Source of the DNA: Verrucomicrobiia bacterium
GTDB lineage: Bacteria > Verrucomicrobiota > Verrucomicrobiia > Limisphaerales > JADLHS01
NCBI GenBank assembly: GCA_011525685.1
Contig: WYBW01000022.1
Coordinates: 1 to 64,000, forward strand
Reading direction: 5' to 3'
DNA: 64,000 nucleotides
Part shown: positions 1-64,000 of the stretch, piece by piece
How the letters are laid out: each line of letters opens with the position of its first letter
Position numbering within the stretch: the first letter of the stretch is position 1
Notes under the pieces: generated by a model
What the model was told of the DNA's origin: nothing
Seen by the model: the letters and a program-made list of their open reading frames with translations, nothing else
Databases searched by the model: none
Program-made: the position numbers and the translations under genes

Positions 1-516
1 CGCGGGATTGTGGACCAGGCCAACAACGTCTTTGCCGATCCGTTGCTGGTGGGCATTGACCGCGACCAGAACCAGGCCCTCGACCCGCGCCCCCAACCCG
101 GCAGCCCCGTCTTCGCCGGGTATCGCAACACGCCCGTGGATGGCTTTTTCATCACCGCCAACCACAAGGGTGCATTCAGTGACACTCTTTGGTTCGCCGA
201 CTGGACTGCGTTGATGGATAACGAGCACATCCGACCCACCGCCAAAGCTCTGGTGGCTTTGCAGCCCGCCACCAGCGTGACCCCCAATCCGGTGACGCTT
301 ACACCCACCACCGTCGGCGGGAATCTCGTCATCAGCATCCCGTCGCAAGCGGGCTTCACCTACACGCTGGAAGCCACGGGTTCGTTGAACCCCGTCGCCT
401 GGGAAACCGCGACCGGCGTGACTCCGGCCAATCCGCAGCAGGGTAACGGTGGCGCGCTTACGTTCACGGTGCCCGTGACTGACGCGGTGAAACTCTTCCA
501 AGTGAAGGCAAACTGA
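1..516 (+). CDS. C-terminal part of a secreted/hypothetical protein (5' truncated by window edge)
   Basis: The frame is open from base 1, so this is the tail of a longer gene; the GTG at 10 is probably not its start. About 171 residues are visible. The last ~80 form a beta-rich domain (TYTLEATGSLNPVAWE ... FQVKAN) resembling the short C-terminal beta domain ending in F-Y/Q-x-V-K that closes many secreted verrucomicrobial proteins. The part before it (ADWTALMDNEHIRPTAKAL) is not recognised. A strong hairpin follows 18 bases after the stop. No function can be assigned to the enzymatic or structural body, which lies outside the window. Confidence 0.7.
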   Translation, partial: RGIVDQANNVFADPLLVGIDRDQNQALDPRPQPGSPVFAGYRNTPVDGFFITANHKGAFSDTLWFADWTALMDNEHIRPTAKALVALQPATSVTPNPVTLTPTTVGGNLVISIPSQAGFTYTLEATGSLNPVAWETATGVTPANPQQGNGGALTFTVPVTDAVKLFQVKAN

Positions 517-533
517 GTCTTGTTTGCCCGATC

Positions 534-565
534 AAGCGGGGGAATCGGCAACGATTCCCCCGCTT
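534..565 (+). terminator. Hairpin terminator after the first gene
   Basis: A perfect 14-bp stem (534-547 pairs with 552-565) closes a GCAA tetraloop. It starts 18 bases after the stop at 516 and is followed by only a weak T-rich run (CTCTTGG). Position and stem strength fit a terminator for the truncated upstream gene. The rest of 566-726 shows nothing else. Confidence 0.7.
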
Positions 566-726
566 CTCTTGGACGGCCAAGTTTGCCGGCGCGGATTCTC
601 AACCGTTCGCATTCTTGGCGGAAAAGCGGACCACAATCCCGGTGCGCAGCCAAGCATGTCGCCCCCTTTTAACCGGAGCGTCTTTCGCCTGTAACCTCGT
701 GTGCGGAGACTGGCGACAGCGAGCTT

Positions 727-2757
727 GTGAAAACGGTCTTGATCCTGACGGCGGGATTCGGTGACGGCCACAACGCTGCGGCGCGCAACCTTCGCGAGGC
801 GTTGGAACTGTCGTCGCCTGAAGTCGAGGTCACCGTCGCCGATCTTTACGAGCGGAGCTACAAACGGCTCAATCACCTGGCCAGGAAGGCTTATCTGGGC
901 GCGGTGCGTTACGCGCCCAAACTGTGGGCCGGGTTCTTCAAGCTGCTGGACCGCTCGCCCTGGCTGGCGGACGGCCGAGGACTGGCACGCTTACAGCAAT
1001 CGCTAGCCGCGCTCATCGAGGAAGTCCGACCTGACTGCGTCGTGAGCACGTATCCCACCTACGCGCATTTGATCCACGGTCTGTTTCGTGATCACTGCGA
1101 GCGACCCTTCCGGTTGGTCACCATCATCACCGACGCGCGCTCCATCAATTCGGTCTGGCATCGCGCGCCGAGCGATCGGTTCGTGGTCTGCGACGATGCA
1201 ACCGCTGGGGTGCTCCAGCGCGCCGGCATCGAGCGCGACTGCATTGCGCCGCTGGGTTTCCCCGTCAGTCCGTGGTTTGCGAAGGCTCCGCCCAACCCGC
1301 CCGCGCGCCCGCAACCCGGCCGCCGTTTGCGCGTCTTGTATGTCATCAACACCGGGAGGAAGAAGTGCGGCAAGGCCATTGATCGCCTCCTCGAAATTCC
1401 TGACGTGGAAATCACCGTGACGGTGGGACGCTATTCCGAGTTGAAAAAGAAGCTGGCCAAGCGCGCGCGGAAATTTGAAGGCCGGTTGCACCTGCTCGGC
1501 TGGACCAACCAGATGCCTCAGTTGCTCCTGTCCAGCCACGTCGTCATTGGCAAAGCCGGTGGCGCGGCAGTCCAGGAAGCCATCGCCGCCCGCTGCCCGA
1601 TGATCATCAATCAGGTCATCCCCGGGCAGGAGGAAGGCAACGCCCGGCTACTCGAGGACTTGGGCGCGGGAGCAGTGGTGAACGGCAAGAAGGAAGCAGC
1701 CCGGTGGGTCAGGCAATTGGCCGAGGACGGCGGTGACTTGTGGAGCCAGTGGCGCGCCAGACTGGAAAAGATCAGCCGGCCCGATGCCGCCCTGCGCATT
1801 GCCCAACTGATTCTCGACGAATGCGATCGCGCCAATCACTGTTCGCGACCGGAGAAACTGCCTGCCTGCCCGGCGATCAACGGCGAAACTGGCGCGAGCG
1901 AGTCCGGCGCCAGGTTTCGTCCGCCGGCCCGGCTCAACCGCCGCACAGCCCAGCCTCTGTTGTGCGATTTCCACATCCACACCAATTACTCCGACGGCAA
2001 GCTCACCGTGTCCGAGGTGGTGGATTTTTATGGGGCGCGCGGTTTCGATTGCATCTGCATTACGGATCACTGGACGGACTCGCGGCGATTGATCGGCAAA
2101 CTCTCGCGGCTCACGCCTTTCACGCTGAGTTACGACCAGATCGAAGAGTACTTCGAAGTCCTGGCGCGCGAAGCCCGGCGGGCGTGGCGGCGTTACGAGA
2201 TGCTGGTGCTCACCGGGCTGGAATTCAACAAGGACGGACCGACCCGCAAGTCCACAGCCCATCTGCTCGGCCTGGACCTGCAATCGCCCATCAGCCCGCG
2301 CCTGGACTTGATGGAAACCATCCAACGCATCCATGCACAAGGCGGACTGGCGGTTGCGGCGCACCCGCACATCATGAAGTCGGACTGGGCGCGAGATTCG
2401 CTTTATCTTTGGGATCATCAGGAGGCTTTCGCGCCGGTGATCGATGCGTGGGAAATCGCCAATCGCAACAATCTCTTTACCCCCGTGAGCCTGCGCCGCC
2501 TGCCGTTTCTCGCCAACAGCGACTTCCACAAACCCAAGCACATCTACTCCTGGAAAACGCTGTTGCACTGCGAGAAGAACGCCGATGCCATCAAAAGCTG
2601 CATCCGCAAGAACGAAAAGGTTTCCATCACGCTTTACCGCCGCGAGGAGAAGCAGGCGACCGTCGCTGAGCGGCTGCATCAATGGGAGCAACCCCGGCTT
2701 CCGCTGGATCGCGGTTTCTCCACCGCCAAACGACTGGCGGTCTCCACAGCTCGATAG
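727..2757 (+). CDS. MGDG-synthase-like glycosyltransferase fused to a PHP-domain phosphoesterase
   Basis: A 676-residue protein starting at GTG. Residues ~1-365 match the monogalactosyldiacylglycerol synthase / processive diacylglycerol glucosyltransferase family: N-terminal LTAGFGDGHNAAARN, then a GT-B C-terminal half with the sugar-nucleotide region GKAGGAAVQEAIAARCPMI near 275-293. After a ~40-residue Pro/Arg-rich linker, residues ~411-650 form a PHP domain with metal-binding motifs DFHIHTNYSDG (414-424) and ITDHW (445-449), and later AAHPHI and NSDFH. The first half would transfer a sugar to a lipid. PHP domains hydrolyse phosphoesters or act on nucleotides. The two being in one chain is the odd feature. 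The lipid acceptor and the PHP substrate are unknown. It stands alone between unrelated genes. Confidence 0.85.
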   Translation: MKTVLILTAGFGDGHNAAARNLREALELSSPEVEVTVADLYERSYKRLNHLARKAYLGAVRYAPKLWAGFFKLLDRSPWLADGRGLARLQQSLAALIEEVRPDCVVSTYPTYAHLIHGLFRDHCERPFRLVTIITDARSINSVWHRAPSDRFVVCDDATAGVLQRAGIERDCIAPLGFPVSPWFAKAPPNPPARPQPGRRLRVLYVINTGRKKCGKAIDRLLEIPDVEITVTVGRYSELKKKLAKRARKFEGRLHLLGWTNQMPQLLLSSHVVIGKAGGAAVQEAIAARCPMIINQVIPGQEEGNARLLEDLGAGAVVNGKKEAARWVRQLAEDGGDLWSQWRARLEKISRPDAALRIAQLILDECDRANHCSRPEKLPACPAINGETGASESGARFRPPARLNRRTAQPLLCDFHIHTNYSDGKLTVSEVVDFYGARGFDCICITDHWTDSRRLIGKLSRLTPFTLSYDQIEEYFEVLAREARRAWRRYEMLVLTGLEFNKDGPTRKSTAHLLGLDLQSPISPRLDLMETIQRIHAQGGLAVAAHPHIMKSDWARDSLYLWDHQEAFAPVIDAWEIANRNNLFTPVSLRRLPFLANSDFHKPKHIYSWKTLLHCEKNADAIKSCIRKNEKVSITLYRREEKQATVAERLHQWEQPRLPLDRGFSTAKRLAVSTAR

Positions 2758-2942
2758 TCACCTCGCCCCATGTCGTCTGGGAAAGCTGTCAAACCGGCAA
2801 TGGGTATTGCCAATGGGGGCACCAAGCGCAACTTTGACGGCAGCCAGAATTCAAGTCCGGAGGGGAGTGGGTTTCCAGATTCGCAAAGCGCCGCAAGGCC
2901 AGCAGCCCCGCAGCACGCAGCCCTTGCCTCTTTGCTAAATTA

Positions 2943-2971
2943 TTGACAGCCGACCAACGGTCGGGTTAAGA
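2943..2971 (+). promoter_or_regulatory. Candidate sigma-70-type promoter with inverted repeat in spacer
   Basis: A consensus -35 TTGACA (2943-2948) is followed by 17 bases and a weak -10-like TTAAGA (2966-2971), 22 bases before the pseudopilin TTG start at 2993. The spacer contains the inverted repeat CCGAC-N5-GTCGG, which could be an operator. The -10 is poor and promoter consensus in this phylum is uncertain. The rest of the 2758-2992 gap shows nothing recognisable. Confidence 0.3.
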
Positions 2972-2992
2972 GCAGTTCAACATCGCCACGAT

Positions 2993-3775
2993 TTGAAAAC
3001 GAAAACAGCCCACACCATCGGTGCGACGCCGGCGCGGCCGGCCGCGTTCACCTTGATCGAATTGCTGGTGGTGATTGCCATCATCGCCATTCTGGCCGCA
3101 ATGCTCCTGCCGGCTCTCTCCAAAGCCAAGGCCAAGGCGCACCGGACGCAGTGCATGAGCAACATCAAGCAGCTCCAGCTCTGTTGGATCATGTACCCGG
3201 ACGATAACAATGACTTCTGTCCGCCCAACAATCCGGGCGGGTATCCAGGCGGGCCGCCGGGCAGTGAAGCCTGGATTTACGGCGACGTGCGGGTGGACAT
3301 CAGCCCCACCAACATCATGCAGGGAGTGCTCTACCGCTACAACAGCTCGATTGACATCTACGTCTGCCCCTCGGACCGATTCGCAATCGTGCGCGGCGCG
3401 AACCGCTGGCCGACGACGCGCAGCTATTCGATGGTCAACCACATGCCGCCGGTAAGCAAAAAGTTTTCCAGCATCACGGACCCGAAACCGTCCAAAGCCC
3501 TCGTGTTCATGGATGAGGACGACCGCCTGAACAATCCGTTCAACGGCATCAACGACGGCAACATCGGCTTGCGCAACTATCCCACGCAGGAATGGGGCGA
3601 TTCACCGGGACGCCGCCATGAAAACGGCACCACCTCCTCCTTTGCCGACGGCCACGTCGAGTATTGGAAATGGCGATCCAGCCGGAAGTTTTTCTCACGC
3701 GGCTCGATCTTTCCCGATGAGCGCCCGGATTTGAACCGGATTCAACAGCACCTGCCAGGTTATCCGGCGCAGTAG
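2993..3775 (+). CDS. Type II/IV pseudopilin, H-X9-DG type (PulG-like)
   Basis: A 260-residue protein from a TTG start. It has a prepilin N-terminus: a short leader, then [20 protein letters not shown] with the conserved Glu at position 5 of the mature helix. Cleavage would leave Phe at +1, but the preceding residues are Ala-Ala rather than the usual Gly. After the helix comes the ALSKAKAKA stretch and a periplasmic domain with CPSDR. Near the C-terminus the spacing [12 protein letters not shown] gives the H-X9-DG motif typical of the many pseudopilins of planctomycetes and Verrucomicrobia. No secretion-machine genes lie beside it, so it is likely one of several scattered paralogues; another is at 35805. 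Confidence 0.88.
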
Positions 3776-3857
3776 CGGGTAACCGTTCCCAAGGTCTCCC
3801 TCTTCCTTGAGCAAAGGATAACGGCCCGCATTGACGTGTGCCTCAACTCGACCCGCC

Positions 3858-5312
3858 TTATTGCGGACGGCCTTTGGGCGTGAACTTGTGATTCGTCACG
3901 TCCGGCACCACCCGTACGGAAGTTGTGAACTTGAAAGCTTCCGGGTGGCCGGTCGGGAAGGTCAGTTCCACCAGAAACGCCGTCCAACCCTTGGCGGGCT
4001 TGTCCACTTTCCCCACATACACTCCCCCACCCTGCTCGTTGAGCAAGGCGCTCTGCCACTTCGGCCCGAAGGTGTCGAGCCGGAAATCGCGGGCGTTGGG
4101 ATTCGTCGCCTGCCACAGCCGGACCTCGGACGGTTTATCCTTGGCCACCACCCGGATCGAACCATCCGGTTCGAGCGTCCAGGAGAATTGAGGCAACGGG
4201 CGGTCCTCGAGAATGGCGCGATAGCACGCCTGCAAGGTGAGGTAGGCGTCCGAGCCTCTCAAGGAGTGGTCGGCGTTGGGCACGTATCGGAGATACTTGG
4301 CCCCGGGCAGATCGTTAAAATAGAACTGCGATGAATCGGGCAGAAAGAACTGATCGCCGCAGGCGTTGATGATGAACTTGGGCATGGTGAAGCGATGACG
4401 ATATTCGTAAGGGTCTTCGATCTTCATCAATGCCCGATACTCCGGTGTGCCATCCCAGTCCATGATGCGCATGGCCGTGTAATCGCCAATGGCCGGCGCC
4501 CAGAAACCGTAGGCCGCGTAGTGGTGTTGCATGGAGGGAATGACGTTGAGCACGTCTATCACGATGGGCACGATCGCAACGACCCGCTTGTCCACCGCGG
4601 CGGTCGCCCACGTGGTCCAGCCGCGCTTCGAGCCGCCGGCCACGATGAATCCGTCCACCTTGAGGTTGCCTCCTTCGGCGCTGCCGCAGAAAGCCGTCAC
4701 CGTGTCCATGGCCCGCACGGCGGACTTGGTCATCGGCAGGCGCGCGGGCCACTTCGGGTCGCCCGTCCGCAGAAACTTGTCCCACGTGTAGGCGATCAAC
4801 GAATCCTCTTTGCGCCCTTCCGTTTCTCCCGCGAAGACCAGCGGTTGGTTCGGGACCATTCTCAGTTCTGTCACGACCGATTTCGTGGCCATGGCAATCT
4901 GGATCAAATTGCCGTCGGCCCCGCGCGGTGGGTTGCCGCCGTTGGCACCGCCGCCGATGAACAGCAGGGACTTGGAGCTCGTCACCTCGTCGGGTTTGAT
5001 GATGGTCATCCAATGCTTCCACAGCGGACGGTCCACCTCGTTGGTGGTGAGCCAGGATTGGGAAGTCATTTCCAGAATGAACGTGGTCTGCCCCGCACCC
5101 GTCACACGATTGACCAGGCGATAGCTGTAGTTCGAATCCGGCGCGGCCACGTATTCGTCCAAGGCGGTTCGTTCGTTCGCGGCCGCGGGCGCGGCGGAAG
5201 CCGCTCGAGGGTCAGACGCACTTTCCGGTTTGGTTTTGGAACAACCGGCGTAGAGCGAGGCGATCAGGCTTAACACCAGCAAACGCTGACAGGTGGGAAT
5301 GACGTTCATCAT
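3858..5312 (-). CDS. PhoPQ-activated pathogenicity-related family lipoprotein (PqaA-like)
   Basis: About 484 residues from ATG 5312 (a second ATG follows directly at 5309; an upstream in-frame start at 5384 would put the signal peptide too far inside). The N-terminus VLSLIASLYAGCSK is a lipoprotein signal with a Cys lipobox. The body matches the PhoPQ-activated pathogenicity-related family, an alpha/beta-hydrolase-like fold: GGGANGGN, then VAGGSKRGWTTWATAA around a nucleophile elbow (G-G-S-K-R-G) and a late NADHSL with a possible catalytic His. The family's substrate is not known to me. It is convergent with the upstream pseudopilin gene and divergent from the outer-membrane protein gene downstream. 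Confidence 0.85.
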   Translation of the reverse strand: MMNVIPTCQRLLVLSLIASLYAGCSKTKPESASDPRAASAAPAAANERTALDEYVAAPDSNYSYRLVNRVTGAGQTTFILEMTSQSWLTTNEVDRPLWKHWMTIIKPDEVTSSKSLLFIGGGANGGNPPRGADGNLIQIAMATKSVVTELRMVPNQPLVFAGETEGRKEDSLIAYTWDKFLRTGDPKWPARLPMTKSAVRAMDTVTAFCGSAEGGNLKVDGFIVAGGSKRGWTTWATAAVDKRVVAIVPIVIDVLNVIPSMQHHYAAYGFWAPAIGDYTAMRIMDWDGTPEYRALMKIEDPYEYRHRFTMPKFIINACGDQFFLPDSSQFYFNDLPGAKYLRYVPNADHSLRGSDAYLTLQACYRAILEDRPLPQFSWTLEPDGSIRVVAKDKPSEVRLWQATNPNARDFRLDTFGPKWQSALLNEQGGGVYVGKVDKPAKGWTAFLVELTFPTGHPEAFKFTTSVRVVPDVTNHKFTPKGRPQ

Positions 5313-5588
5313 AGATGGCAACAGGTTCTGCGGATGTATTCGGGCTTCAACAAGTTGCAGAGGGGTACCCGGTTTCGTCTCCAAGTCAAACGATTATTCC
5401 AAATCAACCGGTGGTGACGAGCCTCCGCCTTGGCCCGGAACTCTGTCCATCCACCTTAACTAGTTCCGCTTGGAATCCTCCGCTGTCGCCCGCTCATGAT
5501 GTCCACGCATGGTTGACATTGCCGGCCTGAAAGCGTAAGCGAATCGGTGGATGTTTTGTCACTCACGAACCAACCACTCAAGCAAGCC

Positions 5589-6269
5589 ATGAAAATGAAA
5601 CTCCGTTTTCCCGTCGCTCTGACCGCGTTGGCGGTCGGGTTGCTCCCGCTCACGCCGGCTCACGGCCAGGAGAAAGGCCGGGCTTATTTCGACGCCGACA
5701 TCGGCGGCACCATCATGCCCGATACCGATCTGAAGGACTTTTTCGGACCCGTAGCCTCTGGCAGCGAGGTGCAGTTCGACCCCGGCCTGCGCTTGGGCTT
5801 TCGGGGCGGCTACGGGGTGACGGATTGGTTTGCGGCGGAAATCGAGACCGGGGTGCTGGGCAATTCCATTCGCTCCATCTCCGGCGCCACGGAGGACGAC
5901 GCCTCGCTCTCGAACATCCCGATCCTTTTCAACGCCCGCTTGCAACTGTCGCAGTTCGACAAACTGACACCTTACTTCGGGGTGGGCGTGGGTTGCTCGA
6001 TTGCCGTCCTGGACGCGGATGACATTGTAATCGGCGGTGGACGGCTCACCGGGACCATGTCGGAAACGGTGTTCGCCTATCAGGGTTTCGCCGGTCTGCG
6101 GTATCGCATCAACGACAACATGGGCTTGAGCCTGGAATACCGCTACTTCGCCACCCTGGGACCGGAATGGGAAGCCGACGTGATCTATGGACCGGCGGGC
6201 TCGGATAGCATCGAGTTCGGGCGTATCCAGTATCATGTCCTGAGCGTGGCGTTTCAATTCAGGTTCTGA
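5589..6269 (+). CDS. Outer-membrane beta-barrel protein
   Basis: About 226 residues from the ATG at 5589. An upstream in-frame start at 5547 would add 14 residues in front of a clear signal peptide ([19 protein letters not shown], cleavage near AHG-QE). The mature part alternates hydrophobic and polar residues and has the pattern of small 8-strand barrels: [49 protein letters not shown], ending in an aromatic C-terminus (VAFQFRF) as expected for BAM-inserted barrels. It resembles the OmpW / porin-family N-terminal barrel group. The ligand is unknown. It ends 50 bases before thiG but is probably independent of it. Confidence 0.8.
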
Positions 6270-6319
6270 TCCGCTCGCAACTCGACAAGGCACGGTCATC
6301 GCGGATACATTCCCCGCCG

Positions 6320-7108
6320 ATGTCGCCTGCCAATCAACCGTTGGTCATCGCCGGAAGAATCTTCCGCTCCCGCCTGATCCTGGGCACGGGCAAGTTTTCT
6401 TCGCCCGAAGCCATGCGGGACGCGCTGGCGGTCAGCGGCGCGGAAATGGTCACGGTGGCGCTTCGCCGCGCGGACTTGACCGGACGCAAAGATCCCTTCG
6501 CCAACATCCTCGAGTATTTGGACCCTGAAAAATACCTCTTGCTGCCGAACACCAGCGGGGCGATGGACGCGGACGAGGCGGTGCGGTTGGCGCGGCTGGC
6601 CGCCGCCGCCGGCCTGCCCAAGTGGGTGAAGCTCGAGATTCATCCCGACCCGCGCTATTTACTCCCTGATCCGGTCGAGACGTTCCGGGCTGCGGAACGC
6701 CTGGTGCAGGAAGGATTCGTCGTGTTGCCTTACATCAATGCCGATCCGGTACTGGCCAAGCGCCTGCAGGATGCCGGCTGTGCCACCGTCATGCCGCTCG
6801 GTTCGCCCATCGGCTCGAACCGCGGCCTGCAAACGCGCGATCAACTCCGCATCATCCTTGAGCAGGCGACCGTGCCGGTGGTGGTGGATGCGGGTCTGGG
6901 CGCACCCAGTCACGCCGCCGAAGCCATGGAGCTTGGCGCCGACGCCGTGCTGGTCAATACCGCCATCGCGGTGAGCCATGACCCGAACCGCATGGCCGTG
7001 GCCTTCAAACAGGCGGTGGAAGCCGGGCGCGCCGCTTATGAAGCGGGCCTGGCGGCCGCCCAGGATACCGCCAGCGCCACAAGTCCGTTGACTGCATTCC
7101 TCGATTGA
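6320..7108 (+). CDS. thiG: Thiazole synthase ThiG
   Basis: A 262-residue, full-length TIM-barrel protein. It forms the thiazole phosphate of thiamine from 1-deoxyxylulose 5-phosphate, a glycine-derived imine and the ThiS thiocarboxylate. Diagnostic segments are [18 protein letters not shown], the Schiff-base lysine region [37 protein letters not shown] and [31 protein letters not shown]. No thiS, thiF, thiH or thiO lies beside it in this window, so the rest of the pathway must be elsewhere. It is followed after 22 bases by the heptose kinase gene, so co-transcription is possible. No TPP riboswitch is seen in the 50 bases upstream. Confidence 0.95.
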
Positions 7109-7130
7109 AACATCTGCCCTGCATTTCTCC

Positions 7131-8144
7131 ATGAGCAAATCACTCTCCCGCAGAAGAGCGCGCCAAATTCTGGCGGCTGCCGCCGAAACCCATCTTCTGG
7201 TCGTGGGCGACGTCATGCTGGACCAATTCATTTGGGGCAGCGTGGCCCGCATCTCGCCGGAAGCGCCCGTGCCGGTGGTGGATTTCAACCGCGAAAGCTA
7301 CATGCCCGGCGGTGCCGCCAACGTGGCCCGAAATCTCACAGCCCTGGAAATCAGCACCGACCTTTTCGGTGCCGTCGGCCGCGACGATGCCGCCAGTCAT
7401 CTCAAGAGTTTGCTCAAATCGCAACATGTCGGTTGCCGCGGCCTGCTGGCCAGCGAGACCCGGCCCACCAGTCTCAAGACCCGCATCGTGGCGCATCAAC
7501 AGCAGGTCGTCCGCATTGACCGTGAGAATCGCGACGGTCTGGATGCGCGCTTGACGAAAAGATTGGTCGGCTCAATCCGCGCCCAGATTCAGGAATCCGC
7601 CGCGGTCATTGTTGGAGACTATGGCAAGGGCGTCGTCACCCAGCCTTTGCTGGAGGAGCTCAAGGCGCTTTGCCGCCGCCACGGCGTCTGGCTCAGTTTG
7701 GACCCCAAACCCGTCCACCATCTCGATCTATCCGGCCTGTCACTCATCACCCCCAATCGCAAGGAGGCCTTTGAACTGGCAAAAGTCCCGGACGAGACGC
7801 GCAACCCCAACCCACTCGCCGACCCAAACCTCATGCAGGCCGCCGGAAGACTGCTGGAGGAGTTGCGGCCGGCGGTCTTGCTCATCACCCTCGGCGAACT
7901 CGGCATGTTGCTGTGCCAGCGCGGCCAGCCGCCCTTTCACATTCCCACCGTGGCTCAGGAAGTGTTCGACGTCTCCGGCGCGGGCGATACGGTGATTGCG
8001 ACCTTCACCCTCGCCATCGCCGCCGGTGCGTCACCCATCGAGGCGGCGATCCTCTCCAACCATGCCGCCGGGATTGTCGTCGGCAAAATCGGCACGGCCA
8101 CCGTGACTCCGGAAGAGTTGTTGGCCAGCTTCAAGCCGGCCTGA
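7131..8144 (+). CDS. hldA: D-glycero-beta-D-manno-heptose-7-phosphate kinase (RfaE1/HldE kinase domain)
   Basis: A 337-residue PfkB/ribokinase-fold kinase. It phosphorylates heptose 7-phosphate to the 1,7-bisphosphate for ADP-heptose, the inner-core sugar of LPS. Motifs are LVVGDVMLDQFIWGSVARISPEAP at the N-terminus, GGAANVARNLTALE (PfkB signature 1), IVGDYGKGVV, DPKP and the catalytic-base motif DVSGAGDTVIATF near residue 280. Only the kinase half of HldE is present. The nucleotidyltransferase half (HldC) is not in the window, so this organism probably keeps the two activities as separate proteins. It lies between thiG and panB with short spacing (22 and 17 bases). Confidence 0.9.
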   Translation: MSKSLSRRRARQILAAAAETHLLVVGDVMLDQFIWGSVARISPEAPVPVVDFNRESYMPGGAANVARNLTALEISTDLFGAVGRDDAASHLKSLLKSQHVGCRGLLASETRPTSLKTRIVAHQQQVVRIDRENRDGLDARLTKRLVGSIRAQIQESAAVIVGDYGKGVVTQPLLEELKALCRRHGVWLSLDPKPVHHLDLSGLSLITPNRKEAFELAKVPDETRNPNPLADPNLMQAAGRLLEELRPAVLLITLGELGMLLCQRGQPPFHIPTVAQEVFDVSGAGDTVIATFTLAIAAGASPIEAAILSNHAAGIVVGKIGTATVTPEELLASFKPA

Positions 8145-8161
8145 CCCTCCCAAAGCAAACC

Positions 8162-8923
8162 ATGCGCCCGGCCAAAGTCACCGCCGAAGTCATTCGCGCC
8201 ATGAAGGGGCGCGGCGAGAAAATCGCCGCGCTCACGGCATACGACTTTCCCATGACGCGATTGTTGGACGAAGCCGGCATCCCTTTCATTCTCGTGGGCG
8301 ATTCCCTCGGCATGGTGGTGCTCGGGTTTCCGGACACCACCCACGTCACTGTGCCCGACATGGAGCATCACCTTCGCGCGGTCGCGCGAGCCAAACCGCG
8401 CGCCCTGGTGGTGGCCGACCTGCCCTTCCGCAGTTACGAAAACGCGCCGGCGGCGGTGGAGAATGCCAGGCGACTGGTGACCGCCGGTGCCGAGGCCGTG
8501 AAAGCCGAAGGTGGCCGCGAGATCATCGAACAAGTCCGGGCCATTGTGTCAGCCGGGATCCCTTTCTGCGGCCACTTGGGCATGTTGCCTCAGCACGTCC
8601 TGGAGGAGGGCGGTTACCGCGTCAAAGGCCGGAGGGAAAGCGAGCACCAGGCGCTGCTGGCCGACGCGGATGCGCTGGTGAATGCTGGCGCATTTGCCGT
8701 CGTGCTGGAACTGGTCACGTCTCCGGTCGCCCGGGAAATCTCCCAGCGCATTCCGATCCCCACCATCGGCATCGGTTCCGGCCCTGACTGCGATGGGCAG
8801 ATCCTCGTTACGCCCGACCTTCTGGGCATGTTGCCGTGGTTTAGCTTGAAGCACGTCAAGCCAAAGTTAAACGCCGCCGAACAAATGAGGGCCGTGATCA
8901 CAGAGTGGAAGAAGTCTTTTTGA
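8162..8923 (+). CDS. panB: 3-methyl-2-oxobutanoate hydroxymethyltransferase PanB
   Basis: 253 residues from ATG 8162, a normal length for the family. The frame stays open further upstream, but that part overlaps the kinase gene and is not PanB-like. It transfers a hydroxymethyl group from methylene-tetrahydrofolate to 2-oxoisovalerate, the first committed step of pantothenate synthesis. Family motifs are TAYDFPMTRLLDEAGI, LVGDSLGMVVLGF (metal-ligand Asp), VADLPFRSYE, AVKAEGG, CGHLGMLPQ, LELVTSPVA and TIGIGSGPDCDGQILV. No panC or panD is adjacent. The gene follows the kinase stop by 17 bases. Confidence 0.95.
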   Translation: MRPAKVTAEVIRAMKGRGEKIAALTAYDFPMTRLLDEAGIPFILVGDSLGMVVLGFPDTTHVTVPDMEHHLRAVARAKPRALVVADLPFRSYENAPAAVENARRLVTAGAEAVKAEGGREIIEQVRAIVSAGIPFCGHLGMLPQHVLEEGGYRVKGRRESEHQALLADADALVNAGAFAVVLELVTSPVAREISQRIPIPTIGIGSGPDCDGQILVTPDLLGMLPWFSLKHVKPKLNAAEQMRAVITEWKKSF

Positions 8924-9000
8924 ATCAGACGAAAAGCTCCGCCAACACGGCCCCTGCCGACCGACGGGCGCATCTCAGTTTATTGCAGGCAGGCATTGCT

Positions 9001-9139
9001 GGCGTAGCGCAGGTTTCCCCACCTGCGGTATCGCCGACTTCCAGTCGGCGGGCCCAGCCACGGCGTGGCAGGCCAGGAATTCGCCGCGTTTGCGGATTGG
9101 AAATCCGCGACCCGGCAGACTGGAAGTCTGCGCTACGGC
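9001..9139 (+). repeat. Mosaic interspersed palindromic repeat (BIME-like)
   Basis: Between the convergent genes panB and the membrane protein lies a block of consecutive small hairpins: CAGGT...ACCTG, GCCGACTTCCAGTCGGC, GCGGATTGGAAATCCGC and CAGACTGGAAGTCTG. The outer edges GTAGCGCAG (9004-9012) and CTGCGCTAC (9129-9137) are inverted copies. The units share a TTCCA/TGGAA core, so they are diverged copies of one palindromic unit. Similar arrays recur in many verrucomicrobial genomes (recollection). The flanks 8924-9000 and 9140-9206 show nothing else. Confidence 0.75.
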
Positions 9140-9206
9140 ATCGCCTCGGCGCCCCCTGCAAGAAAATAAGATGCGCCCGCGACCCACCGTCGTCTCACCC
9201 GGCGTT

Positions 9207-9599
9207 TCACCGCGGCAGCGCCGCACCGTGCGGCAACGCCGGCGGCGACTTGGGTGACAACGCGCGCTTCCGCATCCGGGCAAACACGGCGAGATTGAAG
9301 AAGTGCATTCCGCCCAACACCAGCAACACGAGGCCAATCTTCGTGCTCAAGGTCTCCAGCGCCTCCTGGGCATTGGCAGCCGCCGCGCCATACTTCAACG
9401 CCAGCGCCACGTAACCGATGTTGATGAGATAGAAGCCCACGACGAGCAAATGGTTTACCGAATCGGCGAGTTGTTCATTGCCCAAAAAGCTGTCCACCAG
9501 GAAAATCCGGCCATTGCGGTGCAACGTGCGCGCCACCCAAATCGTGAGCGCGATGCTGATGAGCAGGTAAACGACGTAAGTGATGATCAGCCAGTTCAT
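9207..9599 (-). CDS. Small integral membrane protein, function unknown
   Basis: 130 residues from ATG 9599, preceded by a good ribosome-binding site (AAAGGA, five bases before the start). Three hydrophobic segments are visible: ~4-23 (IITYVVYLLISIALTIWVA), ~49-69 (LLVVGFYLINIGYVALALKYG) and ~90-112 (IGLVLLVLGGMHFFNLAVFARM). It ends in a basic, Pro-rich cytoplasmic tail (RMRKRALSPKSPP). No family is recognised. It is convergent with panB across the palindromic repeat and divergent from moaC. Confidence 0.7.
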   Translation of the reverse strand: MNWLIITYVVYLLISIALTIWVARTLHRNGRIFLVDSFLGNEQLADSVNHLLVVGFYLINIGYVALALKYGAAAANAQEALETLSTKIGLVLLVLGGMHFFNLAVFARMRKRALSPKSPPALPHGAALPR

Positions 9600-9757
9600 A
9601 GATGTCCTTTCATTATTGCAGTGTTTTCTGCATTTACAGAATTATCGTATAACACTGGCTGGCTTTCCGCAAGTTCTATCTTCGATCTTCCCAAGCCCTT
9701 GAGCCGAAACTGGAAAAGCCTTTTGCCATCGCTCGTCTTTCCGGCTAAAACGCGGGC

Positions 9758-10222
9758 GTGCGCAAGCTGACCCATTTTGATTCCCGTGGCGAAGCCAGCA
9801 TGGTGGACGTCTCCGCCAAGCCAGTTTTGTTGCGCGAAGCCGTGGCCATCGGCGAAATCCGGCTCCGTCCAGCCACTCTCAAAGCGATCGAATCGCGAAC
9901 CCTGGCAAAAGGCAACGCATTCGCCTCCGCACGGCTGGCAGGCATTATGGCCGCCAAGAAAGCCGGTGAGCTGATTCCTCTCTGCCATCCCCTGCCCCTC
10001 ACTCACTGCGAAGTGAATTTTTCGGTGCCAAGGACACGCGACCGCATCTTGATCACCGCCTCGGCCAAGGTGGCCGCCCAGACCGGCGTCGAAATGGAGG
10101 CATTGACCGCGGTAGCCGTCGCCGCACTTACTCTCTACGACATGTGCAAGGCCGTTGACAAAACCATGCGTATCACCGGAATCCGGTTGAAATCGAAAAC
10201 CAAGTCGGTGGCGCTTCCGTAA
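9758..10222 (+). CDS. moaC: Cyclic pyranopterin monophosphate synthase MoaC
   Basis: 154 residues from GTG 9758, full length for the family. It converts 3',8-cyclo-GTP (made by MoaA) to cyclic pyranopterin monophosphate in molybdenum-cofactor synthesis. Diagnostic motifs are MVDVSAKPVLLREAVA, KGNAFASARLAGIMAAKKAG, IPLCHPLPLT, and GVEMEALTAVAVAALTLYDMCKAVDK, which carries the catalytic Asp-Met-Cys-Lys stretch. It is followed 71 bases later by a MogA/MoaB-type gene, so this is a small cofactor cluster. moaA, moaD and moaE are not in the window. Confidence 0.95.
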   Translation: MRKLTHFDSRGEASMVDVSAKPVLLREAVAIGEIRLRPATLKAIESRTLAKGNAFASARLAGIMAAKKAGELIPLCHPLPLTHCEVNFSVPRTRDRILITASAKVAAQTGVEMEALTAVAVAALTLYDMCKAVDKTMRITGIRLKSKTKSVALP

Positions 10223-10293
10223 CCGGACACCAAGCGGGTGGGCGCTCCACTTTCCAGCTTTCCCGCGGACACCGGCAAAGGATAAATTCCGTC

Positions 10294-10776
10294 ATGCAGA
10301 TTCGAGCAGGCATCATTACGATTTCCGACCGCGCGGCGCGCGGACTTTACGATGATCTCGGCGGCCCCGCCCTCAAGCAGGCTGCGGCAGAACATGGCTG
10401 GCAGGTTGCGGCGGAATCTCTCGTCCCCGATGAGAAGCGCGACATTCAGAACGCGATTCGGGAAATGGTCCAGCAAGGATGTCATCTCATTCTCACCACC
10501 GGTGGGACAGGGGTGGCTCTGCGGGACGTCACGCCCGAGGCGGTGCGCGAACTAGCCTTGCGCGAATTGCCGGGTTTTGGCGAAGTCATGCGTGCCGAGT
10601 CCATGAAGATTACACGGAACGCGATCCTTTCGCGCAGCCTGGCGGTGGTCGTGGACCGGGCGCTGGTCATCTGTCTGCCAGGCAAACCCAGCGGGGCCGT
10701 GGAATGTCTGGGTTTTGTGGCAGGGGCAATTCCCCATTGTGTCGAGGTCTTGCAGGAAGCGCCGACAAGTTGTTGA
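10294..10776 (+). CDS. MogA/MoaB-family molybdopterin-binding protein
   Basis: A 160-residue protein of the MoCF-binding fold. It starts RAGIITISDRAARGLYDDLGGPAL and carries LTTGGTGVALRDVTPEAV and ALVICLPGKPSGAVEC, the conserved elements of MogA/MoaB. Such proteins adenylate molybdopterin ahead of metal insertion. The DVTPEA segment and trimer-like length favour that role, but MogA versus MoaB cannot be settled by eye. It sits just downstream of moaC and 6 bases upstream of the lipoprotein gene. Confidence 0.88.
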   Translation: MQIRAGIITISDRAARGLYDDLGGPALKQAAAEHGWQVAAESLVPDEKRDIQNAIREMVQQGCHLILTTGGTGVALRDVTPEAVRELALRELPGFGEVMRAESMKITRNAILSRSLAVVVDRALVICLPGKPSGAVECLGFVAGAIPHCVEVLQEAPTSC

Positions 10777-10782
10777 AGCAGG

Positions 10783-11151
10783 ATGAAGTTCTGGTTGGGC
10801 ACATTCCTGTTGCTGGCGTTGGTTTCGAGCGGTTGCACTGGACGCTCCAAAGCCCAGGCGCAGGCCCGGGCCGCTTACGCCGCCGGCCAGCACCAGGTGT
10901 GGATGCGGACGCAGGATGCCCAACGCACCAGCATCCGGGTCCTGGGTAATGTTCGGTATCCTGAGATTGCCTGGGTGGAGGGACTGACTCTGGCGCAAGT
11001 CATTGTGGCGGCGGAGTGTCTGGACCGGCATAATCCGCGTCAAATCGTCGTCGTCCGGCAACGGGAGCGATTCCCCATCGAGACCAACGCCCTGTTGCGA
11101 GGCGAAGATGTTCCGCTGGAACCCGGTGATACAGTCGAGATTCATCCTTGA
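10783..11151 (+). CDS. Small lipoprotein with SLBB-like domain
   Basis: 122 residues. The N-terminus WLGTFLLLALVSSGCTG is a lipoprotein signal with Cys 18. The C-terminal ~70 residues (RVLGNVRYPEIAWVEGLTLAQVI ... NPRQIVVVRQ ... LEPGDTVEIHP) have the pattern of a SLBB ligand-binding beta-grasp module as found in polysaccharide-export proteins: V-x-G-x-V-x-x-P, a helix, then L-x-P-G-D-x-V-x-V. The Wza-type export domain is absent, so this is an SLBB-only lipoprotein. It starts 6 bases after the mogA-like gene. The domain assignment is by pattern, not by search. Confidence 0.7.
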   Translation: MKFWLGTFLLLALVSSGCTGRSKAQAQARAAYAAGQHQVWMRTQDAQRTSIRVLGNVRYPEIAWVEGLTLAQVIVAAECLDRHNPRQIVVVRQRERFPIETNALLRGEDVPLEPGDTVEIHP

Positions 11152-11275
11152 TCGTGTGCTGCCGGGGAAGGAAACGTCCGCCTTCCGTAAACTCAGAACA
11201 CCCCCTGCTTTTGGGAGCAACGGCCCGCAAACTTTCCTCGCTTCGCGCACGCCCCTCTGACTACCCTTGCCTTGC

Positions 11276-12400
11276 ATGAGAGAATCAGAACCTCTCCAGC
11301 AGGTTGATCGCACTTACATTCGTTATCGGGGACGCAAGCTGTCGTATTTTGGAGGCTGCGATTACTACCGCCTTTCCAGTCATACCGCTGTGCTGGCCGC
11401 GGTGGAAGCAGGGCTGCGTCGCTTCGGATTGAACGTGGCGGCCTCGCGGCTTACTTCGGGCAACCACCGCCTCTACCTGGAACTGGAGAAGGCACTGGCG
11501 CAATTTTTCGGCGCGGAGGCGGCGCTGCTGGTCAGCGGCGGTTACGCCACCAACCTCGTCGTGGCACAGACCCTCGCCGGGCAGTTCTCGCATGCCTTGA
11601 TTGACGAGCGATCCCACGGCTCCCAGCGCGATGCTTCACAGCTCCTCGACTGCCCAGTGGTTCAATTCAAACATCGCGATCTGCAGGATTTTGCGCGGGC
11701 CCTGCACCGGTGCGGACGCGGCACCCGTCCCATCGTGCTTACTGACGGGCTTTTCGCCCATGATGGATCGGTGGCCCCGTTGCGCGCTTATCTCAAACTG
11801 CTGCCGCGTGACGCTCTGATGATGGTGGACGATGCGCATGGTGGCGGCACGGTGGGCCGGTTCGGCCGCGGGAGCGTGGAATTTGAAGGTGTGAGCCGGT
11901 CGCGCGTCGTGCAGAACGTCACCTTGAGCAAGGCCCTGGGCGTTTATGGCGGCGCGGTCCTCTGCTCCCGGCAGTTGCGGGCTCGACTTGTGGAACGCAG
12001 CCGCATTTACAGCGGTGCCACGCCCATCCCCCTGCCGCTCGCCTGCGCGGCTCTTCAAGCCTTGAGAGTTTTGCGGACCGACCGGAAGCTCCGTCGCCGT
12101 CTGGAACAAAACGTTGCTTATGTGAAAGCGTCGCTGCGTGACGAAGGCTTCGCCCTGCCGGATCATCCTGGCCCGATCGTGGGCTTGCGGCTGCGACCGG
12201 CCTCGCGCGCGGCGAGTCTCAAACAATCACTGCTGGCCGCGGGGATTCTCCCGCCGTTTGGCAGTTACTCTGGACATGCAGGGGACGGTTGGTTTCGCTT
12301 TGCACTTTCCAGCGAACACAGCCGCGCTCAACTGGACAACTTGGTGCAAACGCTCCGGCCGTTTGCGGCATGGGATGCAACTCAGAGCACCGCCTCGTAA
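11276..12400 (+). CDS. PLP-dependent alpha-oxoamine synthase (BioF-like)
   Basis: 374 residues from ATG 11276 (an in-frame TTG lies nine bases upstream). The fold is type-I aminotransferase, AONS/KBL family: SRLTSGNHRLYLELEKALAQFFGAEAAL, MMVDDAHGGGTVGRFGRG with the Asp/His pair that contacts PLP, and TLSKALGVYGG with the Schiff-base lysine. Family members condense an amino acid with an acyl-CoA or acyl-ACP (8-amino-7-oxononanoate, aminoketobutyrate, sphinganine or similar). No other biotin genes are nearby and the N-terminus is shorter than BioF, so the exact product is open. Its 3' end overlaps the convergent alcohol dehydrogenase gene by 19 bases. Confidence 0.82.
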   Translation: MRESEPLQQVDRTYIRYRGRKLSYFGGCDYYRLSSHTAVLAAVEAGLRRFGLNVAASRLTSGNHRLYLELEKALAQFFGAEAALLVSGGYATNLVVAQTLAGQFSHALIDERSHGSQRDASQLLDCPVVQFKHRDLQDFARALHRCGRGTRPIVLTDGLFAHDGSVAPLRAYLKLLPRDALMMVDDAHGGGTVGRFGRGSVEFEGVSRSRVVQNVTLSKALGVYGGAVLCSRQLRARLVERSRIYSGATPIPLPLACAALQALRVLRTDRKLRRRLEQNVAYVKASLRDEGFALPDHPGPIVGLRLRPASRAASLKQSLLAAGILPPFGSYSGHAGDGWFRFALSSEHSRAQLDNLVQTLRPFAAWDATQSTAS

Positions 12401-13536
12401 AGCTGGCGGAAGTCCGCTGCCGTGACCGACACCACATTGGTCTTGTGGCAGGGGTCATCCACCGCCTGGGCCACCAGCGCGTCGAGTTGGTCGGGTCTCA
12501 CGCCACAGTCACGCAGCCGCTGGTTCAACCCGAGCTCGGCCAGCCAGTGAGCGAGAAACTGGACGGTCGCTTGATCGGCTTGCGCGTCGCGGCTCTTGAC
12601 CACATCCAAACCGCAGGCTAGCCCGACGCGCCGATAAATTCCCGGTTTGCGCGCGGCGCAAAACTTCATGCCCGCCACCAGGCAAAGAGCGTTGGCCAGG
12701 CCATGGTGCATTCCACAGATCGTCGAAAGCGGGTGCGCGAGGGAGTGAACGACTCCCAAGTCCTTTTGAAACGCCACCGCACCCATCGCCGCCGCCACGA
12801 GCATCTTTCCTCGCGCGTCCAGATCGTTCCCATCCCGGAACGCGCGCGGCAAGGCTTCCAGAATCAGCCGGATTCCCTCCAGTGCGATGCCGTCGCACAT
12901 GGGATGAAACACGGGACAAGTGAAGCTCTCAATGCAATGCGTCAGGGCGTCGGCGCCGGTGGCCGCGGTCAGCTTGGGTGGCAGGCCACGAGTCAACTCC
13001 GGATCGAGTATGACGAGGCGGGCAAGCAATTCCGGATGAAAGATCACCGCCTTGCGCCGCGTCGCCTCCAGCGTGATCACTGAACTCCGGCCGACTTCAC
13101 TCCCCGTGCCCGCCGTGGTGGGCACCGCCACGAACGGAGCCAGCCCCGCCCAGTTCGGCTCTGAGTAAAAGTTCCCCAGCTTGAAACCCGGACGCTTGAC
13201 GAGCAGGCGGGCCGCTTTGCCTACATCCAGCGCGCTGCCCCCACCAAAACCGATGACCGAGTCGCAGCCTTCCTGCAGAAAGAGCGCCGCGGACTCAATC
13301 ACATCGCTTTCGATGGGATTGGGATGGACGTTGGAAAAAAGAAACCAAGTTTTGCCCTGACTGGTTTCACCGAGGACCCGGCGCAACCTCTGAAACGCCT
13401 CCGTCGCCAGCAACCCGGGATCCGTGACCACCAATGGTCGGCGGAGGCCGGCCGTCTCCAGCCAATTTCCGAGTTCGTGGATTGCGCCGACCCCAAACCA
13501 GGTTTTCGTTGGAAAGGAAAAAGTTGTGAAGCTCAT
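12382..13536 (-). CDS. Iron-containing (group III) alcohol dehydrogenase
   Basis: 384 residues from ATG 13536. The frame continues upstream, but that part overlaps the tRNA gene and is not coding. Features of Fe-dependent alcohol dehydrogenases are TKTWFGVGAIHELG at the N-terminus, GFGGGSALDVGKAAR (NAD-binding loop), PTTAGTGSEV, and metal-site segments GADALTHCIESF and VVHSLAHPLSTICGMHHGLANA with several His ligands. It would oxidise or reduce an alcohol/aldehyde pair with NAD(H). The substrate cannot be told from sequence. It is convergent with the BioF-like gene and lies just downstream of the initiator tRNA on the same strand. Confidence 0.9.
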   Translation of the reverse strand: MSFTTFSFPTKTWFGVGAIHELGNWLETAGLRRPLVVTDPGLLATEAFQRLRRVLGETSQGKTWFLFSNVHPNPIESDVIESAALFLQEGCDSVIGFGGGSALDVGKAARLLVKRPGFKLGNFYSEPNWAGLAPFVAVPTTAGTGSEVGRSSVITLEATRRKAVIFHPELLARLVILDPELTRGLPPKLTAATGADALTHCIESFTCPVFHPMCDGIALEGIRLILEALPRAFRDGNDLDARGKMLVAAAMGAVAFQKDLGVVHSLAHPLSTICGMHHGLANALCLVAGMKFCAARKPGIYRRVGLACGLDVVKSRDAQADQATVQFLAHWLAELGLNQRLRDCGVRPDQLDALVAQAVDDPCHKTNVVSVTAADFRQLYEAVL

Positions 13537-13614
13537 ATTTGCGAGTGTCCCGATCGGCTGTTTCGCACACACACCGGCGAGCCTGTGACTCACAGGCAGC
13601 GGGTGGCGGAGAAT

Positions 13615-13691
13615 TGGTTGCGGGGGGTGGATTTGAACCACCGACCTCAAGGTTATGAGCCTTGCGAGCTACCAGGCTGCTCCACCCCGCG
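13615..13691 (-). tRNA. Initiator tRNA-Met (anticodon CAU)
   Basis: 77 bases including an encoded CCA. Initiator hallmarks are a C1xA72 mismatch at the top of the acceptor stem (CGCGGGG against CCCCGCA) and an A11-U24 pair in the D stem. The anticodon loop is CUCAUAA. The anticodon stem is CAAGG/CCUUG, so only two of the usual three consecutive G-C pairs next to the loop are present: pair 29-41 is A-U. It precedes the alcohol dehydrogenase gene on the minus strand. Confidence 0.95.
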
Positions 13692-13939
13692 ATCCGAAGG
13701 GCGGCGTGATGATGGCGAAGCGCCTCCAATCCGCAAGTGCTTTCTTGCATCCAACAGCCACCTGTCTCAAAAGCGAGCATCGCCAAACCAGCACTGAGTC
13801 TCGTCTTGGTGGCAACGGAAGTGGCATTGGTTATGCGAAATCAAGCAGATTTGAGCGGTCCAACGGGCCGGAGTTGGCTTCTCTCCTGCTCTCTTAGGTC
13901 CATCGTGTACGCTTTCGACCATCAGATCGCGACAGCCGA

Positions 13940-16306
13940 ATGACGAAATTCTCCAGTTTGAGAGTGCGTCTGCTGGTGACGGTGTTTCTTGCCATCCTAC
14001 CAGCCTGGGCGCTCATGTTTTTCTTTCCCCTGCCTTGGAAATGGTTCCTGGCGGGCCTGCTTCTCGGTCTGGCGGCGCTGGCCGCGGCCTGGTTCGGCGG
14101 AGAGCGTTTCGTGTTGCGTGAATTGCGCGTACTGACCGGCACCGCTCAACAACTTGCCAACGGGGATCTCAGTACCCGCACCAATCTTGGCGAGATGAAG
14201 GGCCAGTGGGGTCAACTGGCCCGCAGCTTCGACAAGATGGCGGAGTCGCTCGAGGCGCGCGCCCAGGAACACGAGGTATCCGAACGGGCTCTGATGAGTC
14301 GCGCCCAGCAGCAATCGGTGGTTGCCGCTCTCAGTCAGCTAGCCCTGAAAGGACGCGACCAGAATTTTTTGCTGCAACAGACGGTGTCGCTGATCTCCCA
14401 AACCCTGGACGTGGAGTTCTGCCGGATCATGGAACTGTCGCCGGATGGCGACCACCTCCTCCTGCGCGCGGGGGTCGGCTGGAAACCTGGTTGTGTCGGC
14501 AACGTAACCGTAAGTGCAAGTCCCGATTCGCAGTGTGGGTTCACGCTTGCCACCGGCGAACCATTGGTGGTGCAAGATCTGAATCAGGAAACTCGCTTTC
14601 AGGCCTCCCCACTGCTGCGCGATCATGGCGTGGTCAGCGGGGTCACCGTCACCATCTCCTCGCGCGACCGTCCTTTTGGCGTGCTGGGCGTCCACGCCCG
14701 GCAGGTGCGGGTTTTTTCGGGCGACGAAGTGAATTTTCTCGTGGCGGTGTCTGCGGCGCTGGCTTCGGCCATCGAGCGGGTCCGGGCCGAGGCCGAGCTG
14801 CAAAGGCTGGCGGCCTTTGCCCAGTTGAATCCTAATCCCGCCATGGAACTCACCTCCGACGCCACCATCAGTTATTTCAACGACGCCGCCCTCAAGCTCG
14901 CGCTTTCCGTCCAGCAAGACCATCCCCGGGGAATTCTTCCGGCGGATGTCCGCGAGATCATTGCCGACTGCCTCGCGGCGGGGTTCAGCCGGACGCACCT
15001 GGAAACGCAAGTCGCCGGTCACACGCTTTCGTGGGCTTTTCATCCGGTGGCCTCCAGCCGGGTCGTGCATTGTTATGTCGAGGACATCACCACCCGCTTG
15101 AGTCTGGAGGGGCAGCTTCGCCAGTCGCAAAAGATGGAATCCATAGGCCAGCTTGCTGCGGGCGTGGCGCATGATTTCAACAACATGCTCACCATTATTC
15201 AGGGACATGCGGGCATCCTCATGTCCAGACCCGGTCTGGCTCCAGACCAGCTCAAGTCCGCGCAGGCCATCCATTTCGCTTCGGAACGCGCCGCGGGCCT
15301 GACCCGTCAGTTGCTGATGTTCAGCCGCAAGAACGTGATGCAGAGCCAGCCGCTCGATCTGCGGGACATCGTCGGCACCCTCAGCAACATGCTCCGCCGG
15401 TTGCTGGGCGAAACGATTACGCTGGAATTCAATCCACCGCCAGCACTGCCAACCGTGGAGGCCGACCCCGGCATGATCGAGCAGATTCTCATGAACCTCT
15501 GTGTCAACGCCCGGGATGCCATGCCCGATGGCGGCAAACTCAACCTCAGCCTTGAGTGCGTCAACATCGGCGAGCACGAAGTTCGCACTCATCCCGACGC
15601 CCGACCCGGTCCGTTCGTCTGTTTGCGCGTCACTGACAACGGCTGCGGAATGGATGATTACACGCTTTCCCGAATCTTTGAACCGTTCTTCACGACCAAG
15701 GAAGTCGGCAAAGGCACCGGTCTGGGACTCGCCACGGTTTATGGAATCGTCAAACAACACGAGGGTTGGATCGAGGTTCACAGCGAAGTCGGCCAGGGGA
15801 CCAGCTTCAATGTCTTCCTTCCTTCATGCGCCGAAGCCTTGGAAGACCCCACACCGGTCAGCAGTCCGACGGACTGCACTCGCGGTGGCAGCGAAACCAT
15901 TCTTGTGGTCGAAGATGAACCTGTCCTGCGCGATCTCGCCCGGCTGATCTTGGAGGAGACCGGTTATCAGGTGTATGATGCCGGCAGTGGTCCCGAAGCG
16001 CTTGATTTATGGGACCGTCACCGGCAAGAGATTGACCTGCTCCTCACCGACATGGTCATGCCCGAAAAAGTGTCCGGCGTGCAGCTCGCCGAAAAACTCC
16101 TCGCCCAAAAGCCGACGCTTAAGATCATCTTTGCCAGTGGCTACACTGTGGACGACGTCAGCACCGCCTTCCTGCGCAAGCACAATCACGCCCGCTTCCT
16201 CCAGAAACCTTACGACCGCGCCAACCTTGTCGGTTCGGTCCGCGAAACCCTCGATGGGGTCATTGCGCCGTCCCTCGCGACCGCGCCGGACGCCGTAGTC
16301 GCATAA
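13940..16306 (+). CDS. Hybrid sensor histidine kinase with HAMP, GAF and receiver domains
   Basis: 788 residues. Two membrane helices (~10-30 and ~35-53) are followed by a HAMP-like segment (~53-105, ending in [17 protein letters not shown]). A GAF domain (~130-285) and a degenerate PAS-like stretch (~290-385) come next. The kinase core has H-box [17 protein letters not shown]-box [16 protein letters not shown]1 DNGCGMD, F-box [18 protein letters not shown] and G2. The C-terminal receiver domain (~655-775) has EDEP, the phospho-acceptor LLLTDMVMP, and a late Lys in FLQKPY. It would autophosphorylate on His and pass phosphate to its own Asp. No separate response regulator or output gene is adjacent, so the partner is unknown. 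Confidence 0.92.
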
Positions 16307-16341
16307 GCCGACCCGAGCCCGGCAATCCACCCACCGGCTAT

Positions 16342-17589
16342 TCATTCATCGGCCACTCCCGCCGCCTCCGCCTTCAATCGCTGCCGTTCCGCCGCCTTGG
16401 CAAACGGATAGTAAACCAGCATCGCGATGACAATGGAGCAAACGCCCCAAATGGGCGCCCGCCAGTCTCCCCCCGTAACCAGATAATGACCAATCAACGG
16501 CGGCGTGGTCCAAGGCACGTTGACAAAAGGCTTGTTCAACAACCCCCACTGCATCAGCAAATAAGTGCCCGTGGTCAGGATCAAGGCGTTCAGGATATAT
16601 GGCACCATGAAAATGGGGTTCAGCACGATCGGAAAACCGAAGAAGATGGGCTCGTTGATTTGGAAGACCTGTGTCGGCATGGAAAGCCGGCTGACTTTGC
16701 GATAGCCCGGTTCTTTGGAGTTCAACATGATCAAGGCGAGTGCGATGGTCGCACCTGTGCCGCCGACGTTGACGAAGATGGTGAAGAAGCCATACGCCGT
16801 GATGTAGGGCAGCGGCTGTCCCGTCGTCATGGCCTCGACGTTCGCCGCAAGGTATTGGAGGAAGATGGGGGCCACCAACGCGTCCACGGCGTTGTCGCCA
16901 TTGATGCCCACCGACCAGAGCAGCGTCACCAAGAGCGCGTAAACACAAATGCCGGGTAAGGTGTTCAGCGCAAAGACCAGCGGACCAAACGCCGTCTGCA
17001 CGATGTGATTGATGTCCACGCCCAGCACGAAACGGATCAACCAGAACACCAGCACGAGAAAAACCATCGGACTCAGGGAAAGAAAGGACTCATACACCAC
17101 CGGCGGCACGTTTTCCGGCAGCTTGATGACGAAATTGCGGTCGGTGAAAAACTTCTGCACCCGCACGGTCACCAGCGCAATGATGATGGCGGTGAACAAG
17201 CCTTTGGAGCCGAGTCCGTCCATCAACAAGGTTTGATCCTCCAACTGAAGTTGAATCATCATGAACACCAGCGTGGCCATCGAGGCGCTGATGATGGCTT
17301 CCTGCTTGAGCCGTTTGCCCAGGTCATAACCGATCGCAAAGCACACGAACACACCCAGCAAACCGAACGTGGCCGTGACCGGCACCTCCAGCAACTTGAG
17401 ATACGGGGCGACCCGCTCCTCCCACCCGCTCACCGGCAGGAACGCCACCACCATGAACAGCCCGCCAATGATCGTCAGCGGCACCACCGAAACCATTCCG
17501 GCGCGGATGGCGGACATGTAAGTGTTCTCGCTGACGGCGGTCAGCGCGGGGACAACGTGTTTGTTCAACAATCCGTGTGCTGGATTCAC
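16342..17589 (-). CDS. PTS EIIC permease, cellobiose/lactose type (orphan)
   Basis: 415 residues from GTG 17589, preceded by GGAGA. Full-length glucose-superfamily EIIC of the cellobiose/lactose type with about ten membrane helices (e.g. GMVSVVPLTIIGGLFMVVAFLP, VFCFAIGYDLGKRL-like region, GTGATIALALIML). Substrate-site features are EPIFFGFPIVLNPIFMVPYIL and NVPWTTPPLIGHYLVTG. It would move a beta-glucoside or oligosaccharide across the inner membrane. No EIIA, EIIB, HPr or EI gene is in the window, so phosphorylation-coupled transport cannot be confirmed. It is divergent from two glycoside-hydrolase genes, which suggests a shared sugar locus. Confidence 0.88.
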   Translation of the reverse strand: MNPAHGLLNKHVVPALTAVSENTYMSAIRAGMVSVVPLTIIGGLFMVVAFLPVSGWEERVAPYLKLLEVPVTATFGLLGVFVCFAIGYDLGKRLKQEAIISASMATLVFMMIQLQLEDQTLLMDGLGSKGLFTAIIIALVTVRVQKFFTDRNFVIKLPENVPPVVYESFLSLSPMVFLVLVFWLIRFVLGVDINHIVQTAFGPLVFALNTLPGICVYALLVTLLWSVGINGDNAVDALVAPIFLQYLAANVEAMTTGQPLPYITAYGFFTIFVNVGGTGATIALALIMLNSKEPGYRKVSRLSMPTQVFQINEPIFFGFPIVLNPIFMVPYILNALILTTGTYLLMQWGLLNKPFVNVPWTTPPLIGHYLVTGGDWRAPIWGVCSIVIAMLVYYPFAKAAERQRLKAEAAGVADE

Positions 17590-17834
17590 AATATCTCCGG
17601 TAAATGGGTTTTATACATTCTGATATTTGGGCGTCACGGGAGCAAAATCAGGATTTTCGGCTGCGCCCGCAAGCTTGGAGTCGTTGCGGCATCGAGATTT
17701 GACGGGCTTCCCGTTCTTTCCAGTTGGCCGCAAAGGGACAGATTGCGCCTGCCCAAATCCGGCAACCATGTCCTTGGCTTCTGATTCCCTGGCTTGCCGC
17801 TTGCGCGACTCCTCGCGGGGCTTAAACTGCGGTC

Positions 17835-18851
17835 ATGCTCAAGCCACCGCACTTTCGCAAGCATGCGCTCTGGCTCATCGCCTCTTTCGTAGCTCTGTTG
17901 TTAACCCTTCCGACCACTTCCGCCACCGAAGTAACCAGTGGTCTCAAGATCCGTCGCTTTGAGCAGAATCCCATCATCCGTCCCGAAATGTTGCCCGGCA
18001 ACGACGGAAACAACATCAACGGCCCATCGCTGATTCGCGTGCCGCCTTGGGTGGCATCGCCGCTCGGACGCTACTATCTCTACTTTGCTCACCACAACGG
18101 TAAGTATATCCGGCTCGCCTATGCCAACCGCCTGGAAGGCCCGTGGACAATTCATGCACCCGGCGTGCTGCACCTGACCAATACGCCCGCCTGCCGGGGG
18201 CACATTGCCTCCCCGGAGGTGCTCGTGGACGAAGCTCGGCGGGAGTTTCGCCTGTACTTTCACGGGCCGGCGCAAGCGGTGTCCGGGCAAAAGACGTTTG
18301 TCGCCACCGGCCCGGATGGTTTGCAGTTCACGCCCCGCGACGAAGTGCTCGGTTCGTTTTACTTCCGCGTCTTTCCGTTCCGCAACGAGTGGTATGCGCT
18401 GGCCAAGGGCGGAGTGTTGTATCGCTCGCGCAACGGCCTCGCGGGATTCGAGCGGGGTCACAATCCGTTTCCCGGCGGCGACCGGCGCACGGGCGACCTG
18501 AACGAGCCTGGCCCGCGGCATGTTGCGCTGTTGCCCGAGGCAGATGGGCTATGGGTCTATTACACCAATATCGGCGATGCGCCTGAACGAATTCTGCGCG
18601 CGCGAATGACATTGCAAACGGACTGGCGCGAATGGCGTGCGGTGAACCCCGAGGAGGTCATGCGGCCGGAACTGCCGTGGGAAGGCGCGAATCTACCGCT
18701 GAGAGCCTCCACCGCTGGCGCGGCACGTGGCCCGGAACACGCGCTGCGCGACCCGGCCATCTTTGTGGACGACGACGGCCGGACATATCTGCTTTACTCG
18801 GTGGCCGGCGAATCCGGCATCGCCATCGCCGAATTGATCAACCACAAATAA
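17835..18851 (+). CDS. Secreted five-bladed beta-propeller glycosidase-like protein (GH43-like)
   Basis: 338 residues with a signal peptide (WLIASFVALLLTLPTTSATE). The body has propeller-type repeats: NPIIRPEML near the start, GPSLIRVPPWVA, GRYYLYFAHHNGKYIRLAYA, HIASPEVLVDE, NEPGPRHVALLPEADGLWVYY, and a closing ALRDPAIFVDDDGRTYLLYSVAGE. The last motif, with RDPAIF and repeated YLYFAxH patterns, resembles clan GH-F/J hydrolases (GH43, GH32). The exact family is uncertain and the catalytic triad is not assigned with confidence. It ends 7 bases before the GH32 start, so the two are likely co-transcribed. Confidence 0.72.
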   Translation: MLKPPHFRKHALWLIASFVALLLTLPTTSATEVTSGLKIRRFEQNPIIRPEMLPGNDGNNINGPSLIRVPPWVASPLGRYYLYFAHHNGKYIRLAYANRLEGPWTIHAPGVLHLTNTPACRGHIASPEVLVDEARREFRLYFHGPAQAVSGQKTFVATGPDGLQFTPRDEVLGSFYFRVFPFRNEWYALAKGGVLYRSRNGLAGFERGHNPFPGGDRRTGDLNEPGPRHVALLPEADGLWVYYTNIGDAPERILRARMTLQTDWREWRAVNPEEVMRPELPWEGANLPLRASTAGAARGPEHALRDPAIFVDDDGRTYLLYSVAGESGIAIAELINHK

Positions 18852-18858
18852 TTTTCAC

Positions 18859-21072
18859 ATGCGTCGAATGACAACTGCTCCTGCGCTTCGCATGAAGCCT
18901 CCCATCCGTGGAAATCACCCGACCATTGTGGCGGGCTTTTTAGCGCTGCTTTTCCTGGGCACCACCGCGCTGCTCGCTCAAACCGGCCCGGACCTGATTA
19001 TTGCCGATTTCGAAAGCCCGACCTACGGCGACTGGAGGACCACCGGCGAGGCGTTCGGTCCTGGACCAGCCCGCGGCACTTTGCCGGGTCAAATGGTCGT
19101 AAGCGGCTTCAAAGGCGAGCGTCTGGTCAATTCGTTTTACAATGGCGATGGCACCACCGGCACGCTCACCTCGCCGCCGTTCAAGATTGAACGCAAGTTC
19201 ATCGGCTTCCTCATCGGCGGCGGCAAGAACGCCGAGCGAACCTGCATGAACCTGCTGATTGCCGGGCGCATCGTCCGCACCGCCACCGGCCCGAACGACA
19301 AACCCGGGGGCAGCGAGGAGCTCGCGCCGGAGTTTTGGGACGTCAGTGAATTCGCCGGTCAGGCCGCAGTGATTCAAATCGTGGATCGCGCCACTGGCGG
19401 CTGGGGACACATCAATGTTGATCACATCGTCCAGACCGACCGCAAGCCACCCGGTTGGCTCGCCAACGCGCAGCGCGACTTCAAGATCGAGAAACGCTAT
19501 CTCAATCTCCCCATCAAAAATGGCGCAAATAAACGTAAAGTCACGACGATGGTTGACGGCCGGGCGCAAGTGAAGAACGACATCGAACTGGCCGATGGCG
19601 AACCGGAGTGGTGGGCGTTCATGGACGTGAGCGAGTGGCGCGGCCAGACCGTCACGCTTCAGGTGGACAAACTGCCCGAAGACTCGAAAGCGTTGAGCGC
19701 CGTCGAGCAAAGCGACACCATCAAGGGCGGAGAGAATCTCTATCGCGAGACCCTGCGGCCGCAGTTTCATTTTTCGTCGCGGCGAGGCTGGCTTAACGAC
19801 CCCAACGGTCTGTCGTTCTACGACGGCGAGTATCATCTTTTCTACCAGCACAATCCCTATGGCTGGGGCTGGGGCAACATGCACTGGGGACACGCCGTCA
19901 GCCGGGACTTGGTGCATTGGCGTGAACTCGGCGATGTGCTCGCGCCCGATGATTTCGGCCCGATGTTCAGCGGCAGTGCCGTCGTGGATTGGCACAACAC
20001 CAGCGGCTTGGGCAAGGATGGCCGGCCACCCCTCGTGCTGATCTACACTGCCGCCGGAGATCCGACCGTGCAATGCATTGCCTCCAGCACCGATGGGCGA
20101 CACTTCACCAAGTATCCCGGCAACCCGGTGTTGAAGCAGATCACAGGCGGCAATCGCGACCCGAAGGTCATCTGGCATGAGCCAACCCGGCACTGGGTCA
20201 TGGTGCTTTACGTCGCGCTGCCCGGAAACCAACACACCGTTCACTTCTTTACCTCGCCCAATCTCCGGCAGTGGACGCTGGCCAGCATCTTTGAAGGCGG
20301 AAAGGACCGGAATAACTTCCTGTATGAATGTCCGGACTTCTTCGAACTGCCCGTGGACGGCGATCGCGCGCGAATGAAATGGGTGCTGATCGGTGCGAAC
20401 GACGAGCATGCCATCGGCAGCTTCGACGGGACGACCTTTACAGCCGAAGCGACCAAGCTGCCGGGCCAGCGCGGACGCACCTTCTATGCGGCGCAAACCT
20501 TCAGCGACGAACCGCAGGGTCGCCGCATCCAGATCGGTTGGCTGCGCGCGGATTCGCCGGGAATGCCGTTTAACCAGTGTATGAGCATTCCGCGTGAATT
20601 GCGCCTTGTCAGCACGGCGGACGGGCCGCGACTCGCTTCCCTGCCGGTCAAGGAACTGGAATCCCTGCGCACGAAATCTCACCGCGTGGCTCCGCCACCA
20701 CTCCAGTCAGAAAGCACCAGCCCAATCCCAGACATCAAGGCCGAATTGATAGAGTTGCGCGCAGAGTTCGAGCCTGGCGACGCTGAGATCACCTTCAACC
20801 TTCGAGGCGCTAGAATCTCCTATCACGGGCGGCACCAAGAACTCGACGTGAATGGCGTCCGCGTCTCCGCCCCGCTGCTCGGCAATCGCCAGCGGATCAT
20901 CGTTTACTCTGACCGCACGACGTTGGAAGCCTTCGCGAGCGACGGCTTGGTCGGCGTGCCCGTTGCCTTCGTGACCAGCGCCGACGATTTTTCATTGGGA
21001 CTAAACTCACGCGACCCGGTGACGTTCCGCTCGCTGGAAGTGTATGAACTCAAATCAGCGTGGGCTGAATAG
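18859..21072 (+). CDS. GH32 fructan hydrolase (levanase/inulinase-like)
   Basis: 737 residues from ATG 18859 (other ATGs at 18868 and 18892). The signal peptide covers VAGFLALLFLGTTALLAQ. Residues ~45-290 are an extension with two DUF-like modules (DLIIADFESPTYGDWRTTGEAF; GGGKNAERTCMNLL) seen in levanases of Bacteroidetes and planctomycetes. The GH32 propeller follows: nucleophile in RRGWLNDPNGLSFY, transition-state Asp in GNRDPKVIWH, acid/base Glu in FLYECPDFFELP. A C-terminal beta-sandwich ends in TLEAFASDG. All three catalytic residues are present. It should cut beta-fructosides such as levan, inulin or sucrose outside the cytoplasm. It pairs with the GH43-like gene and the divergent PTS EIIC. 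Confidence 0.92.
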   Translation: MRRMTTAPALRMKPPIRGNHPTIVAGFLALLFLGTTALLAQTGPDLIIADFESPTYGDWRTTGEAFGPGPARGTLPGQMVVSGFKGERLVNSFYNGDGTTGTLTSPPFKIERKFIGFLIGGGKNAERTCMNLLIAGRIVRTATGPNDKPGGSEELAPEFWDVSEFAGQAAVIQIVDRATGGWGHINVDHIVQTDRKPPGWLANAQRDFKIEKRYLNLPIKNGANKRKVTTMVDGRAQVKNDIELADGEPEWWAFMDVSEWRGQTVTLQVDKLPEDSKALSAVEQSDTIKGGENLYRETLRPQFHFSSRRGWLNDPNGLSFYDGEYHLFYQHNPYGWGWGNMHWGHAVSRDLVHWRELGDVLAPDDFGPMFSGSAVVDWHNTSGLGKDGRPPLVLIYTAAGDPTVQCIASSTDGRHFTKYPGNPVLKQITGGNRDPKVIWHEPTRHWVMVLYVALPGNQHTVHFFTSPNLRQWTLASIFEGGKDRNNFLYECPDFFELPVDGDRARMKWVLIGANDEHAIGSFDGTTFTAEATKLPGQRGRTFYAAQTFSDEPQGRRIQIGWLRADSPGMPFNQCMSIPRELRLVSTADGPRLASLPVKELESLRTKSHRVAPPPLQSESTSPIPDIKAELIELRAEFEPGDAEITFNLRGARISYHGRHQELDVNGVRVSAPLLGNRQRIIVYSDRTTLEAFASDGLVGVPVAFVTSADDFSLGLNSRDPVTFRSLEVYELKSAWAE

Positions 21073-21405
21073 CCAGTCGCAGCCACATCATGCTTCTGGT
21101 TGCTACCGGTTCACCCGCCGCGCCATCCGATCCACTCTGACGCTTCCTGGCAATGTGATACTTTCCCAGCGAGAGTTTGCTTGCTATGGAAAAGTGGGAT
21201 TCCCGCATCGCGGCGCGGTGAGCGTTTATTGATGCGCGCATGAACTAACGCCTTCACTCGTGAAAGATGTCCTCGAAGGTCGCGTGGCGAACAGATGATA
21301 GGAGCAAGGCAAGGAGCGGGCTGGTCCAAGACGCGGGGTTTGGACGCGGTCTGGAAAACTAAACTTGCGCACCGTGGTAGCCGAATTAAGCTCTATTTGG
21401 TCAGC
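21073..21405. other. Intergenic stretch between GH32 and tRNA-Cys
   Basis: I see no convincing gene here. Short open frames on both strands lack start signals and family features. A weak promoter-like pair for the tRNA (TTGCGC near 21365 and TAAGCT about 16 bases later) is possible but not convincing. Confidence 0.5.
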
Positions 21406-21480
21406 GGCGGGGTAGCCAAGTGGTAAGGCAGGGCTCTGCAAAAGCCTCATTCGTCGGTTCGATTCCGACCTCCGCCTCCA
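21406..21480 (+). tRNA. tRNA-Cys (anticodon GCA), probable integration site
   Basis: 75 bases with encoded CCA. The acceptor stem GGCGGGG pairs with CUCCGCC (one G-U), the D stem is GCC/GGC, the anticodon stem GGGCU/AGCCU holds loop CUGCAAA, and the T arm is GUCGG-UUCGAUU-CCGAC. A tyrosine recombinase begins 214 bases past its 3' end, reading in the same direction. tRNA 3' ends are the common attachment sites for such recombinases, so this is the likely left junction of the element to its right. Confidence 0.95.
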
Positions 21481-21694
21481 ACTTCAAGCTGCGTAATTGC
21501 AGCGAGTTGCAGCATCCAGAGGGGGCTAGTGCCAGTGAAAGTGCCAGTGAAATCAATACCGGAATACGACTCAACAACTACTCCGGTATTGCTTGGCAAT
21601 CACTCGCGATGACGGGATTCGCAGCCCGTTTGGTGTAGCTGATACACCCAAAGCCGCGTTCAGTTTCATAGCTTCGGACAACAAGTCTGAACTT

Positions 21695-22771
21695 ATGAAA
21701 CGTCGTTTCATCCTCTACCGCCGCAAGCTCGGCGGCATGTTCTACATCGAGGACACGGAAACTCGAAAGCAAGAAAGCCTCGGCACAAAAAATCGCGCCG
21801 AAGCTACATCGCTGCTCAACGCCCGCAATGAATCCGTCCGCCAGCCGCAACTGAACCTTCAAATCGCCAAGGCATACCTGGCCGGAACAGATTCAGGTGT
21901 CTCGACCCGCACATGGCAACAAGCCCTTGATGCCATCGTCGAAACAAAGAACGGTTCGACGCAAGATCGCTGGCGGCGGGCGGCGAAAGAAACCGCGCTG
22001 GACCACATCCGTCATCGCGTGATTCTCGAAACGCAAGCCGAACATCTGCTGGCTTGCCTCAAGGCGGGCACCGTCAGCACGAATGTCCATCTGCGGAAGC
22101 TGCACAACTTCTGCCTTTCGATGAACTGGCTGCCGTGGCCGCTCATTCCGAAGCGCCTTTGGCCGGCGGTGCGTTTCAAGGAAAAGCGCGCGATTACCAG
22201 CGAAGAACATCAGCTCATCATTGCGAGGGAAAAGAATCCGGAGCGCCGCAGCTTCTACGAACTATGCTGGCATCTTGGCGGTTCACAAATGGACATCGCC
22301 AATCTCAAGGCGGAGGACATTGACTGGCCCAGCCAAACCATCGCCTACGCCCGGCAGAAGACCGGCAGCCTCGCGATGATTCATTTCGGCCCGGTCATCG
22401 AGGCAATTCTGCGCCGTCTGCCCGCAACGGGATATCTATTTCCGTATCTGCAATCGGTTCGGTCGGGTGACCGCGCAACGGAGTTCAAGCAACGATGCGA
22501 AGGATTGGGCATCAAGGGCGTGTCGCTGCATTCTTACCGCTACGCTTGGGCGGAGCGGGCGAAAATGTGCGGCTACCCGGAGCGGTTTGCACAGGAAGCA
22601 CTCGGTCACAACAGCAAGGCCGTGCATCGCTCCTATTCGCGGAAGGCTAAGGTGAGGCTGCCCTCGCTGGAAAGCTACGAAAAACAAAGCATGGAAGGCC
22701 GCATCATTCCGTTGCCCCAACCCATGCCCAAGCCCGAAACCAATGGTCACTCGATTTCAGCATCCGGCTAA
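21695..22771 (+). CDS. Tyrosine-type site-specific recombinase/integrase
   Basis: 358 residues from ATG 21695. The frame is open from 21593, but that part precedes the conserved start MKRRFILYRRKLGGMFYIED. It has an SAM-like core-binding domain (~50-150) and a catalytic domain with box II HSYR, the later H of EALGHNSKAVH and the nucleophile Tyr in HRSYSRKAK. The first catalytic Arg, expected in a G-x-R-xx-E/D pattern, is not there: the aligned segment reads HLGGSQMDIANL. It lies directly downstream of tRNA-Cys on the same strand, as expected for an element integrase. It would catalyse integration and excision if the missing Arg is dispensable or supplied by another residue. Confidence 0.85.
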   Translation: MKRRFILYRRKLGGMFYIEDTETRKQESLGTKNRAEATSLLNARNESVRQPQLNLQIAKAYLAGTDSGVSTRTWQQALDAIVETKNGSTQDRWRRAAKETALDHIRHRVILETQAEHLLACLKAGTVSTNVHLRKLHNFCLSMNWLPWPLIPKRLWPAVRFKEKRAITSEEHQLIIAREKNPERRSFYELCWHLGGSQMDIANLKAEDIDWPSQTIAYARQKTGSLAMIHFGPVIEAILRRLPATGYLFPYLQSVRSGDRATEFKQRCEGLGIKGVSLHSYRYAWAERAKMCGYPERFAQEALGHNSKAVHRSYSRKAKVRLPSLESYEKQSMEGRIIPLPQPMPKPETNGHSISASG

Positions 22772-22862
22772 TGCCCAGCGTCCGCAATCCGCGCTGTCAG
22801 CACGGATGCACAAAGGGCGCAGTAAAACAATCTCCAACTATTTTTCACCCTGTAAACATTGA

Positions 22863-23012
22863 ATGAAAACGATGTCGAAACCGAAAATCAGACAAGCCGC
22901 CCCGCGCAAAATCAGCGTGGTTTTGTGTCAAGTGTCGGCGGCGACAGCGATTTTGTTCAATGTTTGCAGGGCTTCGACCGCTCGATTCTCAGTTCAACAA
23001 AAGTGCGCCTGA
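22863..23012 (+). CDS. Possible small protein (49 residues)
   Basis: An ATG frame encoding a basic N-terminus (MKTMSKPKIRQAAPRK) followed by a modest hydrophobic stretch (ISVVLCQVSAATAILFNVC). There is no clear Shine-Dalgarno and no family is recognised. It lies between the integrase and the next small gene, where element accessory genes are common. Apart from this, 22772-23063 shows nothing. Confidence 0.2.
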   Translation: MKTMSKPKIRQAAPRKISVVLCQVSAATAILFNVCRASTARFSVQQKCA

Positions 23013-23063
23013 TAAAATTGATGCGTCGTCGAATGAACAGGCGACGCACCAAGAAAGCAAATT

Positions 23064-23291
23064 ATGGAAACAACAGAAATGACGGACGCACTCAAAAGCA
23101 TCAACACGACTCCACACCTTTGCCGGAGTAAGGTCAAGCAAACCGCGCTAGAAATTGCTTCCGCGATCCGGCCCGCCAACAAATTCAGCCGGGTCGGCAT
23201 GAGCTTCGTTGAGCGCATCGAAGCGAAAGTCCGTGCTGCCATCCGTGAGGAAGTCAGGATTCATCCCAGCAAAGGCAAGACACTATTGTGA
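23064..23291 (+). CDS. Small hypothetical protein of the element
   Basis: 75 residues, ATG preceded by an AAGAAAG-type purine run. A helical C-terminal half (FVERIEAKVRAAIREEVRIHPSKGKTLL) with alternating charge is well formed, while the N-terminus is Thr/Ser-rich. Similar short proteins ending in H-P-S-K-G seem to accompany integrases in related genomes, but I cannot name a family. It is convergent with the 99-residue gene at 23319. Function unknown. Confidence 0.55.
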   Translation: METTEMTDALKSINTTPHLCRSKVKQTALEIASAIRPANKFSRVGMSFVERIEAKVRAAIREEVRIHPSKGKTLL

Positions 23292-23318
23292 TTCGCCCAC
23301 CCGACGTGATCGTTTCGC

Positions 23319-23618
23319 TCACGCGCGCCCGCTGGCCTTTTGCCTGCGGGCGTTGCGCTCTCGCCAGTAGTTGGCAATGGCATCACTGGCGCGGGCGAGC
23401 CATTTCTCGTCGTGGCGGAACTGCTCCAGCGTTTCAGTGGCGAAGAACTTGGTGCTGTTGCGGGCAGGATGGCCAAGCGGCTTCAGCAAGCCTGCCGACA
23501 CGAGCATGGGAATCTCGTGCGGTTCAAAACCGAGAAACCACGCGGTCTGCGTCGCGTCGAGACGTGCGGGAAGAACCTTCCAACCGAGAAATTCTGTCTG
23601 CTGTGCGGTCACATTCAT
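23319..23618 (-). CDS. Small helix-turn-helix-like protein, function unknown
   Basis: 99 residues from ATG 23618. The central part (DATQTAWFLGFEPHEIPMLVSAGLLKPLG) resembles the winged-helix / MerR-like unit used by excisionase-type and DNA-binding proteins to choose a target (LGF-x-x-x-E-I-x-x-L-x-x-x-G-L-L). The C-terminus is helical and basic. It begins just after the XRE gene stop, so the two are one transcription unit together with the methylase-helicase gene. A role in element excision or regulation is plausible but inferred. Confidence 0.6.
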   Translation of the reverse strand: MNVTAQQTEFLGWKVLPARLDATQTAWFLGFEPHEIPMLVSAGLLKPLGHPARNSTKFFATETLEQFRHDEKWLARASDAIANYWRERNARRQKASGRA

Positions 23619-23620
23619 AC

Positions 23621-23938
23621 CTAGTGCTCTGCCTGATGCGAGAATTGTTTCCGTTGTCGTGGCCTGCCGAGCGACGGCATGATTTGCCCGGCTCTCAATT
23701 CCTTGAGCGTCAGGCCGGGCAGGATGTCCGCGACTTCGACATGGAGCGCGTAGGCCAGAACGGGAATATAAACAGCCGGCACGGCCGCTCGTCCGGTTTC
23801 CCAATTTGCGATCATGTCGCGCGTAATCGGGGCATGAAAAGCGCGAAGCCAGACGTAAAGCTCTTCCTGAGAGCGCTGGCACTGGCGGCGAAGCTTGCGC
23901 ACGCGCAATCCGATTTGCCTATGGATGGTCGGGTTCAT
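23621..23938 (-). CDS. XRE-family transcriptional regulator
   Basis: 105 residues. A helix-turn-helix of the Cro/CI type spans ~9-70: RVRKLRRQCQRSQEELYVWL, ITRDMIANWETGRAAVPAVYIPVLAYAL. The start codon overlaps the stop of the upstream methylase-helicase gene by four bases (ATGA), so they are translationally coupled. It probably represses element genes, including its own operon. The target is unknown. Confidence 0.78.
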   Translation of the reverse strand: MNPTIHRQIGLRVRKLRRQCQRSQEELYVWLRAFHAPITRDMIANWETGRAAVPAVYIPVLAYALHVEVADILPGLTLKELRAGQIMPSLGRPRQRKQFSHQAEH

Positions 23939-26900
23939 ACGTGGACTGCCGCCCGCCTCTTGGGCCGGGGCGAATGAGTTTGGGATTGTTTCTCGGAAGT
24001 CTTCTGCTCGCCTGTGTCGGGCGTCTCCGTATCCACCTGGCTCGGCGCTTGGTTTTTGGTGAGGTCGAGTTGTTCCTCAATCTCGTTTTGCCGCCGGCTT
24101 AATTGCTGGTAGCGCTCTTCTTTTTCAAACGTCGCGCCGACTTTGGCTTCAAGTTCCTTCGTGCGTTTGTGCGCATCGGCAATGTCCGTTTCCAATTTGC
24201 TCGCGCGTTCGTCGAAACCTTGGATGGTGGCTTCCAAGGAGCGGATCGTGCCCTGCGCCGTGTCCGTGACACGGGCGGCGTAACTGTTCCTGCCACGCAC
24301 GACCACTTCGACGGTGTCGTTGAAGCTGGGCCGGAGGAACAAATCGAATCCCGCAAACCGACCGATGCGGATGTCATCGCCGAAGCGGTTCTTCATCTTC
24401 TCGGCCCGCCGTAAAATCAACTCGCCGGCGATGCCCCGGTTGTTGGTTTCCTGTCCGTCGAGTTCGATGATGAATTTATCGCCGGATGTGTCCTGGCGGA
24501 TGGCGATGTCCTGCCGCAGATTGGCGAGGCGATGGGTAGATGTTTCCGCGTCCTCACGCGCGTGGCGGAGGTTGCCCCGGATGCGGTATTGCTCCTCCGC
24601 GTGGGCCGAGCGCAGCCGCGTGAGACGGATCAACTCCGCATCCACTTGGGCCTTTTCGATCACCAGCGGATTGCCGGAGGCGATGGCTTTGACCTCGGCG
24701 TAAGTCAGCGCGGCCGAGTCCAAGTCCTCCAACCGGCGAATCGTCATGTCGCCGCTCATGACTTGGGCGATGAACTTCGCCTTTGTTTCCAAGGTCTGCC
24801 ACATATAGGCGTCGAACGATCCTTCGGTGACGTATCGGAATACCGAGACGACGGCGTTTTTGTTGCCTTGGCGGAGAATTCTGCCCTCGCGCTGCTCCAC
24901 GTCCGCTGGGCGCCACGGCGCGTCCAGATGATGCAGCGCAATCAGCCGTTCCTGCACGTTTGTGCCCGAACCCATCTTCTGCGTGCTGCCGAACAGCACC
25001 CGCACCTTGCCCGAGCGCACATCGCGAAACAGGGCCAGTTTGGAAGCATCGGAGTCGTAATCCTGAATGAAGGCAATTTGGCTGGTTGGGATGCCCAGCC
25101 GTTCCAGCTTCTCGGCCATGTCGCGATAGACGGAGAAGCCCTTGTCCTTCGGTGTCGAGAGATCGCAAAACACGAGTTGTGCTGAACGCTCCGCGGTTGT
25201 TGCCTGCCAGATGCGGTGAATGGTTTCGACGGCTTGATTCACTTTGCCCTGCGGCTCATCGGGGGCGGCGGGTTTCATCAGCCGGAGATCCAGCGCTGCT
25301 TTGCGGCCTTCGGACGTGATCTTGAGCATGTTGTCCACGCTGGGATCAACGCGGCTGGTCTTTAGCCTCTCGGCGCGTTCGGCCAGCGATTGCACGAACT
25401 CTTTCAATTCTTCAGTGGCTGGCGCATTGCGGATGGTGGGTTTTTCGCCATCGAGCTTCGGGCGCGGCAGGTTGAGCATGGCCGCCGTCTGCACGTCAGC
25501 GGTCTGGCGGAACATCTGCATGAGTTCCGGCACATTGATGAACCGGGCGAACCGCGTGTTCAGCCGGTAGCCCGCACCGTCGGGCGAGAGTTCCATTGCC
25601 GTGACTGGCTCGCCGAAGGTTGCAGCCCACGAATCGAAATGATGCAGGTTGTGCTTCTTCAATTCGTCGGGCTGGAGATAACGCTGCATCGTGAACATCT
25701 CGGCCATGCTGTTCGCGATGGGCGTGCCGGTGGCGAAAACTACGCCGCCACCGGCGTTGAGCGATTGGACGTGGCGCACTTTCAGATACATGTCGAACGC
25801 CCGCTCGCTCGCCGTCTGCGGCAGACCCGCGACGCGCGTCATCTTCGTGACGTAGAATAGATTTTTGAAGTAGTGCGCCTCGTCCACGAAGATGCGGTCC
25901 ACGCCGAGTTCTTCGAAGGTCAGCGTGTTATCCTTCTTGTGCTCGGCACTGAGCATCTGGAGTTTTGTCTCAAGCCGCTTCTTGGCCTTTTCAAGTTCCT
26001 TCACCAGCCGCCGGTTGGAACTGTCCGCGTGTTCCCGCCGGATCATTTCCAACTCATGGAGTTGCTCCTGAAAGAACCGCTCCTTGGTTTCGCGGGCGAG
26101 CGGAATGCGTTCAAAGCCCGAGTGCGTGACGATGACGGCATCCCAGTTGCCGGTGGCAATGCGGCTGAACAGCTTCTTCCGGTTCTGTGCCTCGAAGTCT
26201 TCCTTGCCCGCGACCAGAATGTTTGCGCCGGGATAAAGTGTCAGCAGTTCAGTCGAGAACTGGCCGAGCATGTGATTGGGCACGGCAAACAGCGGTTTGC
26301 GCGCGAGGCCGAGCCGCTTCAGTTCCATCGCGGCGGCGACCATTGTGAACGTCTTGCCCGCACCGACGACGTGGGCGAGCAGTGTGTTCGGCGTTTGCAG
26401 GACGCGCCAGACACCCGCCTTCTGGTGGCCGTGCAACTGAATCGCACCGCTCGCACCGGGCAGCGTCAGGTGGTCACCATTGTAGGTGCGGATGCGGGTA
26501 TGATTGAACGTGTCGTTGTAGAGGCGGCAGAGCCGATCGCGCCGGGAATCGTCAGACCAAATCCACTCCTTGAACCGTTCTTTGATGCGCTCCTGCTTCT
26601 CCCGTGCGGCCTCGGTGGACTGCGCGTTGACGACGGGCTTGTCATCAATCGTGTCATAGACCGTTGGGGTGCGCAGGTTGAGCGCGTCCTCGATCAGTTC
26701 GAGAGCGGTGTAACGGTCGGTGCCCCAGTCGGTGGTGTTGGCCGTGGCAGCCCGCGCTTCCCAGTTGGCATTGATGTGCCACGCGCCGAGGGCATGGACG
26801 TGGTCGATCTCCACGCCGGACGGGATGTTGAGCAGTTTGTTGGCGAACTCCTGCACGTCCGTCGGCGGCAGCCATGATGCCCCAAGCCGCACGTCAATTT

Positions 26901-28830
26901 CGGTGGCTGCCAAATCGGCTGGCTGAACGGACTTCAATGCCTCGACGTTCTCGGCGAAGCGCGGGTCGGTCACGGCGGCAGCGTCAGCGACAGACAACTT
27001 CTCCCGCACGTTGCCGGACAGATATTGGTCATCCGTTTCCCATTCATTTGTCTGCGGATTGCGGAAGATGAGGCCCTTAAGATCCGGCAGAAATTCCTCG
27101 GCGGGTTTGTTCAGCAGCCCGGCCATGTGGTCGAGGTCCACGTGGCCGCGCTCGTTCAATGTGACCAGCAACGCCTCTTTCGGTGTGCCGGCGGAATCAA
27201 CGGCCTGCCGGTGATGGATCGTGCGTTCCGTGAAGATGGCGGCTTTGGTCGCCCGCTTGGTTTCATCGTTGTAATGCTCCAACGAGAGCAGCAGAGGCAA
27301 ATCCGGGTCGCCATCGAAGGCGCGCTGGTTGGCGCGGAGGTTGAGCGGGCCGAAGCGTCCGACAAACCGGTCGTAGGCTTGGTTGAGTTTCAGGCGGGCT
27401 GCGACGACGTGTTCTTCCGGGCTGCCGTCGACCTGTGACCGCAAACAATCGCGCACGGCATCGCGCACCGGGATCAAATGCCGGATGCGGGCACGGGTTT
27501 CAGCGGGCAGATCATTCAGCGGACGCAGGACATTTTCGTCCCGGATGCAGACCATCCCTTCATGCACGCAAAAGGCATTGGGTTTGATGAAATCCGGCGC
27601 CGGGATGACTTCGTCGAGGGCTGGCTCCGCGATACGATGGGCATGTGGCTCGTAGATGTTCTGGGGAAGTTTCTCCACTGCCTGAGCCAGCGCCTCGGCC
27701 AGATTGCCTCCATCCGATTCGAGGGTCGGTTCGTTGCCGCCATACATTCCGCTGCTGAGGCGCATCCGACCGAGCATCATCTCTGGCTGTTTGGCGAAGT
27801 ATTCGTTGAGGACAAAGGCTTCGCCGAGGTCATTGGTGTAATTGTCCGTCTCTTTCCACGCCGGACCGGTGGGTGCTTCACCGGGCCGCAGCTTGCGCAG
27901 CATTACAATATCCGTGGTGACCTCCGTGCCGGCGTTGCGCTTGAACGCATCATTGGGCAGCCGGAGGGCACCGAGCAGTTCCGTGTCGGCGGAAAGCATT
28001 TCGCGGAGCGTGGAATTAAGTTTGTCCATCGTGCCCCGCGAGGTGACAAACATCACCAGCCCGCCGGGCCGGACCTTCTGCAGCGAGGCCGCGAAGAAAT
28101 AGTCGTGGATGGGCAGCTTGAAGTTGTTCCAACGCGGGTCATGAACCGAGTAATCGCCGAAGGGGACGTTGGAGATGGCGAGGTCGTAAAATCCATCCGC
28201 GAGTTTGGTCTGCTCGAATGGTTGTGCGCGGATGTCCGCGTCGGGATACAACGCCTTAGCGATGCGGGCGGTCAGAGGATCAATCTCAATGCCGGTGATG
28301 GTCGAACGGCGCAGCATTTCCTCCGGCATCAAACCGACGAAGTGACCGATGCCGCAAGCCGGTTCCAGCACGCGTCCACCTTTGAAGCCGAAGCGTTCGG
28401 CGGCACGATACATGGCGTTGATGATCGTGGGTGAAGTGTAATGGGCGTTAAGTGTGGTGGCGCGGGCGGAACGGTGTTCTTCGTCAGAGAGAAATTCGGC
28501 AAGCTGTTGCTGTTCCCGACGCCAGGCGGCGTTGTCCACGTCGAACACCTGCGGTAATGCACCCCAACCAACATATTTGACGAGCGTTGCCTTTTCCTCG
28601 TTGGAGGCCGGACGTTCCTCGGCATCCAGAATTCGCAGCGTCTGGATCGCGGCGAGGTTGGATTGAAACTTGTGCTTTGCACCGCCGTCGCCGAGCCGGG
28701 CGGCTTCGGTGATGCGGTAACTGTTCAGGTTCCGGGGCGGTTCTTCCTGATGATGGCGGTGGTGGCCGTTGGTTTTGCGGGCTATTCTTCCGGCGGGAGC
28801 AGGATGTATTTCTCCCGCACCATCTCCCAC
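23935..28830 (-). CDS. N6-adenine methylase / SNF2-type helicase fusion of mobile elements
   Basis: About 1631 residues from GTG 28830. An in-frame ATG at 29103 would add a Gly/Asp-rich, low-complexity stretch overlapping the TnpV-like gene and is less likely. Numbering from that ATG: methylase motif I LEPACGIGHF at 246-255 and motif IV-like SNVPFGDY at 311; helicase Walker A VGAGKT at 913-918, DEAH at 1074-1077, ATGTPIANS, then motifs V/VI GSGTNVQ and QREGRILRQGN; a coiled coil before a Lys/Arg/Gln-rich tail. This giant architecture is carried by conjugative plasmids and elements. It may protect or remodel incoming element DNA. Downstream genes overlap or abut it, forming one unit. Confidence 0.88.
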   Translation of the reverse strand: MGDGAGEIHPAPAGRIARKTNGHHRHHQEEPPRNLNSYRITEAARLGDGGAKHKFQSNLAAIQTLRILDAEERPASNEEKATLVKYVGWGALPQVFDVDNAAWRREQQQLAEFLSDEEHRSARATTLNAHYTSPTIINAMYRAAERFGFKGGRVLEPACGIGHFVGLMPEEMLRRSTITGIEIDPLTARIAKALYPDADIRAQPFEQTKLADGFYDLAISNVPFGDYSVHDPRWNNFKLPIHDYFFAASLQKVRPGGLVMFVTSRGTMDKLNSTLREMLSADTELLGALRLPNDAFKRNAGTEVTTDIVMLRKLRPGEAPTGPAWKETDNYTNDLGEAFVLNEYFAKQPEMMLGRMRLSSGMYGGNEPTLESDGGNLAEALAQAVEKLPQNIYEPHAHRIAEPALDEVIPAPDFIKPNAFCVHEGMVCIRDENVLRPLNDLPAETRARIRHLIPVRDAVRDCLRSQVDGSPEEHVVAARLKLNQAYDRFVGRFGPLNLRANQRAFDGDPDLPLLLSLEHYNDETKRATKAAIFTERTIHHRQAVDSAGTPKEALLVTLNERGHVDLDHMAGLLNKPAEEFLPDLKGLIFRNPQTNEWETDDQYLSGNVREKLSVADAAAVTDPRFAENVEALKSVQPADLAATEIDVRLGASWLPPTDVQEFANKLLNIPSGVEIDHVHALGAWHINANWEARAATANTTDWGTDRYTALELIEDALNLRTPTVYDTIDDKPVVNAQSTEAAREKQERIKERFKEWIWSDDSRRDRLCRLYNDTFNHTRIRTYNGDHLTLPGASGAIQLHGHQKAGVWRVLQTPNTLLAHVVGAGKTFTMVAAAMELKRLGLARKPLFAVPNHMLGQFSTELLTLYPGANILVAGKEDFEAQNRKKLFSRIATGNWDAVIVTHSGFERIPLARETKERFFQEQLHELEMIRREHADSSNRRLVKELEKAKKRLETKLQMLSAEHKKDNTLTFEELGVDRIFVDEAHYFKNLFYVTKMTRVAGLPQTASERAFDMYLKVRHVQSLNAGGGVVFATGTPIANSMAEMFTMQRYLQPDELKKHNLHHFDSWAATFGEPVTAMELSPDGAGYRLNTRFARFINVPELMQMFRQTADVQTAAMLNLPRPKLDGEKPTIRNAPATEELKEFVQSLAERAERLKTSRVDPSVDNMLKITSEGRKAALDLRLMKPAAPDEPQGKVNQAVETIHRIWQATTAERSAQLVFCDLSTPKDKGFSVYRDMAEKLERLGIPTSQIAFIQDYDSDASKLALFRDVRSGKVRVLFGSTQKMGSGTNVQERLIALHHLDAPWRPADVEQREGRILRQGNKNAVVSVFRYVTEGSFDAYMWQTLETKAKFIAQVMSGDMTIRRLEDLDSAALTYAEVKAIASGNPLVIEKAQVDAELIRLTRLRSAHAEEQYRIRGNLRHAREDAETSTHRLANLRQDIAIRQDTSGDKFIIELDGQETNNRGIAGELILRRAEKMKNRFGDDIRIGRFAGFDLFLRPSFNDTVEVVVRGRNSYAARVTDTAQGTIRSLEATIQGFDERASKLETDIADAHKRTKELEAKVGATFEKEERYQQLSRRQNEIEEQLDLTKNQAPSQVDTETPDTGEQKTSEKQSQTHSPRPKRRAAVHV

Positions 28831-29033
28831 GCTTGGTCGTGGGCCTGCTGTGCCGTTGATCCCGTTTGTATCAACTGGGTGCGCAGCGTCGCCATTTCGT
28901 CCTTCGTCTTTTCCTCCGCCTCCAGAAGCATCTGGTGCAGGCGACCCGTTCGCTCCAGTTCGCGCACCATCTTCGGTCGGTGTTCGCGCCAGTGTTTCTC
29001 GGCCATCCGTCCGTATTGGGTCAATGGAGTCAT
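28782..29033 (-). CDS. TnpV-like small element protein
   Basis: 83 residues from ATG 29033, preceded by AAGGA six bases away, a good start. The pattern LTQYGRMAEKHWREHRPKM ... LERTGRLHQMLLEAEEKTKDEM ... AHDQAWEMVREKY resembles the TnpV family (L-x-x-Y-G-R-M-x-x-x-x-L-K-E-H-R-P), small proteins of transposons and conjugative elements of unknown function. Its 3' end overlaps the proposed GTG start of the methylase-helicase by about 49 bases. Because this frame has the ribosome site and family match, it decides against the longer helicase start. Confidence 0.68.
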   Translation of the reverse strand: MTPLTQYGRMAEKHWREHRPKMVRELERTGRLHQMLLEAEEKTKDEMATLRTQLIQTGSTAQQAHDQAWEMVREKYILLPPEE

Positions 29034-29134
29034 GGGCAGTCCTTCGCGTTGAGAAAAGGTCCAGTTGCTGATCGGATGGTAGCTGGTTACGGCGGAGGGC
29101 CATGATTGTTTTTGAAAGTTTTTTACGGACAACC

Positions 29135-29359
29135 TCATGGCCGGAATAGCTCGTCGATATCTACATTGAATGCTTGGGCAATGAAGCAACAGTGTTTGTC
29201 GGTGGCCACGCTGCGGCGCAGCTCGATGTTCGCGAGAATGTCCCGCGTGATGTTGCATTGCAGGATCTGAAGCTTTGCCACCAGCATGTCCTGCGTCCAC
29301 CCCCGCTGGTAACGCAGCCTGGCGATCTTCCTACCGACAAGATTGGCATCGTGCGCCAT
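29135..29359 (-). CDS. Small XRE-type helix-turn-helix protein
   Basis: 74 residues from ATG 29359. The helix-turn-helix is LVGRKIARLRYQRGWTQDMLVAKLQILQC with WTQ/L spacing typical of Cro-type regulators, then ITRDILANIELRRSVATDKHCCFIAQAF. The C-terminus VDIDELF is the usual end of XRE domains. It lies 100 bases upstream of the TnpV-like gene on the same strand and probably controls the element operon. No effector domain is present. Confidence 0.7.
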   Translation of the reverse strand: MAHDANLVGRKIARLRYQRGWTQDMLVAKLQILQCNITRDILANIELRRSVATDKHCCFIAQAFNVDIDELFRP

Positions 29360-29560
29360 AATTTCTGGTGTCCTTGATACATCTCTTTTTGCCGGGTGAT
29401 GCGTAGCTGCTACACGAAGCAATTGTTATCCATGATGGTTGGCAAATCCGTGAGGTTGGTGCATGAAGCTGGGCATGACAGTTCAGAGGGTGGTTCAGGA
29501 ACGAATCCTTTCATCTGGCAGTGCGGAATCCCCCAATGGAACGGATCAAGAATCGGAAAG

Positions 29561-29577
29561 GGCCGCACACCGCGGCC
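29561..29577 (-). terminator. Weak hairpin after the ECF sigma gene
   Basis: GGCCGC (29561-29566) pairs with GCGGCC (29572-29577) over a five-base loop, 40 bases beyond the sigma-gene stop. In the minus orientation it is followed by CCTTTCC, a poor T run. It may end the kinase-sigma transcript, but the signal is weak. Nothing else is seen from 29360 to 29616. Confidence 0.3.
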
Positions 29578-29616
29578 GTGATTTCGAGCCAATGAATGCT
29601 CGCACCAAAAGCGAGC

Positions 29617-30207
29617 TCAACTGCGCCCGTTTTTCTGGTCTTCGATTTCCTTGTGCAGCCAGGCGCGGGCATAAGCCCACCAGCGTTTGGCCGTTGGCGC
29701 TGAAACACCAAGAATCTCGGCGGCCTCGTCAATGGTGAGTCCGGTGAAGTAACGCAACTTGACCAGTTCCGCCTTTTGTTTGTCCTGCGCGGCGAACCGC
29801 TCCAACGCCGCGTTCACGGCCAGCAGGTCATCGTCCATCACATCCACAGCGATCTCGATTTCCTGAACATCCAGCCGCTGCTGTCCGCCGCCGTGGCGCA
29901 GTGCGCGTTTGCGTCGGGCGTTGTCGATCAGGATGCGGCGCATCGCCTCGGCTGCCGCCCCGAAAAAATGCGGCCGTCCGTTCCATGCCTGACTTTCCTG
30001 GCCGCCGAGTCGCAGCCACGCTTCATGAACCAGCGCGGTGGGCTGCAGCGTCTGGCCGGGAGCTTCTTGCGCCATCTTTAACGCTGCCAGCCGGCGCAAC
30101 TCGTCGTAAACCAACGGGAGCAGTTCTTTGGCAGCTTGGGCATTTCCGTTTTGAATGGCGGAAAGAATACGCGTGACTTCGCCTGCGTTGGATTCAGAAC
30201 CACTCAC
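29617..30207 (-). CDS. ECF-type RNA polymerase sigma factor
   Basis: 196 residues from GTG 30207. Region 2 (~25-95) carries LLPLVYDELRRLAALKMAQEAPGQTLQPTALVHEAWLRL and ILIDNARRKRALRHGGG. Region 4 (~140-190) has LVKLRYFTGLTIDEAAEILGVSAPTAKRWWAYARAWL, the helix-turn-helix that reads the -35. This is the ECF subgroup common in planctomycetes, Acidobacteria and Verrucomicrobia, often next to Ser/Thr kinases. The start overlaps the upstream kinase stop (GTGA), so the kinase and sigma factor are made together. Activation by the neighbouring kinase is likely but not shown by sequence. Confidence 0.9.
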   Translation of the reverse strand: MSGSESNAGEVTRILSAIQNGNAQAAKELLPLVYDELRRLAALKMAQEAPGQTLQPTALVHEAWLRLGGQESQAWNGRPHFFGAAAEAMRRILIDNARRKRALRHGGGQQRLDVQEIEIAVDVMDDDLLAVNAALERFAAQDKQKAELVKLRYFTGLTIDEAAEILGVSAPTAKRWWAYARAWLHKEIEDQKNGRS

Positions 30208-32903
30208 GGATTGCTTCCGCCTTTCCCTGATTTACCTTCGAGTGCCAGCACATTGGTCAGGTCGCCACATGAAGCGATCACAGACGGATGGTCGTCACCA
30301 AAAAGTGTCCGCCGGATATCAATAACCCGGCGGAGGCTGGCTTCGGATTCGCTCAATTTCCCTTCATCACACAGCACGAGGGCCAGATGGTTGAGGGTGG
30401 TGGCCAGGTTTGGATGGGCGTCGCCCAAGAACTTGCCCTGTATCGCTGCTGACTGCTGCAACAAACCTTCCGCCTCGGCCAGCTTGTTTTCGTCCCGTCG
30501 GATGAGGGCGAGGTTGCTGAGGGATTCGGCGATGGCGGGATTTTCTTCGCCAAATAGATTTTTGCGCATGGCGAGCGCCTCGGACTCCAGATGCCCGGCT
30601 TCGACCAGATTTTTCCCGTCGCGCATCAGCACCGCCAGATGGTGGAGGGAGGCGGCCAGTTCGGGATGCTCCGGGCCGAGCAGTTTGCGGCGTTGCGCCA
30701 GCGCTTCGCGGAGCAGTTTTTCCCCTTCAACGGTGTTGCCTTGAGCGGCCAGGATCAAGCCAAGATTGTTGATGGCGGTGGCGACGGAAGGATACTCCGG
30801 GCCGAAAATTTTCGTCTGCATTGCGAGTGACAGGCGCCCGAGGGTTTCAGCTTCGTCCAGCTTGCCCTCCTCACGCAATACGAAGGCCAGGTTGTCCATC
30901 GTGATGGCCAGTCCGGGCTGGTTGTCGCCCAGCAGCTTTTTCTGAATGTCGATTGATTCGCGGAGGCATCGCTCGGCTTCGGTGGGTTTGCCTTCGGCGT
31001 CCAGTGCGAGGGCAAGATTGTTCAGCGAAGTGGCCACGGCCAGATGGTCATGACCGAACAATTTCAGGTCCATCGCCAGCGCTTCGCGATGAAGCCTTTC
31101 GGCTTCGGCCAGCCTGCCTTCGCTGCGCAGCACCAGCGCCAGATTATTAAGTGATTCGGCGACTTTGGCGTGTTCGTTGCCATGATGTTTGCGACGCAGT
31201 TCGAGCGCTTCGCGTTGCAACGCCTCGGCTTCGGGGAGCTTGCCCTGATCGCGCAGCACCAGCGCCAGATCGTTGAGGGAAACGGCCACGTCGCGGTGTT
31301 TGGCACCGCGCGCGAGCTCCTGCAACGATCGCGCGTTGCGATGCAGTTGCTCGGCCTTGCCGGACTGGCCGAGGGCGCGATAGACCTCACCGAGCGTGTT
31401 GCAGATTTCGGCCTGCACTTCCGGCTGATCCTTCAAATCGTTCGTCACGCGCGCAAGGGTTTTATCGAGAATCTCGCGCAACAGTGTCGTGTCGCGTCCT
31501 AGCGCGACGCCCGGCCCGACGCCTTTGAGCATGTCTTCCAGGAAGAGCGCCACCTGCTGGCTGCGCTGCGCCTCCCGGTCGGCGTCGCGTCGCGCAGCTT
31601 GTTCGCGGAAGAACAACCAGGTGGAAACCACCAGGCCGGCAACAATTGCGGTGGCCACCGCGGTGCTGGCGGTGAAAACCACCCGGTTGCGTCGGACGAG
31701 CTTTTGAAATCGATAGAGCGCGGTGGGTGGTCGGGCGACGACCGGCTCATTATTCAAAAAGTGTTCGATATCCCCGGCAAAACTGCTCGCGGTTTCGTAG
31801 CGGCGCGTGCGGTTCTTTTCGAGCGACTTCATCACGATCCAATCCAGATCGCCCCGGATGAGGTGGATGAGTTTTTGCGTCGCCGCCTGGCGCTGACGCG
31901 CGATGGTGGTGAGGTCCGCATCCAGCATCGTGCTCAGGCGGGTCGAGGGCCGCGGCGGTTCAATTTCGCGGATGGCCCGGCGCATCGCATCCAGCCCGAT
32001 CTGCATGAGTTCCTTGGGATCAAATGGTGTGCGGCTGGTCAGCAGTTCGTAGAGCAGCACGCCGAGCGAATAGATGTCGCTGCGCGTGTCAATGTCCTGC
32101 CCGCTGATCTCCGCCTGTTCGGGGCTCATGTAAGCGGGCGTGCCGATGAACTGATCGAACTCCGTGAACACGGTCTTGTCCGTCAGAGGCCGGCCCGTCG
32201 CCTTGGCGATGCCGAAATCAATCACCTTCGGCACCGGCTCACCGTCGTGCTGCGTGATGAGGATGTTTGACGGTTTGATGTCCCGGTGGATGATTCCCTT
32301 TTGGTGGGCGTGTTGAATGGCCTGGCACACCTCCTTGAAGAGCTTCAGGCGTTCGTTGGTGGACAGATTATTCTGGTCGCAATACTCGGTGATCTTGGTG
32401 CCGCGCACCAGTTCCATCACAAAGAAGGGCCGTCCGGTTTCCGTCGCGCCCGCGTCAAAAACTTTCGCAATGTTCGGGTGATCCATGAGCGCCAGCGCCT
32501 GCCGCTCGGCCTCGAAGCGGGCGATGACGTTCTTGGTGTCCATGCCCAGCTTGATCACCTTGAGCGCGACGCGACGGCGCACGGGCTGCTCCTGCTCGGC
32601 CATGAAAACGGAGCCGCAGCCGCCCTCGCCAATGAGCTGGAGGATTTTGTAATTTCCGATTTTATCGCCCGGCTTTTCACCCGGTGGCAAGCTGCGGACG
32701 ATGGGGGCCTTCGGCGCTGGGGCGACAGCAGGTGTTTCGAGCGGGCCGTCATCCTTTTCGTGAAAGCGAATCAAGTCGCGAATCCGCTCCATCAGCGGGA
32801 TGTCGCCCGCACACGCGGCCTGGAGATACGCCTCCCGCTGCTCCGGCGACAGCTGTAGCGCGCCATCGAAGATGGCCTCTTCGCGTGGATGCGGTTCAGT
32901 CAT
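30204..32903 (-). CDS. Membrane Ser/Thr protein kinase with tetratricopeptide repeats
   Basis: 899 residues. The kinase domain (~86-385) has glycine loop IGEGGCGSVF (91-100), Lys 115 in ALKVIK, HRDIKPSNI (206-214), DFG (229-231) and TPAYMSPEQ. All catalytic residues are present. A single membrane helix follows (~408-431, FTASTAVATAIVAGLVVSTW). The outer half is about ten TPR-like 42-residue repeats of kinesin-light-chain type (SLNNLALVLRSEGRLAEAERLHREALAM), ending in a Gly/Lys tail. The kinase would face the cytoplasm and the TPR array the periplasm, where it could sense a partner. Translation is coupled to the ECF sigma gene by overlapping stop and start. Confidence 0.93.
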   Translation of the reverse strand: MTEPHPREEAIFDGALQLSPEQREAYLQAACAGDIPLMERIRDLIRFHEKDDGPLETPAVAPAPKAPIVRSLPPGEKPGDKIGNYKILQLIGEGGCGSVFMAEQEQPVRRRVALKVIKLGMDTKNVIARFEAERQALALMDHPNIAKVFDAGATETGRPFFVMELVRGTKITEYCDQNNLSTNERLKLFKEVCQAIQHAHQKGIIHRDIKPSNILITQHDGEPVPKVIDFGIAKATGRPLTDKTVFTEFDQFIGTPAYMSPEQAEISGQDIDTRSDIYSLGVLLYELLTSRTPFDPKELMQIGLDAMRRAIREIEPPRPSTRLSTMLDADLTTIARQRQAATQKLIHLIRGDLDWIVMKSLEKNRTRRYETASSFAGDIEHFLNNEPVVARPPTALYRFQKLVRRNRVVFTASTAVATAIVAGLVVSTWLFFREQAARRDADREAQRSQQVALFLEDMLKGVGPGVALGRDTTLLREILDKTLARVTNDLKDQPEVQAEICNTLGEVYRALGQSGKAEQLHRNARSLQELARGAKHRDVAVSLNDLALVLRDQGKLPEAEALQREALELRRKHHGNEHAKVAESLNNLALVLRSEGRLAEAERLHREALAMDLKLFGHDHLAVATSLNNLALALDAEGKPTEAERCLRESIDIQKKLLGDNQPGLAITMDNLAFVLREEGKLDEAETLGRLSLAMQTKIFGPEYPSVATAINNLGLILAAQGNTVEGEKLLREALAQRRKLLGPEHPELAASLHHLAVLMRDGKNLVEAGHLESEALAMRKNLFGEENPAIAESLSNLALIRRDENKLAEAEGLLQQSAAIQGKFLGDAHPNLATTLNHLALVLCDEGKLSESEASLRRVIDIRRTLFGDDHPSVIASCGDLTNVLALEGKSGKGGSNP

Positions 32904-32945
32904 GAAATGTCCAGATCGCGTTTGGTTAAATTGTTTCGCTGATTT

Positions 32946-35600
32946 TCACGGCCCCAATCTCACGCGATAGAATGTTGCGCTGTTCGTCGCCCCGTTGGGG
33001 TGGATATAGTTCGTGGTGCCCTCGGCCGAGCCGGGCACGACAATCGGCAGGCTCAAATCGTGGAATGTGCCGCTGCCCAAATTGCCATTGGTCTGCACGA
33101 CATAGCTGTGACCGCCGACGGTCGTCCAATCCACGCGGATGCTGTTGCCGTTGGTTTTCACCAGGCTCGTCATTTGGAACGAGGACGAGGGACTCAGCGG
33201 ATCGGTTCCGCCCAGCGCTTCGGCGGCATTGCTCTGGCCATCCCCGTCAGCGTCCAAACCGGGACTGAGTTGAGGCGCACGGTTGGTGATGAGGATGCCG
33301 CCCGGTTGTTTAATGAAATGGCCGTAGGAATTGGTCAGAATCAAATTATCCACCACCAGGGTGGCGCCCGCGCCCAGGGTGAACGTGCCGTTGCGCACGT
33401 CCAGATTGGCCGTATGCGTCGCGTTGGTCACATAGAGCGTGCCACCGCTCAAGAGGACATTGCCCCGCGCGCCGTTGACCCCGTCCCCATTCCCCAGAAG
33501 CATCTGGCTGGTGATGGTCACCACGCTGCTGCTGGCCGCCTGCGTGAACGTTCCGAGTTTGCCGGCACTGTAACCGACATACATCGAGTTTAGCTGGCCC
33601 CGGACATTGAAGGCGTAGGCTGGAATCGACACGTCCGAGTCGCTGCCATCAGCGATGGTCAGGGAGGTGCCACTGCCATCCAGATCGCCGCCTTCCCAGA
33701 GAATCCAATTGGAATGGAGTCCTTGCCCCGGTCCCGTGCCATAACCCAGCACGGTCACATAGCCGCCGATGAAATGAAAACCGCCCGAACCCAGCCCGTT
33801 GGTTGAGCCGAGCGTGATTCTCCGGAAGGTGTGGTTGCCGCCAGCAATGGTGAGCAGGCCATTGCCGGATGAACCGATTTGTGTCAGGCCGTTTGTAGAG
33901 ATGAAGGAGCCGCCATTGAAGGTGATGGAACTGGTGGCTACGAGCGAACTGCTGACCACAGTGAGGTTGGACTGGACGTTGAGGAGGGCGTTGGTTTCCA
34001 GCGTCAGGAGACCGAGGCCGCCGGCGGTGCTGCCGAGATTAAGAGCGGTGACGCTGATGGTGGCGTTGGCGATGGAGGCGATGCCCGTGCCTGCGCCGTT
34101 GGTCGTGCCGTCGTTGCCCAGGCCGAGCGTGGCGTTGGTGAGGATGAGCGTGCCACCTGAAAGGGCGAGGGTGTTGGTTACTCCGGCGGTCGTGCCGATG
34201 AGAAAATTATTGAGGGTGGTGACGCTGCCGCCGTTGGTGAGGATGAGGTTGTCGGTGGCGAAGACACCCGCGCCCAGACTTAGCGAACCGCCGTTCATGA
34301 TGGTCGTGGCGGTGTGCGTGGCGTTGGTAACGTGGAGCGCGCCGCCGGTAACGGAGATGCTGGCACTGGCGAAAGAATTACTACGGGCAGTCAGCGACGA
34401 TGAGATCCAAGTGGTGCCGCCGGTGATGTTGAGCACGCCGTTTGCGGTGTTGGTTTCTCCAATCGAAACCACCGGCACAGTGAGCGTGCCTTTGGCCACA
34501 TTCACCGTGCCTGTTCCTTGCACAATGTGGAGTTCAGGCATCGAGACTTGGGCTCCATCAATGGAAAATGTTCCGCTGGAACTCGGGGCGGCGAGACCCA
34601 GGAAAGTTTTTCCGAGGGTTATGGCCACGTTGGACTGCACGATTAAAGAGGCTGCTCCCGAAACGCCGATGGCGGTGGCTCCGAGTCGGACGTTGGCATT
34701 GGAGATGGTCAGGTTGCCGGTTCCGTTTACACCCAGATTAATCAAGGGGCTATCCGGGCCGGAATAAGTATTGGTGGCGACCCAGGTCCCGCCTTTGATG
34801 GACATGTTGCCAACGGCAAGCGCAGTTCCCCCCATCGTGAGCCCGTAGCCAAACACGTTGGAACAGTTCTCAAAAGTGGCCGTGCCGTTGAAAAGATAGC
34901 CGACATAAAAGTTATGTGGCGTAAAAGTGCAATTGGACATGCTCAGGCTGCCCGTCCCACCGCCACCAAAAATATTACCGCCGACTGTCGTATACATGGC
35001 GTGCGACGTGTCTAGGGTTGAGTTGACGGCCCGCACCGCGCCATCAAACTCTACTTCACTGCCCAAATCGTTGGTGGTGGGAGTTGTTCCATTGTCCACC
35101 TTGAGTGCGGAGTTGGAGATGGTCAGCGCGCCGCCAGGGCGGACGTTGAGGTTTGAAATCACATGCAATGGTGTGCTGGTTCCGGCGCTGTTCAGGAAGA
35201 GCGTATTGGTGTAGGAACCCGCCGGCGCACTGATGGTGAGATCGGCCACGGTCATGGTGTTTGAGAAACTCGACGAGGTAGTGGCATCAATGGTGACCGT
35301 TATCGGGGCGGTCGGGGCGGAATTGGTGATGTAGCTGGCATTGGTGGCAGCCGGCGCGCCGAGCGACCAATTGGATGGATCTTCCCATTTGCCGGAGGAG
35401 GTGTTGGTATAAACATTGCCTGCGGCGAGTGCCGACAGGTTGAAAAGCAAAGCCGCCAGTGCGATGCAAGCCGTGAGCTTCAGAGAATGGAAAACGTGGC
35501 TTTTCACAAGCCAACCCTTCGCGCCTTTAGGACCGCAAACACCTTGATATAAACTGAATTTCCGCTTTGGCCTTATCTTGGTTCCGACAAATTTTTTCAT
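32946..35600 (-). CDS. Large repetitive secreted beta-helix (autotransporter-associated repeat-like) protein
   Basis: About 884 residues from ATG 35600. After a long basic N-terminus comes a hydrophobic signal segment (LKLTACIALAALLFNLSALAAGN). The body is Thr/Asn/Gly/Ser-rich with repeated short turns such as LTISNSALKV, GGTLILTNATLGLG and LDLGSTAGGLGLLTLETNALLNVQSNLTV, the signature of right-handed beta-helix passenger repeats. The closing part holds a Ca-binding-like DADGDGQSNAAEALGGTDP loop and the C-terminal beta domain TFYRVRLGP seen on other secreted verrucomicrobial proteins. No beta-barrel translocator follows in the chain. It is probably surface-exposed or secreted, with unknown target. 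A ~180-base gap separates it from the divergent pseudopilin gene. Confidence 0.82.
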   Translation of the reverse strand: MKKFVGTKIRPKRKFSLYQGVCGPKGAKGWLVKSHVFHSLKLTACIALAALLFNLSALAAGNVYTNTSSGKWEDPSNWSLGAPAATNASYITNSAPTAPITVTIDATTSSSFSNTMTVADLTISAPAGSYTNTLFLNSAGTSTPLHVISNLNVRPGGALTISNSALKVDNGTTPTTNDLGSEVEFDGAVRAVNSTLDTSHAMYTTVGGNIFGGGGTGSLSMSNCTFTPHNFYVGYLFNGTATFENCSNVFGYGLTMGGTALAVGNMSIKGGTWVATNTYSGPDSPLINLGVNGTGNLTISNANVRLGATAIGVSGAASLIVQSNVAITLGKTFLGLAAPSSSGTFSIDGAQVSMPELHIVQGTGTVNVAKGTLTVPVVSIGETNTANGVLNITGGTTWISSSLTARSNSFASASISVTGGALHVTNATHTATTIMNGGSLSLGAGVFATDNLILTNGGSVTTLNNFLIGTTAGVTNTLALSGGTLILTNATLGLGNDGTTNGAGTGIASIANATISVTALNLGSTAGGLGLLTLETNALLNVQSNLTVVSSSLVATSSITFNGGSFISTNGLTQIGSSGNGLLTIAGGNHTFRRITLGSTNGLGSGGFHFIGGYVTVLGYGTGPGQGLHSNWILWEGGDLDGSGTSLTIADGSDSDVSIPAYAFNVRGQLNSMYVGYSAGKLGTFTQAASSSVVTITSQMLLGNGDGVNGARGNVLLSGGTLYVTNATHTANLDVRNGTFTLGAGATLVVDNLILTNSYGHFIKQPGGILITNRAPQLSPGLDADGDGQSNAAEALGGTDPLSPSSSFQMTSLVKTNGNSIRVDWTTVGGHSYVVQTNGNLGSGTFHDLSLPIVVPGSAEGTTNYIHPNGATNSATFYRVRLGP

Positions 35601-35804
35601 ACCATCTGACAGTGCGAGATTCAATGTGAATGTGTATCACCTGCGCAAACTTTTTTTGGTGATCCAACTGTGAGCCGGATTTCGCATGATTTGATAATGT
35701 GAAAAACTGAGATAAACTCGCCGAGATTTCAGAGCCTTGTGCGCGAGGCGGGCCGGCGGTTACAACAGTTCCAGCGCGCGTTTTGAATCAGACAATCGGG
35801 AGCC

Positions 35805-36578
35805 ATGAACAGCGGGAAGAAAAGCGGGTTCACCTTGATGGAATTGCTGGTGGTGATTGCCATCATCGCGATTTTGGCGGCACTGCTGCTACCCTCGCTG
35901 TCCAAGGCGAAAAGTCGCACCCAGTCCATCGCCTGCTTGAACAACCTCCGGCAACTTTCCGCCTGCTGGCATCTTTATGCCGGCGATAACAACGATCGGC
36001 TGGTGCCCAACAACAACATCGCCGGCGGCGCACCGGGGCCTTCCTGGTGCCAGGGCACGGGCATTTTGGAGACGGACACGACGCTCGTCGAATCCGGCCT
36101 GCTCTTCAGCTACAACCGTTCGACAGCCTTGTATCGTTGTCCCGCCGACGTTTCGACGGTGGTCAGCTTGAGCGGCACCCGGCTTTCACAACTGCGCAAC
36201 CGCAGTTACAACTTGAGCCAGTCGGTCAACGGCGATCCCACTGCCTGGTTGGCGGCGCACATTCCGAGTTTTGGCAGACTTTCCCAGATCATCGGGCCAT
36301 CCCCTTCGCAATGTCTGGTCTTCATTGACGAAAACGAGGAGACGATGCTGGACACGCATTTTGGAATGCCGACGGCAAACTATGGCAACGCCAACGAATG
36401 GTGGGACATGCCCTCGAACCGGCATGATCAGGGAGCCAATCTGTCGTTTGCCGACAGCCACGTGGAGCGCTGGCGCTGGTCGGTGCCGAAGATTGCCCAA
36501 AGCAATCCGATGCCGGTCACAACCGCAGACCGCCCTGATTACGACCGGGTGCGCGCGATCCTCCGGCAAAAACTTTAA
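35805..36578 (+). CDS. Pseudopilin with degenerate H-X9-D motif (second copy)
   Basis: 257 residues. The N-terminus [28 protein letters not shown] has a Gly-Phe cleavage site and Glu 5 of the mature helix, so it should be processed by prepilin peptidase and methylated. The periplasmic domain contains CPADVSTV and ends [20 protein letters not shown], where the H-X9-DG motif reads H-X9-DS. It is a paralogue of the 2993 gene. It is divergent from the beta-helix protein gene and followed by the terminator of the conjugation operon. No secretion-machine gene is adjacent. Confidence 0.86.
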
Positions 36579-36650
36579 TCGTTGGTTCCTACTCGGTGGC
36601 CTTGGCGGAAGCATGTTCCTGAACAAGCCTGTGATGCGCGAGAATTGGTA

Positions 36651-36690
36651 AAAAAATCACGGAAGCCTGCTTTCGCGGCAGGCTTCCGTG
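36651..36690 (-). terminator. Rho-independent terminator of the conjugation operon
   Basis: A perfect 13-bp stem (36658-36670 with 36678-36690) encloses a seven-base loop. Read on the minus strand it is followed directly by a run of T (A run at 36650-36656 on the plus strand). It lies 31 bases past the last gene of the leftward conjugation operon and could also serve the rightward pseudopilin gene, though without a T run in that direction. Confidence 0.88.
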
Positions 36691-36720
36691 TGCGATCCAA
36701 GTGTATCTGAAAGGCAGGTT

Positions 36721-37128
36721 TCAAACTCCGACGCCTTCCGGCTTCTGCTGGTGCTGGCCTTGCGACCGGGCCACAGCGCGGCGCGTGGTGCGGGCAAGCT
36801 GCGCGATGACGTTGTCCTTCTGGTCGTCGGGCAAATCCTTCACCAGGGTTTCATAGGCGCGCTTGAGCGCCGGGTTGGCGTCAATCTTCTTCATGACGCC
36901 ATCGCGGATGCGCTGCTGGCGGTCGAGTTCGCGCACCTCATTGAGAACGAGGCTGCGCTCCAGCCGTTCGCGGGGCATGGCCTGGACGTAAGCCCAATAC
37001 TTCGGGTTCTCCTTGATGTAGGCATCAATCTTGGCATCCACCTGCGGATTGGTCCGGAAGGTGGGCGTATCAGACGGGGCGGCATCGCCGCTGGCGCTCG
37101 TGGGCGCGGGTTTTGTTTTGGTGCTCAT
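36721..37128 (-). CDS. Hypothetical protein, last gene of the conjugation operon
   Basis: 135 residues from ATG 37128. No signal peptide or membrane segment. It is helical and charged: PTFRTNPQVDAKIDAYIKENPKYWAYVQAMPRERLERSLVLNEVRELDRQQR, then NPALKRAYETLVKDLPDDQKDNVIAQLARTTRR, with a Gln/Ser tail. No family is recognised. It lies 90 bases after the lipoprotein gene, just before the terminator. A cytoplasmic accessory of the transfer machine is a guess from position. Confidence 0.65.
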   Translation of the reverse strand: MSTKTKPAPTSASGDAAPSDTPTFRTNPQVDAKIDAYIKENPKYWAYVQAMPRERLERSLVLNEVRELDRQQRIRDGVMKKIDANPALKRAYETLVKDLPDDQKDNVIAQLARTTRRAVARSQGQHQQKPEGVGV

Positions 37129-37218
37129 AACGGATTCGATTTGTTTGTTGCTGTTGCGCGGCATTTGCCGTGTTCACCGGCGGGCGGCATGAGATCGCCG
37201 CCCGCTGGCAAAGTGTCT

Positions 37219-37809
37219 TCATGGTTTCGGTTGGGCCGGCAGTTCCGGCGAGAACGTGGGTGTGTCGTTCGTGGTGGACGCGGGAGAGGCGGAAAGCTTC
37301 CGCAGTTCGCGGTCAAATTCAGCGACCCGCAGTTCGTTGGTCGCGAGCCGGAGATTCAGCAGTGCGTTGTTGCGCGCGACGTGCATCAACTCGCCGAGAA
37401 CCGCCTGCAACTCGCCGTGGGATTGTGCGAGATTTGCCGCCTCCTGCATCACGCGCGCGGTGACTTCCCGCTGGCGATTCATCTCAGCAATCACGGCATC
37501 GTTGGTGGGGGCCGGCGTGTAGGCGGAGTCCGGCGGCGGATTCAAGGCGATGGTCGCGGGGCCAGCGTTTGGATGGAGATTCCAATGCGCTACCGCCTCT
37601 ACGCGATACACCGGGTGCTGTTCGTGCATTGTCTCCGGGTGATTTGGGTCAACGTAGCGGCCGACGTGGTAGGCGTTCACCACTTCGCCATACCGGACGG
37701 CCTCGGTGGGTTCGACTGCCGGCGGCGCTGCGGGGCGAACAACCACCTGTGGGCGTGACGCACACGAGGCGACGAGCAGGAGCGGGATGAGGGCGAGAAG
37801 ATATTTCAT
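37219..37809 (-). CDS. Lipoprotein of the conjugation operon
   Basis: 196 residues from ATG 37809. A GTG at 37821 overlapping the trbI stop is the alternative start. The signal YLLALIPLLLVASCASR has a lipobox Cys at position 16. A proline-rich stretch follows, then helix-rich sequence (AVIAEMNRQREVTARVMQEAANLAQSHGELQAV) ending in PELPAQPKP. Its place after trbI and its lipobox suggest a VirB7/TrbH-like outer-membrane anchor. That equivalence is positional only; RP4 TrbH is a similar-size lipoprotein next to trbI. Confidence 0.72.
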   Translation of the reverse strand: MKYLLALIPLLLVASCASRPQVVVRPAAPPAVEPTEAVRYGEVVNAYHVGRYVDPNHPETMHEQHPVYRVEAVAHWNLHPNAGPATIALNPPPDSAYTPAPTNDAVIAEMNRQREVTARVMQEAANLAQSHGELQAVLGELMHVARNNALLNLRLATNELRVAEFDRELRKLSASPASTTNDTPTFSPELPAQPKP

Positions 37810-37817
37810 GATTCGAA

Positions 37818-38900
37818 TCACGGGGTTGAGTTTGGATTGGCGGCACCGGAGGCGTCTGCCGGAGCCAGGTTGGCGGGATCTCCACCGGCGAAGGGTTTTG
37901 CTGAGCCACCGAGGGTGGCTTCACTGCGGTCAATCGTCTGCAGGACGTAGAGATAAAATTGCTTTCCGCTCGGCACGCGGACATAGAACCCGTCCTTCTG
38001 GATCGCGTCGTAAATGCGCTGGGCATAGATCGAGAGAACTTTCTGCGCGCCTTGGAACGGCGCGTTGTTCAGCGAACGGCTGTCCACCGTGCCGAAGACG
38101 GTTTGCTCTTTTTCGGTGAGCGCGTTCGCGGCGCCGGACAGGAACGTCGCGGCGAACAATTTGATGTCCGCCAGATTGTCGGACTTGAGGATGCGCCCGC
38201 GCAGACCGGCGCTGCCGTCCGTAATGCCCCAGCCTTCCTGGTCGCCGGAAAACTCCCGGTCGAGAGCAATGGCTTTCAATCGAAGCTCCTCGCCCCCTTG
38301 CCAGACGAATGTCCAGTTATTGCCGCTGGCGATGCGCTCGCGATGTCGGTCGGTCTGCGCGGTGCCATGAACCTCGGTCCCGGCGGGGATCACCAGCTTG
38401 CCACCGTGATAAATGTTCTCAGTGACGAGGCCGACGATGGGCGTCTGCATCGAAGCCGAGTCCACGGTGATGACGGTTTCACACGCAATGAGCCGCCCAT
38501 ACGGTGCGTAAATGGAGCCAAGTGCTTTGGGCTCGGGAACTCCGGCGCTGGCATCGGCGACCAGACTGATCGGGGCGAGCAGTTGGGTTGGCGAGGTATC
38601 CTGTTTTGGCTTTTCAACCACCGTCCTTGCGGGGGCGTTGTTGGTAACGACTACTGGTTTTGGCTCTGGCTTGGGCGCGGGTGGACGAAACGGTTGCATC
38701 GGTCGCTCGATGCTTTGCACGACCTGGGGCTTGTCGGTGGCGTTGGTGGTCAAACGCGTGACACGAACATTGTCTTCGTCCGATTTGGATCGGTCACGAA
38801 GCGCACTGAACAAGAGTAGGCCGCCGCCAAAGATGAGGCAGAACGCAACCAACTTGCCCGTCCGCGTCTTGAGAAAGTTCAGCAGGTCGCGAGGCTTCAT
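37818..38900 (-). CDS. trbI: TrbI/VirB10-family conjugal transfer protein
   Basis: 360 residues. A short cytoplasmic N-terminus, a membrane helix (LVAFCLIFGGGLLLFSAL, ~18-36), a Pro-rich periplasmic spacer (RPPAPKPEPKPVVV), then a C-terminal VirB10 domain with LIACETVITVDSASMQTPIVGLV, GKLVIPAGTEVHG, GEELRLKAIALD and a final VRVPSGKQFYLYVLQ. It links the inner and outer parts of the channel. Its start overlaps the trbG stop by four bases. Confidence 0.85.
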   Translation of the reverse strand: MKPRDLLNFLKTRTGKLVAFCLIFGGGLLLFSALRDRSKSDEDNVRVTRLTTNATDKPQVVQSIERPMQPFRPPAPKPEPKPVVVTNNAPARTVVEKPKQDTSPTQLLAPISLVADASAGVPEPKALGSIYAPYGRLIACETVITVDSASMQTPIVGLVTENIYHGGKLVIPAGTEVHGTAQTDRHRERIASGNNWTFVWQGGEELRLKAIALDREFSGDQEGWGITDGSAGLRGRILKSDNLADIKLFAATFLSGAANALTEKEQTVFGTVDSRSLNNAPFQGAQKVLSIYAQRIYDAIQKDGFYVRVPSGKQFYLYVLQTIDRSEATLGGSAKPFAGGDPANLAPADASGAANPNSTP

Positions 38901-39787
38901 GGTTTCACCTCGGTGGCTGAAGTGGGTTGGACGTTCGTGCTGGCTGATGAAGCCGCTGGAAGTGGTGCCAGCCGCGTGACCAACACGGTGAACTCATTTT
39001 TCAGCGAGAGTTCGTTCCGTCCGCCATCCGGTGTGCCGGTGATGGCGAAATAGCATGAGCATGCCGATTGCGCGGGCAACACACCTGGAGCGTCACTGAT
39101 GGACTGGTAATAGAGCCGGTTGCCCACGCGCACGCAGAAGCTCTCCGGCAGGTAGCGGATGACCCGTTCCGACTTGTTCCGGAGCGTGACGTGAAAAACA
39201 AGGGTGTCCTCCGGATTGAAGCGGAACACTTCCTCGATGCGGATTTCGTAGTCGTTGAAGTCGCTGACCTGCGGTTGGTCGCCAAACGTCCGGGCTTCAG
39301 CGCCGGTCACGGCGTCGGGTTGTTGCTGCTTTAGCAACGGAAATGCCTTCGCCTTGTCCAGCAGCGCGAGCAATCGCGTCGGTGTGACTTGCGGCGCCGG
39401 CTGCACCGCTTCGGCCGTGGAGCGGTCCTCCAAGTTGAGCGCCAGCACCGGCGTATCGCTTTCAATCAACTCGAACACATAGGTGCGCTTGTTCCAACGG
39501 AGGTTGAGGTTTGTGGCTGCCTTTCGCGCGAGCGCGCGGACGGACACAAACGATGAACCCTTCGTGTGCGCGAGTTGGAATTGTCCCGGCGTCTTGCCAT
39601 CGGCGGTCACGCCCACGGCGTCAATCGCGGCAATGGGGCCGGGCAGGCTGATGGTGGTGACGCGGTTCGTCGCGACGGGCACGGTGACGACGGTTCGCTC
39701 GTCGAGCACGACGCGCTGAACGGCTTCGGGTGGTTCCGCGAGCGCGGCGGTTGCGGCCAGTAGGAGGATGCTAATTGCTGATTTCAT
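38897..39787 (-). CDS. trbG: TrbG/VirB9-family conjugal transfer protein
   Basis: 296 residues with signal peptide (SAISILLLAATAALAEPP). It has the N-terminal V-x-T-I-x-L-P-G and NLNLRWNKRTYVFEL elements (the anti-parallel beta of VirB9) and a C-terminal half with YEIRIEEVFRFNPEDTLVFHVTLRNKSERVIRYLP and NRLYYQSIS. Its order between trbF and trbI fits TrbG. The match is moderate in the middle region. The 3' end overlaps trbI and the 5' end overlaps the trbF stop by 17 bases. Confidence 0.75.
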   Translation of the reverse strand: MKSAISILLLAATAALAEPPEAVQRVVLDERTVVTVPVATNRVTTISLPGPIAAIDAVGVTADGKTPGQFQLAHTKGSSFVSVRALARKAATNLNLRWNKRTYVFELIESDTPVLALNLEDRSTAEAVQPAPQVTPTRLLALLDKAKAFPLLKQQQPDAVTGAEARTFGDQPQVSDFNDYEIRIEEVFRFNPEDTLVFHVTLRNKSERVIRYLPESFCVRVGNRLYYQSISDAPGVLPAQSACSCYFAITGTPDGGRNELSLKNEFTVLVTRLAPLPAASSASTNVQPTSATEVKP

Positions 39788-40442
39788 ATTTGAAGTCGCC
39801 GACGGCGGTGGGAAAGCGGCCGTTGGCCGCCATGTTGGGGTTGCGGAGCAGGCGCAGGCTCAACTTGAAGTTGAATGCCTCGGTGAACGCCTTCTCCTGA
39901 AAGATGCCGGTGCGGATAACCTGGCCTGAGACGGTGACGAGAACTTCGCTTTCCCGTGTGGCCAGAATATCAATCTTCGCAATCTCGGGTTTCTGGTGGA
40001 GTTGCTTGGCGCGAAACTCCACGGCTTCGCGCGTGCGATGATCCTGGGCTTTTTGCAGAGCAGGTTTGAGAAACATCTGGCGCAGTAATTCCGGGTGGTC
40101 GAAATCCTTCGGGTTGCGCTCCAGTAAAGTGATCGCCGCGAGTTCAGCTTGTTGCGCGTGCAAATCCTTCGCTTCCGAGAACTGGAGCAGCGGGCTGATG
40201 TAATACGTCTGCGCCGGATCAATGATGACCACGCGTTCGCGCTGTTTGAATTGTTCGATGATGTGATAGCGGTCGAGTGCGGCGAGCACGCTCACGACGA
40301 CAGCGACGAAGAACCAGAACCACGGCAGCCGGTCGCGCTGGGCGAACAGTTGCGTTGGATCGAATTTCTTCCGGGCCAGGCGCGTTGTGGCCGCGCCGGT
40401 GCCGGTAGATGTTTCGCGAGGTTGAGTATCGGTGGTTTCCAT
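39771..40442 (-). CDS. trbF: TrbF/VirB8-family conjugal transfer protein
   Basis: 223 residues from ATG 40442. An upstream in-frame start would run into trbL. It has a short cytoplasmic segment, one membrane helix (LPWFWFFVAVVVSVLAALDRY, ~45-64), then a periplasmic alpha/beta domain with VVIIDPAQTYYISPLLQFSEAK, KIDILATRESEVLVTVSGQV and LSLRLLRNPNM, consistent with the VirB8/TrbF NTF2-like fold. It overlaps trbG at its end and follows trbL by 4 bases. VirB8 is the assembly nucleator of the inner-membrane complex. Confidence 0.75.
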   Translation of the reverse strand: METTDTQPRETSTGTGAATTRLARKKFDPTQLFAQRDRLPWFWFFVAVVVSVLAALDRYHIIEQFKQRERVVIIDPAQTYYISPLLQFSEAKDLHAQQAELAAITLLERNPKDFDHPELLRQMFLKPALQKAQDHRTREAVEFRAKQLHQKPEIAKIDILATRESEVLVTVSGQVIRTGIFQEKAFTEAFNFKLSLRLLRNPNMAANGRFPTAVGDFKYEISN

Positions 40443-40446
40443 GATG

Positions 40447-41514
40447 TCAGTAGTAGTGGCCTTTGGTTTTGGCGATGAGTTCGCGGACGGATTTGTCGCC
40501 GGTGATGTCGTCACCGGGACGGCCACGGGCGGAGCGCGGGGGCAGGCCGGAACCGGCGATGATGATGGCACCTGCGCTGCCATGTCCGGCGGCGCTGGAC
40601 AGCGTGCTGAGAATGCCCGCGAGCCCGGCGGTGCCAGCGGTCACGGCGGGGGAGCCAATGGGCGCGGCCACGGCGGCACCACCCGCTGTCGTGGCGGCGG
40701 TTTGCAGGAAGCTGCTGAACGCACCGGCGATAAGCTGGCCGCCCGCGAGTTCACCGGCGGTGAACACTTTCTGGATGACCAGTGGCGCCGCCACCGTGCT
40801 GAACACGATCCAGAACGCGACGACGGCGACGCCGACGGTCGCTTGCAGGGAATAGATTGTGGCGGTCGGGTCAATGAACCGCGTGGACGGATCGGTCATG
40901 AAATCGAGAATGCCCTGGGTGATGAGCGCGGCGACGGCCCAGCCGAGCGGCCAGAGCAACACGCCAACGATGTTCGTCAAATAGCGCGTGCCGATGGAAC
41001 GCAGCGGGCGGATGGCCATCATCCCGATGAGCAGGGGCGACAGCGCGTAGCCCGTGAACAGGATGAATTTCTGGATGATGTAGGCCCAGAAGATCAGCAG
41101 CGAAGCAAACTGCCCGACGAGCCAGAGGATGCCAGACACCAGCACCTCGACGGTGAAGGCGTTCAAGTCACCCAAGATGTCCCACCACGAATGATCAGTG
41201 CCGGTATCGCGCCGGATGACGAGCAACTGGTTGTATTGGTCCTGCACATTCGACGGGTCCACGCCGAGACCATCGAGGATGGAGGTCTGCACGAGTTGCT
41301 GCACCTGATTGCCCCATTGCGGCAGCATCACCAGCAACGCCGTCAGCACGAACAGGCGCACCAGGTGCAGCATGAGCGACTTCCCGGTAAACCCGTGCTG
41401 AACGAAAAGGATCGTCCCGACGATGAACAACATGAAAGCAACAATGCGCAGCAGTTCGTGCAGCTCCGCGCACTTCTGGAGGAACGTGGGGAAGAGTTGC
41501 TCAAAGGGTGCCAT
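40447..41514 (-). CDS. trbL: TrbL/VirB6-family polytopic inner-membrane protein
   Basis: 355 residues with six or more membrane helices: IVAFMLFIVGTILFV, LVRLFVLTALLVMLPQW, VLVSGILWLVGQFASLLIFWAYII, GYALSPLLIGMMAIRPL, GVLLWPLGWAVAALI, VGVAVVAFWIVFSTVAAPLVI. A Gly/Ala-rich tail (GGAAVAAPIGSPAVTAGTAGLAGIL) ends it. VirB6/TrbL forms the inner-membrane channel platform. The Gly/Ala tail is typical of TrbL. Order (after trbJ, before trbF) agrees. Confidence 0.85.
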   Translation of the reverse strand: MAPFEQLFPTFLQKCAELHELLRIVAFMLFIVGTILFVQHGFTGKSLMLHLVRLFVLTALLVMLPQWGNQVQQLVQTSILDGLGVDPSNVQDQYNQLLVIRRDTGTDHSWWDILGDLNAFTVEVLVSGILWLVGQFASLLIFWAYIIQKFILFTGYALSPLLIGMMAIRPLRSIGTRYLTNIVGVLLWPLGWAVAALITQGILDFMTDPSTRFIDPTATIYSLQATVGVAVVAFWIVFSTVAAPLVIQKVFTAGELAGGQLIAGAFSSFLQTAATTAGGAAVAAPIGSPAVTAGTAGLAGILSTLSSAAGHGSAGAIIIAGSGLPPRSARGRPGDDITGDKSVRELIAKTKGHYY

Positions 41515-41538
41515 AGACGGGACGATTTGAGTGTTGGC

Positions 41539-42336
41539 CTACTGGACCCGGAACGCGGTGGGCGCGTTCATCAGCCGAAACGTCTGCCCGTATTTCTGCG
41601 TGGCCTCGGTGAACTCAGCGTGTTGTTGTTCCCTTTTCGCCTCCGTCTGGCGCTGCGCGTCATTTCGATTCGCGATGTCCTGAACCAAAGCCGCCGTCGT
41701 CGCCTGATTGATTTCGTAGTCGGTATTGTTCAACGCCGCCGACAGGCCGGTGAGGACGCCCTGCAATTTCTGCACCTCGGCGTCGGTGGTCGCCGCCTTG
41801 AGTTGCTGCGTCGTGGTGGCGATTTCATCCTTCAACGCTACGCGGCGCGCGGCGGCATTCGTCGAAACCGCGAGATAGTTGTCGGTCGTCTGTTGCACGG
41901 CGGCGACCGGCTTGTAGGGATCAGTCGGGCGCGTGATGGTCTGGCCGTTCGGCGTGCTGAACGTCGTGCCGATGCCCGCGAACAGCCCGTTGCCATCGTA
42001 GGTCATGGCATCCGTGGTATTGATGGTGGCTTCCAGCGTGAGCAACGTCTGGCCGAGTTCGGTTTGCCGCAGATCGCCGATGAGCGGCTGAACGGTGGGG
42101 AGCAGGATGGCCTTGGGATCGCCGAACAGGCTTTCGTAGTGCTTGAACTCATCGAGCTGCGCGGTGAGCGTGTTGATCTGCTGCACCTGGTTGTTGATCA
42201 TCTCGACGAACTTGGCGATCTCCTGCGCCGTCTGGAGGGTGATGGTGGCATTGACCGTCGGATCGAAGACGGTGAAGGCCCGGGCCGAAGTCGCGAGACA
42301 CGCGACCGTGAGTATGAGTGCGATGTGTTTCTTCAT
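41539..42336 (-). CDS. trbJ: TrbJ/VirB5-family conjugal transfer protein
   Basis: 265 residues. A signal peptide (HIALILTVACLATSARAF) is followed by DPTVNATITLQTAQEIAKFVEMINNQVQQINTLTAQL, the helix pair typical of TrbJ/VirB5, then GQTLLTLEATINTTDAMTYDG and a long coiled region (ALKDEIATTTQQLKAATTDAEVQKL). VirB5-type proteins are periplasmic pilus-tip adhesins. It lies between the Gly-zipper lipoprotein and trbL. Confidence 0.82.
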   Translation of the reverse strand: MKKHIALILTVACLATSARAFTVFDPTVNATITLQTAQEIAKFVEMINNQVQQINTLTAQLDEFKHYESLFGDPKAILLPTVQPLIGDLRQTELGQTLLTLEATINTTDAMTYDGNGLFAGIGTTFSTPNGQTITRPTDPYKPVAAVQQTTDNYLAVSTNAAARRVALKDEIATTTQQLKAATTDAEVQKLQGVLTGLSAALNNTDYEINQATTAALVQDIANRNDAQRQTEAKREQQHAEFTEATQKYGQTFRLMNAPTAFRVQ

Positions 42337-42352
42337 GGTGTGTTTCCTTTCG

Positions 42353-42781
42353 TTACTCCTCGATACGGAGCAATTTTGTTGAGGGCTGGAACATTACCCC
42401 GTCAATTCGCTGTTCGGGCAACTTCACGGGGTAAAGGCGGACATTGGAGACCTGGTTGCGCCGCTGTTGCTGCATCGCGACGTAGAGCCAGTATTGTTGC
42501 TTCACGGCGTCGCTCTTGCCCTTGTCGTAACCGGCGGCGTAAGCCTTCTCTGATTGCTTTTTCGCGGCGTAGTGGAGTCCTTCGCTCAAGATGACTCCAC
42601 CCGCCGCGCCAGCGGCGGTGGCGAGAGGATCGCCGCCGGAAAGTTCGTGGCCGAGATATGCGCCGCCCGCGCCGAGCGCGGTATCGCTGATGGGACGGGT
42701 GGCGGCGCAACCGGCGAACAAGCCGACGAGGAGCGAGGCAAACAGGATGTTTGATGCGTATGCTTTCAGTGTGTGTTTCAT
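42353..42781 (-). CDS. Glycine-zipper lipoprotein (TrbK-like position)
   Basis: 142 residues from ATG 42781. The signal NILFASLLVGLFAGCAATR has lipobox Cys ~24. A glycine zipper follows: GAGGAYLGHELSGGDPLATAAGAAGGVILSEG. The remainder is charged (AKKQSEKAYAAGYDKGKSDAVKQQYWLYVAMQQQRRNQ). RP4 TrbK, an entry-exclusion lipoprotein, lies beside trbJ, but here the gene sits between trbE and trbJ and the glycine zipper is unlike TrbK. Function may be outer-membrane insertion or entry exclusion; neither is proven. Confidence 0.7.
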   Translation of the reverse strand: MKHTLKAYASNILFASLLVGLFAGCAATRPISDTALGAGGAYLGHELSGGDPLATAAGAAGGVILSEGLHYAAKKQSEKAYAAGYDKGKSDAVKQQYWLYVAMQQQRRNQVSNVRLYPVKLPEQRIDGVMFQPSTKLLRIEE

Positions 42782-42786
42782 AAGCG

Positions 42787-45522
42787 TTAATGGGGGTTGG
42801 ATTCTCTTTCCGTCTGGCGATTGGCGTGATGGATGATGCCCTCGACGATGCTCTTGCTCTGGCGAAGCTCGCGGGCGCGACGGTCGAAATGTTCGCCGCT
42901 CGACGAGCTGCAATAGAGCATTTCCGCTGACGAGACGTTGTGGACCGTGCCGCACATATTCCGAGTGGCGTCGGTGTGCAGGTAAGTGAATGGCGAATAC
43001 TTCTGGCCAGTCTGGTGGTCGGGCAGCGGGTAGTTCATAATCGCGTGCTGCGTCACTTCGGGCAGCGCGATGTCTTTGCCCATGTCGTCGAGGTCGGCGC
43101 GGTCGTTCTGCCGCATGATGAAGAACTGGCGCGAGTTGCCGAACACGGCCGAGCGGATGCGCGACTGTTTGAAGCGCGCATACTGCTGCACGATGGAAAT
43201 GTTCCAGCAATTGAACTTGCGAAGCTGCGCGTAGGACTCCTGGACAATTTCCTGTCCGCCAGGGATGTCGAGAAAGCGGGCGACTTCCTCATAGACGTTC
43301 CGCTTCCGAATCGCGCGCGGCAACGTCATGATGTGCTTGCGGGCGTGGTTCGTGATGAGAAAACCTGCGGCGGCTTTCAATTCCTTCGCGGACTCCGGGA
43401 TGTAGCCCAGCTCGAAATGCGCGATCTTTCCGGTGAGGGAAAGATTGCTCGTGCCGTCGAACAGGCAGCCGTAGTTACCATCGCGACACCACGGAAGGAT
43501 GAGCGTTGCAATTTCCATGATTTGGTCGCGCTCCGCGCCCATCGGGTCGAGCATCATCAACTCTTGCAGCATCCGGTGTGTCGGGAATTCCTCGGGCGCG
43601 AAGTGCGCGAAGGCCAAGTTGCGGACTTCCTTGCTGGTCTTGGGTTCTTTGAGGAACTTCAACGCGGCGGCTTCGTCGAACAGGCGCTGATAGCTCTCGG
43701 CCTCGTCGGGGTGGCTCGCCTTCCAGTCGCGGAAGTCCGCAAAAGTTTCAAGCGTGGTTGCGCCGGGCGGCATCCGCTCGGCACGGAATTGCTGCAACGC
43801 CAGCGCGTGACGCGCGATGTCGAGCAACTGGTCGTGGCGCTTCTTCTGCCAGTCCTGAAACGCATCTTCGTAAAGCAGATTGAGGTATTTGGCGATCTGC
43901 GCCTGCCGGAGCATCTGTTTGTCCTCCTGCGCCGAAGTTCCAATCATCCGCGCCACGAGCGCGGTCGCCGCTGACAAATGATCCGGCGTGAGCGGCAGTC
44001 CTTTTGTGTCGAGGTAATTGATGGTCAGGTCGCCATCCGGGTGGATGATGATGGGCCGCGCGCCCTCCTCGACCGTCGCGGTGTAAATGCCGTAGCTCAA
44101 ACCTTCCTCAATGATGACGGTGTAACCGAAGTAACCTTCGGTCTGCGTCAGGAGGTCGCAGACGGTGACAGACTTTCCTGCTCCCGACATGCCGAGCAAC
44201 ACGGCATGCTGCGGCGATTTGTTGTCGGTCGAGCCAGAGAAAGTTTCGATACCGACGAGGTTGTTGGCCGGGCCGTCATAAATCGCCTCCGCGCCGGCCA
44301 GATGGCCGGTGAACGTGCTTATGACCGGCAGCATGTCGGCGAGAAAACGGTGTTCCGAGTAAAGCTTGCGGTGTTCGTAACGTCCCCATGTCCAGCCCGG
44401 CCACGTTTGGAAAAATATATTCTTCGATGTGCTCGGCAGATTGCTCTCGAAATACTGTGCCGCGTTCATGGAGTTAATCGCGTTCTTGATCGCGCCCGCC
44501 TTGGCGTTCAGGCCGTCGCGGGTTTTGTCCCAAACACGGATCGCGAACATCGCGTGAAACGGAATCGTCTGTCCCTGCATGAGCGCATGAATCTTCTTCT
44601 GCTTCTTCTCCATCACGGTCAGCAGCGAGATTTTCTTTTCACTCGCGTAGTCGCCCGCGATGCGGTCGTGCTCCTTTTCCTCCTTGTTGATTTCCTGGGT
44701 GATGGGGAGCGGGTCAACATTCACCGTGATGGTGTAGTCCAGGAGGCGGAGATTGGTGAGGCGCTGGATGATTCCTGGATAAGTTGTGCGCGGCCAGCGA
44801 GTGAGAACGATGAGCGAATGATAATGTCCGTCGAGGAAGAAACCGAAATCACTTTGGCCGCTGCCCTCGCTGTGCCAGCAATTCTCCTGAATCGAAAGTT
44901 CCGAAGCGAAGCCGTCTGCCGGGTCGTAATCAAATCGGTCGTTGAGCGACGGATTGAGAAACCGTTTGTAGTGGCGGAAATGGTCGAGGTCGGACATGGG
45001 CAGGATTCGCGCCCCGCCCGAACCGAAGATTTCCAGCAACAGCCGGTGGACGTGCTCGAACTCGGTTTCGAGCTGATCGAGCAACGTGCTGTAATAATTG
45101 CGGCGCGCGGCAACCGATTGGAAAGCCTTCGGCACGTTCTCCAACGAGCGCGAGATGTAAAAGATGACACGTTGCCGCCGAAGTTTGCGTTCGGACATGG
45201 CCTGCCAGTAGCGCGAAAATCGTTCGTTGCGAGCGCGCTTCGTCCAGACGTTGGAAAACTTCTCCGTCTCCTGTTGGTAGCGCAGTAATTCCCCCCTGTA
45301 ATCGGAATCGCAGAAGTATTGCACTTGCAGCCGTTGGTGTTCGTGGAGAGACGCCAGCAGGAGACAGAGTTGATCCTGGAAGTCATTCAGGTCGGCGACG
45401 GGGCTGTTCGTGAGGTCCGGTGCTTCAAAGATGAAACCTTTCGACACGTAGCCGCCTCGCCGGAGATGATTGAACACAATCAAATCGCGGCAGAAAAATC
45501 CGTTGGGAATCGGTTCGGGCAT
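42787..45522 (-). CDS. trbE: TrbE/VirB4-family conjugation ATPase
   Basis: 911 residues, the usual length for TraC/VirB4 ATPases. An N-terminal ~400-residue domain precedes a HerA/FtsK-type ATPase. Walker A is GMSGAGKS at 444-451, Walker B-like RKRNVYEEVARFLDI lies near 750, and a Q/R-rich coupling region (NCWNISIVQQYARFKQSR) follows. It powers pilus assembly and substrate transfer at the inner membrane. In this operon it is the only hexameric ATPase of the machine; no VirB11/TrbB or VirD4/TraG homologue is visible. It begins 3 bases before the stop of the upstream 94-residue gene. Confidence 0.9.
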   Translation of the reverse strand: MPEPIPNGFFCRDLIVFNHLRRGGYVSKGFIFEAPDLTNSPVADLNDFQDQLCLLLASLHEHQRLQVQYFCDSDYRGELLRYQQETEKFSNVWTKRARNERFSRYWQAMSERKLRRQRVIFYISRSLENVPKAFQSVAARRNYYSTLLDQLETEFEHVHRLLLEIFGSGGARILPMSDLDHFRHYKRFLNPSLNDRFDYDPADGFASELSIQENCWHSEGSGQSDFGFFLDGHYHSLIVLTRWPRTTYPGIIQRLTNLRLLDYTITVNVDPLPITQEINKEEKEHDRIAGDYASEKKISLLTVMEKKQKKIHALMQGQTIPFHAMFAIRVWDKTRDGLNAKAGAIKNAINSMNAAQYFESNLPSTSKNIFFQTWPGWTWGRYEHRKLYSEHRFLADMLPVISTFTGHLAGAEAIYDGPANNLVGIETFSGSTDNKSPQHAVLLGMSGAGKSVTVCDLLTQTEGYFGYTVIIEEGLSYGIYTATVEEGARPIIIHPDGDLTINYLDTKGLPLTPDHLSAATALVARMIGTSAQEDKQMLRQAQIAKYLNLLYEDAFQDWQKKRHDQLLDIARHALALQQFRAERMPPGATTLETFADFRDWKASHPDEAESYQRLFDEAAALKFLKEPKTSKEVRNLAFAHFAPEEFPTHRMLQELMMLDPMGAERDQIMEIATLILPWCRDGNYGCLFDGTSNLSLTGKIAHFELGYIPESAKELKAAAGFLITNHARKHIMTLPRAIRKRNVYEEVARFLDIPGGQEIVQESYAQLRKFNCWNISIVQQYARFKQSRIRSAVFGNSRQFFIMRQNDRADLDDMGKDIALPEVTQHAIMNYPLPDHQTGQKYSPFTYLHTDATRNMCGTVHNVSSAEMLYCSSSSGEHFDRRARELRQSKSIVEGIIHHANRQTERESNPH

Positions 45523-45525
45523 AGG

Positions 45526-45810
45526 TCAGACGCGCTGGGAATGGTGCTGCCGCCGTTTGCAATCGTCCGTCACTTGGGCGATGCGGTTCAGGTCGTCAAC
45601 GAGTTGGTGAACCGACCGGGCGTTCTTGGGCTCGGTGAGAGCGATGTAGGATTCGGCGATGTGCGCCAGAGCGCGTTCCATGTGCGCGCGTGACGTGCAG
45701 CCGAAGCCGTGTGTGTGCATCCCGGCACGCAGGGCGGATTCGGCGGCCTTCAATTGGCCGAGCAAGCCTTGCAACTGACTTTCAATGGCATTGTGTTCGT
45801 TGGCACTCAT
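45526..45810 (-). CDS. Small operon protein between trbD and trbE
   Basis: 94 residues from ATG 45810, overlapping the trbD stop by four bases (ATGA), so it is translationally coupled. No signal peptide. It is mostly helical: NAIESQLQGLLGQLKAAESALRAGMHTHGF, then HMERALAHIAESYIALTEPKNARSVHQLVDDLNRIAQ, with a His/Lys/Arg tail. No family recognised. A cytoplasmic partner of TrbE is possible from position. Confidence 0.72.
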   Translation of the reverse strand: MSANEHNAIESQLQGLLGQLKAAESALRAGMHTHGFGCTSRAHMERALAHIAESYIALTEPKNARSVHQLVDDLNRIAQVTDDCKRRQHHSQRV

Positions 45811-46154
45811 CGTTGGTCCTCCAATAGCGGATGGCGGAAGCTGCGTGTGGCCTGAACCTCCGGGGCAAAACCGCTCCCGGAAGTCCAATACTCGAAGATG
45901 TCGCGGTCGTAGCCGGGTGGCTTCCCCTGTCGCAGTCCGAAGATGTAGGCGAGGCAGAGCGCCACCGGCACGAGCGCGATGCCAAACGAAGTCAGCAGCG
46001 ACGAATTGAGCATGACGAGAAAGACGAAGAACACCGTGATGCCCGCACCGACACCGCCCACGAGCCACCAGAACAAACCACCCTCCAAGCCCCATGTCCG
46101 GCCTTTGGAGTCGGAGGCGGCGTTGGTGTCGGTGAGGCGAAGGTCTGTTTTCAT
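45807..46154 (-). CDS. trbD: TrbD/VirB3-like inner-membrane protein
   Basis: 115 residues. Two close membrane helices (GGLFWWLVGGVGAGITVFFVFLVML, SLLTSFGIALVPVALCLAYIFGL) followed by GKPPGYDRDIFEYW, the VirB3/TrbD layout (hairpin plus the G-R/K-P-x-x-Y-D motif). VirB3 assembles with VirB4. It lies between trbC and the small gene that overlaps trbE. The N-terminus is longer and more polar than usual. Confidence 0.72.
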   Translation of the reverse strand: MKTDLRLTDTNAASDSKGRTWGLEGGLFWWLVGGVGAGITVFFVFLVMLNSSLLTSFGIALVPVALCLAYIFGLRQGKPPGYDRDIFEYWTSGSGFAPEVQATRSFRHPLLEDQR

Positions 46155-46207
46155 AGTGGCTCGGGGCGGTAGGTGGCGGGATGGGTGGCTTGTTCTTGCC
46201 GGCGAGA

Positions 46208-46561
46208 TCAGAAGTTGCCGACGCCGACGCTGCTGTTCGCGTCAAGGCCGAAGATTTTGTAGAATGCAAAGATGACCGCCGGTGCAGCCGCGATGATCGC
46301 GCCACCGATGATGGACATCTTGCCCTGGTCAACGTCGCCGCGCCGGATGGCAAAGCCGCCGTAAATGACGCACGAAATGCCGAGGACAAAACCAAACATC
46401 ATAATCACGGCGAGGCTGTTGCTGATGCCGGTCTTGAGTTCGGTGGAGTTGAACGCCTGTCCGAAGGCAGAGACGGTATTGAGGGCCAGGATAACGGCAA
46501 TCGTGAGGAGCGACGGCAGCCGGGAGCGAACTTTGGTTGCGATTTTCTTTGTGAGCTTCAT
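46208..46561 (-). CDS. trbC: TrbC/VirB2-like conjugative pilin
   Basis: 117 residues from ATG 46561, the second possible start (an upstream one at 46612 precedes a Lys-rich non-pilin stretch). A long signal peptide (RSRLPSLLTIAVILALNTVSAFGQ) is followed by two hydrophobic segments, SLAVIMMFGFVLGISCVIYGGFAI and MSIIGGAIIAAAPAVIFAFYKIFG, the two-helix pilin layout of VirB2/TrbC. It is the first gene of the operon. The 132-base gap to the divergent AAA+ gene must hold the promoters of both; GTAT-N3-ATAC near 46650 is a short inverted repeat there. Confidence 0.8.
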   Translation of the reverse strand: MKLTKKIATKVRSRLPSLLTIAVILALNTVSAFGQAFNSTELKTGISNSLAVIMMFGFVLGISCVIYGGFAIRRGDVDQGKMSIIGGAIIAAAPAVIFAFYKIFGLDANSSVGVGNF

Positions 46562-46693
46562 AGCGTTGATGTTTTTGTTTTTCTTTCCGTCAGCGGCTTT
46601 TCCGCCGAACACGCGGTCACAATCTCACAAGCGCGGGGAGCGAAGATGTATGTGATACACAAAATGCGACGAAGTCCTTGCTATGGGTAAGGG

Positions 46694-47602
46694 ATGGACA
46701 AAACAACAGACTCAACGAAGCTCACCAAACTCCACGAACTAACCTCACTGTTGCCGCGCGAAATCCGCGGCCAGTCCCACGCATTGCCGCGAATTACTTC
46801 TGCGGTGCGGCGCGGCGAACTCGGACTCACCAAGCCCGGACGCCCGCGCGGGAGTTTTCTCTTGCTCGGTCCAACAGGCGTCGGGAAAACAGAATCAGTC
46901 GTGGTGACAACGAATCAAATCTTCGGCGCAGGAAAACTGTTTCGCTTCGACATGAGCGAATTTCAGAATCAGGAAGCGCTGGGCCTGCTGCTTGGGGCGC
47001 GGCTTGGGGAAGTCGGCTATCTCGGTGGCGTGCGGGATCGCGCGGCGGAAGGCTCGCTGCTCTTTGACGAAGCGGAGAAGGCGCATCCGCGCGTGCTGGA
47101 CATCTTGCTGCAACTGCTTGACGCGGCGCGGATCACTGTCGCGACCGGGCAAACGCTCGACTTTAGCGGCTATTACATTTGGCTCACGTCAAACATCGGT
47201 TCGGCGGAATTGATGAGCCTGCAACACTCGAACGATACGACGCTGGAGCGGCACGTCCTCACGCGGGCACAACAAACTCTGCGCCCAGAAATCTTCGCGC
47301 GCGTCAATGAGAAGCTCGTGTTTCACCGCTTGAGCTACGAACACCAGTTGGAGATTGCGGAGAAATTCCTATCGCGTGAAATCGAGTTCCTCGCCGCGCG
47401 CGGTCACAAACTGGAACTGGACAAGACAGCGCTGCCGTTTCTCGTGCGGAAAGGATTTCACCCGAAACTCGGCGCTCGTCCGATGCGCGACGCCGTGGAA
47501 AAACTCGTCGGCGACGCGGTCAGCGAATGTCTGCTCGATGGTCGCCCGGCGTGTGGCGTTCTCGCGCAATGCGAGTTGCGCGACTGCCTGACGATTCTCT
47601 GA
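46694..47602 (+). CDS. Stand-alone Clp-D2-like AAA+ ATPase, divergent from the conjugation operon
   Basis: 302 residues, about one AAA+ module plus small domain. Motifs: Walker A GPTGVGKT (59-66), Walker B LLFDEAEKAH (122-131), sensor 1 WLTSNIG, and the C-terminal LGARPMRDAVEKLV of ClpA/B D2-small domains. It lacks the Clp N-domain, first AAA+ domain and middle domain. The pore-loop position that reads GYVG in ClpA/B reads GEVG here, so the substrate-threading Tyr is missing. It starts 132 bases from trbC in the opposite direction. It could be a motor for the element's transfer or regulation, or an unrelated chaperone-like module. The former is inference. Confidence 0.85.
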   Translation: MDKTTDSTKLTKLHELTSLLPREIRGQSHALPRITSAVRRGELGLTKPGRPRGSFLLLGPTGVGKTESVVVTTNQIFGAGKLFRFDMSEFQNQEALGLLLGARLGEVGYLGGVRDRAAEGSLLFDEAEKAHPRVLDILLQLLDAARITVATGQTLDFSGYYIWLTSNIGSAELMSLQHSNDTTLERHVLTRAQQTLRPEIFARVNEKLVFHRLSYEHQLEIAEKFLSREIEFLAARGHKLELDKTALPFLVRKGFHPKLGARPMRDAVEKLVGDAVSECLLDGRPACGVLAQCELRDCLTIL

Positions 47603-47603
47603 A

Positions 47604-48458
47604 TCACGCGAGCGAAAGATACAAATGGCGCTCACCAATATCCACGTCGGGCTGCACCGCGCCGAGCTTGCGTGTCCGCAGTTGCGCGCAAACTTTGCGA
47701 ATGGTTCTTCGCTTCGCCGCGCTCTTGGGAAGTTGAACGAGCAGGCAATCCGCGAATTGATCGCGGGTTTTATTGCGGTAGATGTCGGGCACGATCACTT
47801 CGACCGCGCCAGCTTCGTAGAGTGCCCCGACAAATTTGGCGGCGTCACTTTCGCGTTTGAATCGTCCGAGCGAGCGAGCGGTTTTGTCGTCGGTTTTCTT
47901 CACCAGCCACTTTCGCGCTTCGCGTTGATTACCCTTCTCCAAGAGCGAATCCACAAAGACGCGGTGGATGTGAAGCGGCTTCACGATGGGCTTTGCGGGC
48001 TTGCCGCGAAATTTCGGCAGGGCTTTGAACTTCGCCGCCACCTCGCGATACTTCTCGGCACTGACTACGTGACCGACGAGGTAATACCGCTCCGAAAGCA
48101 AAGTCCCGTCGCGCAGCCAGATTCGGTTGCGCCCGGAAAACTCGCCGCCGATAGACCAGATTTCCATCTGGAGTTTGCCGTTGTCGTGCCACTCGCGTTG
48201 GAGTCCCGTGCCTTGGAACATGACGTATTCGCCGAGCCGCCGGCCCGACTCGTTCCATTTGCGGCAGACGCCGTCGAGCAAACCGTTTTTGAAGGGTTCT
48301 TCCGAAGCGCGCTTGCCGTTCTTGTGCCAGGCCCGGACAACACCGTGCCTGCGACCATTGCGCACGGGCACTCGCTCTCGAAGCTGACCGTTACGATAAT
48401 ATGTTTTTTGGATGGTGGCGCTCACGACTCGCACATCCGCTGCTGCTTTGCTCCCCAC
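47604..48458 (-). CDS. MORN/YwqK-repeat protein
   Basis: 284 residues from GTG 48458 (start uncertain; other GTGs follow). The N-terminal ~110 residues hold about four MORN-type repeats (TYYRNGQLRERVPVRNGRRHGVVRAWHKNGKRASEEPF), the YwqK pattern. The C-terminal half is basic and unlike known domains (ALPKFRGKPAKPIVKPLHIHR; LLVQLPKSAAKRRTIRKVCAQLRTRKLG). YwqK proteins are annotated as antitoxins in some genomes. No obvious toxin partner lies beside it. It is tail to tail with the AAA+ gene, with one base between stops. Confidence 0.75.
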   Translation of the reverse strand: MGSKAAADVRVVSATIQKTYYRNGQLRERVPVRNGRRHGVVRAWHKNGKRASEEPFKNGLLDGVCRKWNESGRRLGEYVMFQGTGLQREWHDNGKLQMEIWSIGGEFSGRNRIWLRDGTLLSERYYLVGHVVSAEKYREVAAKFKALPKFRGKPAKPIVKPLHIHRVFVDSLLEKGNQREARKWLVKKTDDKTARSLGRFKRESDAAKFVGALYEAGAVEVIVPDIYRNKTRDQFADCLLVQLPKSAAKRRTIRKVCAQLRTRKLGAVQPDVDIGERHLYLSLA

Positions 48459-49018
48459 CTTCCGCCGCCATTCAACACCCGCCGATCTGAAAAGCCAACC
48501 GAATGTTGTTCACCGTTGGGAATAAACAGAAGGGGCGCGAACTCAACGCGCCCCCACGAGAGGCACTGCGAAGCGCCTTTGAGAGAAACACGCCAAGCCG
48601 CGCCCGATTGGGCGCGTGCTTCGGCGGCTCTCTCGTCCTCTAAAAATTCGCAGTTTTCTCGTGGGACTTGGCCGTTGCGACGCAAAGGTTATGGATTTGC
48701 CGTTATGTCATACAGTGCTGCAAATACGATTGCAGAGGTAATATCTACCAAGTTTCAGCGTGCCCTGCAACCTTCCTGCGCGAGCCGTCCAACCTCCCGT
48801 CGCCCAGCGACAATTCCCCGCGATGAAAACCTAGAGGCAAAACCCCGGCGGCGGCGGAAAGCTCAAGGAGGAACGGAAGCCACGACCCGTAGTATCCTTG
48901 AACTTTCCGACGACGCCTTAAAATCCCCGGTGGTTTTCATCGCTGTCACGGCGACCAGCCGAATGGCTCGCCAAGGGAATCGCCATCCGCTAAAAATCAG
49001 CGAGCGCCGACAACCCGC
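48459..49018. other. Long intergenic stretch with GC hairpins
   Basis: No convincing gene. Two stable inverted repeats are visible: GGGGCGCG (48532-48539) with CGCGCCCC (48547-48554), and CGCGCCC-GATT-GGGCGCG near 48600. A reading frame from about 48702 runs to 49022 and its stop overlaps the start of the nuclease gene, but its composition (Arg/Pro/Ser) and lack of a ribosome site make it doubtful. Confidence 0.4.
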
Positions 49019-50212
49019 ATGAGCAAACCGAGCTACAAACTAAAGACCGGCAAACCGACTCAGCACAAGCCCTCTGAATATGAGAAGGTCTTGTCCGGGG
49101 TGGTCGAACTGTTGGATGCCGCCCGGCGCGCATCCGCCCGCGTGGTCAATTCGCTGATGACGGCAACGTATTGGGAAATCGGTCGGCGGATTGTGGAGCA
49201 CGAGCAGGCAGGCAAAGAACGCGCCGCCTACGGCGCAGAACTGCTCATTCTCCTTTCGGCAGACCTCACGAAGCGGTTCGGTCGAGGATTCAGCGTGGAC
49301 AATTTGGAACGCGCCCGGAAATTTTTCCTCACTTTTACCTCCGCCAAGAAATCCGCAACGACGTTGCGGATTTCCGCCCCCGCTGGCCTCACGCCAATTT
49401 CCGCAACGGCGTTGCGGAAATCTGATGGTGGCGAAATGATCGAATGGCTGCGCGACATCGCGGCCCGGTTTCCTCTGCCGTGGTCGCACTACACCCGGCT
49501 GTTGCGGCTGCGGTCAACCTTTGCGGTTGAGTTTTACCACACTGAGGCCGTTCGTGGCGGCTGGACGGTGAAGCAACTCGAACGGCAGATGAACTCGCAG
49601 TTTTACGAACGCACCGCGTTGTCGCGGAACAAAGCCGGGATGCTGGTCAAAGGGCAGCGCCGATTGCCCGAAGACAAAGTTTCCGCCGATGAGGAAATTC
49701 GGAGTCCGTTCCTTTTGGAATTTCTCGGCTTGAAAGACGAATACTCCGAGAGCGATTTGGAAGAAGCGCTCATTCTGCATCTCGAAAAGTTTCTGTTGGA
49801 GTTGGGCAACGACTTTGCCTTCGTCGGACGGCAAAGGCGTCTGCGGATCGGCCACGAATGGTTTCGGGTGGACTTGCTGCTATTCCATCGGCGACTGCGC
49901 TGCCTCGTCATCATTGACCTCAAAATCGGGGCGTTGGTTCACGGCGACATTGGGCAGATGAATCTTTACTGCAACTACGCCCGCGCCCACTGGACGCAAC
50001 CGGACGAGCATCCGCCTGTGGGACTCATTCTTTGCACACAAAAGGATGAAGCGTTGGCACGTTACGCCCTGGACGGATTGCACAACAAGCTGTTGGTGCG
50101 CGAATATCTCACCACACTCCCGGCAGAATCGGAACTGGCGCGTGAAGTTTCTCGCGCTCGCGAAGTTCTCGTGCGTCAGGTCGAAGCACGCCGGATGGCC
50201 CGGAGAAAATAA
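49019..50212 (+). CDS. DUF1016/YhcG-family PDDEXK nuclease
   Basis: 397 residues. The N-terminal DUF1016 domain has ATYWEIGRRIVEHEQAGKERAAYG, LSADLTKRFGRGFSVDNLERARKFF and LPWSHYTRLLRL. The C-terminal PDDEXK domain has FAFVGRQRRLRIGHEWFRVDLLLFHRRLRCLVIIDLKIG, with the D-x-L-L-F and D-L-K active-site residues (here D..D-L-K, the E replaced by D as in many YhcG proteins). Between ~115 and ~140 there is a Ser/Thr/Ala-rich insertion made by two DNA palindromes; typical relatives run straight to the W-S-H motif. YhcG-type proteins are candidate DNA-acting nucleases near defence or TA loci. Target unknown. Confidence 0.85.
   Translation: MSKPSYKLKTGKPTQHKPSEYEKVLSGVVELLDAARRASARVVNSLMTATYWEIGRRIVEHEQAGKERAAYGAELLILLSADLTKRFGRGFSVDNLERARKFFLTFTSAKKSATTLRISAPAGLTPISATALRKSDGGEMIEWLRDIAARFPLPWSHYTRLLRLRSTFAVEFYHTEAVRGGWTVKQLERQMNSQFYERTALSRNKAGMLVKGQRRLPEDKVSADEEIRSPFLLEFLGLKDEYSESDLEEALILHLEKFLLELGNDFAFVGRQRRLRIGHEWFRVDLLLFHRRLRCLVIIDLKIGALVHGDIGQMNLYCNYARAHWTQPDEHPPVGLILCTQKDEALARYALDGLHNKLLVREYLTTLPAESELAREVSRAREVLVRQVEARRMARRK
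49348..49421 (+). repeat. Two palindromes inside the DUF1016 reading frame
   Basis: Palindrome 1 spans 49348-49374: a 13-bp stem around one central base. Palindrome 2 spans 49397-49421: a 12-bp stem around one base. Both share the core CCGCAACG-N-CGTTGCGG, their centres are 48 bases apart, and both keep the reading frame. They look like two diverged copies of one palindromic unit inserted in the gene. Confidence 0.85.
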
Positions 50213-50246
50213 CCGCTCCGTATTGAGTCATGTTCTCGAAAGCAAA

Positions 50247-51533
50247 ATGAAAGCCTTATCGGACAACTCAAATCTTCCGAGTAATTTCACGGCGCTTCGG
50301 TTTGTTTGCGGATGCTTCGGTATAGGGGAGAAAGAACTGGCAGAAACCTTGGAGCGAATGCGTCGAATCACGAAGAATCCAAACGAGCATTTCCCCAAGA
50401 AATTGTCACGCGAGCTGCTCGCGCGGGCAGAAAACGGAAAAGGCCGATGGCAGGAAGCCCTGTCAACGATTCACCGTGAGGCACTGTATGACCGGATGCG
50501 CAGGGAGAATGGCGACCCGCTGTTCTCATTCACTGGCAAATTCTCTCAGGAGACGACCTTTACCCTGTTGACGCTTTACGAACGGCTGCTTCCCAAACTC
50601 AATTGTAGCGATGTCCCGCTGGCTCAGACGATCTGGTTGCTGGTTGAAAATGTCTTTGCACCCACTGTGTTCATCAAAATGATTGAAGAATGGCGGCTTG
50701 GGTTGGGCACGGAATGGTTGGGCGAGAGTTGCTGGTATTTGCCCGCGAAATCGGATGGTGGAATTCAGAAACCAGTTTCGCGCGTCTTGGACTGCTGGCT
50801 GCGGGTTTCGGGATTCCGCACGGCTTACGGCGTCAGCCAGAGTCTGACTCGCGGGAAGCCCGACAAATCTGTTCTCGATGAGCAGACCGAAAAGCGCTGG
50901 AAGACTTGGAAGAAAAGTGTTGAAAGGTGGCGCAATGGCAAGTCAGTGCAGTCGGTTCAAAAACTGCATCGGCTGGTTGAAACATTTGCCAAAAATGTGG
51001 CCTGGCTGGATGAGCCGGATGGCTGGAAAGCGCGCTTCACTCTGGCATTTGCCGCGCAAAACCTGTGCGAAGCAATGGATGAGACTTTTGAATCCGCTTC
51101 CAAGCAGCCTTCGCTGGCTCTCGCGGGAATGCTTCGGCGTATCGCCGACGAGCACATTGTATGTGATGATGGCAAACGCCTCGCCGACCCGCATACTTTT
51201 TATGCGACTCGGCTGATTCAACGCCAAATGCGAGCGAACGGAGAATGGGACAAGATGGTCGGTCAGATTCCAAAATCAGCAGGTCGCACTTTCCCTCCTG
51301 AAGCGTCGGACGACGAGATCGCGCGATATAGAGATGCGATAAGCTGGCGAATGAATTCAGGGAACTGGCTTCTTGAGCACCTTGAACAAAAGGCTGTCGC
51401 TGCGGGACGATTGAAACCGGACGGCGCTTGTTGTGCCGATTACGTCGCATTGGATTCATACATATTTGATCTTGGCGTGTCGGAGTTGAACAAGCTCCTC
51501 GATTCCAAACGAAAAGAGGCCGGCAAGCGATAG
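50247..51533 (+). CDS. Hypothetical protein, 428 residues
   Basis: Starts at ATG 50247, 34 bases after the nuclease stop. The frame is open back to 50046 inside the nuclease gene, but that part is shadow. It is soluble, without signal or membrane segments. Visible stretches: IGEKELAETLERMRRITKNPNEHFPKKLSREL, TFTLLTLYERLLPKL, AQTIWLLVENVFAPTVFIKMIEEW, WYLPAKSDGGIQKPVSRVLDCWLR, LDEQTEKRWKTWKKSVERWRNG. No nucleotide-binding or nuclease motif is found. G+C is lower than in neighbours, which suggests separate acquisition. Co-transcription with the nuclease is likely, and a two-gene unit is possible. Confidence 0.7.
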   Translation: MKALSDNSNLPSNFTALRFVCGCFGIGEKELAETLERMRRITKNPNEHFPKKLSRELLARAENGKGRWQEALSTIHREALYDRMRRENGDPLFSFTGKFSQETTFTLLTLYERLLPKLNCSDVPLAQTIWLLVENVFAPTVFIKMIEEWRLGLGTEWLGESCWYLPAKSDGGIQKPVSRVLDCWLRVSGFRTAYGVSQSLTRGKPDKSVLDEQTEKRWKTWKKSVERWRNGKSVQSVQKLHRLVETFAKNVAWLDEPDGWKARFTLAFAAQNLCEAMDETFESASKQPSLALAGMLRRIADEHIVCDDGKRLADPHTFYATRLIQRQMRANGEWDKMVGQIPKSAGRTFPPEASDDEIARYRDAISWRMNSGNWLLEHLEQKAVAAGRLKPDGACCADYVALDSYIFDLGVSELNKLLDSKRKEAGKR

Positions 51534-51585
51534 CTCACCGGCCTGTAACTTCGGTTCTATTGTCGCTCTCGGCGCGGGCTTGCCG

Positions 51586-51693
51586 TCAGTCATCGGGATG
51601 CCCGTCGTAGCCGCGACTTTGCCAATACGCGTCGTGTTCGTCGTTCAACTGCCTTGAACGATTGTCCAAATCGTCTTGTGATGGTTGAGACAT
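51586..51693 (-). CDS. 35-residue acidic protein with near-perfect Shine-Dalgarno
   Basis: ATG 51693 is preceded by GAAAGGAGGTGAGCAGC, in which AAGGAGGTGA is an almost complete complement of the 16S 3' end, seven bases before the start. The protein begins MSQPSQDDLDNRSRQLNDEH and ends HPDD; its middle is DAYWQSRGYDG. It is rich in Asp/Asn/Gln and has no hydrophobic segment. The YWQSRGYDG stretch resembles the conserved N-P-N-N-x-A-Y-W-x-S-R-G motif I recall in many unannotated small proteins; I cannot confirm that. Function unknown. Confidence 0.68.
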   Translation of the reverse strand: MSQPSQDDLDNRSRQLNDEHDAYWQSRGYDGHPDD

Positions 51694-51726
51694 GCTGCTC
51701 ACCTCCTTTCAGAATCGGTCTGGTGG

Positions 51727-51801
51727 TTATGCGTTCGTGATCCGAGGAATACTCGCCTTCGTTGTCGGATTCAGAAGATGCTCGATTTGCTTTCGTTTCA
51801 T
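51727..51801 (-). CDS. Possible 24-residue leader upstream of the 35-residue gene
   Basis: An ATG frame (MKRKQIEHLLNPTTKASIPR, then ITNA and a stop) ends 21 bases before the strong ribosome site of the next small gene on the same strand. Only a weak ribosome site (AAAGAAC) precedes it. It could be a leader peptide or chance. The rest of 51694-51926 shows nothing else. Confidence 0.2.
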   Translation of the reverse strand: MKRKQIEHLLNPTTKASIPRITNA

Positions 51802-51926
51802 AATGTTCTTTGATCTGCTGGTTGATTCCACCTGGACTCAATCTCCCCCACAGGATAATTGGAGGAAGGTGAAGTGATAGGGACACGGGCGTCACATGGC
51901 CCAGGAGAAATATCTGTTGCCGTTAT

Positions 51927-52174
51927 GCTTCGGTCTGCGGTCGGCGAGCGGGGAAAGTGGAGCGGAGGGCGGAGGGTAGCGCCTAGCGAATCGCAGCCGT
52001 AGCGAAACGTCCCGCCGCCGAGCCGCAGACGGAAGCCCGCCGCTCTTGCGGCCCTGCACCCTGCAAGCTCGTGACGAGCGCGCGGGCTTGCGCAGCGGAG
52101 CGGGCGTCGTCGAGAGGGGGACGGGGCGACGGGCAGCCCGTGCAGGCGAAGCAAACCGCGCGTTGGTCACGGCG
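51927..52174 (+). repeat. Direct repeat copy 1 (~248 bases)
   Basis: G+C-rich block beginning GCTTCGGTCTGCGG and ending GCGCGTTGGTCACGGCG. A second copy (52672-52916) follows in the same orientation with about 85-90% identity by eye. The copies flank one small lipoprotein gene. It has no good reading frame. No canonical GTTRRRY core of integron attC sites is seen. Confidence 0.88.
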
Positions 52175-52286
52175 AGGCTCTGTTGGTCTAAAGTGCAAGC
52201 TTTGCGGTTTAACCCACAGTATGTAGCCTCCGAAATCACGATGCTGGTTGAAAGCGGTCGGATTCGGTTTGTATTCGATAGCTACG

Positions 52287-52649
52287 ATGCGTTTTGCATT
52301 TTCAATAATTTTAGTTCTTGGTTTAGTCGGCTGCTCGACCGAACAACGAGGCGACATCATTGACGTGCGTGAGTTTCCGTCTCCAGATGGCCGTTACGTT
52401 TGCGCGGTGTTTGGGGAGATTTTCTACAACACGACTGGTTACCCTCGGCACATTTGCCTGCGCCATACAGGTGAGAAACTTGGATACCCCGGTAATGTGT
52501 ATCTCGTGCCAGTTGGCGACGACGTAGTGGTGTCCTGGACATCACCCACTAATCTTTCAGTCAGGTTGAAGTTTGAAACCCGACGGGCAATTCCCGCTTC
52601 GACAAATGTCGCCGGTGTCGCGGTTACATTTTCCGAGACGACAAAATAG
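52287..52649 (+). CDS. Small lipoprotein between direct repeats
   Basis: 120 residues from ATG 52287 (an upstream in-frame start at 52248 would bury the signal). The signal RFAFSIILVLGLVGCSTEQ has a lipobox Cys at ~15. The mature part is beta-rich and has FPSPDGRYVCAVFGEIF, HICLRHTGEKLGYPGNVYLVPVGDDVVVSWTSPTNLSVRLKF. No family recognised. It is less G+C-rich than the repeats. The gene sits alone between two ~245-base direct repeats, as a gene in a cassette would. Confidence 0.68.
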   Translation: MRFAFSIILVLGLVGCSTEQRGDIIDVREFPSPDGRYVCAVFGEIFYNTTGYPRHICLRHTGEKLGYPGNVYLVPVGDDVVVSWTSPTNLSVRLKFETRRAIPASTNVAGVAVTFSETTK

Positions 52650-52671
52650 ACCATTTCTTGATCCGTTCTCA

Positions 52672-52916
52672 GCTTCGGTCTGCGGGCGGCGAGCGGGGAA
52701 AGTGGAGCGGCGAGCGGAGAGGAGCGTCTAGCGAATCGCAGCCGGAGCGCAACGTCCCGCCGCCGAGCCGCAGACGGAAGCCCGCCGCGCCTGCGGCCCT
52801 GCACCATGCAAGCTCGTGACGAGCGCGCGGTTTGCGGAGTGGAACGGGCGTCGTCGAGAGGGGAGGGGGCGACGGGCAGCCCGTGCAGCGAAGCAAACCG
52901 CGCGTTGGTCACGGCG
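52672..52916 (+). repeat. Direct repeat copy 2 (~245 bases), ending at the methyltransferase stop codon
   Basis: Same element as 51927-52174, from GCTTCGGTCTGCGG to GGTCACGGCG. Its last base lies directly against the stop codon (52917-52919) of the minus-strand methyltransferase gene. The spacing between copies is about 745 bases. Confidence 0.88.
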
Positions 52917-53513
52917 TCAGCGTCGCGTCCATTCTTGCCAGCGTTCTTTTCCGGCAAAGACGGGCAGAGAATCGGTCACGGGTTCGTCATGAGTGAGAAT
53001 GAAGTCCCGCCCGAATAATTCATCGGCCTGCGCCTTGATCAGCGGATAAGGCGGTGGTTCGGATTCCTCCCCGTAGAGAAAAAAGCCGATGAGTTTTCCA
53101 CCGTGACGAATCAACTGGCGCATCCGCGCCGCGTAGTCCGGCCACAACTTTGGTGGGAGCGCGCACAGGAACGTGCGCTCGTAAACCACATCGAAAGAAG
53201 ATTCGTTAAGGGAGTGCTGAAAGAAATCTCCGCACACAACCAACTCGCCAAGCGGTCCAAGAAGCTTTTTGGCGCGATCCACCGCGACGGGAGAAAAATC
53301 AATTGCGGCGATTGACCAGCCCGCCGCGTGAAACGCCGCTACTTCGTAGGCCGAACCGCAGCCGGGAATCAGTGCGTGTCCCGGCTTAGTCCGCAAAAGA
53401 TAGGTCTTTAGTTTATCCGGGACATCGTGGCAATCCCACGGCATCCTTCCTTCGGTGAAGCGGGCATCCCAAAACTGTGGTTGTGACGAATCAGTTGCAC
53501 TGTCTATGTTCAT
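52917..53513 (-). CDS. TPMT-family SAM-dependent methyltransferase
   Basis: 198 residues from ATG 53513 (a TTG at 53525 is less likely). FWDARFTEGRMPWD is the thiopurine-methyltransferase family start. ALIPGCGSAYEVAAFHAAGWSIAAIDFSP is the SAM-binding motif I/II, VYERTFLCALPP the motif III region, and LIRHGGKLIGFFLYG follows. Bacterial TPMT-family enzymes methylate thiols, halides, selenium or tellurium compounds. Here it lies 27 bases after the stop of a Zn/Cd-type P-ATPase gene on the same strand, so a metalloid-detoxification role is reasonable (inference). Confidence 0.85.
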   Translation of the reverse strand: MNIDSATDSSQPQFWDARFTEGRMPWDCHDVPDKLKTYLLRTKPGHALIPGCGSAYEVAAFHAAGWSIAAIDFSPVAVDRAKKLLGPLGELVVCGDFFQHSLNESSFDVVYERTFLCALPPKLWPDYAARMRQLIRHGGKLIGFFLYGEESEPPPYPLIKAQADELFGRDFILTHDEPVTDSLPVFAGKERWQEWTRR

Positions 53514-53540
53514 CGCTTGAAGCAACAGGATGTCTCGTTC

Positions 53541-55751
53541 TCAAGTCCGAAGCAATCGCAACGCATTGGCGATGACAACGAGCGTCGCGCCTGTGTCCGC
53601 GAGAATCGCCAGCCAGAGACTTGCGTGGCCGGAGAGCGCGAGCAGGAGGAAGATGGCTTTCACAATCAACGCGAAGGCGATGTTCGTTTGGATGATGCGG
53701 ACGGTGCGTCGGCCAAGCTGGACAGCTTCGGCAACCTTGCTCAAATCGTCCTGCATGAGCGCGATGTCCGCCGTCTCAATCGCCGTGTCCGTGCCCGCGC
53801 CGCCCATTGCGATACCGATGCTGGCGGCCGCCATTGCGGGCGCGTCATTTACACCGTCGCCGATCATGCCGACGTGCTTGTGCTGGGCGAGCAGTTCGCG
53901 GACTCGCTCAATCTTCTGGTCCGGCAGCAAATCGCCTTTCGCTTCATCAATGCCGACCTGTTTGGAAATCGCGTCCACCGTCCGTTGATTGTCGCCGCTC
54001 AACATGACGACTTTTTCGACTCCGGCGGCGTGAAGGGCTTTAATGGCTTCGGCGGCATTGGGGCGAACCGTGTCGGCGATCGCGAGGATGCCCAACACTT
54101 CGCCTTGGCAGTCTTCGTGCGGTTTGTGGCCGACGATGACCACGGACATCGCCTGGGCTTCCAGTTCGCCCAGTTTCTTTTCAAGTTCATCCGAGCAGAC
54201 AGCGGATTCGTGCGCGAAACGGTGATTGCCGACGAAATACAAATGTCCGTCAATTTGCGCCTCCGCGCCCCGTCCGGTTTTGGACTGATAATTCTCGCTG
54301 CGCGGGAATTGAATCTTCTTATCCTCCGCATACTTCACGACGGCCTGCGCAAGGGGGTGTTCCGAGTGGGTGTCAATCGCGGCGGCGACGCGCAGGATTT
54401 CTTCTTCGGATTTGCCGTTCCACGGAATCACCTGCTGGACGCGGGGTTTTCCTTCGGTGATCGTGCCGGTCTTGTCCACGGCTAGGGCTTTCAATCTCCC
54501 GATTTCTTCGAGAAACACGCCGCCTTTGATGAGCACGCCGCGCCGCGCCATTGCGGTCAGTCCAGAAACAATTGAAACCGGCGTGGAAATAACCAGCGCG
54601 CACGGACAGGCGATGACAAGCAACACGAGCGCGCGATATGTCCACTCCATCCATGCGCCATTAAAAAGCAATGGGCCAGACAACAGGACGAGAATGGCGA
54701 CGACGAAAACCGTCGGTGTATAAACCTTTGCGAAACGATCCACGAAGCGTTGCGAAGGCGCTTTCTGTCCCTGTGCTTCACCGACGAGTTTGATGATTTT
54801 TGCCAGCGTGGTGTCCGTGTGGGATTTGGTGACCTTCACTTCAAGCGAGCCTTCGCCGTTGATTGTTCCGGCAAACACGGTGTCGCCCGACTTCTTTTCC
54901 ACCGGCATGGACTCTCCGGTGATGGGCGCTTGGTTGATGGCTGACTCGCCAGAAGTAACAGCCCCGTCCAGCGGCACGCGCGCTCCCGATTTGATGACGA
55001 GGGTTTCATCCACTTTGACTTCTTCCACCCGGACTTCCTGAACCTGGTCGCCGCGTTTCACGAGCGCGGTGTCGGGCGTAAGTTCCAGCAGCGATTGAAT
55101 GGCACGCCGGGCGCGGGCCACGCTGAAACCTTCCAGCAATTCAGACAGGGCAAACAGAAACACGACTGCCGCGCCTTCGGTCCATTCACCAATGGCTGCC
55201 GCGCCGATGACGGCCACGCTCATCAGCACATTCATATCGAGCGAGAAATGGCGGAGCGCGCGAAGGGCCTTTGGGAAAATCAACCAGCCTCCGGCAACGA
55301 TGGCGATGGTTGCGGCCACGGCTTTCCCATACGGCGGGAAAAGATTCTGCCATTGGAACAGAAAGGAGATGCCCGCGCAGATGCCGGAGACAATTACGGA
55401 GGCGAGTTGCACCCGGCGCGAACCGTCGCTGTGTTCGTCGTCGGCTTCATCGTCACTCTGCAGTGAAGCCTTGAGCCCGGCTGTGCCGATGGCTTGAATC
55501 AATCGTTCCGGCGTGACGCGCTTGTCGTGCCCAATCGTTGCTGTGCCCGCCATGAGGTTGACTCTGATTTCGTCAATTCCCTCGATCGGTTTGAGCATGC
55601 GCTCAATCGCGGCGATTTCATCCGGGCAATCCATCCCGGCTACCTTGAGGATGGTTCGCGCGCCGGAATGCACTTCGCGATTCATGCCAGATTTGTTTTC
55701 CGCCGCCCGGGCATGGGAGTTACACCCGCAATGTTTGCAGTCTTCACTCAT
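53541..55751 (-). CDS. Heavy-metal P-type ATPase, Zn/Cd/Pb type (ZntA/CadA-like)
   Basis: 736 residues. A Cys/His-rich N-terminus (CKHCGCNSHARA) and a heavy-metal-associated domain with VAGMDCPDEIAAIERML precede eight membrane helices. The transport motif is ACPCALVISTPVSIVSG, phosphorylation site DKTGTITEGKP, later GDGVNDAPAMAAASIGIAMG. The HMA motif (GMDC) and the CPC-A-L-V-I-S context fit ZntA/CadA exporters of Zn, Cd or Pb rather than the copper type. It pumps metal from cytoplasm to periplasm, where the RND pump can take over. It overlaps the upstream small membrane gene by 8 bases. Confidence 0.93.
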   Translation of the reverse strand: MSEDCKHCGCNSHARAAENKSGMNREVHSGARTILKVAGMDCPDEIAAIERMLKPIEGIDEIRVNLMAGTATIGHDKRVTPERLIQAIGTAGLKASLQSDDEADDEHSDGSRRVQLASVIVSGICAGISFLFQWQNLFPPYGKAVAATIAIVAGGWLIFPKALRALRHFSLDMNVLMSVAVIGAAAIGEWTEGAAVVFLFALSELLEGFSVARARRAIQSLLELTPDTALVKRGDQVQEVRVEEVKVDETLVIKSGARVPLDGAVTSGESAINQAPITGESMPVEKKSGDTVFAGTINGEGSLEVKVTKSHTDTTLAKIIKLVGEAQGQKAPSQRFVDRFAKVYTPTVFVVAILVLLSGPLLFNGAWMEWTYRALVLLVIACPCALVISTPVSIVSGLTAMARRGVLIKGGVFLEEIGRLKALAVDKTGTITEGKPRVQQVIPWNGKSEEEILRVAAAIDTHSEHPLAQAVVKYAEDKKIQFPRSENYQSKTGRGAEAQIDGHLYFVGNHRFAHESAVCSDELEKKLGELEAQAMSVVIVGHKPHEDCQGEVLGILAIADTVRPNAAEAIKALHAAGVEKVVMLSGDNQRTVDAISKQVGIDEAKGDLLPDQKIERVRELLAQHKHVGMIGDGVNDAPAMAAASIGIAMGGAGTDTAIETADIALMQDDLSKVAEAVQLGRRTVRIIQTNIAFALIVKAIFLLLALSGHASLWLAILADTGATLVVIANALRLLRT

Positions 55752-56022
55752 GATTGGTCAGCGCGCCCGCGCGTTGGGGTTCGGGTATTGAAACGGGAGC
55801 GGCGGGCGAATTCGTTTGCGCCCGCTGATGTCGGCGATGTGGTTTCGTCAAACGCGGATAGGCGTAGAAAACGAAATACGCCCCCCAAGTTATGAGCATG
55901 AGCAGAATCACGCCAACCAGTATCAGCCGGTTCTTGCGCTTCTCTTTGCGAAGCCTCTCGGCCTCTTTGGCAGCGCGCTCTGCTTGTTTGGCGGCAGCTT
56001 GCGGTAACTTCCATCGGCTCAT
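55744..56022 (-). CDS. Small membrane protein of the metal operon
   Basis: 92 residues. The N-terminal basic, Ala/Lys/Glu-rich helix (QAAAKQAERAAKEAERLRKEKRKNR) is followed by one membrane segment (LILVGVILLMLITWGAYFVFY, ~32-53) and a Pro/Arg-rich tail. Its stop lies inside the first codons of the P-ATPase gene (8-base overlap), so the two are coupled. No family recognised. A structural partner or anchor of the P-ATPase is possible. Confidence 0.75.
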   Translation of the reverse strand: MSRWKLPQAAAKQAERAAKEAERLRKEKRKNRLILVGVILLMLITWGAYFVFYAYPRLTKPHRRHQRAQTNSPAAPVSIPEPQRAGALTNHE

Positions 56023-56073
56023 GAGGCGCGGACATTTTCAACCTGACATTGGGTTTCTGAGAAAATGGACCGG

Positions 56074-56382
56074 CTACTGGTGCGTGTCCCGTTCCCCCGT
56101 GCGAATCTTCACGGTTTCCTCGACGGGAATCACAAAGATGCGACCATCGCCGGGGTTGCCGGTGTGGGCGGCCTTTTGAATGGCTTGAACGACCGATTCC
56201 ACCAACTCATCCGTCACCATGATTTCGAGTTTGGTTTTCACCACTTGATCGAAACTCCCGCGTTCCACGGAGAGACCGTGCGCAGGCGAGATGGTGACGG
56301 CAGGCAAGCCTTTGATCTCGCGTAAGGCTTCGACGACGGCCTCCAGCTTGAACGGTTTGATAATGGCTTTGATTTCTTTCAT
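56074..56382 (-). CDS. PII-family protein with shortened T-loop
   Basis: 102 residues from ATG 56382, with AAGGAG upstream. It begins MKEIKAIIKPFKLEAVVEAL, the GlnB/GlnK family start, and ends AAHTGNPGDGRIFVIPVEETVKIRTGE, the B-loop and C-terminus. Between them the segment SPAHGLSVERGSFDQVVKTKLEIMV replaces the ~20-residue T-loop with its uridylylation Tyr (typically RGAEYxxDF), which is absent. It therefore cannot be uridylylated in the usual way. It lies 18 bases after the RND pump gene in a metal-export operon, so it may bind ATP/ADP or metal and control the pump (inference). Confidence 0.88.
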   Translation of the reverse strand: MKEIKAIIKPFKLEAVVEALREIKGLPAVTISPAHGLSVERGSFDQVVKTKLEIMVTDELVESVVQAIQKAAHTGNPGDGRIFVIPVEETVKIRTGERDTHQ

Positions 56383-56400
56383 GGATTCTCCTTTTTCTGG

Positions 56401-59400
56401 TTAAACCTCCACTTCGGTGCGCTCCCTGCGGCGGAACGTCGTATAAAGCGTGGGCAGCACGAGCAGTGTCAGGAGCGTGTTGCTAACGATGCCCCCAATG
56501 ACAACCGTTGCCAGAGGCCGTTGCACCTCTGCCCCGACGCCGGTGTTGATCGCCATTGGGATAAATCCCACAGCGGCGACCAACGCTGTCATGAGCACGG
56601 GCCGGAGTCGGACCTGGCAGCCTTCACGCACCGCCTCCTCCAACGGCGCTCCGGCGGCAAGCCGCTGTTTGATGAAGGTGACGAGAACCAGCCCGTTGAG
56701 GATCGCGACGCCGCTTAACGCGATGAAGCCGATGCCAGCGCTGACGGTGAGGGGCATCCACCGCAAGGCCAACGCCGCGACTCCGCCCACCGCGCCCAGC
56801 GGAATGCCCGTGGCAACGATGAACACGTCTCGCACCGATCCGAGGCTCATGTAGAGCAGGATGAAAATCAACCCGAGTGCCATCGGGACGATAATCATGA
56901 GGCGGCGGTTGGCCCGTTCCATGTTCTCGAACTGACCGCCCCATTCGACGGTGTAGCCTTCGGGCAGCTTGACCTGCCCGGCGATCTTCTTTTTCGCCTC
57001 GTCCACGAAGCTGGCGACGTCGCGCCCGCGCGTGTTGCATTGCACGGTGATTCGCCGCCGACTCCATTCGCGTTGAATCGTGGATGGTCCTTCGGTTTGC
57101 GTGAGCCGCGTTACCTGATCCATTCGCACGACCGGTCCGGCGACGGTGGGAATCAACGTCGCGGCCAGAACCTCCGGGTCGGTTCGCTGTGCGTCGGGCA
57201 AGCGCACCGCCAAAGGAAACCGACGCTGGCCTTCGCGAATCTCTCCGACTTTCCGGCCGCCGACCGCCTCGACCATGTTTAACACGTCACGGGTCGGCAT
57301 CCCGTAGCGAGCGATGGCATCCGCGTCCACTTTCACCTGCAACACAGGCTGCCCGGAGATTTGTTCGCCGGAGATTTCGCCCGCCCCGCGAATGTCTTTG
57401 AGCACTTTCTGAACTTCGTCTGAAAGTTGCCGCAGCGTTTCAAGGTCGTCGCCGTAAATCTTGATGCCGATGTCGGAGCGAATGCCGGCAATCATTTCGT
57501 TCAACCGCATTTCGATGGGCTGAGTCAGCACGGCGTTAATGCCGGGAGTGTCCTTCACCACTTTTTCGATTTGGGCGGCGAGTTGCTGCTGCGTGCGCGC
57601 CCGCTTCCATTGTTCGCGCGGTTTGAGCGTCAAGAAAATGTCGGTCAACTCGATGCCCATCGGGTCGGTCGCGACTTCGGCTGTGCCGAGCCGACTCCAC
57701 GCCCGCTCGACTTCGTTTGGGAAATTCTCCAGAATGAGTCGTTCCAGACGTGTGTTTGATGCCGCCGCCTCATCCACATAAACCCCGGCGAGACGGATGA
57801 CGTTCACGACGAGAGTGCCTTCGCTCAACTTGGGCAGGAACTCTCCACCCATGCGCAGAGCGATAACCAGCGCGATGGCGACCAGCACCACCGCACCGAC
57901 CAGTGTGCCCCGGCGGAATCGGAACGCGAGATTCAGGACGGGCGTGTAAAGCCGATGGGCCAGTCGCACGATCCACGGTTCTTCTTCCTTGATGCTCTTG
58001 GGCAACGCCATGCTCGCCAGCACCGGCACGACGGTCAGCGAAAGAATCAGCGAGCCGAGCAACGCGAATATCATCGTCAGCGCCATCGGGCGGAACAGTT
58101 TTCCTTCGATGCCTTCCAGCGTGAGAATGGGCAGGAAGACGATCATGATGATGCCCACTCCGAATGCCACGGGACGCGCCACCTCCAACGATGCGCTGAC
58201 GAGGGTTTTCTCGCGCTCCTGTCCGCTCAACGGTCGGCCCAGCTTGTGTTGGTCATGGGCGAGGCGACGAATGCTGTTCTCGACCATCACCACCGCGCCG
58301 TCCACGATGATGCCAAAGTCAATCGCTCCGAGACTGAGCAGGCTGGCAGCGATACCAGCCTGAAGCATCAAATCTCCCGCGAAGAGCATCGAGAGCGGAA
58401 TCGCCAGAGCGACGATGAGTCCGGCCCGCAGGTTGCCGAGGAAAAGGAACAGAATAACGATGACCAACAGCGCGCCCGCCAACAAATTGTGCTCCACCGT
58501 GCGAATGACCTTGTCCACGAGGTCGGTGCGCTCGTAAAGAATCTCCACGCGCACATCCTCCGGCAGTGACTTCTGAACTTCGGCCAGTCGCGCCGCCAGA
58601 TTCCGGGTCACGACATGGCTGTTCTCGCCCATCAGCATGAAGCCCAGCCCCAGCACCCGCTCGCCCTTGCCGTCTGCTGACACCGCGCCTCGTCGGATTT
58701 CGTGGTCAATCTGAACGCGCCCGACATCATGCACGCGGACGGGCGTGCCGTCGTGCGTGGCCACAACGATGTTTCCGATTTCCTTGATGGTTGTGGTCAG
58801 GCCGAGGCCATGCACGAGCATCGCATCGCCGCTCACGACCACCTGGCCGCCGCCGACGTTGCGGTTGTTCGCTTCCAACGCCTCGAAAACATCCTGGAAC
58901 GTGAGGCCATACTTGATGATTCGTTCCGGTTCGACGACGACGTGAAACTGCTTCTCGAAACCGCCCCAGGAGTTCACTTCCGCGACGCCGGGGACTTTAC
59001 GCAACTCCGGCTTGATGACCCAATCGTGCAGCTCGCGCAGTTCGGTGAGCGTGCGGTTGGTGTTGTCGGTGGTGACGAGATAGTGAAAGACTTCGCCCAG
59101 CCCGGTCGCAATCGGCCCAAGCTGCGGGCGGGCGATGCCCTCGGGCAGCTCGACGCCCGACAGCCGTTCACTCACAAGCTGGCGCGCGAGATAGATGCCC
59201 GTGGAATCGGCGAAGGTGGCGACGACTTGTGAAAAGCCGAACTTCGACACCGAGCGGACGTTCTGGAGGCCCGGCAGCCCGCTGATCGCCAATTCCACCG
59301 ACAGCGTAATCTGCTGCTCGATCTCCAACGGGTTTAGTGAGGGAGCGACGGTGTTGATTTGCACCTGCACCGGCGTCGTGTCCGGGAACGCATCAATGGG

Positions 59401-59502
59401 GAGACGGCTCATGGCCGCGATTCCCAAACCCACGAGCACCGCCGAGAGCAGGCAAATGAGCAGCCGGTTACGCAACGAGAATTGAATGATCGAGTTCAGC
59501 AT
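56401..59502 (-). CDS. czcA: Heavy-metal efflux RND pump (CzcA type)
   Basis: 1033 residues, the full length of HME-RND pumps. It carries two large periplasmic loops and twelve membrane helices. The TM4 proton-relay motif reads AIDFGIIVDGAVVMVENSIRRL: the D-F-G-x-x-V-D-G form with two Asp and one Glu belongs to CzcA-type pumps for Zn, Co, Cd or Ni, not the copper CusA form. Other family segments are FPDTTPVQVQINTVAPSLNPLEIEQQIT and GYTVEWGGQFENMERANRRL. It lies between the adaptor gene and the PII gene. It would export divalent cations from periplasm or cytoplasm through the outer-membrane channel. Confidence 0.93.
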   Translation of the reverse strand: MLNSIIQFSLRNRLLICLLSAVLVGLGIAAMSRLPIDAFPDTTPVQVQINTVAPSLNPLEIEQQITLSVELAISGLPGLQNVRSVSKFGFSQVVATFADSTGIYLARQLVSERLSGVELPEGIARPQLGPIATGLGEVFHYLVTTDNTNRTLTELRELHDWVIKPELRKVPGVAEVNSWGGFEKQFHVVVEPERIIKYGLTFQDVFEALEANNRNVGGGQVVVSGDAMLVHGLGLTTTIKEIGNIVVATHDGTPVRVHDVGRVQIDHEIRRGAVSADGKGERVLGLGFMLMGENSHVVTRNLAARLAEVQKSLPEDVRVEILYERTDLVDKVIRTVEHNLLAGALLVIVILFLFLGNLRAGLIVALAIPLSMLFAGDLMLQAGIAASLLSLGAIDFGIIVDGAVVMVENSIRRLAHDQHKLGRPLSGQEREKTLVSASLEVARPVAFGVGIIMIVFLPILTLEGIEGKLFRPMALTMIFALLGSLILSLTVVPVLASMALPKSIKEEEPWIVRLAHRLYTPVLNLAFRFRRGTLVGAVVLVAIALVIALRMGGEFLPKLSEGTLVVNVIRLAGVYVDEAAASNTRLERLILENFPNEVERAWSRLGTAEVATDPMGIELTDIFLTLKPREQWKRARTQQQLAAQIEKVVKDTPGINAVLTQPIEMRLNEMIAGIRSDIGIKIYGDDLETLRQLSDEVQKVLKDIRGAGEISGEQISGQPVLQVKVDADAIARYGMPTRDVLNMVEAVGGRKVGEIREGQRRFPLAVRLPDAQRTDPEVLAATLIPTVAGPVVRMDQVTRLTQTEGPSTIQREWSRRRITVQCNTRGRDVASFVDEAKKKIAGQVKLPEGYTVEWGGQFENMERANRRLMIIVPMALGLIFILLYMSLGSVRDVFIVATGIPLGAVGGVAALALRWMPLTVSAGIGFIALSGVAILNGLVLVTFIKQRLAAGAPLEEAVREGCQVRLRPVLMTALVAAVGFIPMAINTGVGAEVQRPLATVVIGGIVSNTLLTLLVLPTLYTTFRRRERTEVEV

Positions 59503-59523
59503 GGGAAAGAAATGACGCCGTGG

Positions 59524-61107
59524 TTAATCAACGCATCCAGCGCCGAGGCGGGAGATGAGGAATTGAGATTTGAGCGCGAAACTGCCGGCGATGACGACTT
59601 GCTCGTCCGGCTTCAGCCCGGCGACAATTTCGACTCGACCGTCGCGTTTCCCGCCGAGTTGGACCGGTCGCGCCTCAAAAATGTCCGCGCTGGATTTGAC
59701 GAAGACCACGGTTGTTCCCGATACGTTTTGCAATGCCGCTTGCGGAACGACGACCGCACGGTCCGCACTGCTCGTGAGAATGCGCGCCCGTGCGAACATC
59801 TGGGCCTTGAGTTTCCCATCCGCATTGCTGACTTCCACCCGTCCGCGAGCCATGCGGGTGCGGTCATCCACTTTGGCCGACAACCAAGTCAATGTTCCGG
59901 TGAAGGTCTGTCCCGGCAACGATTCGACGCTCAGTTCCACCTTTTGCCCGACTTGAACTTTTGCCAGGAGCGATTCAGGAATGTTCACCATCGCCCAAAG
60001 CGCGGTGGTATCCGCCAATGTGAACAGTGGCTTGCCCATTTCCACCATCGCGCCTTGAACCGCCGTGCGTTCCACGATTTCGCCAGCAAACGGTGCGCGA
60101 AGTTCCAGAACTCCCGGTGTGCCCTTCTGCTCGGCTAGTGCCTGAATCTGCTGCTCGTCGAATCCCAGCACCATCAACTGTTGCTGCGCCTGCTGCACAG
60201 CGGCCATCGCGGACTGGTGGGCGGCTTCCGCTTCCTGAAGGTCCTTCTCGGACGAAATGCGTTGGGTGCGTAAGTTGCGCTCGCGCTCCAGGGTCTTGTC
60301 GCGAAGCCGGTCCTCAGCCAATGCTTTGACATACGCGCTCTGCGCTTCCCCGATGGCGACGGACGTGACGCGGGCCAAGAGGTCGCCCTGTTTGACGCGG
60401 TTGCCCAAGTCCACTTCAACGCTCTTAACGATTCCACCAACGAGCGGAGTGATTTGCGCGAGCTTGTTTTGGTTGAACGTCAGTTCGGCAAAAGCCTCGA
60501 TGCCCTGCGTCATTGTATCCACGCCCGGCGTGCTGACGACGACGCCTGCCTTGCCAGCGGACTCCGCCGAAGGCAACCGAACTTTGAGTCCCTGGCCGGG
60601 TTGCTTCTGACTCAACAGGTCTGGATGACAAATGCCGCATTCCTGTTCCGGCACGCCATGCTCTTTGCACATCAACGCCGCCGCAGTCGGCTTGGCGTCG
60701 CTCTCCGTTGAAGCGCCGGGTTTCGCCTCGCCTGGAGCGGCGTTCTTTTTCAACTCCGGGTGACAGAGGAAGCATTCGTCCTCATAGAGCGAGTGCTCCT
60801 TGCAGTAGAGGCGGCTCTTGTCTTGCGCATCAGGGTGGCACTCCCAGCAACGGTCTTCGTAGCGGTTGTGCTCTTTGCACCAGAGTCGGCCCTTCTCGCG
60901 AAGCTCGGGATGGCAAATGAAGCAATCCGCGTCCGGTGCGCCATGCTTGCAGACCCCCGCCTTCCCCACAGCTTTCGCCTCCGCCTTTTCGGTGTCAGCT
61001 TTTGCCGATGGGGGAGATTCCTTGTGCTCATTGGAACAACCACAAGGCACGACTGTCATTACCGCGAGCAAGAGCGCGTTTAACGTATTCCTAAACAATG
61101 GTTTCAT
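59524..61107 (-). CDS. czcB: RND periplasmic adaptor with four N-terminal Cys/His modules (CzcB-like)
   Basis: 527 residues. The signal/lipobox segment LLAVMTVVPCGCSN opens it. Residues ~53-162 hold four modules of the form C-K-x-H-x(5-8)-C-x2-C-H-P-[DE] (starts near 53, 77, 102, 147). The rest is a membrane-fusion protein: barrel-sandwich segments SVEVDLGNRVKQGDLLARV, a helical hairpin (LRTQRISSEKDLQEAEAAHQSAMAAVQQAQ), and ELRAPFAGEIVERTAVQGAMVEMGKPLF. It joins the inner-membrane pump to the outer-membrane factor. The Cys/His modules likely bind metal in the periplasm. The same modules form the neighbouring 126-residue protein. Confidence 0.9.
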   Translation of the reverse strand: MKPLFRNTLNALLLAVMTVVPCGCSNEHKESPPSAKADTEKAEAKAVGKAGVCKHGAPDADCFICHPELREKGRLWCKEHNRYEDRCWECHPDAQDKSRLYCKEHSLYEDECFLCHPELKKNAAPGEAKPGASTESDAKPTAAALMCKEHGVPEQECGICHPDLLSQKQPGQGLKVRLPSAESAGKAGVVVSTPGVDTMTQGIEAFAELTFNQNKLAQITPLVGGIVKSVEVDLGNRVKQGDLLARVTSVAIGEAQSAYVKALAEDRLRDKTLERERNLRTQRISSEKDLQEAEAAHQSAMAAVQQAQQQLMVLGFDEQQIQALAEQKGTPGVLELRAPFAGEIVERTAVQGAMVEMGKPLFTLADTTALWAMVNIPESLLAKVQVGQKVELSVESLPGQTFTGTLTWLSAKVDDRTRMARGRVEVSNADGKLKAQMFARARILTSSADRAVVVPQAALQNVSGTTVVFVKSSADIFEARPVQLGGKRDGRVEIVAGLKPDEQVVIAGSFALKSQFLISRLGAGCVD

Positions 61108-61110
61108 AGG

Positions 61111-61491
61111 TCACTTCGCCTTATCGGCTGGCTTTTTCTTGAGTTCGGGATGGCAGATGAAGCACTCGTCTTCGTAGAGTGAGTGCTCCTTGCAGAACAG
61201 GCGCTTCTTGTCCTGGGCCTCGGGGTGACAGACCCAGCAACGGTCTTCGTAGCGTTCATGCTCCTTGCACCAGAGGCGACCTTTCTCCCGCAGTTTCGGA
61301 TCGCAAATGAAGCATTGGTCCTTCGCGATTTTATGCGGCTTGCATACCTCCGCTTTGGCGTCGGGCTTCTTCTTGTCGCCATCCTTGTCCTGGGCGACGA
61401 GTGTTTGGGTGACCGCGAATGCGAGCAGCATTACGAAGAACAGCGATGCGTAGTTTTGACGAACGGTTTTCATTATTGTGGTGTGTTTCAT
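61111..61491 (-). CDS. Small periplasmic Cys/His-module protein, paralogue of the adaptor N-terminus
   Basis: 126 residues (an internal ATG at 61473 is an alternative start). A signal peptide (SLFFVMLLAFAVTQTLVAQD) and a Lys/Asp-rich spacer are followed by three C-K-x-H...C-x2-C modules (starts near 50, 75, 100). The first has lost the final His (CFICDP). Protein and DNA of modules 1-3 closely match those at 53-117 of the adjacent adaptor, so one arose from the other. It lies 3 bases before the adaptor gene. A periplasmic metal buffer or chaperone is the likely role (inference). Confidence 0.8.
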   Translation of the reverse strand: MKHTTIMKTVRQNYASLFFVMLLAFAVTQTLVAQDKDGDKKKPDAKAEVCKPHKIAKDQCFICDPKLREKGRLWCKEHERYEDRCWVCHPEAQDKKRLFCKEHSLYEDECFICHPELKKKPADKAK

Positions 61492-61496
61492 GTGGT

Positions 61497-61664
61497 TTAG
61501 CGGTTGGGCGTGGAATTGGTTTTCGGAGGATAGTAGTCATGCACCGTCGGTGAAGTTCCCTTGTGTCCCTGATAGTTCGGCTTCTCGGACGTGGCACAGC
61601 CGGCCAGAACGAAGATCGTTGCGCCAACAGCGAAGCCGAGCATGATTTTAGTGATGAGTTTCAT
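61497..61664 (-). CDS. Very small lipoprotein of the metal operon
   Basis: 55 residues from ATG 61664, with GAAAGGAAAC just before it. The signal KIMLGFAVGATIFVLAGCATSEKP has a lipobox Cys at ~23. The mature part is polar (NYQGHKGTSPTVHDYYPPKTNS) with His and Tyr residues. Its start overlaps the stop of the upstream gene by four bases (ATGA). No family recognised. It is short enough to be missed in routine annotation. Confidence 0.72.
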   Translation of the reverse strand: MKLITKIMLGFAVGATIFVLAGCATSEKPNYQGHKGTSPTVHDYYPPKTNSTPNR

Positions 61665-62056
61665 GTTTCCTTTCTCTGTGATGGTTGATTCTTGTTAAGT
61701 TTGTCGTCAGAGCCGTCTTTCCAAACGACTTTGGTGGCAAATTTCTTTCCGAAAAGAGGCGAGCGGTAGTAAACGGTAACCGCTTGGCCGGTTTTCGGCA
61801 GCGCAGCGTCCGCAAATTTCCCATTCTGCAAGAAATTCGTTTGCCTCGTCCATACGACTTCGAGCGGTTCAGCATCCTTTCCGCACCGCAATGTCATCGT
61901 GCGGGAACTGCGCTCAATGGTCTGAACGACGCACTGGCGTTCGCGTGCTCGCGGCGGACGCGCCTGGCTTTCAAGCGGCGCGAGTCCGAGAATCATGCTC
62001 AACGCGAACAACCAGAGGCTTGGATTAGTCGGAATCAGTCGTCTCTTCGTGTGCAT
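61661..62056 (-). CDS. Small secreted protein of the metal operon
   Basis: 131 residues from ATG 62056. An ATG 15 bases upstream lies inside the ribosome site GAAAGGAAATGCC that serves this start. Signal peptide: SLWLFALSMILGLAPLESQARPP. The mature domain is a short beta barrel-like stretch (ECQCVVQTIERSSRTMTLRC-type: RQCVVQTIERSSRTMTLRCG, EVVWTRQTNFLQNG, GQAVTVYYRSPLFGKKFATKVVW) resembling OB-like periplasmic domains. No family is assigned. Its stop overlaps the next small lipoprotein start. Confidence 0.72.
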   Translation of the reverse strand: MHTKRRLIPTNPSLWLFALSMILGLAPLESQARPPRARERQCVVQTIERSSRTMTLRCGKDAEPLEVVWTRQTNFLQNGKFADAALPKTGQAVTVYYRSPLFGKKFATKVVWKDGSDDKLNKNQPSQRKET

Positions 62057-62067
62057 GGCATTTCCTT

Positions 62068-63366
62068 TCATTCTGGTTTCTTTGGAGTCGGGTTTTTGTT
62101 GGCTTCGCTCGGAACGGTGGCCAGCAATGCTTCGAGTTCCGCTTGAGCGATGTTCAGTTCCAGCAATTTCTGCTGGTAGGCCAGCCGGGCTTCGGCCGTC
62201 GTGCGCTGCGTGTCCAGCAGGTCAATGAAACCAAACTTTCCCTGCTCAAAACCTCCGCGCACCAACTCCAGCGCTTTCTCGGCTTTGGGCAGGATGCGTT
62301 CGCGATAGCTGGTGACTTGTTCGACCGCAGCCCGAAACCGCTGGCTGGCCGTCCTCCATTCGCGCAGCAATCGCTGTTCGATCCCCGTGAGTTCGGCCTC
62401 CGCGATGGAAACATTGGCGCGAGCCTCCTGCTTTTTGCCTTTCGCGCGGTCAAACAGTGGTATGGGCAAGGAAAAGTGGAGTTCCACAATGGATTCGTCG
62501 GTTTCGCCGAGGCGTCCGCCAGCCACACCAACTTTGACATCGGGATACGGCTCAAGCCGCGCCCGGCGCAGCTCCAACTCGGCGCGGTCGCGTGCGGTGC
62601 GCGCTCCGACCGAGCTTGGGTGCTGGGCGAGCCATCGCTCCGGCCCTTGGTCCAGCAAGGCCACATTCGCGGATTCGGCGAGCGTTCCCGTCAATCGCGT
62701 GGACTGCAACTCCGGCTGGCCCAACAGCGTGGCGAAACCTTGCCGCGCCGCGACCACTTCGCGCCGAAAGCCGACGAGGTCCGTTCGCACTTGTTCCAAC
62801 TGAATCTCCGCGCGCAACTGTTCCTGGTCGGAAGTCGCGCCCGCCTCGACCCGTTTGCGCGCGGTATCGGCGGATGACTCGGCAACCTTCACAAGATCGC
62901 CCGCCGCCTCCACGAGCCGCTCGGCGGCCAGCACTTGAAAGAACGCCGCCTTGACATCGCGCACCAGTTCTACGCGACGCAACGCCAGTTCCGCCTCGCT
63001 CAGTTGCACGCCAGCGCCGCCAATTTTGCGGTCCAACGATTTTTTTCCGGGAAACGGCAACGACTGCGCCACGCCAATCGTTTGCTTGGCGTCGGGAAAG
63101 CCTCTGCCGTTGTTCACCTGCCATTCTTCGGCGGTGAGTTCCAACTCCGGGTTGGTCCAGAGTTTGGCCTGGTAAGCCCGTCCAGCAGCGGCTTCCACGC
63201 GACTGCCGGAAGCGCGCAGTTCCGGATTCTGCGCGAGGGCAATTTGAATGGCTGCGTCCAGCGTGATGGCATTCGTCAGCGGCGGCGCACCTTCGGCCCG
63301 CACCCACACGACCCCAAATCCAAGCGTGATCAACACGATCAACTTCCAAAAAACATTTCGACTCAT
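62068..63366 (-). CDS. czcC: Outer-membrane efflux factor (CzcC/TolC-like)
   Basis: 432 residues from ATG 63366 (an in-frame start at 63378 precedes it). Signal peptide: KLIVLITLGFGVVWVRAEG. Two repeats of the OEP family follow: LDAAIQIALAQNPELRASGSRVEAAAGRAYQAKLWTNPELEL, then VELVRDVKAAFFQVLAAERLVEAAGDLVKVAE, and a second copy with AERWLAQHPSSVGARTARDRAELELRRARLEPYPDVKVG and VTSYRERILPKAEKALELVRGGFEQGKFGFIDLLDTQR. It is the trimeric exit duct for the CzcBA pump. It is first of the closely packed run czcC - small genes - czcB - czcA. Confidence 0.9.
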   Translation of the reverse strand: MSRNVFWKLIVLITLGFGVVWVRAEGAPPLTNAITLDAAIQIALAQNPELRASGSRVEAAAGRAYQAKLWTNPELELTAEEWQVNNGRGFPDAKQTIGVAQSLPFPGKKSLDRKIGGAGVQLSEAELALRRVELVRDVKAAFFQVLAAERLVEAAGDLVKVAESSADTARKRVEAGATSDQEQLRAEIQLEQVRTDLVGFRREVVAARQGFATLLGQPELQSTRLTGTLAESANVALLDQGPERWLAQHPSSVGARTARDRAELELRRARLEPYPDVKVGVAGGRLGETDESIVELHFSLPIPLFDRAKGKKQEARANVSIAEAELTGIEQRLLREWRTASQRFRAAVEQVTSYRERILPKAEKALELVRGGFEQGKFGFIDLLDTQRTTAEARLAYQQKLLELNIAQAELEALLATVPSEANKNPTPKKPE

Positions 63367-63438
63367 AAACATTCTCAAACCGAATCAACCAAATGGGAAA
63401 ACAAACGCGGTGTGCGGACACACCACGACTAGGAAGGC

Positions 63439-63457
63439 CGTCCCGTGATACGGGACG
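63439..63457 (-). terminator. Short hairpin between the 63460 gene and czcC
   Basis: CGTCCCG (63439-63445) pairs with CGGGACG (63451-63457) over a five-base loop, directly past the stop of the upstream gene at 63460. No T run follows on the minus strand, so it could be an attenuator, operator or weak terminator. The 63367-63459 gap holds nothing else. Confidence 0.3.
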
Positions 63458-63459
63458 AA

Positions 63460-63867
63460 TCAGGAAGCGAGGGAGGGAGCACGCGCAGGAAGCGCCGTGC
63501 GATGAACAAATTGGAAGGTATGAACCAGTTCGGGCGGGGCAACGCTCCACTCAATTAGGCCGCCGGACTTGAGCGAGAGCCGCTCATCGCAAGCATCGGT
63601 GGCGAACAGTGGAGCAAGCTCGATAGCTAGAGCTTCAGGCGCGATGACACGAATATCGGCGGCTTGAAGACCGCCCGACGTCACCCAATCGCAGACGCGT
63701 GAATCGGCGTGTCCACCGGATTCGGAGTCGGAAGGACAGCCCGCGCTGGCGTGGCTGCCAGTTTCGTGAAAAAATCCGGTCTTCGCCAACTGACAATGCG
63801 CTGCGCAGGCAAACCAATTCACCAGCAGCGTCAACGTCAGCAATGTTTTCAGGCCACGCACCGGCAT
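63460..63867 (-). CDS. Small exported protein at the head of the metal operon, function unknown
   Basis: 135 residues from ATG 63867 (a TTG at 63897 is an alternative). The hydrophobic segment LKTLLTLTLLVNWFACAAHCQLAK is a signal peptide or membrane anchor. The mature part has His/Cys pairs (HETGSHASAGCPSDSESGGHADSRVCDW) and then ordinary beta-like sequence. The Cys/His stretch and its position before the efflux genes suggest metal contact, but no family is recognised. Confidence 0.65.
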   Translation of the reverse strand: MPVRGLKTLLTLTLLVNWFACAAHCQLAKTGFFHETGSHASAGCPSDSESGGHADSRVCDWVTSGGLQAADIRVIAPEALAIELAPLFATDACDERLSLKSGGLIEWSVAPPELVHTFQFVHRTALPARAPSLAS

Positions 63868-63947
63868 ATTGATACTGGTTCTCAAGGATCGGTTCAACTT
63901 TTATTTGAGCGCTTACACTTTTTCGCCTTTTCGTGCCCCGCCCCGTC

Positions 63948-64000
63948 TCAATGATCGCAGATGCACGCATACTCGGCGCGCTTGCATTCGCCGCAGGTGT
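63948..64000 (-). CDS. C-terminus of a Cys-rich protein (truncated by window edge)
   Basis: The frame on the minus strand is open from the window edge to the stop at 63948. It reads TCGECKRAEYACICDH: four Cys in 16 residues plus a final His. The arrangement C-x2-C-x7-C-x-C suggests a metal-binding tail. The rest of the gene lies outside. Its place upstream of the metal-efflux genes agrees with a metal role. Confidence 0.5.
   Translation of the reverse strand, partial: TCGECKRAEYACICDH

Follow-up and report, generated by a model that had tools for sequence, protein, structure and literature searches.

Several described systems each resemble part of the arrangement reported here. Integrons hold cassettes in directional arrays, with the recombination site, attC, set against the stop codon; attC folds as an imperfect hairpin with a conserved stem base, and this hairpin is also taken as an insertion target by group II introns (for a review of introns that target attC, see PMC7923331). 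Cargo hotspots of integrative conjugative elements (ICEs) and cis-mobilizable elements flanked by att sites (CIMEs) have direct repeats enclosing variable cargo within conjugative elements, and in defence islands of mobile elements (P4/P2 hotspots; PMC9122126) complete defence systems turn over at a fixed locus. IS200/IS605-derived MITEs (PATEs) and REP/RAYT are palindromic non-coding repeats with no target duplication and with single-strand polarity. Little is understood of how conjugative elements come to carry defence systems and other cargo. Here we report a hitherto undescribed family of DNA repeats that fold into hairpins (we found no description of it in the open literature, which does not prove its absence elsewhere); in uncultured bacteria, direct copies of these repeats delimit blocks of anti-phage and resistance genes inside ICEs, always the same way round.

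The family is represented by a pair of copies in the window (by which we mean the whole analysed stretch of 64,000 nucleotides from a Verrucomicrobiia bacterium; Table 1). The original prediction, made from the sequence alone, had described two direct repeats flanking one lipoprotein gene, the second of them ending exactly at a stop codon, and both observations are correct: the copies have the same orientation and are 92% identical, and copy 2 touches the stop codon of a methyltransferase gene. The stop of the lipoprotein gene lies 22 bp from copy 2. The repeat is read most easily on the minus strand, as 5'-CGCCGTGACCAAC...GCAGACCGAAGC-3', and the pair sits precisely where the conjugation module meets a block of metal-resistance-type genes. 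We also noted, within the nearby DUF1016 gene, a 24-bp inverted repeat (88% complementary) around TCCGCAACG (window 49347-49423).

Table 1. Repeat pair, neighbouring genes and ICE genes in the window (window coordinates)
Feature	Position	Strand	Remarks
tRNA-Cys, left attachment site of ICE	21406-21480	+	
Tyrosine integrase of ICE	21695-22771	+	
Type IV secretion genes of ICE	37818-46612	-	TrbI 37818-38900, TrbL-like, VirB4/TraG-like 42787-45522, VirB2/TrbC-like 46208-46612
ClpB-like AAA ATPase	46694-47602	+	ICE core marker
MORN-repeat protein	47604-48458	-	conserved ICE gene; adjoins repeat in many relatives
YhcG/DUF1016 PDDEXK nuclease	49019-50212	+	often adjoins repeats in related ICEs
ORF, backbone side of copy 1	50046-51533	+	without Pfam match; gene caller start 50358
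Repeat copy 1 (248 bp)	51927-52174	-	hairpin B 51927-52036, linker with small hairpin C, hairpin A 52067-52174
Lipoprotein-like gene, sole ORF between copies	52293-52649	+	MRFAFSIILVLGLVGC
Repeat copy 2 (245 bp)	52672-52916	-	hairpin B 52672-52781, linker, hairpin A 52812-52916; 5' edge abuts TGA stop codon
TPMT-type methyltransferase gene	52917-53525	-	TGA stop codon touches copy 2
Metal-resistance type cargo (P-type ATPase, RND pump genes), far side of repeat pair	53541-63372	-	assigned by reading the sequence

The window contains the left end of an ICE of about 188 kb at tRNA-Cys (G000:C176 21406-209544), a context that the original prediction had missed. An integrase at the tRNA, type IV secretion, a relaxase, a coupling protein and a second att copy are all present (TraD, ParA and a TrwC-type relaxase at 194-203 kb of the contig, and a 36-bp copy of the tRNA-Cys 3' end, 86% identical, at contig 209509-209544). 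A third copy of the repeat lies at 114655-114896 of the same contig, and all three copies fall within the ICE. The att site of this element is the tRNA 3' end, and the repeat was therefore rejected as the ICE att site. The same ICE carries several metal-efflux RND systems and, at 115-130 kb, a DruE-like helicase region.

The ~246-bp element was matched in 49 of 320 Limisphaerales (Verrucomicrobiota) genomes, most or all of the sample being metagenome-assembled; many matches are full length, at 74-94% identity, and single genomes hold up to 18 copies (G050; 13 in G204). Outside the order, a 388-genome sample of the phylum yielded only short, chance-level matches. When one genome per species was scanned with a pattern, the matches were in Verrucomicrobiota only, and in Limisphaerales wherever the title is precise (one matching record is titled merely 'bacterium'); plasmid and phage records held no relatives of the repeat, the exact pattern was absent from viral contigs, and no Rfam family matched the repeat near threshold. 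Some copies stand at contig ends, indicating that assembly breaks at the repeat. In a profile over all copies both edges are sharp and the DNA beyond them is unrelated. Of 56 copies, 51 have C at position -1 and 47 have a pyrimidine at -2; no target-site duplication is visible at the copies. Separately, a 90-bp piece of hairpin A is inserted in frame in a protein-coding gene (L032:5484-5574).

Folding, which the original prediction had proposed as a check, gave two large hairpins and one small one. Across 58 aligned copies the element consists of two hairpins, A (~105 nt) and B (~108 nt), joined by a variable linker that carries the small hairpin C; both large stems finish at the element ends or within two or three bases of them. 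Covariation supports this fold: over 46 pairs in the 58-copy alignment, 91.7% of cells pair, 25 of the 46 pairs change on both sides, and 100 cells carry double changes, versus 17.8 in shuffles and 20-35 in slid controls (because related copies share changes, these are not counts of independent events). The observed level was reached by no shuffle in any of five covariation measures, and by this covariation the repeat is, as attC is, a folded imperfect hairpin under selection. Mismatches of the G-T and A-C types in the stems are not skewed to an RNA strand (37 versus 79, with 71 versus 117 expected), and among non-Watson-Crick cells G-T is not favoured on one strand beyond the column make-up. 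DNA hairpins thus fit better than RNA, and an RNA function of the repeat was rejected.

The repeat occurs mostly within one ICE family: 26 genomes have both the repeat and the AAA marker of the ICE, 23 the repeat only, 10 the marker only and 261 neither (Fisher p = 6e-17). Its polarity relative to the conjugation genes is identical in all 30 distinct loci where an ICE gene accompanies a repeat (the repeat shares its strand with TrbC, MORN, VirB4, TraD and ParA and lies opposite to the AAA gene and the relaxase), as is also seen with the relaxase, TraD and ParA in the window's ICE, and neighbouring copies on a contig are co-oriented in 34 of 34 cases (32 of 32 without two intron-split copies). 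Because several loci share one ancestral position, these counts are not all independent, and the fixed polarity may partly be inheritance of the same ancestral copies. The two intron-split copies carry group II introns at the same point within hairpin A (L046, G036:C51, ~2315-4549; L057, G223:C66, 3654-5885) and differ in their outer flanks. By our reading, domain V of these introns has an apparent AGC triad, so they are probably not IIC, and we rejected a group IIC-attC assignment.

Placement of the copies favours gene 3' ends (gene calls, from a home-made caller, are approximate). Of 42 upstream genes on the same strand, 18 have their stop no more than 60 bp from the 5' edge, some of them using a TGA inside the element as stop codon, and none of 19 opposite-strand upstream genes starts within that distance. 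Around the other edge, the 60-bp zone takes in the 3' ends of 8 of 25 opposite-strand genes and the starts of 3 of 34 same-strand ones. One gene, encoding a protein of ~160 amino acids, recurs together with the repeat in four genomes, behind unrelated genes or operons. This conserved gene is the last before the repeat in L041, L048, L045 and L099.

We recorded the genes lying between copies, as the original prediction had recommended. The blocks can be tens of kb long, carry genes on either strand and in many cases are whole defence operons that stop at a repeat: SngABC (Shango) lies between copies at 13677 and 19741 of G050:C556, GajAB (Gabija) between copies at 46952 and 51986 of G204:C48, and a JetC-like (Wadjet-like) four-gene operon between copies of G025; DrmBC (DISARM-like) ends 2 bp ahead of a copy in G001, AbiE genes are cargo in G050, G204 and G216, and DruE-like helicases are found beside copies both in G005 and in the ICE of the window. 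PADLOC matches at 1e-10 or below were obtained for 25 of 40 cargo proteins versus none of the 10 chromosomal proteins taken from the window, the cargo proteins being hand-picked rather than random and generic helicase matches being counted.

Copies have flanks in common on one side only. The locus G005:C672 has an upstream block, one repeat and the ICE core, and in G204:C48 both of these outer flanks (84% identity) are parted by 19 kb of repeat-bounded cargo, the last repeat of which retains only part of hairpin B. Pairs of copies that share the upstream side are alike in A, pairs that share the downstream side are alike in B, and the linkage between A and B is r = 0.26, versus 0.54 and 0.86 within the domains (values that come from few pairs, set against high background identity). 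Since A and B separate, travel of the whole repeat with its upstream gene, in the manner of attC, was rejected. The directional repeats, the one-sided sharing, the 19-kb locus pair and the tracking of A and B indicate together that the element behaves as a cargo-exchange joint.

We consider it probable, on balance, that this dispersed structured repeat of Limisphaerales ICEs is the exchange joint of cargo cassettes. Each copy would contribute its hairpins A and B, with direct copies bounding the cargo (a lipoprotein gene here, whole defence operons elsewhere). A circle or donor ICE with one copy would recombine with a resident copy, after which the cargo would lie between two direct copies with the polarity of the resident one; recombination between those copies would take the cargo out, and recombination between copies generally would insert, delete and swap blocks, leaving hybrid repeats with the A half of the upstream block and the B half of the downstream block. 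Exchange at a resident copy would explain the direct repeats, the constant polarity, the sharp edges, the one-sided sharing and the hybrid copies. Host homologous recombination is a sufficient default, and plain homologous recombination between repeats in ICEs would suffice to give the same patterns; the conserved hairpins and the abutment on stop codons hint at something more specific. We infer that the repeat is used for recombination regularly, not just where homology occasionally allows it, and that recognition acts on single-stranded, folded hairpins, as might happen while the DNA is being transferred by conjugation.

More tentatively, the repeats might belong to a cassette system other than integrons, in which a recombinase would recognise the folded single-stranded double hairpin, probably on the strand transferred by conjugation, and join blocks at the A-B boundary, thereby assembling anti-phage defence arrays in ICEs. 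The search for a linked recombinase, another check suggested at the outset, found none consistently linked: no recombinase gene recurs across repeat arrays, and integron integrases occur only on contigs other than those of the repeats and are absent from 24 of the 49 repeat genomes, which counts against an exchange joint, as does the size and two-strand make-up of the blocks, unlike integron cassettes. ICE integrases lie just upstream of some copies, and a Xer-like tyrosine recombinase gene (L036:6404-7318, G050:C247) lies between a full and a B-only repeat. The suggestion in the original prediction of an unknown cassette-type element or repeat-mediated capture therefore stands in part: the directional arrays, one-sided module sharing, filled-versus-empty locus pair, repeat-bounded cargo and a flanked gene that is an integron cassette elsewhere speak for it, whereas the linked recombinase was not found and homologous recombination gives the same patterns.

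The main rival to the exchange joint is a non-autonomous element, the 246-bp unit of which would, folded as single-stranded DNA, insert into the transferred ICE strand beside gene 3' ends, with a transposase supplied in trans (IS200/IS605-like or RAYT-like), the cassette look being a by-product. Sharp ends lacking a visible target-site duplication, hairpins at both ends, fixed polarity and the base preferences at -1 and -2 are what such an element might leave, and Y1 transposase genes do occur in the window's genome; however, we found neither an autonomous, transposase-bearing version with the repeat's ends nor a precise empty site for a single repeat (only the pair of multi-repeat filled and single-repeat loci was seen), the A and B domains assort independently, and hairpins of ~100 nt are far larger than those of IS605 or REP; we rate this reading as rather unlikely. 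Lower still, and in our view improbable, is a passive structured element (a bidirectional terminator or a single-strand origin or regulator) that selection maintains between cargo operons and that owes its spread to ICE recombination alone: such a role does not require sharp unrelated flanks and many copies per ICE, there is no T-tract, and the stem mismatches lack RNA-strand skew, although the strong covariation, the preference for gene 3' ends and the fixed polarity are compatible with it.

An integron attC cluster without integrase (CALIN) is very improbable, despite the cassette-like order and the presence of an integron integrase in 101 of 320 genomes of the order. As originally claimed, the GTTRRRY core is lacking (the RYYYAAC/GTTRRRY pair stands at the ends of 0 of 58 copies, on either strand) and no integron integrase was found near the window repeats. 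A scan for attC picked up three sites around the cassettes of G053, but the window and four further ICE contigs with repeats had none; the missing boxes and the empty scan refute the repeat as an attC. What also favours a CALIN is the cargo itself, since the window lipoprotein has a 46%-identical (amino acid) relative in G053 (L169/L171; G053:C6, ~23061-23402) that is a cassette between canonical attC sites, ~1.4 kb from an integron integrase, so a cassette gene of the integron pool sits between hairpin repeats here. A closer relative (78%, amino acid) in G131 has ACCTAAC...GTTAGGT boxes just before the gene (read by eye, and not flagged by the attC scan with its stricter L-box rule), and DNA similarity between the window and G131 is confined to the lipoprotein gene, with dissimilar flanks. 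Simple local duplication, the outcome that the original prediction had tied to a repeat found only here, would suit two close copies at one place and is refuted by the third copy in the same ICE and the copies in 48 other genomes, leaving it essentially no probability.

A structured repeat at defence-operon edges, with fixed polarity and exchangeable halves, offers a concrete and searchable marker of cargo loading; the repeat can be tested as a possible second cassette system alongside integrons, and the genes between copies could be mined for new defence systems. With integrons it shares the directional arrays, the position against a stop codon, the folded imperfect hairpin with a conserved stem base, the use of that hairpin by group II introns and the lipoprotein gene as cargo, but it is a 246-bp repeat with two large hairpins and no RYYYAAC/GTTRRRY boxes, has no linked IntI and bounds multi-gene blocks on both strands inside ICEs. 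It resembles PATEs and REP/RAYT in the traits given at the start and differs in its much larger hairpins, the lack of a linked transposase and the independence of A and B. Unlike the att site of an ICE, which is a tRNA 3' end, the repeat is internal, multi-copy and structured; P4/P2-type defence islands likewise turn over complete systems at one fixed locus, and what sets the present case apart is a conserved structured repeat at the edges of every block.
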